This document shows positions 1 through 64,000 of a stretch of DNA of 64,000 bases, piece after piece. Position 1 is the stretch's first letter. Each line of letters begins with the position of its first letter. A program made the translations under genes and the position numbers. The DNA comes from Panopea generosa (Eukaryota > Mollusca > Bivalvia > Adapedonta > Hiatellidae), in assembly GCA_029582155.1 (NCBI GenBank), contig CM055895.1, positions 60,861,078 to 60,925,077 of the forward strand. The letters are read 5' to 3'. A model generated the notes under the pieces. That model searched no databases. It saw only the letters and a program-made list of their open reading frames with translations, and was not told the DNA's origin.

Positions 1-2972
1 AACTGAAGGTTACTCTAGGTTACTGCAGCATATCTACAAAATTACTTAAGAAACTCTGGAGAGAAAAAAACATGTCTCTATTTCTGGTTACTTGGTTACC
101 TTTCTTTGTATTTGGTAACTGAAGATTACTGCAGCAAATCTACAAAACTACTTAAGAAACTCTGGAGATAAAAAAACATGTCTCTATTTCTGGTTACAAG
201 GTTAATCCAGGTTACTGCAGCAAATCTACAAAATCATTATATAAGGAGAATTGCAAAAAAACATGTTTCTATTTCTGGTTACTTGGTTACCCTTCTTTGT
301 CTTTGGTAACTGAAGGTTACTCTAGGTTACTGCAGCAAATCTACAAAATTACTTAAGAAACTCTGGAGAAAAAAAACATGTCTCTATTTCTGGTTACTTG
401 GTTACCTTTCTGTGTCTTTGGTAACTGAAGGTTACTCAAGGTTACTGTAGCAAATCAACAAAAATCATAATATAAGAAATATTGAAAAAAGCATGTCTCT
501 ATTTCTGGTTACTTGGTTACTCTTCATTGTCTTTGGTAACTGAAGGTTACTCCAGGTTACTGCAGCAAATCAACAAAATCATAATATAAGAAATATTGAA
601 AAAAATCATGCCTCTATTTCTGGTTACTTGGTTACCCTTCTTTGTCTTTGGTAACTGAAGTTTACTCAAGGTTACAGCAGCAAATCTACAAAATCATAAT
701 ATAAGAAATATTGAAAAGAATCATGTCTCTATTTCTAGTTACTTGGTTACCCTTCTTAATCTTTGGTAACTGAAGGTTAATTCAGGTTACTGCATCATAT
801 CTACAAAATCAATTAAGAAAATCTGAAAAAACATGTCTCTATTTCTGATTACTTGGTTACCCTTCTTTGTCTTTGGTAACTGAAAGTTACTCTAGGTTAC
901 TGCAGCAAATCTACAAAATTACTGAAGAAACTCTGGAGAAAAAAAACATGTCTCTATTTCTGGTTACTTGGTTACCCTTCTTTGTCTTTGATAACTGAAG
1001 GTTACTCAAGGTTACTGTAGCAAATCTACAAAAAATCATAATATAAGAAATATTGAAAAAAGCATGTCTCTATTTCTGGTTACTTGGTTACTCTTCATTG
1101 TCTTTGGTAACTGAAGGTTACTCCAGGTTACTGCAGCAAATCAACAAAATCATAATATAAGAAATATCAAAAAAAAAATAATGCCTCTATTTCTGGTTAC
1201 TTGGTTACCCTTCTTTGTCTTTGGTAACTGAAGGTTACTCAAGGTTACAGCAGCAAATCTACAAAATCATAATATAAGAAATATTGAAAAGAATCATGTC
1301 TCTATTTCTGGTTACTTGGTTACCCTTCTTAATCTTTGGTAACTGAAGGTTACTTCAGGTTACTGCATCATATCTACAAAATCAATTAAGAAAATCTGAA
1401 AAAAACATGTCTCTATTTCTGGTTACATGGTTACCCTTCTTTGTCTTTGGTAACTGAAAGTTACTCTAGGTTACTGCAGCAAATTTACAAAATTACTTAA
1501 GAAACTATGGAGAGAAATAAACATGTCTCTATTTCTGGTTACTTGGTTACCCTTCTTTGTCTTTGGTAACTGAAGGTTACTCCAGGTTAAACGTAGCAAA
1601 TCTACAAAAATCATAATAAAAGAAATATTGAAATGAAAAAAAGCATGTCTCTATTTCTGGTTACTTGGTTACTCTTCTTTGTCTTTGGAAAGTGAAGGTT
1701 ACCCCTGGTTACAGCAGCAAATCTACAAAATCAATTCAGAAAATCTGAGAGAAAAAAACACGTCTCTATTTGTGGTTTCTTGGTTACCATTCTTTGTTTT
1801 TGGTAACTGAAGGTTATTTCAGGTTACTGCAGCAAATCAACAAAATCATAATATAAGAAATATTGAAAAAAGTCATGTCTATATTTCTGGTTACTTGGTT
1901 ACCCTTCTTTGTATTTGGTTACTTCAAGGTACTGCAGCAAATCTACAAAATCGAATAAAAAAATCTGAAAATAACATGTCTCTATTTCTGGTTACTTGGT
2001 TACCCTTCTTTGTCTTTGGTAACTGAAGGTTACTCAAGGTTTCTGCAGCAAATCTACAAAATTATAATACAAGAAATATTGAAAAAAAATCATGTCTCTA
2101 TTTCTGGTTACTTGGTTACCCTTCTTAGTCTTTGGTAACTGAAGGTTACTTCAGGTTACTGCATCAAATCTACAAAATCAATTTAGAAAATCTGAAAAAA
2201 TCATGTCTCTATTTCTGGTTACTTGGTTACCCTTATTTGTCTTTGGTAACTACAGGTTATCCCAGGTTACTGCATCAAATCTACAAAATCAATTAAGAAA
2301 ATCTGAAAAAAACATGTCTCTATTTCTGGTTACTTGGTTACCCTTCTTTGTCTTTGGTAACTGAATGTTACCCCAGGTTACTGCAGCAAATCTACAAAAT
2401 CATAATATAAGAAATATTGGGGAAAAAACATGTCTCTATTTCTGGTTACTTGGTTACCCTTCTTTGTCTTTGGTAACTGAAGGTTACTCCAGGTTACTGC
2501 AGCAAATCTACAAAATCATAATGTAAGGAATATTGAAAAAAAAATCATGTCTCTATTTCTGGTTACTTGGTTACCCTTCTTTGTCTTTGGTAACTGAAGG
2601 TTACTCTTGGTTACTGCAGCAAATCTACAAAATCATTATATATGGAGAATTGGAAAAAAACATGTCTCTATTTCTGGTTACTTGGTTACCATTCTTTCTC
2701 TTTGGTAACTGAAGATTACTTCAGATTACTGCATCAAATCTACAAAATCAATTAAAGAAATCTGAAAATAACATGTCTCTATTTCTGGTTACTTGGTTAC
2801 CCTTCTTTGTCTTTGGTAACTGAAGGTTACTTCAGGTTACTGCATCAAATCTACAAAATCATAATACAAGAAATATTGAAAAAAATATTATCTCTATTTC
2901 TGGTTACTTGGTTACCCTTCTTTGTCTTTGGTAACTGAAGGTTATTCCATGTTACTGCATCAAATCTACAAA
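1..2972 (+). repeat. Left arm I: ~115-bp GGTTAC minisatellite
   Basis: About 26 tandem units of mostly 110-118 bp. Each contains TCTCTATTTCTGGTTACTTG, TTGGTAACTGAAGGTTAC and a variable A/T-rich spacer. Spacers come in recognisable types (CTCTGGAG type, AATATAAGAAATATTG type, AATTAAGAAAATCTG type). Their order recurs (for example near 380-960 and 1000-1500), so there is higher-order structure. The array runs off the left edge of the window. Confidence 0.95.
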
Positions 2973-3057
2973 ACCATACAAAATAATAATAATACCCACC
3001 TATGTGTACATTGATGGCAACTCCAATATATGAGTTATTTGCACAATGTTTTTGGCG

Positions 3058-3150
3058 TTGTTGTGGTGGCGCAGTCGATAGAGACGTCGTCATAAATGTG
3101 TTAGTGGCTGACGCCACAGGGTCTGTGGGTTCGAATCCCATAAGTGATAG
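3058..3150 (+). mobile_element. tRNA-derived SINE head, family S5
   Basis: Shows pol III-type A box TGGCGCAGTCGATAGAG and B box GGTTCGAATCCC at tRNA-like spacing. Duplicated with the core at about 13767-13860 and 20147-20240. The variable-arm region and missing canonical stems argue against a functional tRNA gene. Confidence 0.6.
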
Positions 3151-5916
3151 AAAATATTTCAGAAATTATCCGTGGTCAGGTGAATAAATCATATGTCAAT
3201 TCTCTCCATTGAGTCATATAAAGTAGGAATGATTGTCCGTGGTCAGGTGAATAAGACATATATGTTTTTCATCCTATTTTCGGACACCTTTTTATTTTGC
3301 CATGCAGTTGTGAAAGTTTCAGACCTTTTTTAGACATAATTGGTCAAGTTATTATAAAACTTAGTCAGTATGAGTGTGAATTTTACTTTTTCACAAGAAA
3401 TACGAGCATTTTAACTGATACTATGTGTCACTAAAACTTAGTTTATTTCAGAACTTGTGACAAGTGTAGATAATTATTTCATAAAATGTTACTGTTGAAT
3501 CTTTAAAATAAAAAAAAGGTCCTCTTAAGAACTCACACCACTATTATCTCCCTTAAGTACTCCGGATCTACAGAATAATGAAGGAGGTAGAAATAAAAAC
3601 TTTAGTTCTCTTTTTCTTCTTTTTGTCAGACCTTGTACTGCAGTAATTTAAATTATCCTACCATGTATTTTAGAAATCACCACTGAAAATTTGATGCTGA
3701 TATCAGATTTCAGGGCAATTCTGTGTCATTTCACAATTGTTTGTTCAAACCGCATTGTTGGCAAATAGTTGATATATAATTACTCTGGGATCAAAGTGGG
3801 GCGGTAGTCTAATGGATAGAGTGTTGGGAAACAAATGGTGAGCATGATTATGGAAATATATGGGTTCTTTATAAAAATTGTGAATTGCATATCCCTGTGT
3901 CTTGTGGTTTCACCCTGGGTGGGGCCTTATAAAAATTAGTGTATCTGTAAACAATTCACATTTTTTACTTCTTTTTAAAAACCGTAAGCTCAATCGTTAT
4001 GAAATTGTTGTATGCAGCTTTGGTACCATAAGGGTGAACCAGAATTTTGAATTGCATGGTTTATTTACCTTACTATCCTTTGTTATTGTATGTTATTCAA
4101 CAACAGAGTTTCATTTTACTGTTAAAATAGTGTATTTGTGAAAAGAATTGCCTAACATCAGAAAATTTAAATTTGTGACAAAAAAAACATAAGTCCCACT
4201 GACCCCATTTTGTCAAAAGGATATAAAATTTGAACATGCTGATAATATATAATTATTGAAAAGGGATTTCCTAACATGCCGAGTTTATACAAATATAGAT
4301 ATCCTGCTGAAAATTGCAACATTTGGGATGTAATACATGAGTCAATTTATCCATTTTAAAATTCAGGCATTTATATAAATAAGGTTTTTCACTGATAAAC
4401 ATATCCTATTAAATTGGATGTTTAGTATCACTTTGAAAATAACATAGTTTCAAAAAGGGGACTGACATTACATAATTTTTAATTGCAAGAAACCCTCTGG
4501 GGGACACTCAAAATCACCATGGTTAAAATCCCTATAACTGACTGAAAATGTTAAAATAAGTATTTAGCCAAATAATGATGTAATGTTATCCAACATCCTG
4601 CCATAAACTTTGGGGTATTCTATGCAAATTAGAGTACAGTATGAGGGTAAATGTTTTACCACATGGTGTGAATGTACTAAGTATTGGGGGAGATTGGAGA
4701 ACTCAGCAGGTGGTCAGTAGCATACACATTACTTATTTTATCTGTAGGCATTGTATAATGTGACAATATCCGAAAAGGTGAGAAATTCATATTTGTCCAA
4801 CGGTCAAAGAACTATGATTATTGGCAGTGACTTAATGTCTCTGTTATTTGTAATGATGCCAAAATGGGATAATTGTAGGTAAAATGTACACAATATAATT
4901 AACAAATTATTTTGTAAAAAAGATACCATCCAACCATGCATTTAAGTTAACATTAAAAGGGCATATGAAATCATTTCATAATTTATTTACTTCGTGACAG
5001 TGTATACTTTGAAAACATTTCACGGATGTGCAGGGTGTTCTGAGTTTAAAATCATTGAAGTTGTCTAATTAAGCTAGAAGGGTATTTTAATATTTTACAA
5101 ATTCAATCATGCTTGCTTTTATAATGAATGGATGGATTGTAATATGTCAGACACATGACATTTGGGTTGCAGGTTTGATCCCTGGGACATGACCAATGCA
5201 ACCTTTATCCCTCTTTCTGGGTGATGCTTCATAATCATGATCTTGTTGCTGAGATCAAGGACTTGTATAGATATACTTCTGCGCTGTTATGTATTCTTAT
5301 TTCTCTTTTCTCTGTATTTCATACATTTTTTTCTTTTATTCAAAAAAGTTTCAGAAAAGTAAGTTACCACTGTGCCCGAGAATCATATCATCACTTTTAG
5401 ACAACAACAATGTCACTGTGTTTGGGAAGTGTTTTTAATAGTGTCTGAGATCTACAATCACTATGATATATTATATACTCACAGTTTCTGAGATGCCTGA
5501 GAATGATAATATCACTGCCTGTACTGTTTAAACTAAAACGTTTCCTAAATACCTTTGATGATGTTTTTTTGTCTGTACATGTTACATTCCTTCATAAGAG
5601 TCTAATTATATAAGAACTTTAATTCCAAGTCTGGAATAACATTAAAAGTTTACTTTAAAACTCCCAGATATATTCTAAAACATGTTTATAAACGATTAAA
5701 AGTCGTTTTTATGTGATTCGTAAAAAAATGTGTGTTTTGTAGGCCCTTTCTGTGTAGAAAGTCCTTTCTGCGGAAAGGGATCCTTTCAGGTGTTTAGACA
5801 CACCGCATTGCTGCTGTTAGTGTGAATGGTGATGTTTAATACTGCTGCTGATGATAATGCATGAGCTGTTAGTGTGTGGAGGTGTTTACTGCTGCTGCTG
5901 ATGATGATGGGTGACG

Positions 5917-6325
5917 GTGGTTTCGTCAATATAGCAGTTCGTCTACCTTAATTTTGTGTTGAAAACAAGTAGTGATTTCGTAAACCTTAATTTAGTATAG
6001 TATTATGTGGCATGACAATTAACCAGGTGTGAAACCCCAATATACAGCAAGAAGACTGACAGTTGTGGATAGGTGACAACCAGTTACGGTCTGTTGAACG
6101 AACTGGGGGTATAATTTTATGTAGTCAAGTATGTTATTGAAAAGTAACAAGTAATGAAATATATAGTATTATATTTTCTTATAAAAAAAATAATACAATT
6201 TTAGGCCAAACACTTATAAAGTAAAAATATACAGTTTAATTACATTATATAAAAAAGGTAGACGAAACCACTAATGGCTCCCTATATAAATTAAGGTAGA
6301 CGAACAGGTAGGTTGACGAAACCAC
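5917..6325. mobile_element. TIR element (MITE-like) inside the 51-bp repeat, copy 1
   Basis: Ends are inverted repeats: GTGGTTTCGTCAA at the left, and its mirror TTGACGAAACCAC at the right. Both are followed inward by GTTCGTCTACCTTAA or its complement. Both flanks are 51-bp-repeat-like DNA (GCTGCTGATGATGATG left, GACATTAGTGTGAATGG right), so the element interrupted that repeat. No transposase is encoded. The superfamily is not identifiable by eye. Confidence 0.7.
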
Positions 6326-6435
6326 TGTACTTCCTGATGAAGATATATGTGACATTAGTGTGAATGGTGATGCTGCTGCTGATGTTGTAGCTAGTGATTT
6401 TGCTGCTGCTGTTGATGATGAGTGTGATATTGTGA

Positions 6436-7371
6436 ATGGTGGTGGTTACTGCTGCTAATGATGCTGCAGTGTTTGGTGTTAGTGTGAACAGTGATGTTGC
6501 TGCTGATGATGATGTGTGTGACGTTAGTGTGAATGGTGATGTTGCTGCTGCTACTACTGCTGATATGTGTGATATTAGTGTGAATGGCGATGTTGCTGCT
6601 GCTACTACTGCTGATATGTGTGATGTTAGTGTGAAAGGATATGTTGCTTCTGTTACTACTGCTGATATGTGTGATATTAGTGTGAATGGTGATGTTGCTG
6701 CTGCTACTACTGCTGATATGTGTGATGTTAGTGTGAAAGGTGATGTTGCTGCTGCTCCTACTTCTGATATGTGTGATATTAGTGTGAAAGGTGATGTTGC
6801 TACTACTGAAGATGATGGTATGTGTGATATTAGTGTGAAAGGAGATGTTGCTGCTGCTACTACTGCTGATATGTGTGATGTTAGTGTGAAAGGTGATGTT
6901 GCTGCTGGTACTACTGCTGATATGTGTGATATTAGTGTAAAAGGTGATGTTGCTACTACTGAAGAAGATGGTATGTGCGATATTAGTGTGAAAGGAGATG
7001 TTGCTGCTGCTACTACTGCTGATATGTGTGATGTTAGTGTGAAAGGAGATGTTGCTGCTGCTACTACTGCTGATATGTGTGATGTTAGTGTGAATGGTGA
7101 TATTGCTGCTGCTACTACTGAAGATGATGGTATGTGTGATATAAGTGTGAAAGGTGATGTTGCTGCTGCTACTACTGCTGATAAATGTGATGTTAGTGTG
7201 AATGGTGATGTTGCTGCTGTTACTACTTCTGATATGTGCGATGTTAGTGTGAACGGTGATGTTGCTGCTGCTGATGATGATATGTGGGATGTTAGTGTGA
7301 ATGGTTATGTTGCTGCTGATGATGATGATGAGATGATGATATGTGTGATGTTAGTGTTAATGGTTATGTAG
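6436..7371 (+). repeat. 51-bp in-phase tandem repeat with 311-codon open frame
   Basis: The DNA unit is 51 bp (some variants differ), encoding about 17 residues of the type DVAAATTADMCDISVKG, so the frame stays open without selection being required. Variant units carry TTEDDGMCDISVKG. Each unit has one cysteine and alternates acidic and small residues. There is no signal peptide or known domain. Upstream repeat-like DNA at 5790-5916 and 6350-6430 is out of frame with it. It could be a low-complexity structural protein exon or simply a coding-length minisatellite; the latter is safer. Confidence 0.5.
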
Positions 7372-7589
7372 CTGCAGCTGTTGATGATGTGTGTGATGTT
7401 AGTGTCAGATTATTCAATAATATAAAGCATCCTTCTATTAAAATATAAAAAAAAGTTGAAGATTAATTAAAATTCAATCGTATGTTATGTATAGATACAC
7501 TATCGTCTACATTGGCACTCTTGTGTGTTGGTGCCTCTGTTACATTGTACAGCATAACAGAACTATATGGTACGGTGTTCCGTTAGGGC

Positions 7590-8003
7590 CATCGTGCTAT
7601 CGCTTTATCAACAAGCATGCGCGATGCCACGATAGCACGATGACACGATGGTGATGACACGATAGTACGATAACACGATGGTGATAGTACGATGACACGA
7701 TGGTGATGACACGATAGCACGATGACGATGACGCGATGATACGATGACACGATGGTGATGGAGCGATGCTACGATGACACGATGACGATGACGCGATATT
7801 ACATCGCGTCATCGTCATCGTGCCATCGTGTCATCACCATCGTGTCATCGTACCATCACCATCGTGTCATCGTGTCATCGCGTCATCGTCATCGTGCCAT
7901 CGTGCCATCACCATCGTGTCATCGTACCATCACCATCGTGCTATCGTACTGTCGTGTCATCACCATCGTGTCATCGTGCTATCGTAGCATCGCCTTCCTG
8001 TAA
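7590..8003. repeat. Palindromic ACGATG-word array, left end
   Basis: The left half is built of CGATGACA, CGATAGCA, CGATGGTGATGG and similar words. At about 7800 the sequence turns over, and the right half is made of the complementary CATCGT words. Open frames on both strands here are artefacts of the repeat. Confidence 0.9.
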
Positions 8004-8337
8004 GACATGCGAAAAATAATAATAATGGAACACATCATGCATTCAAATATTCGGGGTTATTTTGTGTCAGGTTATACATAACCCTGAGACACAAATGCTG
8101 CTGAAAAGGGAAATTCATATAAGATACACAGTCATATGTTTTCTTTTTATATTATAATCACTAAATGTGAGTTATTTATGCGTTCAAATATGTTATTACG
8201 TGAATGGTAAATTATTGAGTAGGTACATATTATGATTATAGTCCTTTCGACAGATTCACAAAAAAGTTGATGTCGATCCGGTAAACAACAGACAAAATCT
8301 TAAATGATAAAATAGTTGGTGTATAATACCGATGCGT

Positions 8338-8351
8338 AGTGGTCTGTCCGT

Positions 8352-8429
<78 letters not shown>

Positions 8430-8515
8430 GTCTGTTTTTTTTTTGGTTTTTTTTGTTTATGTGTTCATTCGTTCGTCCGTCCGTCCGTCCGTCCGTCCGT
8501 CCGTTCGTTTGTTCG
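8338..8515 (+). repeat. Compound tetranucleotide array TGCC/TGTC/CGTC
   Basis: Runs of TGCC (about 8348-8391), then TGTC (to 8435), a T-rich linker, then CGTC (8473-8505), all variants of a pyrimidine-rich YGYC word. Overlapping frames such as Cys/Leu/Pro repeats are shadows. Confidence 0.9.
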
Positions 8516-8740
8516 TTTCTTCAGGCGACCGGTTTACCTAAACACTTTTTCCTGGGATCCTATGAGGCAAACCAGTACTCGAGCACGCCTATCTCTGCAA
8601 GTAACTGATGACTTTTTCAGTTCAATCAGCGATGTAACACAAATGACAATAAGGCGCAATGCCGTATATCAGTCAATCATCACAGAGACTATGGCTGGGC
8701 GATATGTCACCTTTGGTAGAGTTTTGAGTGTCTTAAAAGA

Positions 8741-8925
8741 AAGTTGAATGTCGAGTTAGAAAGTCGAGTGTCGAGTAAGAATTCGAGTGTCGAGAAAGAA
8801 AGTTTAATGTCGAGTAAGAATGTCGAGTGTCGAGTGAAAAAGTTCAGTGTCGAGTGAGAAAGACGAGTGTCTAGTAAGAAAACTGAGTATTGAGCAAGAA
8901 AGTCGAGTGTTGATTAAAAATTATT
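8741..8925 (+). repeat. Degenerate GTCGAGT short tandem repeat
   Basis: About ten degenerate copies of a motif like GAAAGTCGAGTGTCGAGTAA. They lie inside the interior of the 2870-bp element. Confidence 0.8.
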
Positions 8926-8997
8926 TTTGGTAGTTAAACACCCAATTAGGAATTAGTGAGCACTGTTCAAAGTGGATTGGCCATACATGGTAAAGAC

Positions 8998-9575
8998 GGG
9001 CCCTGTTCAATCAGTTGGTTACGTGTCTAACTGTCAATCCAGGGGTCATGAGTTTGAATACCCGCCAGTAACATACAACACATTCTCCGTGATGACTATT
9101 AAAAAAATGTCAGTCTCATTGTCATTCGTCTCTTACCACTGTTTCAAAAGTGTTATGGATAAGTCGCCCCAAAGACAACTCGTCCCACATTTTGAGACAA
9201 CTCGTCCCAAGTTTCCAGACAACTTGTCCCCTATTTAAAGACAACTCGTCCCATCAAAAGACAGGTTGTCCCAATTAATTATTTCCTGTACCATGTAAAA
9301 CTGGAAAGATATCAGTTAGTTGCACAAATGAGTTTAACTGATTGTCTGTTAACACTTACTTTAAATGTATTTATTTCACATTGATGTGACACAAGTTATT
9401 ATTATAAATCACGTTCGGTGTATTCTTGGGTAGTAACAGTACTAAGCATATACGAATATAGTGTCCGTCTCACACATAACCGTGGCGGGGGATCAAACCC
9501 ACGACACTCTGATCGTCTGCTAGCTCTCGATAGCATAACAATTACGCTAAACACTCAACTCAACAATCAAATGGT
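8998..9575 (+). mobile_element. SINE S2 copy interrupted by two later repeats
   Basis: Matches the S2 copies at 44322 and 57079 in head (CAATCCAGGGGTCATGAGTT), CTCCGTGATGACT block and tail (GTCTGTTAGC, CTCGATAGCATAA). It is split by a GACAACTCGTCCC repeat (about 9165-9285) and by a reversed, head-truncated S4 SINE (about 9353-9510). The S4 insert is bracketed by near-duplicate CTGATTGTCTGTTA / CTGATCGTCTGCTA. Confidence 0.65.
9165..9275 (+). repeat. GACAACTCGTCCC short tandem repeat
   Basis: Five degenerate copies of an AAAGACAACTCGTCCCA word at ~22-26 bp spacing. Confidence 0.8.
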
Positions 9576-10041
9576 AAGAGAAAAGTGAACAAGTTCATTG
9601 TTCAAGTGACATATGACTGAATGTACATTGTATTGTATTGTTGGGTGTTTATTGTCGTTTTCAACAACTGTTCAGTGCTGGCACACATGAGTATCATGCC
9701 GAACCTAATACCGTCTAGACAACTAGACTAAAATTTGGAATTCATTTAAATACATTAATTATTTTATTATATATTCATTGTCGTGTTAAAATAAAGTACA
9801 CGAGTAATCGTTCCTCTTGATTTTCCATTTCTAGTTATAGAAGAAGAAGAAGTAGAATAAGAAGTAAAAGGAGGAGGAGGAGAATAAGATTATACACAGT
9901 TTCCCATCAAAGTACAAAGTTGCAGTAATATGCATATTTAAACACATAAACACAAAACGAGTTGAATGACTAACATGTACATACTTAAATATAAACACAT
10001 AACTATACCTTCCGATACTATTATAAGAATCCCACTTAAAT

Positions 10042-10402
10042 ACAGGAAGGCGATGCTACGATAGCACGATGACACGATGGTGATGGCACGATAGTACGAT
10101 AGCACGATGGTGATGGTACGATGACACGATGGTGATGACACGATAGCACGATGACGATGACGATGACGCGATGAAACGATGACACGATGGTGATGGCACG
10201 ATGACGATGACGCGATGTAATATCGCGTCATCGTCATCGTGTCATCGTAGCATCGCTCCATCACCATCGTGTCATCGTGTCATCGCGTCATCGTCATCGT
10301 GCTATCGTGTCATCACCATCGTGCCATCGTACCATCACCATCGTGTCATCGCGTCATCACCATCGTGTCATCGTGCTATCGTGGCATCGCGCGTGCTTGT
10401 TG
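10042..10402. repeat. Palindromic ACGATG-word array, right end
   Basis: Inverted counterpart of the array at 7590, turning over at about 10215 (GACGCGATGTAATATCGCGTC). Word order differs internally from the left copy while both outer edges agree, consistent with internal slippage or recombination. Confidence 0.9.
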
Positions 10403-10988
10403 ACAAAGCGATAGCACGATGGCCCTAACGGGACACCGTAATATGGAGATCACAATAACAAAAATATCTTTAAAAATATTAAAATTTCATACCTGTCGAT
10501 ATGTAGATGCCTATATCCACCACTTTAAACACAGGTTATAGTACTGTCCTTTTAAATGAGAATTAAGTAACACAATAAGTAGATATGAACTTAACCAGTT
10601 TTGTCCGCAACAAAAGCAAGAAACTATAGAAGAAATTCCTGGATGAAAGTAAAAAAACAGAAATGTCTGATTCATTTTTTCTGAATTCACTTAAGAAATC
10701 CTCAAAAAACTATGACTTTAAAGTCATATAGCTTACATGTATCTGTGCAATCTAAAGCTTAATTTTGATTGGCTATTTAAATTATTGATCCAAACAGTCA
10801 TAAATCACCACATTTTGCCCCAGAGAGCCATATATCAATGCAGGACATTATTACATAAGATTATGTAATAACCTCCTGTGCTTATGAGGATAGAATACAG
10901 AAAGTTCTTGCTTTTTGAAGAAAACATCTTCATGTTTATTATACCAATGCTAAAACACAAACGGAAAACAACTTGTTTTCCAAATAAT

Positions 10989-12230
10989 CCTGTAGTTACC
11001 AAAAGTTACCAAAGACATATAACAAGTAACCACAGTTACCAAAGGCATATAGTGGGTTACAAATGGACTTACTTGTGCAGAGGTGCACATGTTTGGCCAT
11101 ATATGAGAAATAGAGACATGTTTTTTTTTTCTCCAGAGTTTCTTAAGTAATTTTGTAGATTTGCTGCAGTAACTTAGAGTAACTTTCAGTTACCAAAGAC
11201 AAAGAAGGGTAACCAAGTAACCAGAAATAGAGACATGTTTTTTCAGATTTTCTTAATTGATTTTGTAGATATGATGCAGTAACCTGAAGTAACCTTCAGT
11301 TACCAAAGATTAAGAAGGGTAACCAAGTAACCAGAAATAGAGACATGATTCTTTTCAATATTTCTTATATTATGATTTTGTAGATTTGCTGTAGTAACCC
11401 TGAGTAACCTTCAGTTACCAAAGACAAAGAAGGGTAACCAAGTAACCAGAAATAGAGGCATTATTTTTTTTCAATATTTCTTATATTATGATTTTGTTGA
11501 TTTGCTGCAGTAACCTGGAGTAACCTTCAGTTACCAAAGACAATGAAGAGTAACCAAGTAACCAAAAATAGAGGCATGCTTTTTTTAATATTTCTTATAT
11601 TATGATTTTTGTAGATTTGCTACAGTAACCTTGAGTAACCTTCAGTTACCAAAGACAAAGAAGGGTAACCAAGTAACCAGAAATAGAGACATGTTTTTTT
11701 CTCTCCAGAGTTTCTTAAGTAATTTTGTAGATTTGCTGCAGTAACCTAGAGTAACCTTCAGTTACCAAAGACAAAGAAAGGTAACCAAGTAACCAGAAAT
11801 AGAAACATGTTTTTTTGCAATTCTCCTTATATAATGATTTTGTAGATTTGCTGCAGTAACCTGGATTAACCTGTAGTTACCAAAGACAAAGAAGGGTAAC
11901 CAAGTAACCAGAAATAGAGACATGTTTTTTTTCTTCAGATTTTCTTAAGTGGTTTCGTAAATTTGCTGCAGTAACCTTGAGTAACCTGTAGTTACCAAAG
12001 ACAAAGAAGGGTAACCAAGTAACCAGAATTAAAGATGTTTTTTTTCAATACTTCTAGTTTTTTTATATTGCAGAATTTCAGCACTAACCTAAACTATGAG
12101 TAGCATAAAGGTTTTTCTTGGTTACCAAAAACATATAACAAGTAACTGCAGTAACCTCACTTACCAAAAGCATATAGTGGGTTACAAATGGACTCACTTG
12201 TGCAGAGGTGCACATTTTGTGTCATATCGA
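10989..12230 (-). repeat. Right arm I: inverted ~115-bp minisatellite
   Basis: The same units as the left arm in reverse complement (GTAACCAAGTAACCAGAAAT, then GAGACATG). The order of spacer types mirrors the left arm, so the two arms are inverted copies and not independent arrays. A shoulder sequence with GTGCAGAGGTGCACAT occurs at the core junction and again at 12120-12216, just before the next left arm. Confidence 0.92.
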
Positions 12231-13681
12231 CTATTTCTGGTTACTTGGTTACCATTCTTTGTCTTTGGTAACTGAAGGTCACTCCAGGTTACCGTAGCAA
12301 ACCTACAAAAATCATAATAAAAGAAATATTGAAATGAAAAAAAGTATGTCTCTATTTCTGGTTACTTGGTTACTCTTCTTTGTCTTTGGTAACTGAAAGT
12401 TACCCCAGGTTACTGCAGCAAATCTACAAAATCAATTAAGAGAATCTGAGAGAAAAACAACACGTCTCTATTTCTGGTTACTTGGTTACCATTCTTTGTC
12501 TTCGGTAACTGAAGGTTACTTCAGGTTACTGCAGCAAATCAACAAAATCATAATATAAGAAATATTAAAAAAAATCATGTCTATGTTTCTGGTTACTTGG
12601 TTACCCTTCTTTGTCTTTGGTTACTTCAGGTTACTTCAGGTTACTGCAGCAAATCTACAAAATCAAATAAAAAAATCTGAAAATAAAATGTCTCTATTTC
12701 TGGTTACTTGGTTACCCTTCTTTGTCTTTGGTAACTGAAGGTTACTCAAGGTTTCTGCAGCAAATCTACAAAATCATAATATAAGAAATATTGAAAAAAA
12801 ATCATGCCTCTATTTCTGGTTACTTGGTTACCATTCTGTGTCTTTGGTAACTGAAGGTTACTTCAGGTTACTGCATCAAATCTACAAAATCAATTTAGAA
12901 AATCTGAAAAAATCATGTCTCTATTTCTGGTTACTTGGTTACCCTTCTTTCTCTTTGGTAACTACAGATTACCTCAGGTTACTGCATCAAATCTACAAAA
13001 TCAATTAAGAAAATCTGAAAAAACATTTCTCTATTTCTGGTTACTTGGTCACCCTTCTTTGTCTTTGGTAACTGAAGGTTACCCCAGGTTACTGCAGCAA
13101 ATCTACAAAATCATAATATAAGAAATATTGGGAAAAAAATGTCTCTATTTCTGGTTAATTGGTTACCCTTCTTTGTCTTTGGTAACTGAAGGTTACTCCA
13201 GGTTAATGCAGCAAATCTACAAAATGATTATGTGAGGAATATTGAAAATAAAATCATGTCTCTATTTCTGGTTACTTGGTTACCCTTCTTTGTCTTTGGT
13301 AACTGAAGGTTACTCTTGGTTACTGCAGCAAATCTACAAAATCATTATATATGGAGAATTGGAAAAAACATGTCTCTATTTCTGGTTACTTGGTTACCAT
13401 TCTTTCTCTTTGGTAACTGAAGATTACTTCAGGTTACTTCATCAAATCTACAAAATCAATTAAAAAAATCTGAAAATAACATGTGTCTATTTCTGGTTAC
13501 TTGGTTACCCTTCTTTGTCTTTGGTAACTGAAGGTTACTTCAGGTTACTGCATCAAATCTACAAAATCATAATACAAGAAATATTTAAAAAAATCATGTC
13601 TCTATTTCTGGTTACTTGGTTACCCTTCTTTGTCTTTGGTAACTTAAGGTTATTCCATGTTACTGCATCAAATCTACAAAA
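12231..13681 (+). repeat. Left arm II: ~115-bp minisatellite
   Basis: About 12-13 direct-orientation units, a shortened version of left arm I. The last units before the core (with TTATTCCATGTTACTGCATC) match those at 2940-2970. Open frames here are minisatellite shadows. Confidence 0.93.
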
Positions 13682-16528
13682 CCATACAAAATAATAATAA
13701 TACCCACCTATGTGTACATTGATGGCAACTCCAATATATGAGTTATTTGCACAATGTTTTTTGGCGTTGTTGTGGTGGCGCAGTCGATAGAGACGTCGGC
13801 ATAAATGTGTTAGTGGCTGACGCCACAGGGTCTGTGGGTTCGAATCCCATAAGTGATAGAAAATATTTCAGAAATTATCCGTGGTCAGGTGAATAAGTCA
13901 TATGTCAATTCTCTCCATTGAGTCATATAAAGTAGGAATGATTGTCCGTGGTCAGGTGAATAAGACATATATGTTTTTCATCCTATTTTCAGACACCTTT
14001 TTATTTTGCCATGCAGTTGTGAAAGTTTCAGACCTTTTTAAGACATAATTGGTCAAGTTATTATAAAACTTAGTCAGTATGAGTGTGAATTTTACTTTTT
14101 CACAAGAAATACGAGCATTTTAACTGATACTATGTGTCACTAAAACTTAGTTTATTTCAGAACTTGTGACAAGTGTAGATAAGTATTACATAAAATGTTA
14201 CTGTTGAATCTTTAAAATAAAAAAAAGGTCCTCTTAAGAACTCACACCACTATTATCTCCCTTAAGTACTCCGGATCTACAGAATAATGAAGGAGGTAGA
14301 AATAAAAACTTTAGTTCTCTTTTTCTTCTTTTTGTCAGGCCTTGTACTGCAGTAATTTAAATTATCCTACCACGTATTTTAGAAATCACCACTGAAAATT
14401 TGATACTGATATCAGATTTCAGGGCAATTCTGTGTCATTTCACAATTGTTGGTTCAAGCCGCGTTGTTGGCAAATAGTTGATATATAATTACTCTGGGAT
14501 CAAAGTGGGGCGGTAGTCTAATGGATAGAGTGTTAGGAAACAAATGGTGAGCATGATTATGGAAATGTATGGGTTCTTTATAAAAATTGTGAATTGCATA
14601 TCCCTGTGTCTTGTGGTTTCACCCTGGGTGGGGCCTTATAAAAATTAGTGTATCTGTAAACAATTCACATTTTTTTTACTTCTTTTCAAAAACCGTAAGC
14701 TCAATCGTTATGAAATTGTTGTATGCAGATTTGGTACCACAAGGGTGAACCAGAATTTTGAATTGCATGGTTTATTTACCTTACTATCCTTCGTTATTGT
14801 ATGTTATTCAACAACAGAGTTTCATTTTACTGTTAAAATAGTGTATTTGTGAAAAGAATTGCCTAACATCAGAAAATTTACATTTGTGACAAAAAAAAAC
14901 ATAAGTCCCACTGACCCCATTTTGTCAAAAGGATATAAAATTTGAACATGCTGATAATATATAATTATTGAAAAGGGATTTCCTAACATGGCGAGTTGAT
15001 ACAAATATAGATATCCTGCTGAAATTGCAACATTTGGGATGTAATACATGAGTCAATTTATCCATTTTAAAATTCAGGCATTTATATAAATAAGGTTTTT
15101 CACTGATAAACATATCCTATTAAATTGGATGTTTAGTATCACTTTGAAAATAACATAGTTTCAAAAAGGGGACTGACATTACATAATTTTTAATTGCAAG
15201 AAACCCTCTGGGGGACACTCAAAATCACCATGGTTAAAATCCCTATAACTGACTGAAAATGTTAAAATAAGTATTTAGCCAAATAATGATGTAATGTTAT
15301 CCAACATCCTGTCAAAAACTTTGGGGTATTCTATGCAAATTAGAGTACAGTATGAGGGTAAATGTTTTACCACATGGTGTGAATGTACTAAGTATTGGGG
15401 GAGATTGGAGAACTCAGCAGGTGGTCAGTAGCATACACATTACTTAATGTCTCTGTTATTTGTAATGATGCCAAAATGGGATAATTGTAGGTAAAATGTA
15501 CACAATATAATTAACAAATTATTTTGTAAAAAAGATACCATCCAACCATGCATTTAAGTTAACATTAAAAGGGCATATGAAATCATTTCATAATTTATTT
15601 ACTTCGTGACAGTGTATACTTTGAAAACATTTCACGGATGTGCAGGGTGTTCTGAGTTTAAAATCATTGAAGTTGTCTAATTAAGCTAGAAGGGTATTTT
15701 AATATTTTACAAATTCAATCATGCTTGCTTTTATAATGAATGGATGGATTGTACTATGTCAGACACATGACATTTGGGTTGCAGGTTTGATCCCTGGGAC
15801 ATGACCAATGCAACCTTTATCCCTCTTTCTGGGTGATGCTTCATAATCATGATCTTGTTGCTGAGATCAAGGACTTGTATAGATATACTTCTGCGCTGTT
15901 ATGTATTCTTGTTTCTCTTTTCTCTGTATTTCATACATTTTTTTCTTTTATTCAAAAAAGTTTCAGAAAATTAAGTTACCACTGTGCCCGAGAATCATAT
16001 CATCACTTTTAGACAACAACAATGTCACTGTGTTTGGGAAGTGTTTTTAATAGTGTCTGAGAACTACAATCACTATGATATATTATATACTCACAGTTTC
16101 TGAGATGCCTGAGAATGATAATATCACTGCCTGTACTGTTTAAACTAAAACGTTTCCTACATACCTTTGATGATGTTTTTTTGTCTGTACATGTTACATT
16201 CCTTCAGAAGAGTCTAATTATATAAGAACTTCAATTCCAAGTCTGGAATTACATTAAAAGTTTACTTTAAAACTCCCAGATATATTCTAAAACATGTTTA
16301 TAAACGATTAAAAGTCGTTTTTATGTGATTCGTAAAAAAATGTGTGTTTTGTAGGCCCTTTCTGTGTAGAAAGTCCTTTCTGCGGAAAGGGATCCTTTCA
16401 GGTGTTTAGACACACCGCATTGCTGCTGTTAGTGTGAATGGTGATGTTTAATACTGCTGCTGATGATAATGTATGAGCTGTTAGTGTGTGGAGGTGTTTA
16501 CTGCTGCTGCTGATGATGATGGGTGACG

Positions 16529-16937
16529 GTGGTTTCGTCAACATAGCAGTTCGTCTACCTTAATTTTGTGTTGAAAACAAGTAGTGATTTCGTAAACCTT
16601 AATTTAGTATAGTGTTATGTGGCATGACAATTAACCAGGTGTGAAACCCTAATATACAGCAAGAAGACTGACAGTTGTGGATAGGTGACAACCAGTTACG
16701 GTCTGTTGAACGAACTGGGGGTATACTTTTATGTAGTCAAGTATGTTATTGAAAAGTAACAAGTAATGAAATATATAGTATTATATTTTCTTATAAAAAA
16801 AATAATACAATTTTAGGCCAAACACTTATAAAGTAAAAATATACATTTTAATAACATTATATAAAAAAGGTAGACGAAACCACTTATGGCTCCCTATATA
16901 AATTAAGGTAGACGAACAGGTAGGTTGACGAAACCAC
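16529..16937. mobile_element. TIR element (MITE-like), copy 2
   Basis: Same element, same length and same position within core II as the copy at 5917, so it predates the unit duplication. Confidence 0.7.
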
Positions 16938-17047
16938 TGTACTTCCTGATGAAGATATATGTGACATTAGTGTGAATGGTGATGCTGCTGCTGATGTTGT
17001 AGCTAGTGATTTTGCTGCTGCTGTTGATGATGAGTGTGATATTGTGA

Positions 17048-18157
17048 ATGGTGGTGGTTACTGCTGCTAATGATGCTGCAGTGTTTGGTGTTAGTGTGAA
17101 CAGTGATGTTGCTGCTGATGATGATGTGTGTGATGTTAGTGTGAATGGTGATGTTGCTGCTGCTACTACTGCTGATATGTGTGATATTAGTGTGAAAGGA
17201 TATGTTGCTGCTGCTACTACTGCTGATATGTGTGATATTAGTGTGAATGGTGATGCTGCTGCTGCTACTACTGCTGATATGTGTGATATTAGTGTGAAAG
17301 GATATGTTGCTGCTGCTACTACTGCTGATATGTGTGATATTAGTGTGAATGGTGATGTTGCTGCTGCTACTACTGCTGATATGTGTGATGTTAGTGTGAA
17401 AGGTGATGTTGCTGCTGCTACTACTTCTGATATGTGTGATATTAGTGTGAAAGGTGATGTTGCTACTACTGAAGATGATGGTATGTGTGATATTAGTGTG
17501 AAAGGAGATGTTGCTGCTGTTACTACTGCTGATATGTGTGATGTTAGTGTGAAAGGTGATGTTGCTGCTGGTACTACTGCTGATATGTGTGATATTAGTG
17601 TAAAAGGTGATGTTGCTACTACTGAAGATGATGGTATGTGCGATATTAGTGTGAAAGGAGATGTTGCTGCTGCTACTACTGCTGATATGAGTGATGTTAG
17701 TGTGAAAGGAGATGCTGCTGCTGCTACTACTGCTGATATGTGTGATGTTAGTGTGAAAGGTGATGTTGCTGTTGCTACTACTGAAGATGACGGTATGTGC
17801 GATATTAGTGTGAAAGGAGATGTTGCTGCTGCTACTACTGCCGATATGAGTGATGTTAGTGTGAAAGGTGATATTGCTGCTGCTGCTACTGCTGATAAAT
17901 GTGATGTTAGTGTGAATGGTGATGTTGCTGCTGTTACTACTTCTGATATGTGCGATGTTAGTGTGAACGGTGATGTTGCTGCTGCTGCTGATGGTGATAT
18001 GTGTGATGTAAGTGTGAATGGTTATGTTGCTGCTGCTGATGATGATGATATGTGTGATGTTAGTGTTAATGGTTATGTAGCTGCAGCTGTTGATGATGTG
18101 TGTGATGTTAGTGTCAGATTATTCAATAATATAAAGCATCCTTCTATTAAAATATAA
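17048..18157 (+). repeat. 51-bp in-phase tandem repeat with 369-codon open frame
   Basis: Duplicate of the array at 6436 with extra units. The frame is again uninterrupted and ends QIIQ-like after the last unit (VRLFNNIKHPSIKI). Differences from copy 1 include many unit-level changes such as C to S in some DMCD motifs. Open frames in both copies are compatible with coding, but a 51-bp unit lacking stops would give the same result. Confidence 0.5.
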
Positions 18158-18821
18158 AAAAATGTTGAAGATTAATTAAAATTCAATCGTATGTTATGTA
18201 TAGATACACTATCGTCTACATTGGCACTCTTGTGTGTTGGTGCTTCTGTTACATTGTACAGCATAACAGAACTATATGGAGATCATAATAACAAAAATAT
18301 CTTTAAAAATATTAAAATTTCATACCTGTCGATATGTAGATGCCTAAATCCACCACTTTAAACACAGGTTATAATACTGTCCTTTTAAATGAGAATTAAG
18401 TAACACAAGAAGTAGATATGAACTTAACCAGTTTTGTCCGCAACAAAAGCAAGAAACTTTAGAAGAAATTCCTGGATGAAAGTAAAAAAACAGAAATGTC
18501 CGATTCATTTTTTCTGAATTCACTTAAGAAATCCTAAAAAAACTATGACTTTAAAGTCATTTAGCTTACATGTATCTGTGCAATCTAAAGCTTAATTTTG
18601 ATTGGCTATTTAAATTATTGATCCAAACAGTCATAAATCACCACATTTTGCCCCAGAGAGCCATATATCAATGCAGGACAATATTACATAAGATTATGTA
18701 ATAACCTCCTGTGCTTATGAGGATAGAATACAGAAAGTTCTTGCTTTTTGAAGAAAACATTTTCATGTTTATTATACCAATGCTAAAACACAAACGGAAA
18801 ACAACTTGTTTTCCAAATAAT

Positions 18822-19484
18822 CCTGTAGTTACCAAAAGTTACCAAAGACATATAACAAGTAACCACAGTTTCCAAAGGCATATAGTGGGTTACAAATGGA
18901 CTTACTTGTGCAGAGGTGCACATTTTGGGCCATATATGAGAAATAGAGACATGTTTTTTTTTCTCCAGAGTTTCTGAAGTAATTTTGTAGATTTGCTGCA
19001 GTAACCTAGAGTAACTTTCAGTTACCAAAGACAAAGAAGGGTAACCAAGTAACCAGAAATAGAGACATGTTTTTTCAGATTTTCTTAATTGATTTTGTAG
19101 ATATGATGCAGTAACCTGAAGTAACCTTCAGTTACCAGAGATTAAGAAGGGTAACCAAGTAACCAGAAATAGAGACACGATTCTTTTCAATATTTCTTAT
19201 ATTATGATTTTGTAGATTTGCTGTAGTAACTTTGAGTAACCTTCAGTTACCAAAGACAAAGAAGGGTAACCAAGTAACCAGAAATAGAGGCAATATTTTT
19301 TTTGATATTTCTTATATTATGATTTTGTTGATTTGCTGCAGAAACCTGGAGTAACCTTCAGTTACCAAAGACAATGAAGAGTAACCAAGTAACCAGAAAT
19401 AGAGGCATGCTTTTTTCAATATTTCTTATATTATGATTTTTGTAGATTTGCTACAGTAACCTTGAGTAACCTTCAGTTATCAAA
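18822..19484 (-). repeat. Right arm II: inverted minisatellite
   Basis: Five to six inverted units in the same order as right arm I. It is joined within a unit, at about 19484, directly to direct-orientation units of the next left arm. The arm-arm junction looks like recombination inside the array. Confidence 0.9.
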
Positions 19485-20060
19485 GACTCTATTAAGAGAA
19501 TCTGAGAGAAAAACAACACGTCTCTATTTCTGGTTACTTGGTTACCATTCTTTGTCTTTGGTAACTGAAGGTTACTTCAGGTTACTGCAGCAAATCAACA
19601 AAATCATAATATAAGAAATATTGAAAAAAAATCATGTCTATGTTTTTGGTTACTTGGTTACCCTTCTTTGTCTTTGGTTACTTCAGGTTACTTCAGGTTA
19701 CTGCAGCAAATCTACAAAACCATTATATATGAAGAATTGGAAAAAAACATGTCTATATTTCTGGTTACTTGGTTACCATTCTTTCTCTTTGGTAACTGAA
19801 GATTACTTCAGGTTACTTCATCAAATCTACAAAATCAATTAAAAAAATCTGAAAATAACATGTGTCTATTTCTGGTTACTTGGTTACCCTTCTTTGTCTT
19901 TGGTAACTGAAGGTTACTTCAGGTTACTGCATCAAATCTACAAAATCATAATACAAGTAATATTTAAAAAAATCAAGTCTCTTTTTCTGGTTACTTGGCT
20001 ACCCTTCTTTGTCTTTGGTAACTTAAGGTTATTCCATGTTACTGCATCAAATCTACAAAA
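19485..20060 (+). repeat. Left arm III: ~115-bp minisatellite
   Basis: About five direct units, the shortest left arm in the window, ending in the same TTATTCCATGTTACTGCATC unit as the other two. Confidence 0.92.
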
Positions 20061-23000
20061 CCATACAAAATAATAATAATACCCACCTATGTGTACATTG
20101 ATGGCAACTCCAATATATGAGTTATTTGCACAATGTTTTTTGGCGTTGTTGTGGTGGCGCAGTCGATAGAGACGTCGGCATAAATGTGTTAGTGGCTGAC
20201 GCCACAGGGTCTGTGGGTTCGAATCCCATAAGTGTTAGAAAATATTTCAGAAATTATCCGTGGTCAGGTGAATAAGTCATATGTCAATTCTCTCCATTGA
20301 GTCATATAAAGTAGGAATGATTGTCCGTTGTCAGGTGAATAAGACATATATGTTTTTCATCCTATTTTCAGACACCTTTTTATTTTGCCATGCAGTTGTG
20401 AAAGTTTCAGACCTTTTTTAGACATAATTGGTCAAGTTATTATAAAACTTAGTCAGTATGAGTGTGAATTTTACTTTTTCACAAGAAATACGAGCATTTT
20501 AACTGATACTATGTGTCACTAAAACTTAGTTTATTTCAGAACTTGTGACAAGTGTAGATAAGTATTACATAAAATGTTACTGTTGAATCTTTAAGATAAA
20601 AAAAAGGTCCTCTTAAGAACTCACACCACTATTATCTCCCTCAAGTACACCGGATCTACAGAATAATGAAGGAGGTAGAAATAAAAACTTTAGTTCTCTT
20701 TTTCTTCTTTTTGTCAGGCCTTGTACTGCAGTAATTTAAATTATCCTACCACGTATTTTAGAAATCACCACTGAAAATTTGATGCATATATCAGATTTCA
20801 GGGCAATTCTGTGTCATTTCACAATTGTTGGTTCAAGCCGCGTTGTTGGCAAATAGTTGATATATAATTACTCTGGGATCAAAGTGGGGCGGTAGTCTAA
20901 TGGATAGAGTGTTAGGAAACAAATGGTGAGCATGATTATGGAAATGTATGGGTTCTTTATAAAAATTGTGAATTGCATATCCCTGTGTCTTGTGGTTTCA
21001 CCCTGGGTGGGGCCTTATAAAAATTAGTGTATCTGTAAACAATTCACATTTTTTACTTCTTTTCAAAAACCGTAAGCTCAATCGTTATGAAATTGTTGTA
21101 TGCAGCTTTGGTACCATAAGGGTGAACCAGAATTTTGAATTGCATGGTTTATTTACCTTACTATCCTTTGTTATTGTATGTTATTCAACAACAGAGTTTC
21201 ATTTTACTGTTAAAAAAGTGTATTTGTGAAAAGAATTGCCTAACATCAGAAAATTTAAATTTGTGACAAAAAAAAACCATAAGTCCCACTGACCCCATTT
21301 TGTCAAAAGGATATAAAATTTGAACATGCTGATAATATATAATTATTGAAAAGGGATTCCCTAACATGCCGAGTTTATACAAATATAGATATCCTGCTGA
21401 AAATTGCAACATTTGGGATGTAATACATGAGTCAATTTATCCATTTTAAAATTCAGGCATTTATATAAATAAGGTGTTTCACTGATAAACATATCCTATT
21501 AAATTGGATGTTTAGTATCCCTTTGAAAATAACATAGTTTCAAAAAGGGGACTGACATTACATGATTTTTAATTGCAAGTAACCCTCTGGGGGACACTCA
21601 AAATCATCATGGTTAAAATCCCTATAACTGACTGAAAATGTTAAAATAAGTATTTAGCCAAATAATGATGTAATGTTATCCAACATCCTGTCATAAACTT
21701 TGGGGTATTCTATGCAAATTAGAGTACAGTATGAGGGTTAATGTTTTACCACATGGTGTGAATGTACTAAGTATTGGGGGAGATTGGAGAACTCAGCAGG
21801 TGGTCAGTAGCATACACATTACTTATTTTATCTGTAGGCAGTGTATTATGTGACAATATCCGAAAAGGTGAGAAATTCATATTTATCCAACGGTCAAAGA
21901 ACTATGATTATTGGCAGTGACTTAATGTCTCTGTTATTTGTAATGATGCCAAAATGGGGTAATTGTAGGTAAAATGTACACAATATAATTAACAAATTAT
22001 TTTGTAAAAAAGATACCATCCAACCATGCATTTAAGTTAACATTTAAAGGGCATATGAAATTATTTCATAATTAATTTACTTCGTGACAGTGTATACTTT
22101 GAAAACATTTCACGGATGTGCAGGGTGTTCTGAGTTTAAAATCATTGAAGTTGTCTAATTAAGCTAGAAGGGTATTTTAATATTTTACAAATTCAATCAT
22201 GCTTGCTTTTATAATGAATGGATGGATTGTAATATGTCAGACACATGACATTTGGGTTGCAGGTTTGATCCCTGGGACATGACCAATGCAACCTTTATCC
22301 CTCTTTCTGGGTGATGCTTCATAATCATGATCTTGTTGCTGAGATCAAGGACTTGTATAGATATAATTCTCCGGTGTTATGTATTCTTGTTTCTCTTTTC
22401 TCTGTATTTCATACATTTTTTTCTTTTATTCAAAAAAGTTTCAGAAAATTAAGTTACCGCTGTGCCCGAGAATCATATCATCACTTTCAGACAACAACAA
22501 TGTCACTGTGTTTGGGAAGTGTTTTTAATAGTGTCTGAGAACTACAATCACTATGATATATTATATACTCACAGTTTCTGAGATGCCTGAGAATGATAAT
22601 ATCACTGCCTGTACTGTTTAAACTAAAACGTTTCCTACATACCTTTGATGATGTTTTTTTGTCTGTACATGTTACATTCCTTCAGAAGAGTCTAATTATA
22701 TAAGAACTTTAATTCCAAGTCTGGAATTACATTAAAAGTTTACTTTAAAACTCCCAGATATACTCTAAAACATGTTTATAAACGATTAAAAGTCATTTTT
22801 ATGTGATTCGTAAAAAATGTGTGTTTTGTAGGCCCTTTCTGTGTAGAAAAGTCCTTTCTGCGGAAAGGGATCCTTTCAGGTGTTTAGACACACCGCATTG
22901 CTGCTGTTAGTGTGAATGGTGATGTTTAATACTGCTGCTGATGATAATGTATGAGCTGTTAGTGTGTGGAGGTGTTTACTGCTGCTGCTGATGATGATGG

Positions 23001-23893
23001 GTGACGGTGGTTTCGTCAACATAGCAGTTCGTCTACCTTAATTTTGTGTTGAAAACAAGTAGTGATTTCGTCAACCTTAATTTAGTATAGTGTTATGTGG
23101 CATGCCAATTAACCAGGTGTGAAACCCTAATATACAGCAAGAAGACTGACAGTTGTGGATAGGTGACAACCAGCTACGGTCTGTTGAACGAACTGGGGGT
23201 ATAATTTTATGTAGTCAAGTATGTTATTGAAAAGTAACAAGTAATGAAATATATAGTATTATAGTTTCTTATAAAAAAAATAAAACAATTTTAGGCCAAA
23301 CACTTATATATTAATTTCATCGTCAACATAGCTGATTCAATCACATCTCATGCAATTGATAAATATATGATAATGTAGATACATTTTATTGACTTAAACT
23401 ATTACAGTTTTTCATCATAAGAAATATATGACAAAATAAATGCACAAACACACACATGTGACATATCTGAACAAAGTAAAAATATACAGTTTAATTACAT
23501 TATATAAAAAAGGTAGACGAAACCACTTATCGCTCCCTATATAAATTAAGGTAGACGAACAGGTAGGTTGACGAAACCACTGTACTTCCTGATTAAGATA
23601 TATGTGACATTAGTGTCAGTGGTGATGCTGCTGCTGATGTTGTAGCTAGTGATTTTGCTGCTGCTGTTGATGAAGAGTGTGATATTGTGAATGGTGGTGG
23701 TTACTGCTGCTAATGATGCTGCAGTGTTTGGTGTTAGTGTGAACAGTGATGTTGCTGCTGATAAGATTATGTAATAACCTCCTGTGCTTATGAGGATAGA
23801 ATACAGAAAGTTCTTGCTTTTTAAAGAAAACATCTTCATGTTTATTATACCAATGCTAAAACACAAACGGAAAACAACTTGTTTTCAAAATAA
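20061..23893 (+). repeat. Core of foldback unit III
   Basis: A third homologous core. Relative to core II it lacks about 1.57 kb covering the 51-bp repeat and following sequence; the junction near 23760 shares only AT. It carries a 165-bp insertion (23309-23473) inside its TIR element. The 99-bp segment missing from core II is present here. Confidence 0.9.
23007..23580. mobile_element. TIR element (MITE-like), copy 3, with 165-bp insertion
   Basis: Same element in core III, lengthened by the insertion at 23309-23473, which is not present in copies 1 and 2. The insert shows no obvious target duplication or inverted ends. Confidence 0.65.
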
Positions 23894-24975
23894 TCCTGTA
23901 GTTACCAAAAGTTACCAAAGACATATAACAAGTAACCATAGTTACCAAAGGCATATAGTGGGTTACAAATGGACTTACTTGTGCAGAGGTGCACATTTTG
24001 GGCCATATATGAGAAATAGAGACATGTTGTTTTTTTTCTCCAGAGTTTCTTAAGTAATTTTGTAGATTTGCTGCAGTAACCTAGAGTAACTTTCAGTTAC
24101 CAAAGACAAAGAAGGGTAACCAAGTAACCAGAAATAGAGACATGTTTTTTCAGATTTTCTTAATTGATTTTGTAGATATGATGCAGTAACCTGAAGTAAC
24201 CTTCAGTTACCAAAGATTAAGAAGGGTAACCAAGTAACCAGAAATAGAGACATGATTCTTTTCAATATTTCTTATATTATGATTTTGTAGATTTGCTGTA
24301 GTAACTTTGAGTAACCTTCAGTTACCAAAGACAAAGAAGGGTAACCAAGTAACCAGAAATAGAGGCATTATTTTTTTTCAATATTTCTTATATTATGATT
24401 TTGTTGATTTGCTGCAGTTAGCTGGAGTAACCTTCAGTTACCAAAGACAATGAAGAGTAACCAAGTAACGAGAAATAGAGACATGCTTTTTTCAATATTT
24501 CTTATATTATGATTTTTGTAGATTTGCTACAGTAACCTTGAGTAACCTTCAGTTACCAAAGACAAAGAAGGGTAACCAAGTAACCAGAAATAGAGACATG
24601 TTTTTTTTCTCCAGAGTTTCTTAAGTAATTTTGTAGATTTGCTGAGGTAACCTAGAGTAACTTTCAGTTACCAAAGACAAAGAAGGGTTACCAAGTAACC
24701 AGAAATAGAGACATGTTTTTTTCAGATTTTCTTAATTGATTTTGTAGATATGATGCAGTAACCTGAAGTAACCTTCAGTTACCAAAGATTAAGAAGGGTA
24801 ACCAAGTAACCAGAAATAGAGACACGATTCTTTTCAATATTTCTTATATTATGATTTTGTAGATTTGCTGCAGTAACCTTGAGTAACCTTCAGTTACCAA
24901 AGACAAAGAAGGGTAACCAAGTAACCAGAAATAGATGCATTATTTTTTTTCAATATTTCTTATATTATGATTTAA
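23894..24975 (-). repeat. Right arm III: inverted minisatellite
   Basis: Eight to nine inverted units beginning with the shared GTGCAGAGGTGCACAT shoulder. The array stops abruptly inside a unit at about 24975, where a different repeat family starts. Confidence 0.92.
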
Positions 24976-26887
24976 CAAATATGCGATATATGACCGTAAC
25001 ATACATAACAATAGGGCCAAGATGGCCCTATATCACTCACCTGACTGACCCTGAGTCGCCCAACTTCAGTAGATTATATAATACATGTACACTCAAAATT
25101 CCAGAAAACCGAGATGAGCGAGTAGTTAGAATTTTGATTTGATTTGAAGATCTAACAGATGCGTAGAAGAGTTCAAACTTGGTAGTGGTTCACCCATTAC
25201 TATATAAGCTTTAGTAAAAACTTAAAAAATCTTCTTGTCAGAAACCACTGGGCCAATTTTGATATAACTTCACGGAAATGTTCCTTGGGTGACCCTCTAC
25301 CAAGTTTGTTCAAGCCATCTTGATTCGTCAAAAAACATGGCCGCCATGGGGCGGGGCTAGTTTAATTAGTAAAAACTTAAAAAATCTTCTTGTAAGAAAC
25401 TACTGGCTCGATTTTAAAATAATTTCACAGAAACGTTCCTTGGGTGACCCTCTACCAAGTTTGTTCAAACCATAGTGATGCGTCAAAAACATGGCGGCCA
25501 GGGGGTGTAGTTAGTTAACTATATAAGCTATAGTAAAAACTATTAGTAAAAAAATCCAGAAAACACTGGGCCAATGTTGATATAACTTCACAGAAATGTT
25601 CCTTGGGTGACACTCTACCAAGTTTGTTCAAGCAATATTCATTGGTAAAAAACATGGCCGCCATGGGGCGGCGCAAGTTTAATTAGTAAAAACTTAAAAA
25701 ATCTTCTTGTCAGAAACTACTGGCTCGATTTCAAAATAATTTTACAGAAATGTTCCTTGGATCACCCTCTACCAGGTTTGTTCAAGCCATCTTGATTTGT
25801 CGAAAAACATGGCCGCCAGGGGGCGGGATAAGTTCAATTAGTAAAAACTTAAACAATCTTTTTGTCAGAAACTACTGGCTCGATTTTAAAATAATTTCAC
25901 AGTAATGTTCCTTGGAGGACCCTTCACCAAGTTTGTTCAAACCGTAGTGATTTGTCAAAAAACATGGCGGTCAAGGGGTGGGGTTAGATTACTTTATAAA
26001 TTTTAGTAAAATTTAACAAATCTTCTTGTCAGAAACCACTGGGCCAATTTTGATATAACTTCACAGAAATTTTTCTTGGGTGACCCTCTACAAAGTTTGT
26101 TCAAGCCATCTTGATTCGTCAAAAACATGGCCGCAATGGGGCGGGGCAAGTTTAATTAGTAAAAACTTAAAGAATCTTCTTGTCAGAGACTACTGGCTCG
26201 ATTTTAGAATAATTTCACAGAAATGTTCCTTGGGTGACCCTTCACCAAGTTTGTTCAAACCGTAGTGATTCGTCAACAAAAATGGCGGCCAGGGGGTGTG
26301 GTTAGTTTACTATATAAGCTTTAGTAAAAATTTAACAAATCTTCTTGTCAGAAACCACTAGGCCAATTTTTATATAACTTCACAGAAATGTTCCTTTGGG
26401 TGACCCTCTACCAAGTTTGTTCAAGCCATCTTGATTCGTCAAAAGCATGGCCGCCAGGGGGCGGGGCAAGTTTAATTAGTAAAAACTTAAAAAAATTTCT
26501 TGTCAGAAACTACTGGCTCGATTTTAAAATATTTTTTCACAGAAAAGTTCCTTGGGTGATCCTCTACCAAGTTTGTTCAAGCCATCTTGATTCGTCGAAA
26601 AACATGGCCGCCAGGGAGCGGGGTAAGTTTAATTAGTAAAAACTTAAACAATCTTTTTGTCAGAAACTACTGGCTCGATTTTAAAATAACTTCACAGAAA
26701 TGTTCCTTAGGTGACCCTCTACCAAATTTGTTCCAGCCATAGTGATTCGTCAAAAAACATTGCGGCCAGGGGGTGGGGTTAGTTTACTATATAAGCTATA
26801 GTAAAAACTTAAAAAATCTTCTTGTCAGAAACCACTAGGCCAATTTTGATATTACTTTACAGAAATGTTCCTTGGGTGACCCACTAC
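24976..26887 (+). repeat. ~160-bp satellite array with GGGCCAAGATGGCCCT leader
   Basis: After a leader with the palindrome-like AGGGCCAAGATGGCCCT, about ten to eleven units contain TTCTTGTCAGAAAC, TTCCTTGGGTGACCCTCTAC, AAGTTTGTTCAA and CATGGCCGCCA or CATGGCGGCCA. Two unit types (TTTAATTAGT end and TATATAAGC end) recur, suggesting dimers. The short open frames are shadows. Confidence 0.9.
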
Positions 26888-27055
26888 TAAGTTTGTAGAC
26901 GTCGAAACCTCTGACCAAGCATGTCCCACTCATGCTCAATGGAAGCCAAATCTGGTATCACCGCTGGCCATGGGAGGACATTGATATCATTGGTGTGCAC
27001 GAACTGCTGTGTTATGCGCAGTGTGGGGACTTGCGTTGTCCTCGAAGATGAATTC
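26888..27055 (-). pseudogene. Tc1/mariner transposase C-terminal relic
   Basis: On the minus strand one frame reads EFIFEDNASPHTAHNTAVR. After a one-base shift it continues NDINVLPWPAVIPDL and IEHEWDMLGQRFRRL. These match the Tc1/mariner DDE blocks: the second catalytic D in DNA-x-PH, then WPA-x-PDL and the E in IEH-x-WD. About 165 bp survive next to the satellite. The frameshift and truncation make it inactive. Confidence 0.85.
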
Positions 27056-27665
27056 GATTAATTTAATGTTCTCTAAGCATACATACTTTTAACCTTTAAC
27101 CGTTTTCGGAAAATTGCCATTTCAAAAAGAGGTGCAAAACTTTTGAAACTCAGTATATATTTAATTTTGTATTAACAACCACGTAATAACTATGACTGAA
27201 ATGAAAAAAACATGTAGGTTCTACAAAACGACATGAGAAGATACTTTATGAGATAACAACAAGCAGAAAAAGTCATGTTTCGAAGGACATTTTGAGAGAA
27301 TTTTTTTTAAGATATCTCTAACAAATTAAGAATGTAGTATACATGTACTGTTATGTAAATTGTGTAATCTTAATATCTGTTCATGTATTATCTTCGATCA
27401 TTTATCCTTATCCAAATGTATTTTTAAGTAAGGTCTATGTTAATTTGTATTCAGAATGCCATAAAGTAATATGTACAAACCATAACTATGAGATATCATT
27501 TCTGCATTTAAAGGTTACATTGGATTATTCTCTTCTGAGCTTAAGATGAAGTCATATCTAACGTTTATGCTTTGTCCAGTTTCCATTGTAGATAAAACTT
27601 GAAATTGAGGAAAGTTTTTTTGTATACTAGTGTTATAATATTCTACACCGTCTCGTGGATTTATC
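27056..27665. other. AT-rich spacer without recognised features
   Basis: Only short open frames without family resemblance. Nothing convincing on either strand. Confidence 0.5.
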
Positions 27666-28915
27666 TACGGTGTCCCGTTGGGGCCATCGCAGCATATTTA
27701 TTAAATTAAGTAAAGTCGAAACTACGAAACTACGATGGTGAGATGGTGAAAAGTCGAAACTACGATGGTGAAAAGTCGTTGTTTCGTTGTTTCGACTTTT
27801 CACCATCGTAGTTTCGACTTTTCACCACCGTAGTTTCGTTGTTTCGACTTGTCACTATCGTAGTTTCGACTTTTCACTATCGTAGTTTCGCGTTTTCACC
27901 ATCGTAAATTCGACTTTTCACCATCGTAGTTTCGCGTTTTCACCATTTTAGTTTCGACTTTTCACCATCGTTGTTTCGCGTTTTCAACATCGTAGTTTCG
28001 ACTTTTCACCATCGTAGTTTCGCGTTTTCACCTTCGTAGTTTCGGCCTTTCACCATCGTTGTTTCGCCTTTCTGTTGCTCATGCGCAATCGAAATTAAAA
28101 GCATGGACGAATCAATAATTTATTGATTGATTGATTGATTCGTTGATCGATTGCTTGATGACTGAATTACTGATTTGCTTGTTTGCTCATTAATTCATTT
28201 GTTCACTTACTGACTGACTGAATGACTTACTTACTTATTGCCGTTTTGTACCTAAATTGAGCCGTCAGTACAAGTAGCTATATAAGATATAATTCGCACT
28301 CATTTAGATTATATTAAATTAAGAGTAATTAATCATGTACATTTTCGATAATTAACTTGTTATCAATGAAACAAAATTCAATAAATAACGAACAATACTT
28401 AATATTCCTTCCATCCTCTCTCACTCCTTCCCTCCATTCCTCCGTTCATTCGTTCTCTCTCTCTATATATATATATATATCACTCTCTCTCTCGCTCACA
28501 CACACACACACACGCACGAACGAACGTACACACAAATATACTTTCTGGAGCTTTTGCTCTCCTCTAACACGGTGTCTGTCCTTCTGTTTACAGTTTTATC
28601 CTGTATGAACACCGGGGCGCGTGCACATTCTATGCAAATACTGGGTCATCTCGGATACCTACATGTACCTGTCGTATACAAAGGTATCCATTGTGTAATT
28701 AATGATTTATTAAGAGCAGTAATCAATATATATATAAAATACGCAAACCAAATTCATTTATTTATATAAAGGTGTAATTATATAACGGTATTGATAAAAT
28801 ATATCAACTTAACTTTGCTTATATGAAATACTTACCTTATGTTTAACCCAACGTTCAAAGTCAGAAACTACGATGGTGAAAAAGTCGAAACTACGATGGT
28901 GAAAACGCGAAACTA
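27666..28915. mobile_element. Second palindromic-arm element, right end truncated
   Basis: Starts TACGGTGTCCCGTTGGGGCC, then ATCG, matching the ends of the 2870-bp element. Its sub-terminal words differ (GTCGAAACTACGATGGTGAA and the complement TTCACCATCGTAGTTTCGAC) but keep the ACGATGGTGA core. Words turn over at about 27780 as in the first element. The inner portion of the opposite arm is at 28862-28915; the outer terminus is missing. The interior (28090-28860) holds degenerate four-base repeats, CT and CA runs. Confidence 0.75.
28450..28515 (+). repeat. CT / TA / CA compound microsatellite
   Basis: Consecutive CT, AT, CT and CA dinucleotide runs inside the element at 27666. Confidence 0.9.
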
Positions 28916-29370
28916 GAGTTCATTGGCACCCAGGAAGGTGGCTTTGATTTTTACTTAGGAATACTACAGGATAATAGGAAAGCATTTTTTTCTCATCAAC
29001 TTTTGTTGAGTCATAATAGTTGAAACTTAGTCCATGAAAAGGGAGCTCATATGCATAACGGGCCGATGCTCAAACAGCAATGGAATTACGAATCCTCAAA
29101 TATCTTTTTATCAAGAACCGACCAACCAAATGTGTTCATATTTGATGTAAATGTTCCCTCTAAGCAGGGTTTTCAAGTGTATTCAAATTATGGGACTATG
29201 TGCCAGTTGCAAGGGAAAAACGTTTTTAACTGGCAATTACATGTGAAAACAAGATATTCTGTTTTTCTCATCCATTGTTGGTACTATTCCACTCATATTG
29301 GTGTCTAAATCATTGTTTAGTTGAGACTGAGTCATTTAAAGGTAATTTTATATACATAGCTGGGGCCAAA
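28916..29370. other. Stretch without recognised features
   Basis: One 85-codon open frame (29051-29308, plus) has no family resemblance. Nothing else stands out. Confidence 0.4.
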
Positions 29371-29950
29371 ATACTGGAAAGTATTGGAAAATGTTAAGAG
29401 GTGCATCAAGTGCAAGCATATTGTTAATGGTGGATTTCAAGTAATGTTTGAAAAACCTGAAAAAAAAACAATCACTATGGATGAATTGAAAAACGCAGCG
29501 AGAAAAATCGTATTCGTTCAGATTTAGATATTAACGAGTTAAGTGGTTACTTCTAAACGCATGCCTTCTGCATATGTCATACTGTTGCATTAAATGGGTA
29601 CTGTAAATAATGTAGAAAACTATCGGGGTATAACTCTACTGGGTACGTTTAGTAAACTGTTTACAACAATTTTTGATAACAGGCTGAAAAAGTGGGCAGA
29701 ATCGTATAATGTGTATGTTGAGGTTAAAACCGGTTTTCGAAAAAAAAAAAGAGCACTGTTTACACTGTTTCTTTACTTCATGGTCTTATAAATAAAATGC
29801 TAAATTCAGATAAAAAAATATGGAGCGCATTTGTTTATTTTACAAACCATTTAATTTTGTTGTAAGAGAAAACTTAATAAACATGATTTAAGAGGTAAAA
29901 AGCAAAATATTATAATGATTATGTAAAATGAAGTTAATGGTCATTTATAA
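29371..29950 (+). pseudogene. RTE-like non-LTR reverse transcriptase relic
   Basis: The plus-strand frame at 29594-29791 reads VNNVENYRGITLLGTFSKLF, then LKKWAESYNVYVEVKTGFRK, matching fingers/palm motifs (NYRGI-x-LL...GFR) of RTE-like LINEs. Upstream WKMLRGASSAS resembles the linker before the RT domain. Downstream FVYFTNHLI replaces the expected FVDFTKAFD, so the first catalytic aspartate is lost. Stops and frame breaks show it is dead. Confidence 0.75.
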
Positions 29951-30239
29951 GAACATCCCTTTTATTATTCTCAGTGTATCAGTGAACTGGAACCTACGAG
30001 CTAATCTATTGCACGGAAGATATAAATCGTTTGATAAAGGTTGACTTATGTTTAACCGTGTTTTGAAGAGTCCAACAAATGTAAAACACCTATTCTAGCA
30101 GGGGCTTATCTGGTGTCTGTTTACAATTGGCAGAAGCTTTCAGCGTCCGTCTGGGATTTTGTATAGGATATTTGTCTGGGTTCTAACCTAAGCCAATCGG
30201 CTGCCTATATCCCTAGCCTCGATCTGAAAACACGCCCCT

Positions 30240-31460
30240 CGCTGCAATGTGGGCCAGGCACTTTGTCTTGGACATCGCTTATGCTAAATTTACGCTCGTA
30301 AACTCGCTTCGACATACGTTTACTACTTTAGTTAACACTTTCGTCAATAAAACAATATCATGTCTGGACGAAGGGGATGAAGCAGTACGTGCTCTGGAAG
30401 TGCGAGGAATCGTGGCGATACCAACGAGATACCAGCCAAAAGTCGTTCTCCAGTCTCCCAGACGAGAACAATGGCAGTCCGTTTCGGCCAGAGTTTACCG
30501 GGAAAGTGGATTACCGCCAAGTTGAAAGCGAAATTAAAGCACAGAAGTGTTACTTTGCCTAACTCAACGCCGCATAAAACTTTGTAAAACTTTACGAACA
30601 GTTGTTTAAACATGAGGCAGCTAGTTTGGCTAAAATAGCATAGACGTGACATTCGCAAGCAAAAATCATTTCGGAGTACCCGGAGACTGATGACGTCAAC
30701 GAGATAACACCACGCACCACGGAACCGTTGCAGATAAGTGATTTTCAGCATGAGTTAATGCTTATTCAGGCGATCATGGCTGAGAGAAATACCGTTAATG
30801 CGACACAAACGTGTAACCACATGGATGACACGCGGAGTAATAGGCATCTGTTAACCGGATCCCCTTAACCGTCATCATGTCGCCGACTGGATGAACTGCC
30901 GGATGTAAACATTATACCTAAAAAAGTAACGAACGACATTTTTGCGTTATTACTCATTCCTGGAATGGAGAGATAAAGAGAAACCCAAGTGGTGAACAAA
31001 CATGGTCAGATTGTCATACAATCTACCGACTCGAGGCTACACAGAGCCTTAAACATGATATTAATAAATTCAAAGGTGCATTTTTACAAATATAAAAATG
31101 TTATATGTGAAATGGAACCCCAAAGACGTTAGTAATTGGATATTTATTCGGATTTAATTGAAAGGATGTTTCGTCAGTATGGAAACAGTCATTTTTACGC
31201 GTATCATAACGCATTCTCGAGAAAGGTTGAACAGTATGAGCTCGATGGAATACCTGTGGACTGGTTTTCATGTGATTCTAGGCTGTACATGACTTCATTT
31301 TCAGGATTGCGAACGACGACCTGCGATGCCTGCCAAAGCATTGACCATACCACGTCTTTCTGTCTTCTCCATGCTAACTCCACCAGGTCAGACATCAATC
31401 ATAGCAACAAAGAAAGGCAGGCTACACGACGTACTATGGTCAGCTTACCTCAGTAAAACG
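30240..31460 (+). pseudogene. Degenerate Gag-like region with CCHC zinc knuckle
   Basis: The clearest part is the frame at 31136-31456, which contains CDACQSIDHTTSFC, an exact CX2CX4HX4C knuckle as in retrotransposon nucleocapsid proteins. It is preceded by YHNAFSRKVEQYELDG-type sequence. Upstream DNA (30240-31130) is relatively GC-rich and has several short frames that shift among each other, as expected for a decayed ORF. No pol domain is visible downstream. The element class (LTR, DIRS-like or other) cannot be settled. Confidence 0.45.
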
Positions 31461-32366
31461 ATAATTAGTCTTGGCAGGTATATAAGTACAACAAAATTGA
31501 ATCGGACCTTGGTTAGGATAAGTTTCACTTACTTGTGTTTCAACAACAACCCACTGTTAAAATATGTTTTAATTACAGGGTATGTATGGGTTTTTTTTAA
31601 GACACTCAACATTACATTTACAATATCAATAACCAATTAGAGCATGATAAACAGAGTATTGCTTATTTTATAGTCATAAACACTATTGATTCTGCTCAAC
31701 TATGATCTTTTTTAATACCTGTTATAGTAATAATGTAATAATTTCTTTTCCCATTCTGTTTGCATTTTAAAGGGGTATTTATAAGAATTTGAAACGTTAA
31801 AAACACGATCATACAACAAATTACTTGAATACTGATTTGTGTATACCAGTCCTTTCTATAAATGATATTGCTGATGTGAGAAGCAATCTAAAGAGTTCAT
31901 ATGTCAAGAAATGTCATACTTGAATGTTTAACTTCTTCTCATTGGTTAATGCTTTCAACATTATTGCTACAAACGGGTCAAACGAAGTCAAACACTACTT
32001 TTGTTTGATAATTCAATTACTTATATTGATGGATTAGTGCAAAACTAATATATCTCAATACAGATTAAGAAGGTAGATATAATTGTTTTGCCCTAAACCC
32101 TCGATTTATGACACTTTATTATATGACTTTGCTTCTGTTCATTGTTCGCTGATATATACAGAAATATCGGGACTAAATGTTAGATATTATTTATATTATT
32201 TAAGCTGTAAGAAGATATACCTTTATTCATTTATGAGTAATTTTTGTTGTTATCTTTTTTTCTATAATGAACTTTAAAATGTTGTTTTTTTATATATTTT
32301 TACTCATGCAAATAAACCCTAGTAATGTATTGTAATGCTTTCAAAGCATATACTATTGTTAGTATG
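31461..32366. other. AT-rich region 3' of the SMCT gene
   Basis: Contains the probable 3'UTR and polyadenylation region of the minus-strand gene in its right part. Otherwise no recognised feature. Confidence 0.4.
32222..32227 (-). promoter_or_regulatory. Candidate polyadenylation signal of the SMCT gene
   Basis: AATAAA on the minus strand, about 140 bp downstream of the stop codon. A second AATAAA lies at 32115-32120. Which is used cannot be told from sequence alone. Confidence 0.4.
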
Positions 32367-32522
32367 CTATTTCTGTGTTTGCTTCTCTGGGAGGATTTCT
32401 GTGTGAGGATGATTGTCTTCATAGGTCAACTCGAGGTCTGGGAGCATTTTATCAACCTCAGTAATTTTGGATTCTCCCAAGGCCACTAACTCCGTTACTT
32501 TGTCCTTATCATGGTCATATTT
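32367..32522 (-). CDS. SLC5A8-like: SMCT exon 15, residues 591-641, stop codon
   Basis: The 156-nt terminal exon follows acceptor ATTTACAG. It encodes a charged cytoplasmic tail ([18 protein letters not shown] and onward) and ends with TAG at 32367-32369. It has little conserved sequence. It was chosen because its phase matches exon 14 and because it is an open, acidic tail of the expected length. Confidence 0.82.
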   Translation of the reverse strand, partial: KYDHDKDKVTELVALGESKITEVDKMLPDLELTYEDNHPHTEILPEKQTQK

Positions 32523-35500
32523 CTGTAAATATAAACAATTGCAAACAACATAAATATACATTAACAAAGAACAGAGTTGCGTGTAAGTTATTCCGCTCGT
32601 TGTTTCAAGTCAACGACACTTTCATCTAATGCCCACTTATCTCTCAATGCTGCGGTCATGAGTTCTTGCCCAAACTTTATGTATAAACATTTACTAGTTA
32701 CTTGTGGAAGGACGGTGATTCTACTTAGATTCATTCCGAGGTCTTCCTCCACTAATAAAACCAGATATGCTATGAACCTTGTGTTGAAGATGGTGTAAAA
32801 TTCCTTAAAAATAAATAAAATTACCATATTACAACAAGTCAATACTACATGTACGTATATGTTTTGTCTCTATCTTGGCATATTTGTTTTAATGTATTTG
32901 TTTATGTCAGGAAATTTTGCTAGCTGAAAATATTTTAAAAATGTGATTCATAAACTATTCACCACAATGAATATTTTTGCAGGGCTGAAGAAAATAACTG
33001 CCTTTTCAACATGAGGTAGAGGTCTCTCAATGGAGGTTTGATTAGAATAGAAATGTCTTGATTTTGGATGGGTAACAAAAACTTTGTATTCTTTTCTCAT
33101 AATTGTCATCATCGAGTTCTTTATTCCTCGCTTCGACAAATGAAACAATTCTTTTCTTAACAAGTCATTTATTTGTTTGCAAATGATTACATAACGTCAC
33201 TGTTTTCTCATCACCACCTTAATTGTCTGTAGGGGTCCGACATGGTGGAGTCGTCAGAGGCGAAGTCATCTTATAACCTCTCACCACTGAGGTCGTGGGA
33301 TGGAGTCCCGATCATTAAAAAAAATTCATGTTAAGAGGTTTGCCAGTTACTTGCTGAAAGACGGTGGTTCTAATCAAATTCATTCTGAGGTCTTCCTCCA
33401 TCAAAACAAACTGATATGCCATTTGCATAACCATATGCATATAGCTAGTATTCAACTTCCGAACACAGCTGGAGTGTTTGTATTGACTTTCAAGTAGCTG
33501 ACATAATCGTATGAACGTAAGATATTTACCCCTTCATGAGTAACTCCAAACCTGAGTGGTTTTCTCAACTTGTCTGGCAAAAATGGGAATAGTGTATCAA
33601 ATAACGGACATATAAGCTTGGCGTCAATAGCACTAGGATCTTGGCGACCTGGAACAAAATGGAAAACGGACATGATTTATTTCAATGGATGTGTCAATCA
33701 CTTTTTTATGTTGGAAAATCCACGATTCAAGTTTTACTATAAAACCAAATCATTAGAATTAAAAAATGGGAGAACTTGCATGGTCATCGGAGCTCTTGCT
33801 TTTTATTGTGAAAATAAATTGGTTAATGTATTTTGCTGAGCTCATGTCATTAACCATACATAAATGGAACGTAATGTGTTTGTTTACTGTCATAAACAGG
33901 AGCCGGTTGGTCAAGTGGGATAACTCTATTTTGATTTAAAGTAAAATTATGATCTCTTAAAACTTCAATTTGATGAAAGTGTTTTATCAAGCTCAAACCT
34001 CAACAACTGCCATACATCAACGAAACTGTGCTTGTGTATTCACAAGGGGGATAAGCGGGATGACTTCATGTTGTTTTAGGCAGAATTATACCCCATTGAT
34101 GTGTCATACTTGGCTTAAGTTTTATAGCAATCTCATATCTATCTCGGTACTTATTAACAATACACAACATATACCTTACACAAAAAGAAAAGAAAAATGA
34201 GCTTAGCAGTGTCAGTGATAAAGCTATTGGCAGCATATCAGATCGTGAACTGAGGTAAAGCTATTGACAGTAATGTACATCTAACACTGAACCTAGCAGT
34301 GTCAGTGATTAACTATTGGCAGCATATCAGATCTTGAACTGAGATAAAGCTATTGACAATAATGTACATCTAACATTGAATCTAGCGGTACCCGTAAAAA
34401 AGCTTTTTGTAACACATCTGGTCGTGAACTGAGGTAACGCTATTGGCAGTAGTCTACACTTAACACCATACCTAGCGTTACCAGTAATACAACTCTATTG
34501 ACAGCACACCTGGTCTTGATCTGAAGTAATGCTATTGACAGTAATGTACACCGAATAATGTACCTAGCAGTGTCAGTAATAAAGCTATTGACAGCCCACC
34601 TGATCTTCGACTGAGGTAAAACTTTTGACAGTGATATACACCAAACAATGAATCTAGCAGTGTCAGTGATAAAGCTACAGTGTATAAGCAGCATATCAGA
34701 TCTTGAACTGAGGTTAAGCTATTGACGGCAATGTACACCTAGCTCTGAACCTAGTGGTACCAGTGATAAAGTTATTGACAGTAATGTACACCTAGCACTG
34801 AACCTAAAATTACATGTTTTTTATGAAAAATACTTTACGCTTACTACCGAAGCTAGATGTACCAATTATAACACTCTTGACATTAAATTACTCCTGAGAC
34901 ATAACCTAGATGTACCTGTTATGGAGCTATTTAATGAGACTGTATCACTGTACCATAGATACGAGACGAGCAGTACCAGTGATAAAGCTATTGACGGCAA
35001 GTTATTCCTTACATATCCTAAATGTACCTGGTATGGAGCTACTGAGTGAGACTAGTTTTACCTGTTATAAAGCTTACTGTCAACCCGACGATGACGACAA
35101 TGGCCAGCAATATAGCACTGTACCAAAGATACGAGATGAGCGGTACCAGTAATATAGTTATTGACGGCAAGTTACTCCTTACAGAATCTAGATGTACCTG
35201 GTATGGAGATACTGAATGAGACTAGTTTTACCTGTTATAAAGCTTACTGTCAACCCGACGATGACGACAATTGCCAGCGCTGTAGCACTGTACTATAGAT
35301 ACGAGATGAGCGGTACCAGTAATATAGCTATTGACGGCATGTAAATCCTAACAGAACCTAGATGTACCTGGTATGGAGTTACTGAATGAGACTAGTTTTA
35401 CCAGTTATAAAACTTACTGTCAACCCGACGATGACGACAATAGCCAGCGCTGTAGCACTGTACCAAAGATACGATCTGACCAGTACCAGTAATATAGCTA

Positions 35501-38500
35501 TTGGCGGCAAGTTACTCCTAACAGAACCTAGATGTACCTGATATGGAGCTACTGAATGAGACTAGTTTTACCTGTTATAAAGCTTACAGTCAACCCGACA
35601 ATGACGACAATTGCCAGCGCTGTAGCACTGTACTATAGATACGAGATGAGCGGTACCTGTCATATAGCTATTGACGGCAAGTTACTCCTTACAGAACCTA
35701 GATGTACCTGGTATGGAGCCACAGAATGAAACTAGTTTTACCAGTTATAAAGCTTACTATCAACCCGACGATGACGACAATAGCCAGCGCTGTAGCACTG
35801 TACTATAGATACGAGATGAGCGGTACCAGTAATATAGCTATTGACGGCAAGTTACTCCTTACAGAACCTAGATGTACCTGGTATGGAGCTACTGAATGAG
35901 ACTAGTTTTACCTGTTATAAAGCTTACTGTCAACCCGACGATGACGACAATGGCCTGCGCTGTACCGCTGTACTATAGATACGAGATGAGCGGTACCAGT
36001 AATATAGCTATTGACGGCAAGTTACTCCTAACAGAACCTAGATGAACCTGGTATGGAGCCACAGAATGAAACTAGTTTTACCAGTTATAAAGCTTACTAT
36101 CAACCCGACGATGACGACAATAGCCAGCGCTGTAGCACTGTACTATAGATACGAGATGAGCGGTACCAGTAATATAGCTATTGACGGCAAGTTACTCCTT
36201 ACAGAACCTAGATGTACCTGGTATGGAGCTACTGAATGAGACTAGTTTTACCTGTTATAAAGCTTACTGTCAACCCGACAATGACGACAATTGCCAGCGC
36301 TGTAGCACTGTACCATAGATACGAGATGAGCGGTACCTGTCATATAGCTATTGACGGCAAGTTACTCCTTACAGAACCTAGATGTACCTGGTATGGAGCC
36401 ACAGAATGAAACTAGTTTTACCAGTTATAAAGCTTACTATCAACCCGACGATGACGACAATAGCCAGCGCTGTAGCACTGTACTATAGATACGAGATGAG
36501 CGGTACCAGTAATATAGCTATTGACGGCAAGTTACTCCTTACAGAACCTAGATGTACCTGGTATGGAGCTACTGAATGAGACTAGTTTTACCTGTTATAA
36601 AGCTTACTGTCAACCCGACGATGACGACAATGGCCTGCGCTGTACCACTGTTCTTTAGATACGAGATGAGCGGTACCAGTAATATAGCTATTGACGGCAT
36701 GTTACTCCTAACAGAACCTAGGTGTACCTGGTATGGGGCTACTGAATGAGATTATTTTACCAGTTATAAAGCTTACTGTTAACCCGACGATGACGACAAT
36801 GGCTAGCGCTGTACCACTGTACTATAGATACGAGACGAGCGGAACCAGTAATATAACTATTGACGGCAAGTTACTCCTAACAGAACCTAGATGTACCTGG
36901 TATGGGGCTACTGAATGAGGCTAGTTTTACCTGTTATAAAGCTTACTGTCAACCCGACGATGACGACAATAGCCAGCGCTGTAGCACTGTACCATAGATA
37001 CGAGAGTGTGTACAGTTTGTCTATACCTTCTGGCGGACTGTAAATATAAATGAACGAATGATTATCGTATATCCATCCAATATCACGTAGTACTCAATAA
37101 ACATGTGCTTAGTGGCCATATACACTATTTGCGGTCCTTTGGTCCGGAGTGGTGCTAGGAGTTGTTATCTTTAACTACTGTGGTAGTTTGTTCGAGTCTA
37201 GCTCTTTCAAGAAAATTTGTTTGTTACTAGCGGAAGGACGGTGATTCTTATCAGATTCATTTTGAGGTATTCCTCGATCAAGAAAACTAGATGTCATATA
37301 CGTGTTGAAAAACGGAGTTTAATAATTAATAAATTAATAAACTGGATATCCCGACAGCATATTTTCCATTACGCACTATCCCTTAAAATAATGTAAAGCA
37401 AGCGCATATTCCTATTTATATATAATAACAGACTTTGTCCTTCACAAATAATGGAAACACGTTTTTGTCCGTTTGACGCTATTTGTCAGTTTTTCGTCAG
37501 TTTTTCGTCAGCTTTTCGTCAGCTTTTTGTCAGCTTTTTGTCAATAGAAAATCAAAATACATTTACTTTTGTCGGCAATAATTCTTCATTGTTCTACGCT
37601 TCTGTGGACAAAAAGCATCATGCGAAGTCTTCATATGTTTCCAAATTTACGTTTCCTATTTTTTCTGCAGACAAAAAGCATCAAGCGCCTGCATACACGT
37701 TAATAAACTTAATACTCCCACTGTTTTTTTAGTAACGATAGCAAAATATAAACTCAGTGTACTATTCACTAGCACCTTTTGGTTGCTGAAGCTGCCAAGA
37801 GTTCAGTCATATTTCTCCATGACGACGAATTGAATACCGATACAGGAGTATTTGTGAGATTCCAGTTACATCCCTCGACACTGATTGGCGCTTTCCACGC
37901 CACCGGCTTCGTGATGTAGGCCCCTGTACCGATCCACAACATCATCAACAGACTCGTTATTGTACCCGCATATGCACCCTGGCAATAACATATGAAATAT
38001 AGCCAATCATACAAAAGTTATATATAATATGAATATAATGTATAAATATTTAGACAAAAACAAACAGATCAGCAACAATCAATATATTTTATAGATTTGA
38101 CAACATGTCCATTCCAACTTAATACCGGTAGGGTGATATTTACAATGATTTTGTTTTGTTTACGCGGATACGGGGTCGGTTTCATAAAACTTCTCAAATT
38201 ACTTCTCACGTATCAAAAAACACTAAGATTTCCTGAGAGTGAATTATACATAACCACATATGTTTTTAAAGTATTTTCCATAGCAGGAATGCAGACGCTC
38301 ATAATATAAAGATGCACAATAACTGATACATGTTTGTTGACTAGTGTTGACTCAAAGTGAGCTATTGTAGTCGCCCTGTGTCCATCAGTTCACTTTTTTT
38401 GTGTGCACTTTAGTATCCGTACTTTTGATACCCTTGAAGCATAACAAATAGACTATTTGAATTTGTGTGAACATTAACCCCTGTAGTTTATATTTTGGTC

Positions 38501-41500
38501 ATCACTAATCGTTCGCAGTATTTATATGACAATTGTATATTTTTTTTAAACTGACCAAATAGTGTAGTAAATGTTGGAATTATAGCCTTTGTATCATCTA
38601 AAATGGTGTTATTTGACCTTGTGTGCACTCTAAGACACGCAGTTTTCATTTGATCTTTATCAAACTTACACAGTAGGTATTAAACCATAATAACTTATAA
38701 TAACACGTCTTTAAAATGATCAAAATTGATATTTAATGTTGGTCTAATTGCCCTTGAAATTTTAAAAAAAATGTATTATTTGATCATGCGCATTCTAGCA
38801 CTCACGCAGTAGTTATATATCCAGTATATATATCAACTGACCAACTTTAATTGTCTGAGGAATGGACCTTGCATTATCGAAAAAATGCATTATATGTCTT
38901 GTATCCTCTGGCATAGGTGAACGTTAAGGCCAACATGGTCCTCATGTTTAAATATATACAGCGATACACTTTCCTCATCTACTCTAAAATATATTCGCCT
39001 GGTAAAATACAAAATACACTATTTTAGAATCGTGTCTGTAGTTTTGCTACCCTTTGATTTACACTACTCATCTGCAGCAAGAATTCACAATCTCTATCAT
39101 TTATTAAGAAATATTTCCCATTCATATTACATAATAATTTTTCATTTATATTTAATATACTACCATCACTAAAAAGGGACGCAACTTTTGAACATTTAAT
39201 CAACTGTGCAATAATGGTTACCTGATAATTGGCCCATGGAAATATCATTCCTAGAGTAAACAGTCCCAACATTGGTGCTCCAAGCATACCAAACAGTGAG
39301 AGAGCTGCCTGAAATTAATGTATAGTTTAAACGTTTTGTGTTAAATGCTCTTCTAATAGAAAACAAAAAATGCATCAATATCACAAGCAATAACAATTTA
39401 AATTCTAGATACTTCAAATAAACGGGTTTAAACTGAAATAAACATGTCTTAAAGAAAAGTGTATGTAAACAATTCAAATCAAAATAATTTTCCATATCGA
39501 AAGCAATAAGAACATATTTTCATGCGCATTGTAAGATAAATTAAGGTATGATATGACACAGTTGATAAAATTTTTGAAAATGTTTAAATAAGTTTTAGAT
39601 GTTTTATTTGTTATTTGTACAAACCTGAAGAATGTTTCCAAGTTTAGAAGCAACATAAGTTAACGCCAAACATATAACACCGTAAACAAGTGCTGCAACG
39701 GAAACAAAACATGACATATGTAACGCAAAAATAACAAAATAAAAAGAAAGGGGTGTCACTAAAATGAAGTTAACTGGAAATGAGTTGCTTCCGCTTCATT
39801 TCTGCTTAGACTATTTTAATAGTTAGCGTTCATTTAGTAAAATAGTAAAAATAAAAAAGGTCGCTCCCTTTGGGTTTCTTAACTGTTAAATTTTTACTAA
39901 ATGAACGATAACTGGCTTAGTGTTAAACGCCATTTGACTGTGGGTTTGACGTCATTTGACTGACTCTGGGCGGAGCAACCATGAAAACTGAGATGACTGA
40001 CGTTTTAAAGTTGATGTTTGCTAAGGCCGTTTCTAAGCATAGCTCGCGCGGCTTTGTAGTTTGTACATAACTCGTTCAAATTTAATTAAGGGCAGATTCT
40101 GTGTAATGCTGTTGTCGCGTGCGCAGTGATGACTTTTTAATGATTCAAAAACTTAATAATTAAGTTATTTTAAAGGCTGTTTGAACAAATAAGAGCGACA
40201 CATTTTTGAAAATTGAAGCGACTCCATCGGTTGTCAAATGAGGTCAAAATTTATCAGAATGGACATGCATTCCTTTGTCAAAAATCAAAACAACTTTGTA
40301 AACAGGCCATGTTACAGGCATAAAAAGCGTAAGAACTGTGCCTAAACAATTTATAAATTAACGCAAACTTAAAACGAATTGTTCACAAATGCTGGAAACC
40401 AAAAAGGGAGGATTCTCCACATCTGAAAATTTCCACCCCACACTTTACATACAACTATTTTTTCTCTATTCAACCGATTTCCATGTAGTTTTTTTATACA
40501 TATCAACCATAAATACATTATATTTAGCAAACATGAACAATACAATACATTGATGTAACTTTGCCACCAAATCAACTAAATTTTTCACATTTTTCTTCAC
40601 TTTCGTAATTTTGGGCAGCAGTGTCAATCACACTTGGTGCGGTTCGGTTTTTTCCTCACTATATTCGAGAGATTGCGATTACTTCACTGAATAATAGGTC
40701 GATTCTCATTAGAAAATAAATTTGGGACAAGCCTCTGTGTAAGAACTATAGGAACTGTATTATTCTGTTCCTATCAATACAAAACTGCTTTCAATTATTT
40801 TTTTGGAATGTGGGTTAATAAAATTTTAACACATAAAATTTATATATAATTACAGATTCAATTTTATTGGCGGATGAAGGAAGACCTCAGAATAAATCTG
40901 AGTAGAACCATGGTCCTTCCGTAAGTAACAGGCAAACTTTCTCACAGTTTTTGGACCGAACTGGACTCGAACCCACAGCATCAGCGGTTTTAAGGATTTT
41001 TATTTACTTATTTTTTACATCGATTGTAAAGGAAGTTTTTACAACTTCGAGAAAAGCACGCCCGATGCCTTCCTATGTAGAACAAGTAGTAAGCATATGT
41101 GGATAATGTGTCTTTCTCATGAACACTACACATAGCCGTGGCGGAAGACTGATCTGAATGCTATGCTCTACCACTGAACCACGTAAGTAGTCATTATACG
41201 ACAGAACCTTAGACCACTCGTCTACAGAAGATCCTTCAATGATAGAGAAATTACAAATCCTCTTCAAGAATACATCGTTCCAGCAGTGTTTGAGATTCGG
41301 ATACAGTTTACAATTCAGCCACAAAAAAACACTGCAACGTTCCCGAAAATACTATATGTTTAAGTGGCGTTTGTCGACGGGAAATCGCATTCAATAACTT
41401 AATGCAGATGCCTTTCTTAATACTTCATGAAAATGCACGAAACAAACAAACGCCATCTTAGTATAGAGATCAATCATCGGTGCGGTGCTATCAAGGTTTC

Positions 41501-44500
41501 ATGCAAAACTATTTCGCTCGGGTTGAAATTACTATGGTAGGGAGTGGTGCAATTCACAATCAAACGACGTTGCACCTACTGCAAAAAATCGGGTTGTTTA
41601 AACCACTCCATACTGTTAGATCACGTGTGCTCGTCACCGTGGTTATATCTATTTTGATCCTGGTCGGGTCATACCAAAGACTTGGAAAATGGTACTAGAA
41701 GCTTTCTCGCTTTGCGCTCAGCATGTAGACGATGTCTTGGTCTGGTCGGCCCAGTGTCAGTAAAATGTGACTGGGTGGGTTATCATACCATGTGTCTGCG
41801 ACATGATATTCCAGCGTTGCAGCGCTCAGATTACTGTCTAAAGTAGACACCGTCATCTGTCGCGATATATCTGAAAATTTGTTGTCCTTACACCGTACAA
41901 CAACAACAGCAACAACAACAACATATTTAATGCGTACAATTACAACAATTAAAAGAAAGGGAACTTGATACCGTTAAAAGATACTATGAAGTTGACACTG
42001 TTTACCAAACGTAGAAGTCTCGGAATAGTTCATATTAGATACGTTTCGCTTGACACTTTACGTCTGGTGCATGTAGTACAGGTCTGTCGTATTTACCCAT
42101 TATTTTTGTGATGTTTGTGGCTCTCGATTCGGTCATGTCTGGAAACATGGGCCGTATAATGTCAGTCAGTGCAACAGCCGACAGTGAATTCAGGCCAGAT
42201 GATATTGTGCTGAAACATAAACACATACAATAATCGATAGTCTTAAATTGCTACAACCATGGACGTCAAACCTACATACAATTGGCATTTATTAATTATA
42301 AAATTCTTGTTGTTTAAAAACTTATTTATTTTACACCGATTGTAAAATGAGTTCTTACAACTTAAAGAAATAACGCTGTAAATATTTCTGGGTACAACCA
42401 GTACAACGAATGTGCGGATAAAGAACGCTCCACATTGCTGTGGCGGAGGATCGAACTCACGATTCCCCCGATCCACGGTCCGATGGTCTACCACAGGGCC
42501 ATGTGCTCCAGGTGAACTACTTAAATACATTGCATTGCTGCAAATTTGATAAACTAATTATAAATAATGCCATTTCATTTTTTTCATATGTATTTATTAC
42601 CACTGGTCGCAAATCAGATCCCATCTGGTCTGGTCAGAGGTGATAATCTTTTTATCTTTACTAATAATAGTTATTTTTTAATTACGTATTAAAATAATGC
42701 CTATTTTCTTGCCAACAGATATAGTTATATGTCTTAGTTTGGCAGACTGAGCTCAGTTTTGATATTCGTGTGCCGTCTGTCGGTATTAAATTTGAATCTA
42801 ATCCTTATGCTAACTTTCTCAACCTCCATTATTGAAGAGATACACACTTAAATATTAGTTTATAACTAATTTATTTTAGCTCGATTGCGATGAAAGCTCC
42901 GAGCTGATATGAACCGTTCTCGAGTCAGCTTCCTGGGTAGAACAAGAACTGAGTATTGTTTTATGAGAGGCATCGGGTCGAGCTGGGTAATCGAACCCGC
43001 AACCTCTGGCGTGAAGCGCCAACACGCTGCCCATTACACTATCGCCCCGCCTTCTCTTAAATATTGAAATACAAAAAATGAACATAATAATTATTTCTAT
43101 TTGTTGCGTAATTTGTTTGAATGATTGTGTACGAGTGTATGTTATGTCTGTATGGGTTACATAGGTAAACCAGTTCAAAAATATAATCGTATGATATCTA
43201 TAGATGAGACCTGAATAATGATGAAAACTAAAACACTACAGCAGTCAACCCAATAAACATGTATTCGTAAACCGAGCGTTATCCACAGGCAGGAGTAACG
43301 ACCCACCCCCACCCCACCATCCCAACCACCATCACCCCAGCTTTGTTTGGTGCTGTTGTTTTTTTTTTTAATTTTCTTTTTGCCAAATCTATGTTCAAAC
43401 CATTCAACATATCCACTACTGTAAAAACATACATTTTGTTTGTTTTATTTTATGTAAGTGGATATCAGTTCCAATGGTTTGAATAAAGATTTGATAAAAA
43501 TCATTTTTGGCTAAAAAAAATTACAAAACCCCAACCAATGTCCGTTTCTCCTGTCTGTGGCATAATCCAAACGAATTCGATCAACGTTTGCAAACATAAT
43601 TTGAATTTCTTTCGTCGATTCACGTTCCTCAAATATTTTTACTGTATTATATATTATATAATGATTATTTTCAAATTAAAAACATATTTAGTTGGTCTCA
43701 TGCAAAGTATGTAATCTGTTAACCTCCCATCATGGTTTAAACTCTGGCTTACCTTAAAGTGCCACTAAATATGCATGCAACAAACAGTCCAGGGACGCCG
43801 GGCACGTGACTAAGAAGATCCATCACAAACAAGGGATATAACTGCAATGGCAATGTAAAAAAACTTCATTAAGGGGAAATAACTCGACGAAAATGAATAT
43901 GAAGAAACTTTCTTTATCATTCTCATTATTAACGTCAAAGTATGGTACCTTAGAGAAACATAGTTAGTTTTGAAAATATGAGAACAAAATCCTATACAGT
44001 ACAAATTAATATTTCCTTGCAATGTTTTTCTATCGCTTCGACAAAATCTGAAGAAAGTATATATTTTAGTAAGACCCAGAATAACCCATAGATGGTGCCG
44101 TTATGACCCTTTCCAATCTGAAACTGAAAGTACTTACAAAGTATCACACATGCTAGTGTGATAGCCTAACTTCATGTTAAGTTTTTTGAGCGAACGAGAC
44201 TCGAACCTACGACCTTAACGATGAGAGGTACGTGGTCTTGAGACTGCGCCTTAAACCACTCGGCCACGGAGGACACCGATATGATTATAAAAGTATGAAT
44301 ATTCCAGTTCTAACGTGAGCCGGGCCCGATTAGCTCAGTCGATTACGCGTCTTACTATCAATCCAGAGGTCGTGAGTTCGAATCCCCGCCCGGCAACAGT
44401 CTCCGTGATGACTGATGTACGACATTGTGTCTCATTATCACTCGTCTCTCACCGCTGATTCAAATGGGAACGTTATCAGTTACTTGCACAGATGAGGTGT

Positions 44501-46787
44501 GCTCGAGTACTGGTTAACCTTTCAGGATCCCAAGAAACAGTGGTTAGGTTAACTGATCGTCTGTTAGCCCTCGATTGCATAAACATGACGCTTAATATTC
44601 AATCAATCAATCAATCTTTACACGTGGGCAGAAGATGAAAATAATACACGTGTGTAAATATTTTAAATTGATTATCGCAGGTGTGTCACACTATAATTCG
44701 GAGTATAACCTGGTCTGACGCCATGATAAGGCCAAATTTGATTGGATCACAAGTACTGTAGAAGGCATACATCACTATGCCAACAAGACATGCCAGAAGA
44801 AGTATACAGCAAAGTCCAGGGAAATTTATCCACAACGCTCTGAAAACGATAGAAATAGAAAAAAATATATGTAATTAAATTTTGATAAAACAGTAAAATA
44901 ATCGACCTATACAACATATGCAATGTTTCACAATACATGTTTTTATCATGATAAAATGTTTGCGTAATTAATCGTTGTCTTTACGTCTCACACAAGAATT
45001 TTGTACTGTTCTACATATAGAGACATGCACTTCTGGAACACTGGATGGATACATTGCCAATGGTTCTAAAAGTGCCTTGTTCCCATAGATAGTCCTCTGC
45101 TGGTCCAAGTATGCAGAATAAAAACCTGGGGTTAACAAGGTTGCTTTTTCACAATTTCGATAGTTTGATTGTACCCCTTCACTTTTTACAATTCTGCCCA
45201 TTTGTTGCAGTGTATTACTACGCATCTTCAAACTGTTATAGCATCATCAAACTGTTCCCAATGTCATCCAAACTTTGTATAAAACATGAAAATGTTCCTA
45301 TGTTCCCATATGCACGAAGAAATATGACATTTCATGCATTTGGAATCAAAAATTGCCCAACCGCTTTACTGAGCTCTAATTTCTTGGACATACGAATCTT
45401 ATTACTGTCATGTAAGGGAGGTAATTCTTAAGTGATACATTTAGCGCAATGTGCGTCAATGTTATTTTGTCAACAGATTAAAATAGAAGATACATCAGTT
45501 TTCGATTAATCATGTTTTAAACATATAAATACGAGTAAAATATGTCAGTTAAGTAGTGATTGTAATAACGAATCCGAATCCCGAACTGGCAACAAGTCTG
45601 TCGTTGGTTATTCGAATATCCAACTACCAACTTTACAGAGAACATGTTGTTCGGTTGACTCGTGTTATCAAATATATAGTATCGGGAGAAATGTAACTAA
45701 TGTTGTTATAACGTGTAGTTCAATCCATGTTATATATAAACATGTATTATCATGTGATGTTAATTATCTGCAACATAAGTAATGAATGCGTTTAAACGTT
45801 TATCAAAATACATCAAAGGCTCAGTAAACTTCCGAAACTGTCCTTTAAAGTTTTAATTTAAGACAGTTTTACTCTTTCAGATGATAGATTAAATGTTTAT
45901 TTGCTCACTGGGAAACTTTACATAGGAAAAATAGATATAAAGTAGATATATTAGTATATAATTAAGAACAGGTTCGTCTCTTTCCGAGAATCATCCTATA
46001 TAATGTTAAAACGTCTTAATGAAGATGACCCCCCCCCCCCCCCCCACCTAACCCCGCCCCCACCCCGGTTATGGTGCTTTACTAAATAGTTGTTAGAATT
46101 CATAAAGCAAGTCGTAGGAAATGTCTCCGAAGTTTTTGGTGATATTTTTACTCCGTTAGTTTCATTTCAAAGAAGCCATCTTGGATATTACTAGTGTTTA
46201 CATTGGAGTTATATAGGAACACTATTTCCTAAAATGAGTATATACCAATATTAAAATATTCTGCATTAATAATTTTAACGAAAAGTATGGCAAATCAATG
46301 TTGGAGTTAACGATTTGCAATATATATGAATCTTACATTTGGGCGTCTCTCAGCGAGGCACAGCTCAGAGCTCTTTGGACTTGAGCCTGGTTTGTTCCAT
46401 AAACTGAGCCCCATAAAAATGCACTGCCGACAGTCAGTGTCCAGAAACTGTGACGTACACTGGGATCCACACTAAATCTGAAGAAACAAACATTCATGGT
46501 ATCGCATTTGATATACAGAGAACTTTATTTTAATGTTGTAACCCGATGAATGATCGTATACAGTAACATAAAAAACTTCTACTTAACAAATATACGTGTA
46601 TCATGCGGCAATGGTTTTAACTTATTTCTGCTCCTTAAAATAATGTACTTTACTTAATGACATATGTCTTCAAAACTAAGGGACAAATTACTTCCCTTAA
46701 CAAATCATACCGTAGTTAACTCCTTTAGTTGTTTACGGGGCCCAAGAAAAAGCGGGCTGTCTTTTTAGTTCAATAAAATAAAAGTCA

Positions 46788-46866
<79 letters not shown>

Positions 46867-47373
46867 ACATACTCGGACAAAGGTCATCTTGCACAGATAC
46901 AATTAAAGGTGGTCAGTTGTGATAACTTACTCAGTAAAATGAACTCTTTCATTGTCTTTGGCAATCTGCCACGCATTGGATAATCCTCCCATTTCAATGC
47001 AACCTTGTATCAGGGTTGCCATTAACCCCGTGATCATCATGATCGTCTGGAAGGTGTCTGTCCATAGCACGGCTTTCATACCACCCTGTTATCATGAAAA
47101 AAGCGAAAAATATTACCGAAACTTTGTCGAAACATACACGCAAACAGAGTAAACAAGGCTGCGTTTGGCAGGCAAAATTAGAATATATTTTATTACATCA
47201 GTTTATATCGATATGATAGGAACATTTCCTGGTGAACTTACACTCCTATTTTCAAAACTAGCGGGGCCTCCTTAAATTTCGTAAAAACTATTAATGATTT
47301 CTGGATAGAAACTGTTAATGATTTCTGAATTCGGAAATTTTCGATAATAAGCTATCTAATAAATACAAGTATC

Positions 47374-47428
<55 letters not shown>

Positions 47429-47576
47429 TTAATAATAATAATAGTAATGATATTAATAAAGACCTTTATTAACGAGAGAACTCATTGGAATAAATGCAAT
47501 CTTCCATGAGGCCCTCAACATATTTACAAAGTACAGCATTAATTTAATATATAAACAAAAAAAAAGAAGTAAACAA

Positions 47577-47626
<50 letters not shown>

Positions 47627-50600
47627 CAATTTTGAAAAGAGCTACCCGATTTATTAGAATTGCTAAAAAATTTTACTCCATCATAAATATAAAGCTTTGA
47701 ACTGATTAATAGAAATTTCATCTGTTATATAAGACGGAAAAGAATTCCACAAAAAAGACCCTGAATAAGCAAACGAATTTCAAAACATTTCAGAATTAGG
47801 CTTAGGAGAATACAACTGTAGATTAGAGGATGACCGAAGTGTGCGTGTATGAACATTAGCAGCTGAAGTAAATAAATCTTTGAGATATGCAGGAGCCTGG
47901 TCATTAAATGGCTTATATATAAGTACTTCTATTTGAAATTTAACTCTTTTAGGAAACGTCATCCATTTAAGCTCTGTGAATAATTCAGCAGAAGGAGTAT
48001 CGTATTTTTTATCGACAATAAGTCTAGCAGCTCTCTTTTGAAACCTAACAATTTTATCTACAAGTGAAATATTACAATTTCACAAATTACACAACAGTAA
48101 TCTAAATGTGGTAAAATGTAAGCATTAAAACACAACGTACGCATTGGTACAGCAAGAACTAATTTGATGCGAGATAGAAGATAAAGTAATGAATTACATT
48201 TCTTTATAACATTGTCGACTGGGTATGCCAATACAGCTTATTATCAATCATAATTCCAAGTATTTTTTCATGTATACTTATATCAATAGCTTCATCTTTG
48301 TAATGAATAAGGTGAGAGTCATTACATATGCGGTTAACTTTGCTTTTGGAAGAGTTATACTTTATTGAGATCTGCTGTTAAGCATTTAACAACATTTGGA
48401 AAAGAATTATTTGAAACTGAGAGGTTAGTATCGTCTGCAAACATATCAACGGCAGTTTTTTTTTGCACAGATAATTGCAAATCATTTATGAATATTAAAG
48501 ATAAAAGGGGACCTAAGACGCAGCCCTGGGGTACACCAGCTTTTACTTTGCGGAACTCTGAAGTTATACCAGAAGCTTGAGTATAAGGAGTTCTATTTTC
48601 TAAATATGAGGAAAACCATTTTATCGTATTTTGCTTAACATGTACATGTTCAATTTTTTGAACAAGTACCTCATAGTCAACTTAGTCGAAAGCCTTGGAC
48701 AAATCAAGATATAATGAACCAACAATTTCATTTTTATCTAAAGCTGTAAGCCAGTCATCCAATATTTTTGTGAGAGCCGTTTGACAAGAATGGTGTGCTC
48801 TAAAACCAGATAGACAAAAATAGAACAGTTTATTTTCTTCCATGTATTTTCTAAGATGCATAATAACGTGACATTCTAGAATTAATGATATAATCAGAAG
48901 AATTGATATAGGCCTATAATTTGATTTATCATTTTTCGATCCCTTTTTGTGAATTGGCACAATTTTTTCTCGTTTAAATAATTTAGAAAATGTATAAGTG
49001 TCTAAACAACTATTAAATATCTTTGTTAGTTATAACCGAGGCTGACATTTTAAGAAACTTGGCACTCAGGCCGTCAGATCCTGTAGATTTTGCTATGTCC
49101 ATAAGTTGTAATTGATTTTCAACGAATGAAGGTGATATCGCTGGAACTTATCATAATTAATATTTATCAGATAGGGATTGTCATAGGATGTGATTGTTTG
49201 GTTTTCTCGATGTGACGTTTCATAAACCGTTGAAAAATAATTGTTAAAAACATTTGCTGTTTGAGTGGGACAAGTTATAGGATGTCCATCATCATCATCA
49301 TCATCTAAATAGTCAGTTTGAATTTGTGGTTTTAATCCAGATAAATCATGAAGGCTGTTCCACAATAGTTTTGGATTACGTTTGTTCGTGTTATTAGTTT
49401 CATTGCAATAGTTTTGTTTAGCTTGAAGTTTAAGAGTTTTAACCTTCTGACGCCAATATGTGTGACTATCAGTATCTTTTTCTTGTGAAAACTATTTTGT
49501 TGTTTTATTGAATCCAGAATTTCAATATTTATCCAATTCGTTTGATTTATTTTCTTTACTCGTTTCTTTCTTTTTGGGGCATTTCTATCTAATACGGTTT
49601 GGAACATTTCATTGAATAAGTCAAATGACTCGTCTAGGTTGTCGTATATGTCAATTATTGACCATGGTTGTTCTGAGAGATCATTTATAAACTGTGCTTC
49701 ATTGAATGAGTTCATAGACCTGTAATTTATTGTATATTACATGTAAAAGTATAGAATGTTGTAGAATAATAAATGATAAAAGCAAAATTAGCATATAATT
49801 ATGATTGTAGAGGGCGCAGGGCAACGCCGAAATATTACTTTACACTTCAACTCACCAGCGCAGTATTTACATTTCATGAACCATGTAAAGATATTAACCT
49901 CCAAGTAGTCATGATATTCTGAAACTTCAATCTCTAAGAAATAAATAATGTTTTAAAATAAAACTGGTGTTTTTTAAATACGAGTAAACACATCTTTAAA
50001 AATACATATTGATATTTCATTTTTGGATATTTTTTTTCATACCGATAACATCTGTTGAAAATAAATTATTCATTGCATCTTTTGTCATATGTGCCGAAAA
50101 ATATGAGAAACGCCGACGTTTAACAAGCGTTATGTGTCTTCCTAAATAAAATGTAAGTACTTGAAATAACTGACAACCAAACTTGTTTAAATATGCATAC
50201 GGTTCATAATTTAATTGGTATTATTATAGAGTTTGATTAATAATATGCAACATATTTTAAGCAAAAAGTAGTCCCTGTCGCGTATGATTATTTTGGCGGT
50301 GCAAAGGTTGATCACGACGACATACGCAGAGCTATGGCTGTTGCATAAATCCGGGTTAAAAATAATACACTCTTACTCTTACTTGTGATGTGCACCGTGC
50401 AGATATGTTAATTTCAAAAAATAATTTTAAATTAAATTTTATCAAAATTGCCGTATGGCGGTTCCTTTAAGCGGCAATCAAGTCATTGACTTATAGTGGC
50501 TTTATATTCCTATAACTTATAAAATATTTAGTCGAACAAACCACTGCTGTGTAGATGGTACATAGACTTCCGACGGATAACACAGCTCCCCAAAGTGACA

Positions 50601-53600
50601 ACCCCGTCACTGAAAATGTAAACAAGCAACATATTTAATAATGCGCCAACTTGGTATTTTTGCACCTCAAGGCGATGACACAAATTAATCAATATATTAT
50701 GAAGAAAATTTGGACAATTTGACTTTCACATATTTCTATCTCTTCCAATGAAATACTATAACCATGTTTAATATCAAAATGACTGTCTTTGTGTGCATGA
50801 TGTAAATATTTAATCTTTGGTTAGAAAAAGATAACATATTACCGTTATGTGTTCAGTTTAAAATTTATATTTTGTAAAAATTTCAAATATGCCGACTTAA
50901 CTATATCAATTAACTCAATATGTTCAAAGAAGGAAATTGTATTATTTGTTTAATCACTATTAATCATCACTTCCCTTTTGACATGTCGTTTTACACCTTG
51001 ATGAGAAGGAAGTCTTTGGTGCCATATTTACACCTTCAAAGTCAAACAATAACTTTGTCAGTATATATAGATTGGTAAGACTGTGAATTAATATTAAGAG
51101 AACATTAATAGAATAGAACATTAACATTTTGAGAATATAAAAATAAGAATTTAGGATAGCTTTGTGCAGAAAATAGGAAAAACTTTGTGATTAAAAAATA
51201 ATTTAATAATTTAACTTCGTGATAAACGTAACTTTGTGACTACTGTGTGATTTCAGCATTAAAATATAACAACTTTGTGAATATAACTTTAGTGAAAATT
51301 TTGTCATTTAGAAATAGAACTTTGTGATTTTAAAGGCATTGAACTTGAAATTAAGGACTTTGTGAACTTAGTGAATAGTCATAGTGCAATTATAACTTAT
51401 AACTTCTAATTAATTTAACTTAGAAACCATCTGGTATTTGATATAACTTTGTGTTACTTTATAACTGTGCATACTTTTGTAAATATCATAGTTGACAGTT
51501 TTAAACATCTTGTTAAAAGCGTTAACTTTCATTCGGCATTTTGTTCATATAGATCTACGACAACCACACATCATGGATACTACTCTCCCAACATAATGAG
51601 TGTAGCGTTTTACCCTTATAATAGATACACCATATGGCAATGGAATTTACATATGAAACAGTTGCAAATATTTATATATATATTCAAAAGTTCAATATTG
51701 AGTGAATTAAATTGAACTTGTGTAATATGGTTACTTCCCTGAGGAAGATTTTTGAATGAAAATATATATATTCAGTCTAAAGATAACATTAAGGTCTCTC
51801 TTAAGAATTACCTCCCTAACATAACGGTAGCAAAATTCTTACGCCCAAGAAATTAGAGCTGTGTAAAGCGGTTGGGCATTTTTTTTTGTTAAAAATCTAT
51901 AAAATGTCATATTTTTGTGCATATGGGAACTTTGGAACATTTTCTTGATTTATGCCAAGATTGGAAGACACTGGTTACTTTTTGATGATGCTATTACAGT
52001 TTAAAGATGCGTAGTGAAACACTGCAACAAATGGATAGAATTGTCAAAAATAAAGGGGTGCCATCAAACCATCGAAATTGTGAAAAAACAACCTGGTCAA
52101 CTCTATGTGTTTTTTTTTTCATAATTGATCCAACAGAGGACTATCTATGGGAACAAGGTATTTTGAGAACCCGAAACACTGCAACAAATGGTCAGAATTA
52201 TCAAATGAAGGGGTGCCATCAAACCACTGAAATTGTGAAAAGGCAACCTGGTCAACCAAATGTTTTTTCTGCATAATTGGACCAACAGAGGTCTATCTAT
52301 GGGAATAAGACACATTTAGAACCATTGGTAATGTATCCAGTGTTCCAGAAGAGCATGTCTCTATTATGTAGAATACTACAAAATTAATTGTTTTTTGAGA
52401 CGTGAAGTCCTTGTATAATCGTATACTGGTCATACCTAATACCGCGAGTCACAATTTTTTTTCAACCATGTAAAGAATGGCATCAATTATAAACAGTAAT
52501 AAGGTTACTTAAGTATGCTGAGTAATAAACAGTTGCCGATACCAAATGCCGACGCTAGCGGAAGTTGGAACTTTGCGCATGTCTTCCCAGATTGTTATTA
52601 TACGGGCATTCGCGGTAATAGGTATACTGCGGTATTAGGTATACAAGGGATACTATGCACATGTAGCATGTATATGGCAACTGTTCAAGTGTACTTAACG
52701 CTCTGTATTGATATATTTATTTTGTGTTATAAATGGTATAATGACGATGCATATCGCAGAAACTACCTCAGACACTTAATTCGATAAAATCCAATAAAGG
52801 CTACTCCGTCTAGTAGTCGATAACGTATTGCTTCCCTTTACATTTTCCGATAATGGGAAATAAACTACCTGTCGCTACATATTTTGCCTACGGGCATGTT
52901 GAGATTAAATCGATAAAATTGTTTTAAAGTACATTTTTGCTTTATTTTAATGTAATAAAAGGGTATTGCAATGTATTAAGAAAGTAGACATGTCAACAAT
53001 TAAATAGTGAAATTTAATTCATCTTTATTTATTTAATTGTTTTAATTTTTTATTTTTCATTAATGTTCATTAAGCTTTATTTTATTTATTTATGTTTTAT
53101 AAACAAAATATCCATAACTTAATAAAGCATACTACGATACTAATAAGACATAAATATCTAATACATGTACATACATCTCATTAAGCATATTTTTCACAGA
53201 TTAATCTGGCGTGCACCCGTGATTATGATCGTAATTTTGATTTCAGTAAATCTAGTATTTTTTCTTTCTTTCTGAATTTGGTGTGTACACCTAATGCACT
53301 TAGTTTCTTTTTCAGTTCATTCACATTCAATTCTTCCAAGTCACAATCTCCAGTTACCGTTTCAGGCTGATATTTTAAATTGGCTTCAATTTGTTCGTCA
53401 ATGATTTTCTCCTTTTTCTTAGTTATTTGCAACGATCGTTCATTTGCCCAAAATGTACTGTCAGTTTTTACGTACTTCCGCTTTTCCATATCGTAATTCT
53501 GCACAAAACTAAGTTCAAGTCGCTTTCTTACAAGCAGGGCGTCATGTGTTGGGTTTATCAAACCAAACATGCGTAAAATATGGTCAGATAAACAATATTT

Positions 53601-55448
53601 TAGATTTCTCAAGTTTTATGACCCCGCATTGAGGCACAACGACTTCATTCATTCATTCATTCATTCATTCATTCATTCATTCATTCATATTTTTCAATTT
53701 CATTCATTCATTCACTCAGTGAAATAAATCAGTTGACATTTTTGGGTGTTATTTTAAAAAATATTTTTACATGTATTTAACAACTAAACGTTTAATTGAA
53801 ATAAGTCTAATACATTCTATCATACACTTGTAAAAGTTTTCGAAAGAAAACAATAAGATTTCCTATATTGAAAAAAAATATTTATTCAACTTTTACTTCA
53901 ATCCCTATTTTTCTTAGTAAAAAAGATGACAAAAGTTGGGGGAAAAATATCGAATTTAAATTTTGTTAATAAATGGACATGTTTTGGCTTCAATCTAGAT
54001 ACATGTAGATAATAATCACTGACGTATATCACTGACTTGCGTTATTGTACTCTATGTAACTTTAACGACATAGAAGATGAATACCATTTTGTGTTATTAT
54101 GTCCTAGTTATCAGGATATCCGTGAAAGTTTATTCATCAAGCTTTTAGAACTCGCAATTCCTTGTACAATCAAAATACATAATATATATATCTATCTTTT
54201 TGTGTTGATCTACTCAAGTATTTATTTGACAAAGTATTTTAATGTTTAATTTATATTTGTCCAACCTCAAAAACTATTAAAATATATGTATTTAAATAAA
54301 GTAATTTTCTAATTTAAAAGAATCTAACATAATATTGATCTATTATCTGTGTGTCATGTGTTACATTTATTATCTGAATTTGTATGTAATAAGAAACATT
54401 ATTTGTTTAAATTACTGAATAAAGAATTTGAATCTTGAATCTATATTTAAGCAGAAAAATTAACTGTAAAAAGGACCAATATCTTAATTTTTATTTCTTA
54501 ATTCTTAATTTCATTAAGATTAATTCGTTTTTAAAAATAAATCACCAAGAGTCATCATGAAAACAACACACAAAGGCTCTGTTTACATGATCAGTTTATT
54601 AGGGGCACCCTACAGTTTTATGACCAATAAACTTATGACCCGAGACAATAAAGACAATAAAACTGATTAATTTATCCCGCGTCGCAACATTACGAAAAAC
54701 TACTATAATTAACGTCATTGGACATTTTCGCTAGACAAACTATTTTATATACAAACTATTCAATTAAAGAAGAGATAACGAACTGTACATCTAGGGATGT
54801 TTTAATATATGTGTATAACTTCTGTTTTTGTTTCCATTTGTAATTATGTAAATATGTGTTTGTATCTGCATTGTTAATTTATATATGTATATATATAAAT
54901 TATGTTTATGATGACGAGAAACTGTATATAGTTTAAGTCAATAAAATGTCTTATGCTATTATTAAACCTTGTCTGTATGCTTATACTCTCCGTATGGAGC
55001 AATAAAATAATCAACCAATTATATGGGGGCAATAAAACCAATCGGAACGTTTCCCCTTTTTGTAATGTTTTATTACCTGGTGTATAAACGAAAATGTTCT
55101 TTTTAAAAATTGTGTCAACATTTTTTTAAATGATGACTTTTAGATATATTTAATTATGTATATCATATATCGATACTTTAAGATATTTTTTATATTGCGT
55201 AATGGCCCTTTTTTTCTTGTCAGAATTTTAAAATTTTGTTTATTTTAACACTTTTTAAATAACTCGATTTGCAGCATTACACATAGTCTTATTAGATAAG
55301 ATAAAATAAGATAAGATAAGATAAGATGATATTAGATGAGATGAGATGAGATGAGATGAGATGAGATGAGATGAGATGAGATGAGATAAGATCATATTCT
55401 TATTATGTGAATAGTTAATTGTATTTTGCATTGTGTGATAGTCTCTTG

Positions 55449-55491
<43 letters not shown>

Positions 55492-56440
55492 TGGCAAAAT
55501 ACTCAAAACAAAACATGTCCTAAGGCATAATGAAGGTATAAACTGTTGCTAATTATCATTAAGGACAATATGATTCGGTCCGCTGCCAATTAGTGCTGTA
55601 AAAACTGTGAAAATACAATTGATAAACTTGCTTTCATAATTACTTTGTTCATTTTATAACAACAACAATAAAGTAGACAACATAATGTATGGCAATTAAC
55701 AGATCATTAAATGACAAGTCATTCAAATAGCGCATTATCTTATTATTAACACTACTATATTTAATATAGATAAAATTTACGAAAGTTTCACTATTCATGA
55801 TATATTTATACAACCATACATTAATAATATCTATAACAGTATGAAATCTTAATAATATTTAAGTTATAAAATAGCATAGCAGTAGCTCTTAAAACGTGAC
55901 ATTCAACTATCCCCCGCAGGTAGTCACGTGACCAATATCGTTCTGGTTTTGTTCGCGGATGTAAAAAGTGAAAAATAGAAAAAATACAAATAGTTTTGTT
56001 AAAAAAAGACCATGTTCCCAACTGATTTATCAATTTGAAAATATACCGTTGGAAAGATAAGCATCTTTAAATTTTGAAATTAATTGCAAAAAATATGTCA
56101 TTATATATTAAAGATACGTAAACTGCTTTTAAATACACACTGCTTCTCAAAATGTTTCAAAGTTTACATTGGACATATAGGGAAAACAATGAGTTAATGT
56201 TCCCAACTGATTAATCAATTTGAAAATATACCGTTGGAAAGATAAGCATCTTTAAATTTTGAAATGAATTGCAAAAAATATGTCATTTTATATTAAAGAT
56301 ACGTAAACTGCTTTTAAATACACACTGCTTTTCATTATGTTTCAAAGTTTACATTGGACATATAGGGAAAACAATGAGTTAATGGTTTTGGAGTATAGAT
56401 ATACACACATGCTGGGAAATCTTTAGTAAATTACGCGTAC

Positions 56441-56482
<42 letters not shown>

Positions 56483-59400
56483 GTTCCAATATGTTCCAAT
56501 ATCTTTGTATTTCCTCGCGTCTTCTGTTACGCCAATATTTACTTAAAAGGTTAATTGACTTTTGTTTCACGAACATAAACTTAAATACTTAAAAACTTAT
56601 ATAAAAGAAAAGCATCCAGATGATCAATATTTTAGACTGGTTCCAGTAAAACTTCACATAGTCCAAATGACACCGATTAAAAAAATGAACAAATAACCAG
56701 TCAAATTCAGTTAAGATTTTAATTTAAAGTACAGTTAAAATCATATGCCAGGTTACTCAAATATACATTAATCAATGTCATTGTAACAATATTCAATCTC
56801 ACGGGAGCCAGGGTTAGCGGGATTGATACCAGCTCAACCCAATGCCTCTCATAAATAACTGTTTTACCCAGGAAGCAGACCCGAAAGCGGTTCATATAAG
56901 CTCTGAGCTTTCATCGCAATCGAGCTAATATAAATTAGTATAAACTATTATAATATTTGATATAATATGGATATAGTGTGTAGTATATACAGAAAATATC
57001 CTTCACTACATACTACACAGCGTACATTTTATACCGTATTATATAAAAAATATCTACAGAGTCAACCCTTCATACAACCGTGCTCAGTTAGCTCAGTCGG
57101 TAGCGTCTGTCTATCAATCTAGGGTCGTCAGTTCGAATACCCGTTCGGCCACAATCTCCGTGATGACTGACGTACGACATTGAGTCACATTATCATTCGT
57201 TTGTCACCAATGATACAAGTGGGAAAGTTATCAGTTACTTGCGAAGATAGGTTTGCTTGAGAAGTGGTTAACCTTCTAGAATCCCAGGAAAGAGTAATTA
57301 GGCTAACTGATAGTCTGTAAGCCCTCGATTACATAAAAATGACGCTAAATATTTAAAAAAAAAAAGAGTAACCCTTCACAGCAGCTGGTGTTTGCTGTGT
57401 ATGTGGTATGTGCGTGTATGTTTTAATTGATACCTAATGTATTAGTACCAAAACGTTTAAACTCTATAACTAATTGGTCAGTCCTTCGACTTGTTTAAAT
57501 ATATATACAGTGATACTGATAGCATTTGTATACCATGTATATATGATGAAAGAATATTAATTTTATAAGTGAATGACATGTATAAAAGTCGGCACTCATT
57601 TTTGTGTCTGTCAACAAAGTGTATTTTATATAGTGAAAATTCTAACCTGCATTGAGTGCAAGGGAAGGTCCATACAGCACTATAGACATGTATATTATCT
57701 GAAATAGAATAAGGTGCACGAAACTAATTAGAGTTATTTTTTCAACCATGCTGCCTGTCGATCATTTGGTATATCCGCCATGTCTCCTTCAGTAATTCGA
57801 CTAATGACCATGTCATCTGCATACCATTTTGTATATCGACCATGTCGTCTGTTGGTCAGTTCGTCTATCCCCCATGTATTATGTAGGTCATTTGGTCTAC
57901 CAATCATGTCGTCTGTCGATCATTTAGTCTATCCACCACGTCGTCTGTCGATCATTTTGTCTACCAAACATGTCGTCTGTCGGTCATTTCGTATATCGAC
58001 CATGTCGTCTGTCGATAATTTTGTCTTTCGACCATGTTGTCTGTCGGTCATTTCGTCTATCAACCATGTCGTCTGTGGATCATTGTCGTCGTTAGTTTTT
58101 CTTTACTATCGCACTTTCATCCTTGTTATTTTAACGAGCAGGGTAGGCTGATTAAGAAGCCAGCAGACAGCACCGGCAGGGTCGCTACTTCTCCCGGTGC
58201 TGCACCATTGGCCGGATAAGACGTTCATTTTCTATGTCGGTTGTTGAATTGTCTAAGTAGATTCGTCGAGTTGGTCGGTTCGTGAAGGTAGTTGATTAAT
58301 TTTTTTGATGGTTCCCCGTTGGTTGAGTACATCGCCGTTCAGTCGTGGATATGCTGGTTGTCATGTGTTGTACCGCTGATTGTAGAACTGCTGGTTAATT
58401 CTTTGCGTCGAAACAACATTTCTAGGGTGACGTTAAAAACGTTAAAACAATGATATTTTAAAATAGATGTCTCCACCAATCATCAATGCAAAGACATCCG
58501 TTGTTGTATATCGATCATCATCATCACCTGCTCACACATATCTTAAGTAATCATCTTATACGGTGTTGACCCACTTTGAAGTTTGGAGCTCCGGTAAACA
58601 CGTCCTTCCATTTCGACAGCCGCTTGTAGAGCGGAATCGTCTGTGGATTATTTCGTGTATCCACCATGTCGTCTGTCGGTCAGTTCGTCTATCGACCATG
58701 TCGTATGTAGGTCATTTCGACTACCAATCATGTCGTCTGTCGATCGTTTAGTATACCCACCATGTCGTCTGTCGACCATTCCGTTTATCGACCATGTCGT
58801 TTGTCGATTATTTCGTCTACCGACCGTTATTGTCTATCATTCATTTTCTTTATCAACCATTTTCAGTGTTGATCATGACGTATGTCAAGTATTTTGTCTT
58901 TTGAACAAGCCATCTGTCGATCAGTTATTCGTTTAGCTATGTCCTGTACAAAGACATTGATTCTCCACCATTTTATTATTTATCAAAGACGAAAAACAAT
59001 TAACAAGTTAACTTTAGCCTGCCTCGAATTTTTACCATGGTTGTTTTGTTATTTCGAATTTTCCCCAAAGTTGGTTCGATATTTCGAAATTTCATCTCCG
59101 TAGTATTGTTATTTTGAATGTTGACCACTGTTTATTTCAGTAGCTTAGTATCTGAATTACATAGACACGTGTATATTTTCATGTTAATTTACAAAAACCA
59201 AGGTGTAATGTGTGGTCGTGTAAATGAATTAATGGGGCATAACTTTAGACTGATTTACATTTATTTAGAAGATATAATAACGATTATCCGTCTTACCATT
59301 TGTAAGGAGAATATACATGACCCCAGAGTTCGGACTCCTTTGCTGAATCTCTTTTCAAGATACTGAAAATGCAAGGAAAAGTGTTAACATAATAGCAATA

Positions 59401-61084
59401 GACACATAACTGTTCTAATTCCACTATAATTTCAATATAGATGTAAACCCAGTTTTACTGTCATCTGTGTAATATGTATAATTTACAATGCTGTAGGCAT
59501 TTAATATATTAATTAAACATGTCTTTACAGCGTTACTTTCATTTATTGCATATACACTACTTGCATACGTTTTCATCATACTAAACTTTATGCGAACATG
59601 AAGACATTTTTTATAATATTAATGCATCAATTGTTTTAGATTTAATTAAATTAAGGTATGTAAACACCTTTAAATATATATTTTTAGTTTAAACTTAATT
59701 GTTTAACTTCGATTGCAAAACAAGTTATTACAACTTATACAAATAAGGCTTCTTAAATACTTCCTGCCGTCGGTAGAACCAGTACTGAGCATATGCCAAA
59801 AACAGTTCTCGCTAAAGGACACCACACATGTCCGTGACGGAGGATCGAACTAACGACCCTCCGATCATGGATCCGATGTTCTACCACAGGACCACACCCT
59901 TCACGTATACTGTTGGTGAGATAATACCATAAAGACTATTGTAATGTGACTTTTTTCTGATATTGCCACCTAAACATAAATTATATTTGATATTGGTAAG
60001 TTTCGTAATAATCTACCGAAAAGAAAAAAAAAATACCTGTAAAAGTCGTCTTTGATACAGCGAGTTAAAATATCAGCCAATATTTTCGTTTTTTAACATT
60101 TGATCATTTACGCTGAATTGCAATAGTCTGGCATGGTTCTGTGTACAGTGGCGTAGCTGCTTTTACGCCAAGACGCGCGGGCTTGCACATTTTTATTACT
60201 TTTTTTTCTTGCATCATATTTACTTCTGCAAGTGTCCCCCAACAACGCTCGAAATGCATCCGAAAACAAAGATCGGGGGCGTGGGGTGGTGTGCCCCAAG
60301 AACCTCGTATAACCTGTTAAGTTTAGGGTCAGCTACGCCACTAGTCTATATATATATATACTGATTATGTTTATGTATGTTTATGTTGTGACCATGATGA
60401 GACTTTAAATAAAGAATAAAACGTAAGTGTATGGCCTCTGGTAACAGATCCTATTGCAAAGCATCTTTCAACCACAAAGGTAGCACTCTAATCGTACAGA
60501 CTCGGCGTTCGGGCCTACTTGTACTTGTATGAAATTACATCGGTCATTACTTTGTAATATTCTGGCAGTTTAGCGTACAATGGAAGCAAGGGTAAAACTT
60601 GCAGAACCTTTGTCTATATCATTATAAATCAAAATGTTTGGAAGATTGCATACGAATAAATAAATAGACTGCAGCAAAAATTAATTGCAAGTAGGACAAA
60701 AAATGATCATACCTCGTAGCACGTCGTTAAACGGAGATTGTAGAATATTGGTACGTATATGTGAGCTGCCATTCCGACAGAGCCGGCGTACGACAAGCCG
60801 ATCCACCAATACATTGTGCTGAAGTTGTACATTTCCGCCGGTGTTCCCAACAGAGTGATTGCCGACATAAAGCTGGCTAGAAGCGACATTGACACCGGAA
60901 CAAAATTCATTTTCCCGCCGGCAAGAAGAAACAGTTTCGTGTTGGTAACTTTTCTGTCTTTGATAGCATAGAAAAATCCTATGAAAGTGGATATTGCCAG
61001 AGTAGCACCAAAGATAACATAATCGATTATGGAAAAAGTGTTCTTATGTCCCGTCTGAAAACTGTATCCATGTTCAGAAGCCAT
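32367..61084 (-). CDS. SLC5A8-like: Sodium-coupled monocarboxylate transporter, 15 coding exons
   Basis: This is a member of the SLC5 sodium/solute symporter family, which moves lactate, pyruvate, short-chain fatty acids or related monocarboxylates into cells with Na+ across the plasma membrane. Fifteen exons (listed separately) join in phase with GT-AG introns to 1926 nt, 641 residues plus stop. Human SMCT1 is about 610 residues. Family hallmarks include a glycine-rich LLAGGKM and LLGTPAE stretch in exon 1, [10 protein letters not shown] in exon 5, a [10 protein letters not shown] motif in exon 6, DP...ASDQ in exon 7 and the serine-rich TISSGLNS segment in exon 9, which corresponds to the Na2-site helix. 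The start ATG (61082-61084) has A at -3 and G at +4. A candidate AATAAA lies at 32222-32227 on the minus strand, about 140 bp past the stop. The C-terminus ends QTQK and lacks the PDZ-type tail of human SMCT1. The exact substrate and the A8 versus A12 assignment cannot be decided here. Confidence 0.93.
32585..32815 (+). mobile_element. SINE S1 copy, degenerate head
   Basis: Body motif TAGTTACTTGTGGAAGGACG, then GATTCATTCCGAGGTCTTCC, shared with copies near 33340, 37215, 40880 (reverse) and 63830. It lies in intron 14 (between exons 14 and 15). Confidence 0.55.
33228..33470 (+). mobile_element. SINE S1 copy in intron 14
   Basis: Degenerate tRNA-like head (GGTCGTGGGATGGAGTCCCG) followed by the shared body GCCAGTTACTTGCTGAAAGA and TCATTCTGAGGTCTTCCTCC. 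Confidence 0.55.
33530..33648 (-). CDS. SLC5A8-like: SMCT exon 14, residues 551-590
   Basis: The 119-nt exon has acceptor TTGTTCCAG and donor GTAAAT. It reads [18 protein letters not shown], then [15 protein letters not shown], the conserved cytoplasmic segment after the last helix in invertebrate SMCT proteins. It ends in phase 0. Confidence 0.92.
34200..36930 (-). repeat. 170-bp tandem array of partial SMCT exon 13 plus donor
   Basis: From about 35049 to 36930 there are about twelve copies, spaced 170 bp, of ACTAGTTTTACC(T/A)GTTATAAAG and the following exon-like sequence. On the minus strand each reads the last ~75 bp of exon 13 ([14 protein letters not shown]-type codons), then its GTAAAAC donor and about 90 bp of intron. 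Alternating CAG|GT and CTG|GT copies and exact 340-bp recurrences show dimeric units. Leftward units (34200-35049) are older, shorter and have lost the exon body. No unit keeps the real exon's acceptor. Confidence 0.92.
36931..37037 (-). CDS. SLC5A8-like: SMCT exon 13, residues 515-550
   Basis: The 107-nt exon lies between acceptor ATTTACAG and donor GTAAAA. It encodes [20 protein letters not shown] followed by a valine/isoleucine-rich last helix and ends in phase 1. This is the only complete copy. The tandem array in the following intron repeats its 3' part and its donor. Confidence 0.93.
37128..37330 (+). mobile_element. SINE S1 copy in intron 12
   Basis: A degenerate tRNA-like head (GTTTGTTCGAGTCTAGCTC) is followed by the shared S1 body GTTACTAGCGGAAGGACGG and TCATTTTGAGGTATTCCTCG. 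Confidence 0.5.
37776..37978 (-). CDS. SLC5A8-like: SMCT exon 12, residues 448-514
   Basis: The 203-nt exon follows acceptor ATTGCCAG. It begins [17 protein letters not shown], a membrane helix, then an extracellular loop with sequons NLT, NSS and NMT and a conserved cysteine in EGCNWN. The donor is the weak GTGCTA. If it were not used, the frame stops after two more codons. The split serine is completed by exon 13. Confidence 0.9.
37979..39221. other. SMCT intron 11, no further feature seen
   Basis: AT-rich intronic DNA with scattered short open frames. No repeat or coding signal could be supported. Confidence 0.5.
39222..39308 (-). CDS. SLC5A8-like: SMCT exon 11, residues 419-447
   Basis: The 87-nt exon has acceptor TTTCAG and donor GTAACC, phase 0 on both sides. 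It reads [20 protein letters not shown], a match to the family's conserved G-x-PxxGLF-x-LG helix, and ends PWANYQ. Confidence 0.94.
39625..39692 (-). CDS. SLC5A8-like: SMCT exon 10, residues 396-418
   Basis: The 68-nt exon lies between acceptor CGTTGCAG and donor GTTTGT. It encodes [19 protein letters not shown] and onward, a single membrane helix with the family's VYG start, and ends in phase 0. Confidence 0.92.
39822..39916. repeat. Short inverted repeat in intron 9
   Basis: GTTAGCGTTCATTTAGTAAA and its mirror TTTACTAAATGAACGATAAC are separated by about 50 bp: a hairpin or small foldback relic. Confidence 0.6.
40850..40990 (-). mobile_element. SINE S1 copy, reverse
   Basis: Reverse complement of the S1 body (GAAGGAAGACCTCAG, GGTCCTTCCGTAAGTAACAG) and of a tRNA-like B box (GGACTCGAACCCA). 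Confidence 0.6.
41000..41195 (-). mobile_element. SINE S4 copy
   Basis: Shares with the copies at 42310 and 59695 a TTTACATCGATTGTAAA-like tail, a GTAGAACAAGTA block and a tRNA-like head (minus strand) with CCGTGGCGGAAGA and GCTCTACCACTGAACCACG. Confidence 0.6.
41356..41462. mobile_element. Small MITE-like element
   Basis: Ends TAAGTGGCGTTTGT and ACAAACGCCATCTTA are near-perfect inverted repeats about 100 bp apart. No coding capacity. Confidence 0.5.
42097..42209 (-). CDS. SLC5A8-like: SMCT exon 9, residues 358-395, sodium-site helix
   Basis: The 113-nt exon has acceptor ATGTTTCAG and donor GTAAAT. It begins [19 protein letters not shown], the serine-rich stretch that in the SSS fold supplies the Na2-site hydroxyl ligands. 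An NIT glycosylation-type sequon lies near its end. It ends in phase 1. A longer open frame reads through the donor without biological support. Confidence 0.94.
42310..42508 (-). mobile_element. SINE S4 copy
   Basis: Minus-strand head includes tRNA-like ATGGCCCTGTGGTAGACCAT and B-box-like GTGAGTTCGATCCTCCGCC. The body reads TGGTTGTACCCAG and onward. It lies just beyond exon 9's acceptor side in intron 8. Confidence 0.65.
42875..43052 (-). mobile_element. SINE S3 copy
   Basis: Minus-strand head GGGGCGATAGTGTAATGGGC and B box GGGTTCGATTACCC resemble a tRNA. The body (CGATGCCTCTCATAAAAC, TACCCAGGAAGCTGACTC, CATCGCAATCGAGCT) is shared with 56805-56935. Confidence 0.7.
43381..43495. repeat. Foldback-like hairpin
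   Basis: Arms CCAAATCTATGTTCAAACCATT and the mirrored AATGGTTTGAATAAAGATTT pair over about 20 bp, with inner TATCCACT / AGTGGATA also pairing. Confidence 0.6.
43753..43841 (-). CDS. SLC5A8-like: SMCT exon 8, residues 329-357
   Basis: The 89-nt exon lies between acceptor TTGCAG and donor GTAAGC. It reads [10 protein letters not shown], then [22 protein letters not shown]-x(3)-SGTL is strongly conserved in the family and precedes the sodium-site helix. It ends in phase 2. Confidence 0.94.
44184..44278 (-). mobile_element. SINE head, Leu/Ser-tRNA-like
   Basis: Minus strand reads TCCGTGGCCGAGTGGTTTAA and later GTAGGTTCGAGTCTCGTTCG, an A and B box of a class II (long variable arm) tRNA, with extra bases. 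The similar head at 63725 is attached to an S1 body. Confidence 0.6.
44322..44618 (+). mobile_element. SINE S2 full-length copy
   Basis: tRNA-like head (ATTAGCTCAGTCGATTACGC, GTGAGTTCGAATCCCCGCC), then CTCCGTGATGACTGATGTAC and a CTCGATTGCATAAACATGAC tail ending in an AATC run. Same family as 57079 and 8998. Confidence 0.75.
44710..44839 (-). CDS. SLC5A8-like: SMCT exon 7, residues 285-328
   Basis: The 130-nt exon has acceptor GTTTTCAG and donor GTTATA. It is a hydrophobic helix ending in [14 protein letters not shown], matching the family's extracellular CDP...DQ signature. It ends in phase 0. Confidence 0.94.
44995..45445 (-). repeat. Dispersed repeat R, inverted partner of 51795
   Basis: Sequence blocks such as GGGAGGTAATTCTTAAG, GCCCAACCGCTTTAC, CTACGCATCTTCAAACTG and CCCATAGATAGTCCTCTG recur in reverse complement and the same order at 51795-52400. 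On the minus strand it encodes [15 protein letters not shown] and onward; the partner has a similar frame, so it may be an old coding element. Confidence 0.7.
46029..46045 (+). repeat. Poly-C tract
   Basis: Seventeen C in a row followed by further C-rich sequence; lies in an intron. Confidence 0.95.
46337..46477 (-). CDS. SLC5A8-like: SMCT exon 6, residues 238-284
   Basis: The 141-nt exon lies between acceptor TTCTTCAG and donor GTAAGA. It completes a split glutamate codon and encodes [10 protein letters not shown], then [14 protein letters not shown], the conserved loop and helix that distinguishes the SMCT/SMVT branch of SLC5. It ends in phase 2. Confidence 0.95.
46790..46862 (+). repeat. 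CT microsatellite close to exon 5 donor
   Basis: About 36 TC dinucleotides, seen as GA on the gene strand, starting about 70 bp into intron 5. Confidence 0.97.
46931..47085 (-). CDS. SLC5A8-like: SMCT exon 5, residues 187-237
   Basis: The 155-nt exon has acceptor AACAG and consensus donor GTAAGT, and ends in phase 2. It begins [13 protein letters not shown], one of the most conserved SLC5 motifs, followed by a membrane helix and an amphipathic loop ending RVHFT. A long CT/GA microsatellite begins only about 70 bp beyond its donor. Confidence 0.95.
47376..49740 (-). pseudogene. 5'-truncated CR1/Jockey-like LINE with ATT tail, intron 4
   Basis: Minus-strand fragments in order: a linker domain (49332-49715, [15 protein letters not shown]), then RT motifs [34 protein letters not shown] and [10 protein letters not shown] (48682-48960). 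Next come [11 protein letters not shown] and the catalytic FADD (about 48430-48540), then a C-terminal segment (47780-47962). Frames shift between these pieces. No endonuclease domain is visible upstream. Minus-strand 3' sequence TTAATAAAG is followed by an ATT microsatellite, which fits a LINE tail. It lies in the same orientation as the gene. Confidence 0.85.
47582..47625 (+). repeat. TG microsatellite inside the LINE 3' region
   Basis: 22 TG dinucleotides without interruption. Confidence 0.97.
50542..50609 (-). CDS. SLC5A8-like: SMCT exon 4, residues 164-186
   Basis: The 68-nt exon lies between acceptor ATTTTCAG and donor GTTTGT. It contributes the [10 protein letters not shown] start of a membrane helix and ends TIYTAV in phase 0. 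The next exon supplies the GGMKAV continuation expected in this family. Confidence 0.92.
50610..51794. other. SMCT intron 3, part without strong features
   Basis: AT-rich DNA. From about 51170 to 51450 the word AACTTTGTGA or close variants recurs about ten times at irregular spacing, the only visible structure. Confidence 0.5.
51795..52400 (+). repeat. Dispersed repeat R, plus copy with internal duplication
   Basis: Partner of 44995-45445. The CACTGCAACAAATGG ... GGGGTGCCATCAAACCA block occurs twice (about 52018 and 52180), giving an open frame of 89 codons at 52007-52276. Ends with CCAGTGTTCCAGAAG and GAGACGTGAAG blocks also seen in the partner. Confidence 0.7.
53223..53612 (-). pseudogene. 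SAP-like domain ORF fragment
   Basis: An open frame of 129 codons without an ATG start. Its last 35 residues read [20 protein letters not shown], then a lysine-rich helix ending LLKSKL. This fits the SAP DNA-binding motif (two helices with L-x-ELK-x-x-L-x-x-x-G). The upstream half ([20 protein letters not shown]) is unrecognised. A TAA precedes the frame, so it is a fragment, either of a transposon-encoded protein or of a host gene exon. It sits on the SMCT gene strand in intron 3 and is not part of that protein. Confidence 0.5.
53644..53690 (+). repeat. ATTC tetranucleotide microsatellite
   Basis: About 11 ATTC units, with two more short runs just after. Confidence 0.95.
54030..54450 (+). 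pseudogene. RTE-like LINE 3' end relic
   Basis: The frame at 54037-54249 starts [20 protein letters not shown] and keeps a CX2CX9HX4C pattern, the typical C-terminal zinc-binding tail of RTE-like mollusc LINEs, before decaying. Downstream DNA ends AATAAAGAATTTGAATCTTGAATC, a plausible LINE 3' end with a TTGAATC repeat. Same general family as the relic at 29371. Confidence 0.7.
55297..55390 (+). repeat. TAAGA / GATGA pentanucleotide repeat
   Basis: Runs of ATAAG change into runs of AGATG. Confidence 0.95.
55451..55484 (+). repeat. TA microsatellite
   Basis: About 17 AT dinucleotides. Confidence 0.95.
56013..56382 (+). repeat. Two-copy 185-bp tandem duplication
   Basis: The block starting TGTTCCCAACTGATT and ending ACAATGAGTTAA occurs at 56013-56197 and 56198-56382 with only a handful of differences, so it is a recent duplication. 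Confidence 0.95.
56442..56479 (+). repeat. TG microsatellite
   Basis: About 19 TG dinucleotides. Confidence 0.97.
56805..56937 (+). mobile_element. SINE S3 copy, head mostly lost
   Basis: Shares CAATGCCTCTCATAAA, TACCCAGGAAGCAGAC and TTTCATCGCAATCGAGCT with the copy at 42875, opposite orientation. Confidence 0.7.
57079..57356 (+). mobile_element. SINE S2 copy
   Basis: Head AGTTAGCTCAGTCGGTAGCG and CAGTTCGAATACCCGTTCGG, then CTCCGTGATGACTGACGTAC and tail CTCGATTACATAAAAATGAC. Near full length. It lies in intron 3 of the SMCT gene. Confidence 0.75.
57647..57698 (-). CDS. SLC5A8-like: SMCT exon 3, residues 147-163
   Basis: The 52-nt exon has acceptor ATTTCAG and donor GTTAGA, and ends in phase 1. 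It encodes a membrane segment ending in [10 protein letters not shown], which matches the family's conserved Y-x-P-x-L-A-L-N signature. The split valine codon is completed by exon 4. Confidence 0.93.
57740..58085 (+). repeat. ~33-bp CATGTCGTCTGTCG tandem repeat, array 1
   Basis: About ten degenerate copies of CCATGTCGTCTGTCGATCAT followed by TTNGTCTA. A 123-codon open frame here is a repeat shadow. Confidence 0.85.
58640..58935 (+). repeat. ~33-bp CATGTCGTCTGTCG tandem repeat, array 2
   Basis: The same unit as 57740-58085, about eight copies, separated by 550 bp of other sequence. All within intron 2. Confidence 0.85.
59297..59362 (-). CDS. SLC5A8-like: SMCT exon 2, residues 125-146
   Basis: The 66-nt exon lies between acceptor ATTTTCAG and donor GTAAGA and is in phase on both sides. 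It reads [14 protein letters not shown] and onward, the family-conserved YLxxRF segment after the third helix. It was found by continuing the family alignment from exon 1, because it is too short to stand out as an open frame. Confidence 0.93.
59695..59905 (-). mobile_element. SINE S4 copy in intron 1
   Basis: Minus-strand head reads GTGTGGTCCTGTGGTAGAAC and GTTAGTTCGATCCTCCGTC. The tail carries TTTGCAATCGAAG-like sequence. It is the best preserved S4 copy. Confidence 0.7.
60146..60343. mobile_element. Small TIR element with CAGTGGCGTAGCT ends
   Basis: Left CAGTGGCGTAGCT and right AGCTACGCCACTA are inverted repeats 198 bp apart. CAGTGGCGTAGC-type ends are common in hAT-like non-autonomous elements. 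A clear 8-bp target duplication is not visible, so the superfamily is tentative. Confidence 0.6.
60713..61084 (-). CDS. SLC5A8-like: SMCT exon 1, residues 1-124, start codon
   Basis: The exon starts at ATGGCT and ends at CTACGAG before donor GTATGA, phase 0. Residues about 18-41 form the first transmembrane (TM) helix. Residues 53-81 contain [13 protein letters not shown] and TLLGTPAE, the broken helix that in this fold lines the sodium and substrate site. Residues 88-112 form a third membrane segment. The short hydrophilic N-terminus is typical of SLC5 proteins. The reading frame continues only two codons into the intron. Confidence 0.95.
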
Positions 61085-61740
61085 GATTTATTTTCCTTTA
61101 ATACCGACACTCTCTGGTAAATCCTTCTATATGCAGCTGAAACAATCTATGTTATTTGGAGGAATTAGAAACGGGTAGACGATTCATCTACGGCGCGGGT
61201 ACTTGTATCGTACACGTCATCTATTATTGATTTTAAAACATCGTCTAAACCATCCACTTGTCTAACGTTATCTTGCTCAGCCTTAATCTATACACATCCT
61301 AGATGGAGTATTTGAGGAAATATATAACGAGGGTCGACGCAAAAGTTATAGCCCAAGTTAAATGTGTATACAATATATAAATTACAGTATACAATATGTA
61401 TGTATACACGGCAAAATAATTATGAAGCAATGGCGGATCTACTATTTTAAAAAATGGCGTATTTGCATTTAGAAGTTTCAAAGTTGTTATTAATTGTTAC
61501 AGTTGTGGTATTCAACATCCATTAAGCGTATACTTAGTTGGTCATTTATAAGAATAGTTCTCAATATGTATTTTTCTGATACTAGTAGTACTAATATGTC
61601 GCATATTGATACGAAATGAAATTCAACTTCAATTTCTTTGTTACTCAGTTCATAAGTTTCTGGCGATGTTTCTATGACTTCCCATTTCCATGAGCAATGC
61701 GTGCGAAGAAAGTCTAATTTCCAATATGGAAAAGCTATAT
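61085..61740. promoter_or_regulatory. Upstream region of the SMCT gene (5'UTR/promoter expected)
   Basis: Sequence directly 5' of the start codon on the minus strand. No clear TATA box, CpG cluster or upstream coding exon was recognised. The 5'UTR may contain an unseen intron. Confidence 0.3.
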
Positions 61741-63240
61741 CTTTATGCCCCCAAAAAGTTTTGGGGTGGCATATAGTTATCGCAGCGTCCGTCCTTCCAT
61801 CCGTCCGTCCGTACGTCTGGAGCGGCAGTTGTTGGTTGCGTTGCCAGTACAGAATGGCATTGTGTTTTTTTTTTTGTACTTGTGGGGTGCAATGTTCAGC
61901 CCACAAGTGCGAAAACGCGTCCAAATGGCATTGTGGGGTTAATTCCATTTTTTTCATATTTTTCTTTTACCTTTTTTTTCACATTTTTTCATTCTTTTTT
62001 AGTGTCATTAGGGTTGGATCTCAAGGTTTGTGACATTAGGGTTAGAAAGAAAATAGGTTTGGTTTTGTTTTATGAAAAAAATGATGTTTTATAAGATATA
62101 AAAACCGCACCCCACAACATCACTTCCACCAGAACGTCCGTCCGTCCTTCCGTACGGTATTTCGTGTCCGGCCTGTAACTTTATTATGCATAGATGGATT
62201 TTGTTAAAACTTGCTACAAATGATTAACATAACATGACGACGTGTCGCACGTAACACCGACACTTTAACTTCAAAGGTCAAGGACACAATTTGACTTTGT
62301 TTGACAACACTTTTAGTTTGCTTGAGATTTCGTGTCAAGTCTGTTGCCTTGTCACCTATGGATCAATTTCAAAAACCCTTGGCTCAGTTCACCATCAGAC
62401 ACACACCCGTACTTTAAAGGTCAAGGTCACACTTTTAGTTTGACAATACTTTGAGACTGTGTGAGATTTCGTGTCCGGTCTGTTACTTTATCATGCATAG
62501 ATTGATTTTATAAATACTTGCTACGAATGATCAACATAACATGGTGACATGTTGTGCGAAACACCCAGACTCTCACTTCAAAGGTCAAGGTCACATTTTA
62601 ACTTTGTTTGACAACACTTCCAGTCTGTTTGAGATTTCCTGTCCGGCCTGTAACTTTGTCACCTATGGATACATTTCAAAAACACTTGGTGAGTTGATCA
62701 ACATGACATGATGAAGTGTCGCGTGCATGATCGAGAACATTTCCTTAAAGGACAAGGTCACACTTTCAATTTGTTTGATATTTTGTGTCTGGTCTGTAAC
62801 TTTGTCTTTAACTTGGCTCAACTGACCAAGATGATATGACGATGTGTCACACGTGAGACTAAGACCCGTACCTCAAAGGCCAAGGTCACAAGTTTGCTCA
62901 ACAACACTTTGAGTTTGTTTGAGATTTCAAGTCCAGTCTGTAACTTTATCATACATGGATGGATTTAAAAAATACGTGGCTCAGTTTATCAATTGATCAA
63001 CATGACATGGCGTATTAAGACCCAGAACCCTACCTCAGAGGTCAAGGTCACACTTTCAGTTTGTTTGATATTTCATTTCTGGTCTGTAACTGTGTTTAAC
63101 ATGAAGGGATTTTAAAATAGCTTAATACAAGTGATCAACATGTCATGATGGTGTGTCACCTGTATTTACCTATAGAAATACCCAGACCTTTACATATATC
63201 TCATGGTCAAGGTTACACCGAGGTCGTCGCACTTTAAAGT
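61741..63240 (+). repeat. Dispersed/tandem repeat with CAAAGGTCAAGGTCACA units
   Basis: Begins with a CCCCAAAAAGTTTTGGGG inverted repeat and a CCGTCCGTCC run. A degenerate array of ~150-160-bp units (about 62240-63240) follows, each with AAAGGTCAAGGTCACACTTT, GAGATTTCGTGTC, GGTCTGTAACTTTGTC and ATGGATNNATTTNAAAA. Open frames at 61674-62094 are shadows of this element. Confidence 0.8.
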
Positions 63241-63348
63241 AAAAAAATCGAATGAAATTGCATTCTAGTCTGAAATGTCAGTCCATGACTTTTGATATTC
63301 ACGGATACATGGCTTCCTATTATAATATATATATGGTTATTTTCACAA

Positions 63349-63354
<6 letters not shown>

Positions 63355-63379
<25 letters not shown>
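63355..63379 (+). repeat. 25-base poly-G tract
   Basis: Uninterrupted G run, a potential G-quadruplex on the plus strand and a frequent site of sequencing error. Confidence 0.95.
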
Positions 63380-63417
63380 ATGTTCAAAATTTCATTAAAG
63401 TTCCATCCCAGTGACTG

Positions 63418-63480
63418 TTAATATATTTAGTTAGCCAGCCCCGGGAATCGAAGCCGCAACCCCGACTGAGCTAATGGGAT
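63418..63480 (-). mobile_element. tRNA-like SINE head fragment
   Basis: The minus strand carries ATTAGCTCAGTCGGGGTTGC and GGCTTCGATTCCCGGGGC, tRNA-like A and B boxes. Confidence 0.5.
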
Positions 63481-63724
63481 TATACATGAATCATTTCGGA
63501 GTATCAATTTAAGAAGACTTGGCTTAATATGTGTCCAGTATTTTAATATGTTTCTCATAAGCAATTTAGTTTCTTACTTATATCAAACTGATATTGTATT
63601 GCAGTTAATGTTCCATAATTTATTATGTATTGTAAGGTAACGAAAAGAAACTTAATATATGAACAATGCGATTTTATTTACTTCGAGGCCCTTAACTCTG
63701 TCTATATCTTTGATATGCACAGAG

Positions 63725-63958
63725 GTCTTCCGTGGCCGAGTGGTCTAAGGCGCCTTCTCAAGATCACTTACATCTCATCGCTAAGGTTCGAGTCCCACTC
63801 GCTCCAAAATTATTATGTGAGAAAGCTTGCAAGTTACTTATGGTTCTACTCGAGCTCATTTTGAGGTCTACCTCCAACAATTAAACATAGCCTGAAATGT
63901 GTTGATAATTGCATATAAACTCATTTAAACTGCATCATAATAATAATAATAATAACTA
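63725..63958 (+). mobile_element. SINE S1, best-preserved copy
   Basis: Head GTGGCCGAGTGGTCTAAGGC and AAGGTTCGAGTCCCACTCGC (class II tRNA-like). The body GCAAGTTACTTATGGTTCTA and TTTTGAGGTCTACCTCCAAC follows, then a tail with TAATAATAATAA. It defines the S1 family seen in the gene's introns. Confidence 0.75.
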
Positions 63959-64000
63959 TATGCACAGGTTATTTGCCAGGTGGCCACGAGATTATCTTGG

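Follow-up and report, generated by a model that had tools for sequence, protein, structure and literature searches.

That introns and exons can be gained when splice-site regions are copied in tandem is a long-standing model, for which few early-stage cases are known. A transporter gene of Panopea generosa carries a series of copies of the end of one exon inside the following intron, each copy with a donor. The question raised by this locus is whether these copies act on splicing or are a minisatellite that was seeded by the exon boundary. The gene was analyzed in a window of 64,000 nucleotides, which is the whole stretch of DNA under study.

Host gene and structure of the 170-bp array

A gene model was built for a sodium/solute symporter gene on the minus strand. 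It has 15 exons of 52-372 nt, which join into a single frame of 641 aa and resemble SLC5A6/SLC5A8. Single exons mostly gave no match in Pfam (a match for 1/6), and the family was settled with the joined protein. This protein contains an SSF domain (PF00474, 5e-45) and was matched to the solved SLC5 transporters SMVT (4e-150) and SMCT1 (1.7e-142). As judged by the SSF domain and the long match to solved transporters, the host gene is an SLC5 sodium:solute symporter. Exon 12 lies at 37776..37978, exon 13 at 36931..37037 and exon 14 at 33530..33648, all on the minus strand. Exon 13 has 107 nt, is entered in phase 2 and left in phase 1, and aligns to solved SMVT. Intron 13 (33649..36930, minus strand, 3282 bp) consists mostly of two repeat arrays.

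The first of these is a 170-bp tandem array at the start of intron 13 (34940..37005, minus strand), for which TRF reported a period of 170, 12.2 copies and 92% matches. The aligned unit spans the exon-intron boundary and consists of 76 nt of exon 13, the donor and 94 bp of intron. Copy number one is the 3' end of exon 13 itself (36931-37006) with its own donor. Behind it follow 11 full extra copies and a 27-bp piece of one more (34940..34966, minus strand, 96% in the BLAST match to exon 13). Exon end and donor are carried by 12 copies including exon 13, and the donor GTAAAA is intact in all 12. The true acceptor and the first 31 nt of exon 13 lie outside the repeat unit. Since the units lack both, they are not complete exon copies of the kind seen in duplicated mutually exclusive or cassette exons. 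A BLAST search of the window with exon 13 and 30-nt flanks gave 12 non-self matches (E 1e-45 to 4e-7), whereas the other 14 exons gave no copies at E<=0.01, and chance is therefore excluded.

These results agree with an earlier note on this DNA, which had numbered the exons in the same way and had described about twelve 170-bp units that repeat the 3' end of exon 13 together with donor and intron, the real exon with its acceptor standing only at the right edge. The span given there (34200..37037) holds for the 170-bp array but also takes in a separate, older and decayed array of 90 bp (about 2 x 45; 34196..34781, minus strand; TRF 6.4 copies, 74%).

The extra copies, all on the minus strand, differ at the position of a TGG codon. 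A putative TAG acceptor stands there in 7/11 copies, namely u01 (36668..36836, 169 bp, with CTG before the donor GTAAAA), u03 (36328..36497), u05 (35988..36157), u06 (35818..35987), u07 (35648..35817), u08 (35478..35647) and u10 (35138..35307). AAG is found in u02 (36498..36667, with CAG before GTAAAA), and TGG is retained in u04 (36158..36327), u09 (35308..35477) and u11 (34968..35137). Because TAG and AAG replace TGG, an AG was gained in 8/11 extra copies, as had been noticed before for many units. The TAG, TGG and TTTGG forms are interspersed along the array.

Proposed origin and homogenization of the copies

We consider it very likely that the array is a minisatellite of the mirage type, that is, an exon 13/intron junction that was duplicated in tandem, then grew, was homogenized and is passive. 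In pairwise comparison, the extra copies diverge by 0.072-0.078 across the exon-derived portion and by 0.062 across the intronic one. The two values are similar, and the exon part is therefore without protection. A codon test was carried out in six frames. In the true frame, 10/19 exon-part changes were synonymous compared to 6.3 expected (p 0.036, uncorrected), and this excess was absent in the other two exon frames and the three intron frames. It could reflect exchange with the real exon, slight constraint, or chance among six frames. With none in the divergence and a borderline codon test, protection of the exon part is not claimed.

Among u01-u10, copies two units apart (lag 2) share 94.5% identity and those four apart (lag 4) 95.5%, compared with 92.6-92.8% at lags 1, 3 and 5. 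Copies u03 and u07 are 100% identical, u02 and u06 share 98.2%, and u11, at the edge, has diverged furthest (85.9-91.8% identity to the remaining copies). The copies look homogenized over groups of two and of four units. The lag peaks, the identical pair and the diverged u11 are the pattern of concerted evolution that does not reach the edge copies. Gain of AG at the same codon in most copies looks pointed. Homogenization could explain it, with 4 Fitch changes on a weakly supported tree of the copies.

The neighboring 90-bp array and the intronic portion of the 170-bp unit are homologous (score 38, 0/500 shuffles). At the donor junction of exon 13, a profile of this old array gave a match with E 0.013 and 11.6 bits, a score reached in 0/40 Markov windows (max 11.3). 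All profile matches of at least 5 bits in the 64 kb lie within 34190-37005 on the minus strand. In the reverse direction, 10/10 matches of at least 4 bits outside the 12 copies lie on that strand within intron 13, with scores (up to 9.7) that are within the range of the Markov windows (10.7). The pairwise similarity of the exon-13 end to the old array is weak, being equalled in 10/500 shuffles when the donor and 30 intron nucleotides are included and in 167/500 for the exon by itself. Alignment against the unit's intron part gave 36/500. It is likely that the exon-13 end was the founder of the 90-bp array.

A 601-bp array query against the 1.474-Gb genome gave this locus only, among the best candidates scored by the search. 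The GT donor is at the same place in 14/14 intron-bearing paralogs, and same-strand copies of their own exon-13 end were found in 0/14 (E<0.001, about 9.7 kb). The C19 paralog contains a second mirage, at exon 14, with three copies that are 67.5-75.8% identical, and this one is older than the exon-13 array. Since a mirage is also present in this paralog, the process recurs. In three C4 paralogs, the same intron contains a 51-bp AT-rich array without an exon copy, which was considered as a possible common cause.

In the proposed course of events, the exon 13/intron junction would have been duplicated in tandem and then expanded and homogenized through unequal exchange or slippage during replication. 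Being inside the first duplicated stretch, the end of the exon would have been copied along. Growth was probably two-step. The older array, of roughly 45/90 bp, would have arisen first at the far end, and a 170-bp unit would then have joined the exon end to intron repeats and later been amplified in blocks of two and four. The true exon would be chosen because it has the sole strong acceptor, its own donor is met first, and the whole array is removed with intron 13. The structure, the homology, the divergence pattern, the lack of the array in the paralogs analyzed and the second case in one paralog are observed, whereas we infer how the array grew and that it leaves splicing unaffected. An exon-seeded minisatellite had been one of the options of the earlier note and is now well supported by boundary seeding, an exon part without constraint, homogenization, the absence of such an array in 14 paralogs and the lancelet precedent. 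The array is most likely passive DNA, and its spare splice signals could now and then be misused.

Splice signals and alternative readings

Splice sites were scored, the acceptors with a matrix built on 14 sites. Each of the 11 decoy donors equals or exceeds 99.4% of the 1427 GTs that the introns contain apart from the array and is, by this measure, like real donors. Among the 14 introns, [ACT][AT]GGTAAAA sites are concentrated in intron 13 (11), with one in intron 2 and none elsewhere. TA[TA]AG is present in 8/11 extra copies and is weak, with scores of 4.0-4.5 that fall at the 91st-93rd percentile among 1439 intronic AGs. TACAG is found in 11/11 and scores up to 6.5 (u11) and 6.3 (u09), beating 4/14 real acceptors. 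CTACAG, the third AG in a row, is present in 10/11 copies (not in u11) and scores 5.6 in five of the ten and 1.1-5.5 in the remaining five. Together with GT in 11/11, the intronic copies carry the AG/GT signals of a mirage.

The units could instead be splice decoys or poison cassettes. As pseudo-exons from TATAG or TACAG to GTAAAA (61 or 56 nt), they would cause premature stops or hold back intron 13, and copy number would tune transporter output. We regard this as unlikely, although the strong donors and their concentration in intron 13 speak for it, and 61 nt is inside the gene's own range of exon sizes. When the 61-nt piece was joined to exon 12, a stop followed 6 codons (u01) or 14 codons (others) past the junction codon, the junction being computed for all 11 copies with AG present in 8 only. 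Premature stops result from 8/8 TA[TA]AG-bearing and 11/11 TACAG-bearing copies, and the frame shift and early stop foreseen in the earlier note were thus reproduced. For human OGT and other genes, the available text of PMC12017769 describes decoy exons that favor retention of the intron. However, the best TATAG (4.45) is above 3/14 real acceptors and below 11/14, far under the 9.14 of exon 13, and the exon part is without constraint. Moreover, published mirages are said, in the accessible parts of PMC3087553 and PMC3902484, to give no aberrant mRNA.

Regulation by RNA structure was rejected, as the fold of two units was no better than shuffles (z -0.81).

Exon birth might also be half-way. 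Donors would be ready-made, acceptors changed from TGG to TAG would be spread by homogenization, 1 to 10 helix copies could be inserted in frame, and some cells might make lengthened or truncated transporters according to copy number. We consider this very unlikely. A related reading, which goes beyond what the earlier note described, is that CTACAG makes each unit an in-frame cassette. From CTACAG to the donor, the predicted exon has 48 nt, is in phase 1 on both sides and would, with each unit, add 16 residues from the last membrane helix. A single cassette from any of the ten copies leaves a full-length frame of 657 aa, and all ten together are open at 801 aa. The weak synonymous excess and the score of 5.6 in half of the copies point in the same direction. 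However, the frame is open because the units descend from an exon and is therefore no evidence of use, CTACAG stands behind TATAG (where present) and TACAG, and duplication of the membrane helix would be likely to damage the protein. Use as an in-frame cassette is thus highly improbable. That the reference copy number is inflated or collapsed is improbable in the extreme: u03/u07 and u02/u06 look as a duplicated assembly block would, but the differences of 2-14% between most copy pairs are too large for a single block duplicated in error, and the forms are mixed along the array. At most, the count would be affected.

Comparison with known systems

The preferred reading as a mirage-type minisatellite places the array beside repeats of lancelets. 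There, mirages are described for Adh3, the globins BflGb6 and BflGb9 and troponin C, with similar repeats in PGBD5 (PMC3087553, PMC3902484). As far as the available text of these reports goes, globin mirages have units of 150-160 bp with AG/GT signals in many copies, the BflGb6 mirage shows 81-100% identity, concerted evolution and diverged edge copies (PMC3087553), and normal splicing is reported as undisturbed (PMC3087553, PMC3902484). The Panopea generosa array agrees with these descriptions in size and form, AG/GT signals, concerted evolution and the diverged edge. In contrast to the lancelet mirages, its host is a transporter gene of the SLC5 type, in a genome of 1.47 Gb. Compared with what is described there, its 11 extra copies outnumber the 6 and 3 of the BflGb6 haplotypes, its copies gained the acceptor AG by point change, and it adjoins an older intron array.

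In the transcript of interferon-induced 6-16 (IFI6), a minisatellite is said to give multiple splice donors. The Panopea array is similar in its repeated donor sites adjoining an exon. The IFI6 units are reportedly short with donors in use, whereas the Panopea unit is long and its donors are putative. We know of no decoy exons of detained introns that are tandem arrays copied from a neighboring exon. According to the available text of PMC12017769, such decoy exons (OGT, ARGLU1, SF3B1) are likewise intronic pairs of splice sites resembling pseudo-exons, but their recognition is experimentally supported, whereas the array units rest on site scores. Variable internal tandem repeats in human segmental duplications are another kind of minisatellite that sits at exon-intron boundaries and can provide new splice sites. 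As described in the accessible part of that report, they have on average 30-bp units, about 4 copies and new introns with transcript support, while the splice sites of the Panopea array are predicted from its sequence (PMC2812944).

The exon-13 array adds to the already described mirage class of minisatellites, and a host such as Panopea generosa would take mirages beyond the lancelets. A boundary minisatellite with donors present and acceptors new in most copies is a compact natural test of splicing-in, set among 14 paralogs without the exon-13 array, one of which has an older mirage at another exon.

The host gene and its 170-bp array

The host gene was reconstructed from 15 minus-strand exons with AG/GT borders, which join into a single open frame of 641 aa. 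Because the protein matched PF00474 (sodium:solute symporter, 5e-45) and the solved transporters SMVT (4e-150), SMCT1 (1.7e-142) and sodium/iodide cotransporter (1.9e-120), the predicted gene is classed as SLC5A6/A8-like. Two open frames within intron 4 (48355-49029) hold pieces of a reverse transcriptase (RVT_1), probably of a decayed retroelement. The source assembly of the window comprises 1.474 Gb in 39 contigs; G+C is about 35%.

The earlier note had claimed about twelve 170-bp units repeating the 3' end of exon 13 with donor and intron. This was borne out by TRF (34940-37005, minus strand; 12.2 copies, 92% matches) and by alignment. The first copy consists of the last 76 nt of exon 13 (36931-37037, minus strand), the donor and 94 bp of intron. 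Beyond it lie 11 extra copies (one of 169 bp) and a 27-bp fragment, and the donor GTAAAA is present in all copies. The TGG codon, where the earlier note had seen a potential AG in many units, indeed reads TAG in 7 and AAG in 1 of the 11 extra copies; 3 keep TGG. Copies of the other 14 exons were absent from the window at E<=0.01.

Elsewhere in the window, a 155-bp array was found at 25211-26896 (10.6 copies; TRF periods of 318 and 473 too). A 115-bp satellite-like unit forms six arrays (198-2978, 11106-12055, 12231-13686, 18982-19487, 19508-20065 and 24057-24973) in both orientations, with two adjacent pairs mutually opposed when consensus units are compared by eye. A 50-bp dimer occurs at 5813-7389, 16425-18114 and 22903-23687. 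At two of these places the same 51-bp array comes next, with 18.0 and 21.6 copies, which suggests that a larger block was tandemly duplicated.

Origin and turnover of the array

Because the end of exon 13 (last 26 residues) is alignable to SMVT and all 14 intron-bearing paralogs of the genome retain a GT donor in this position, the exon end is ancestral and gave rise to the repeat rather than the other way round. Homology links the intron part of the unit to an older 90-bp array (34196-34781, minus strand; TRF: 6.4 copies, 74% matches), with a score of 38 (0/500 shuffles). A profile of the 90-bp array's sub-repeats matched the exon 13 donor junction in register (E 0.013), and with the whole 64 kb searched, all matches of at least 5 bits fell within 34190-37005. 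The junction scored 11.6 bits, reached by none of 40 Markov windows (highest 11.3). In the reverse search, individual matches were not significant, and pairwise tests were weak. A two-step history is likely, in which the exon 13 boundary would first have given the short repeat, and the 170-bp unit would have arisen later from this repeat.

Unit identity peaks at spacings of two and four units, u03 and u07 (extra copies numbered from exon 13) are identical, and divergence is greatest in u11, at the far end. This pattern is typical of minisatellite turnover. The exon part seems not to be protected, since extra copies differ at 7.2-7.8% of its sites versus 6.2% in the intron part. In the true frame, one of six that were tested, 10 of 19 exon-part changes are synonymous where 6.3 would be expected (uncorrected p 0.036), a count that would be weak evidence against pure neutrality. 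Two readings had been offered, a minisatellite seeded by an exon or splice decoys. The turnover pattern and the derivation from the exon end favour the former, and the array is probably a passive minisatellite.

Splicing potential of the units

Splice sites were scored with a matrix built from the host gene's own 14 sites, which is small and hence rough. The unit donors score similar to real donors. Three consecutive candidate AGs were found: TA[TA]AG (8/11 copies), TACAG (11/11) and CTACAG. TA[TA]AG scores 4.0-4.5; this exceeds 91-93% of intronic AGs, yet even the best of these sites beats only 3 of the 14 real acceptors. Use of TA[TA]AG would give a 61-nt piece and a stop at residue 575. TACAG, scoring up to 6.5 (in u11), would give a 56-nt piece with a stop at 554-562; read-through beyond the exon 13 donor is predicted to stop after six codons. 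CTACAG scores 5.6 in five copies and 1.1-5.5 in five others. In these 10 of 11 copies its use would insert 48 nt without breaking the frame, for a product of 657 aa; with the ten units included at once, the frame would still be open (801 aa). A function of the units as splice decoys is unlikely, and their use as in-frame cassettes is highly improbable. Least probable of all is an artefact in the copy count.

Mirages in the transporter family

Tandem repeats across exon-intron boundaries were named mirages in lancelet genes (PMC3087553; PMC3902484), and the window array shares three defining features with them. According to the globin paper, splicing is apparently normal despite mirages, judging by data on Adh3 and by RT-PCR of its own, and mirages are proposed as a route to new introns if an acceptor is present or gained by mutation (PMC3087553). 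Human duplicated genes, too, are reported to hold tandem repeats at such boundaries, along with new introns (PMC2812944). Titles and abstract openings in the open-access literature, partly top matches only, yielded no comparable array in a transporter or mollusc. The array is a new mirage, a real feature of a known kind.

A 601-bp array query against the 1.474-Gb assembly gave no second locus among the best candidates, the ones scored. At E<=1 the exon 13 peptide had 31 matches, of which the host locus accounts for 12 and other places for 19; 14 of the latter have the intron and 5 lie within apparently intronless open frames of 622-688 aa. Long intronless SLC5-like frames (~620-690 aa), possibly retrocopies, include G000:C8:56207632-56209401 and C5:47185654-47187501 among others; the best shows 49% identity to the window protein. 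None of the 14 paralogs (~9.7 kb each) had a same-strand copy of its own exon 13 end at E<0.001, versus 13 matches in the window. The best-scoring paralog pair (65% in exon 13) has introns of ~1.02 kb in which TRF repeats of period >=20 are absent. Three paralogs on contig C4 (L043, L049, L050) carry an AT-rich 51-bp minisatellite that begins ~60-160 nt past the intron 13 donor, without an exon copy.

Exon 14 could be placed in 9 of the 14 intron-bearing paralogs. Across 28 of 50 loci, those belonging to these paralogs, 1 of the 32 exon matches left after removal of identical ones had its coding part repeated on the same strand at E<1e-6. In this paralog on contig C19 (L041, G000:C19:9932801-9942500), the 3' end of exon 14 forms three copies at 1995-2440, recurring twice more in steps of ~160 and ~153 bp, with identities of 75.8%, 73.3% and 67.5%. 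The last 60 nt of the exon matched both copies at 35-38 nt, beating all 500 mononucleotide shuffles. This repeat is an older mirage of a different exon in a different gene copy. The fresh points of the window mirage are its newly gained candidate acceptor AGs and this second case in a paralog. Because the second case involves another exon and another gene copy, mirages have formed in this gene family on at least two occasions.
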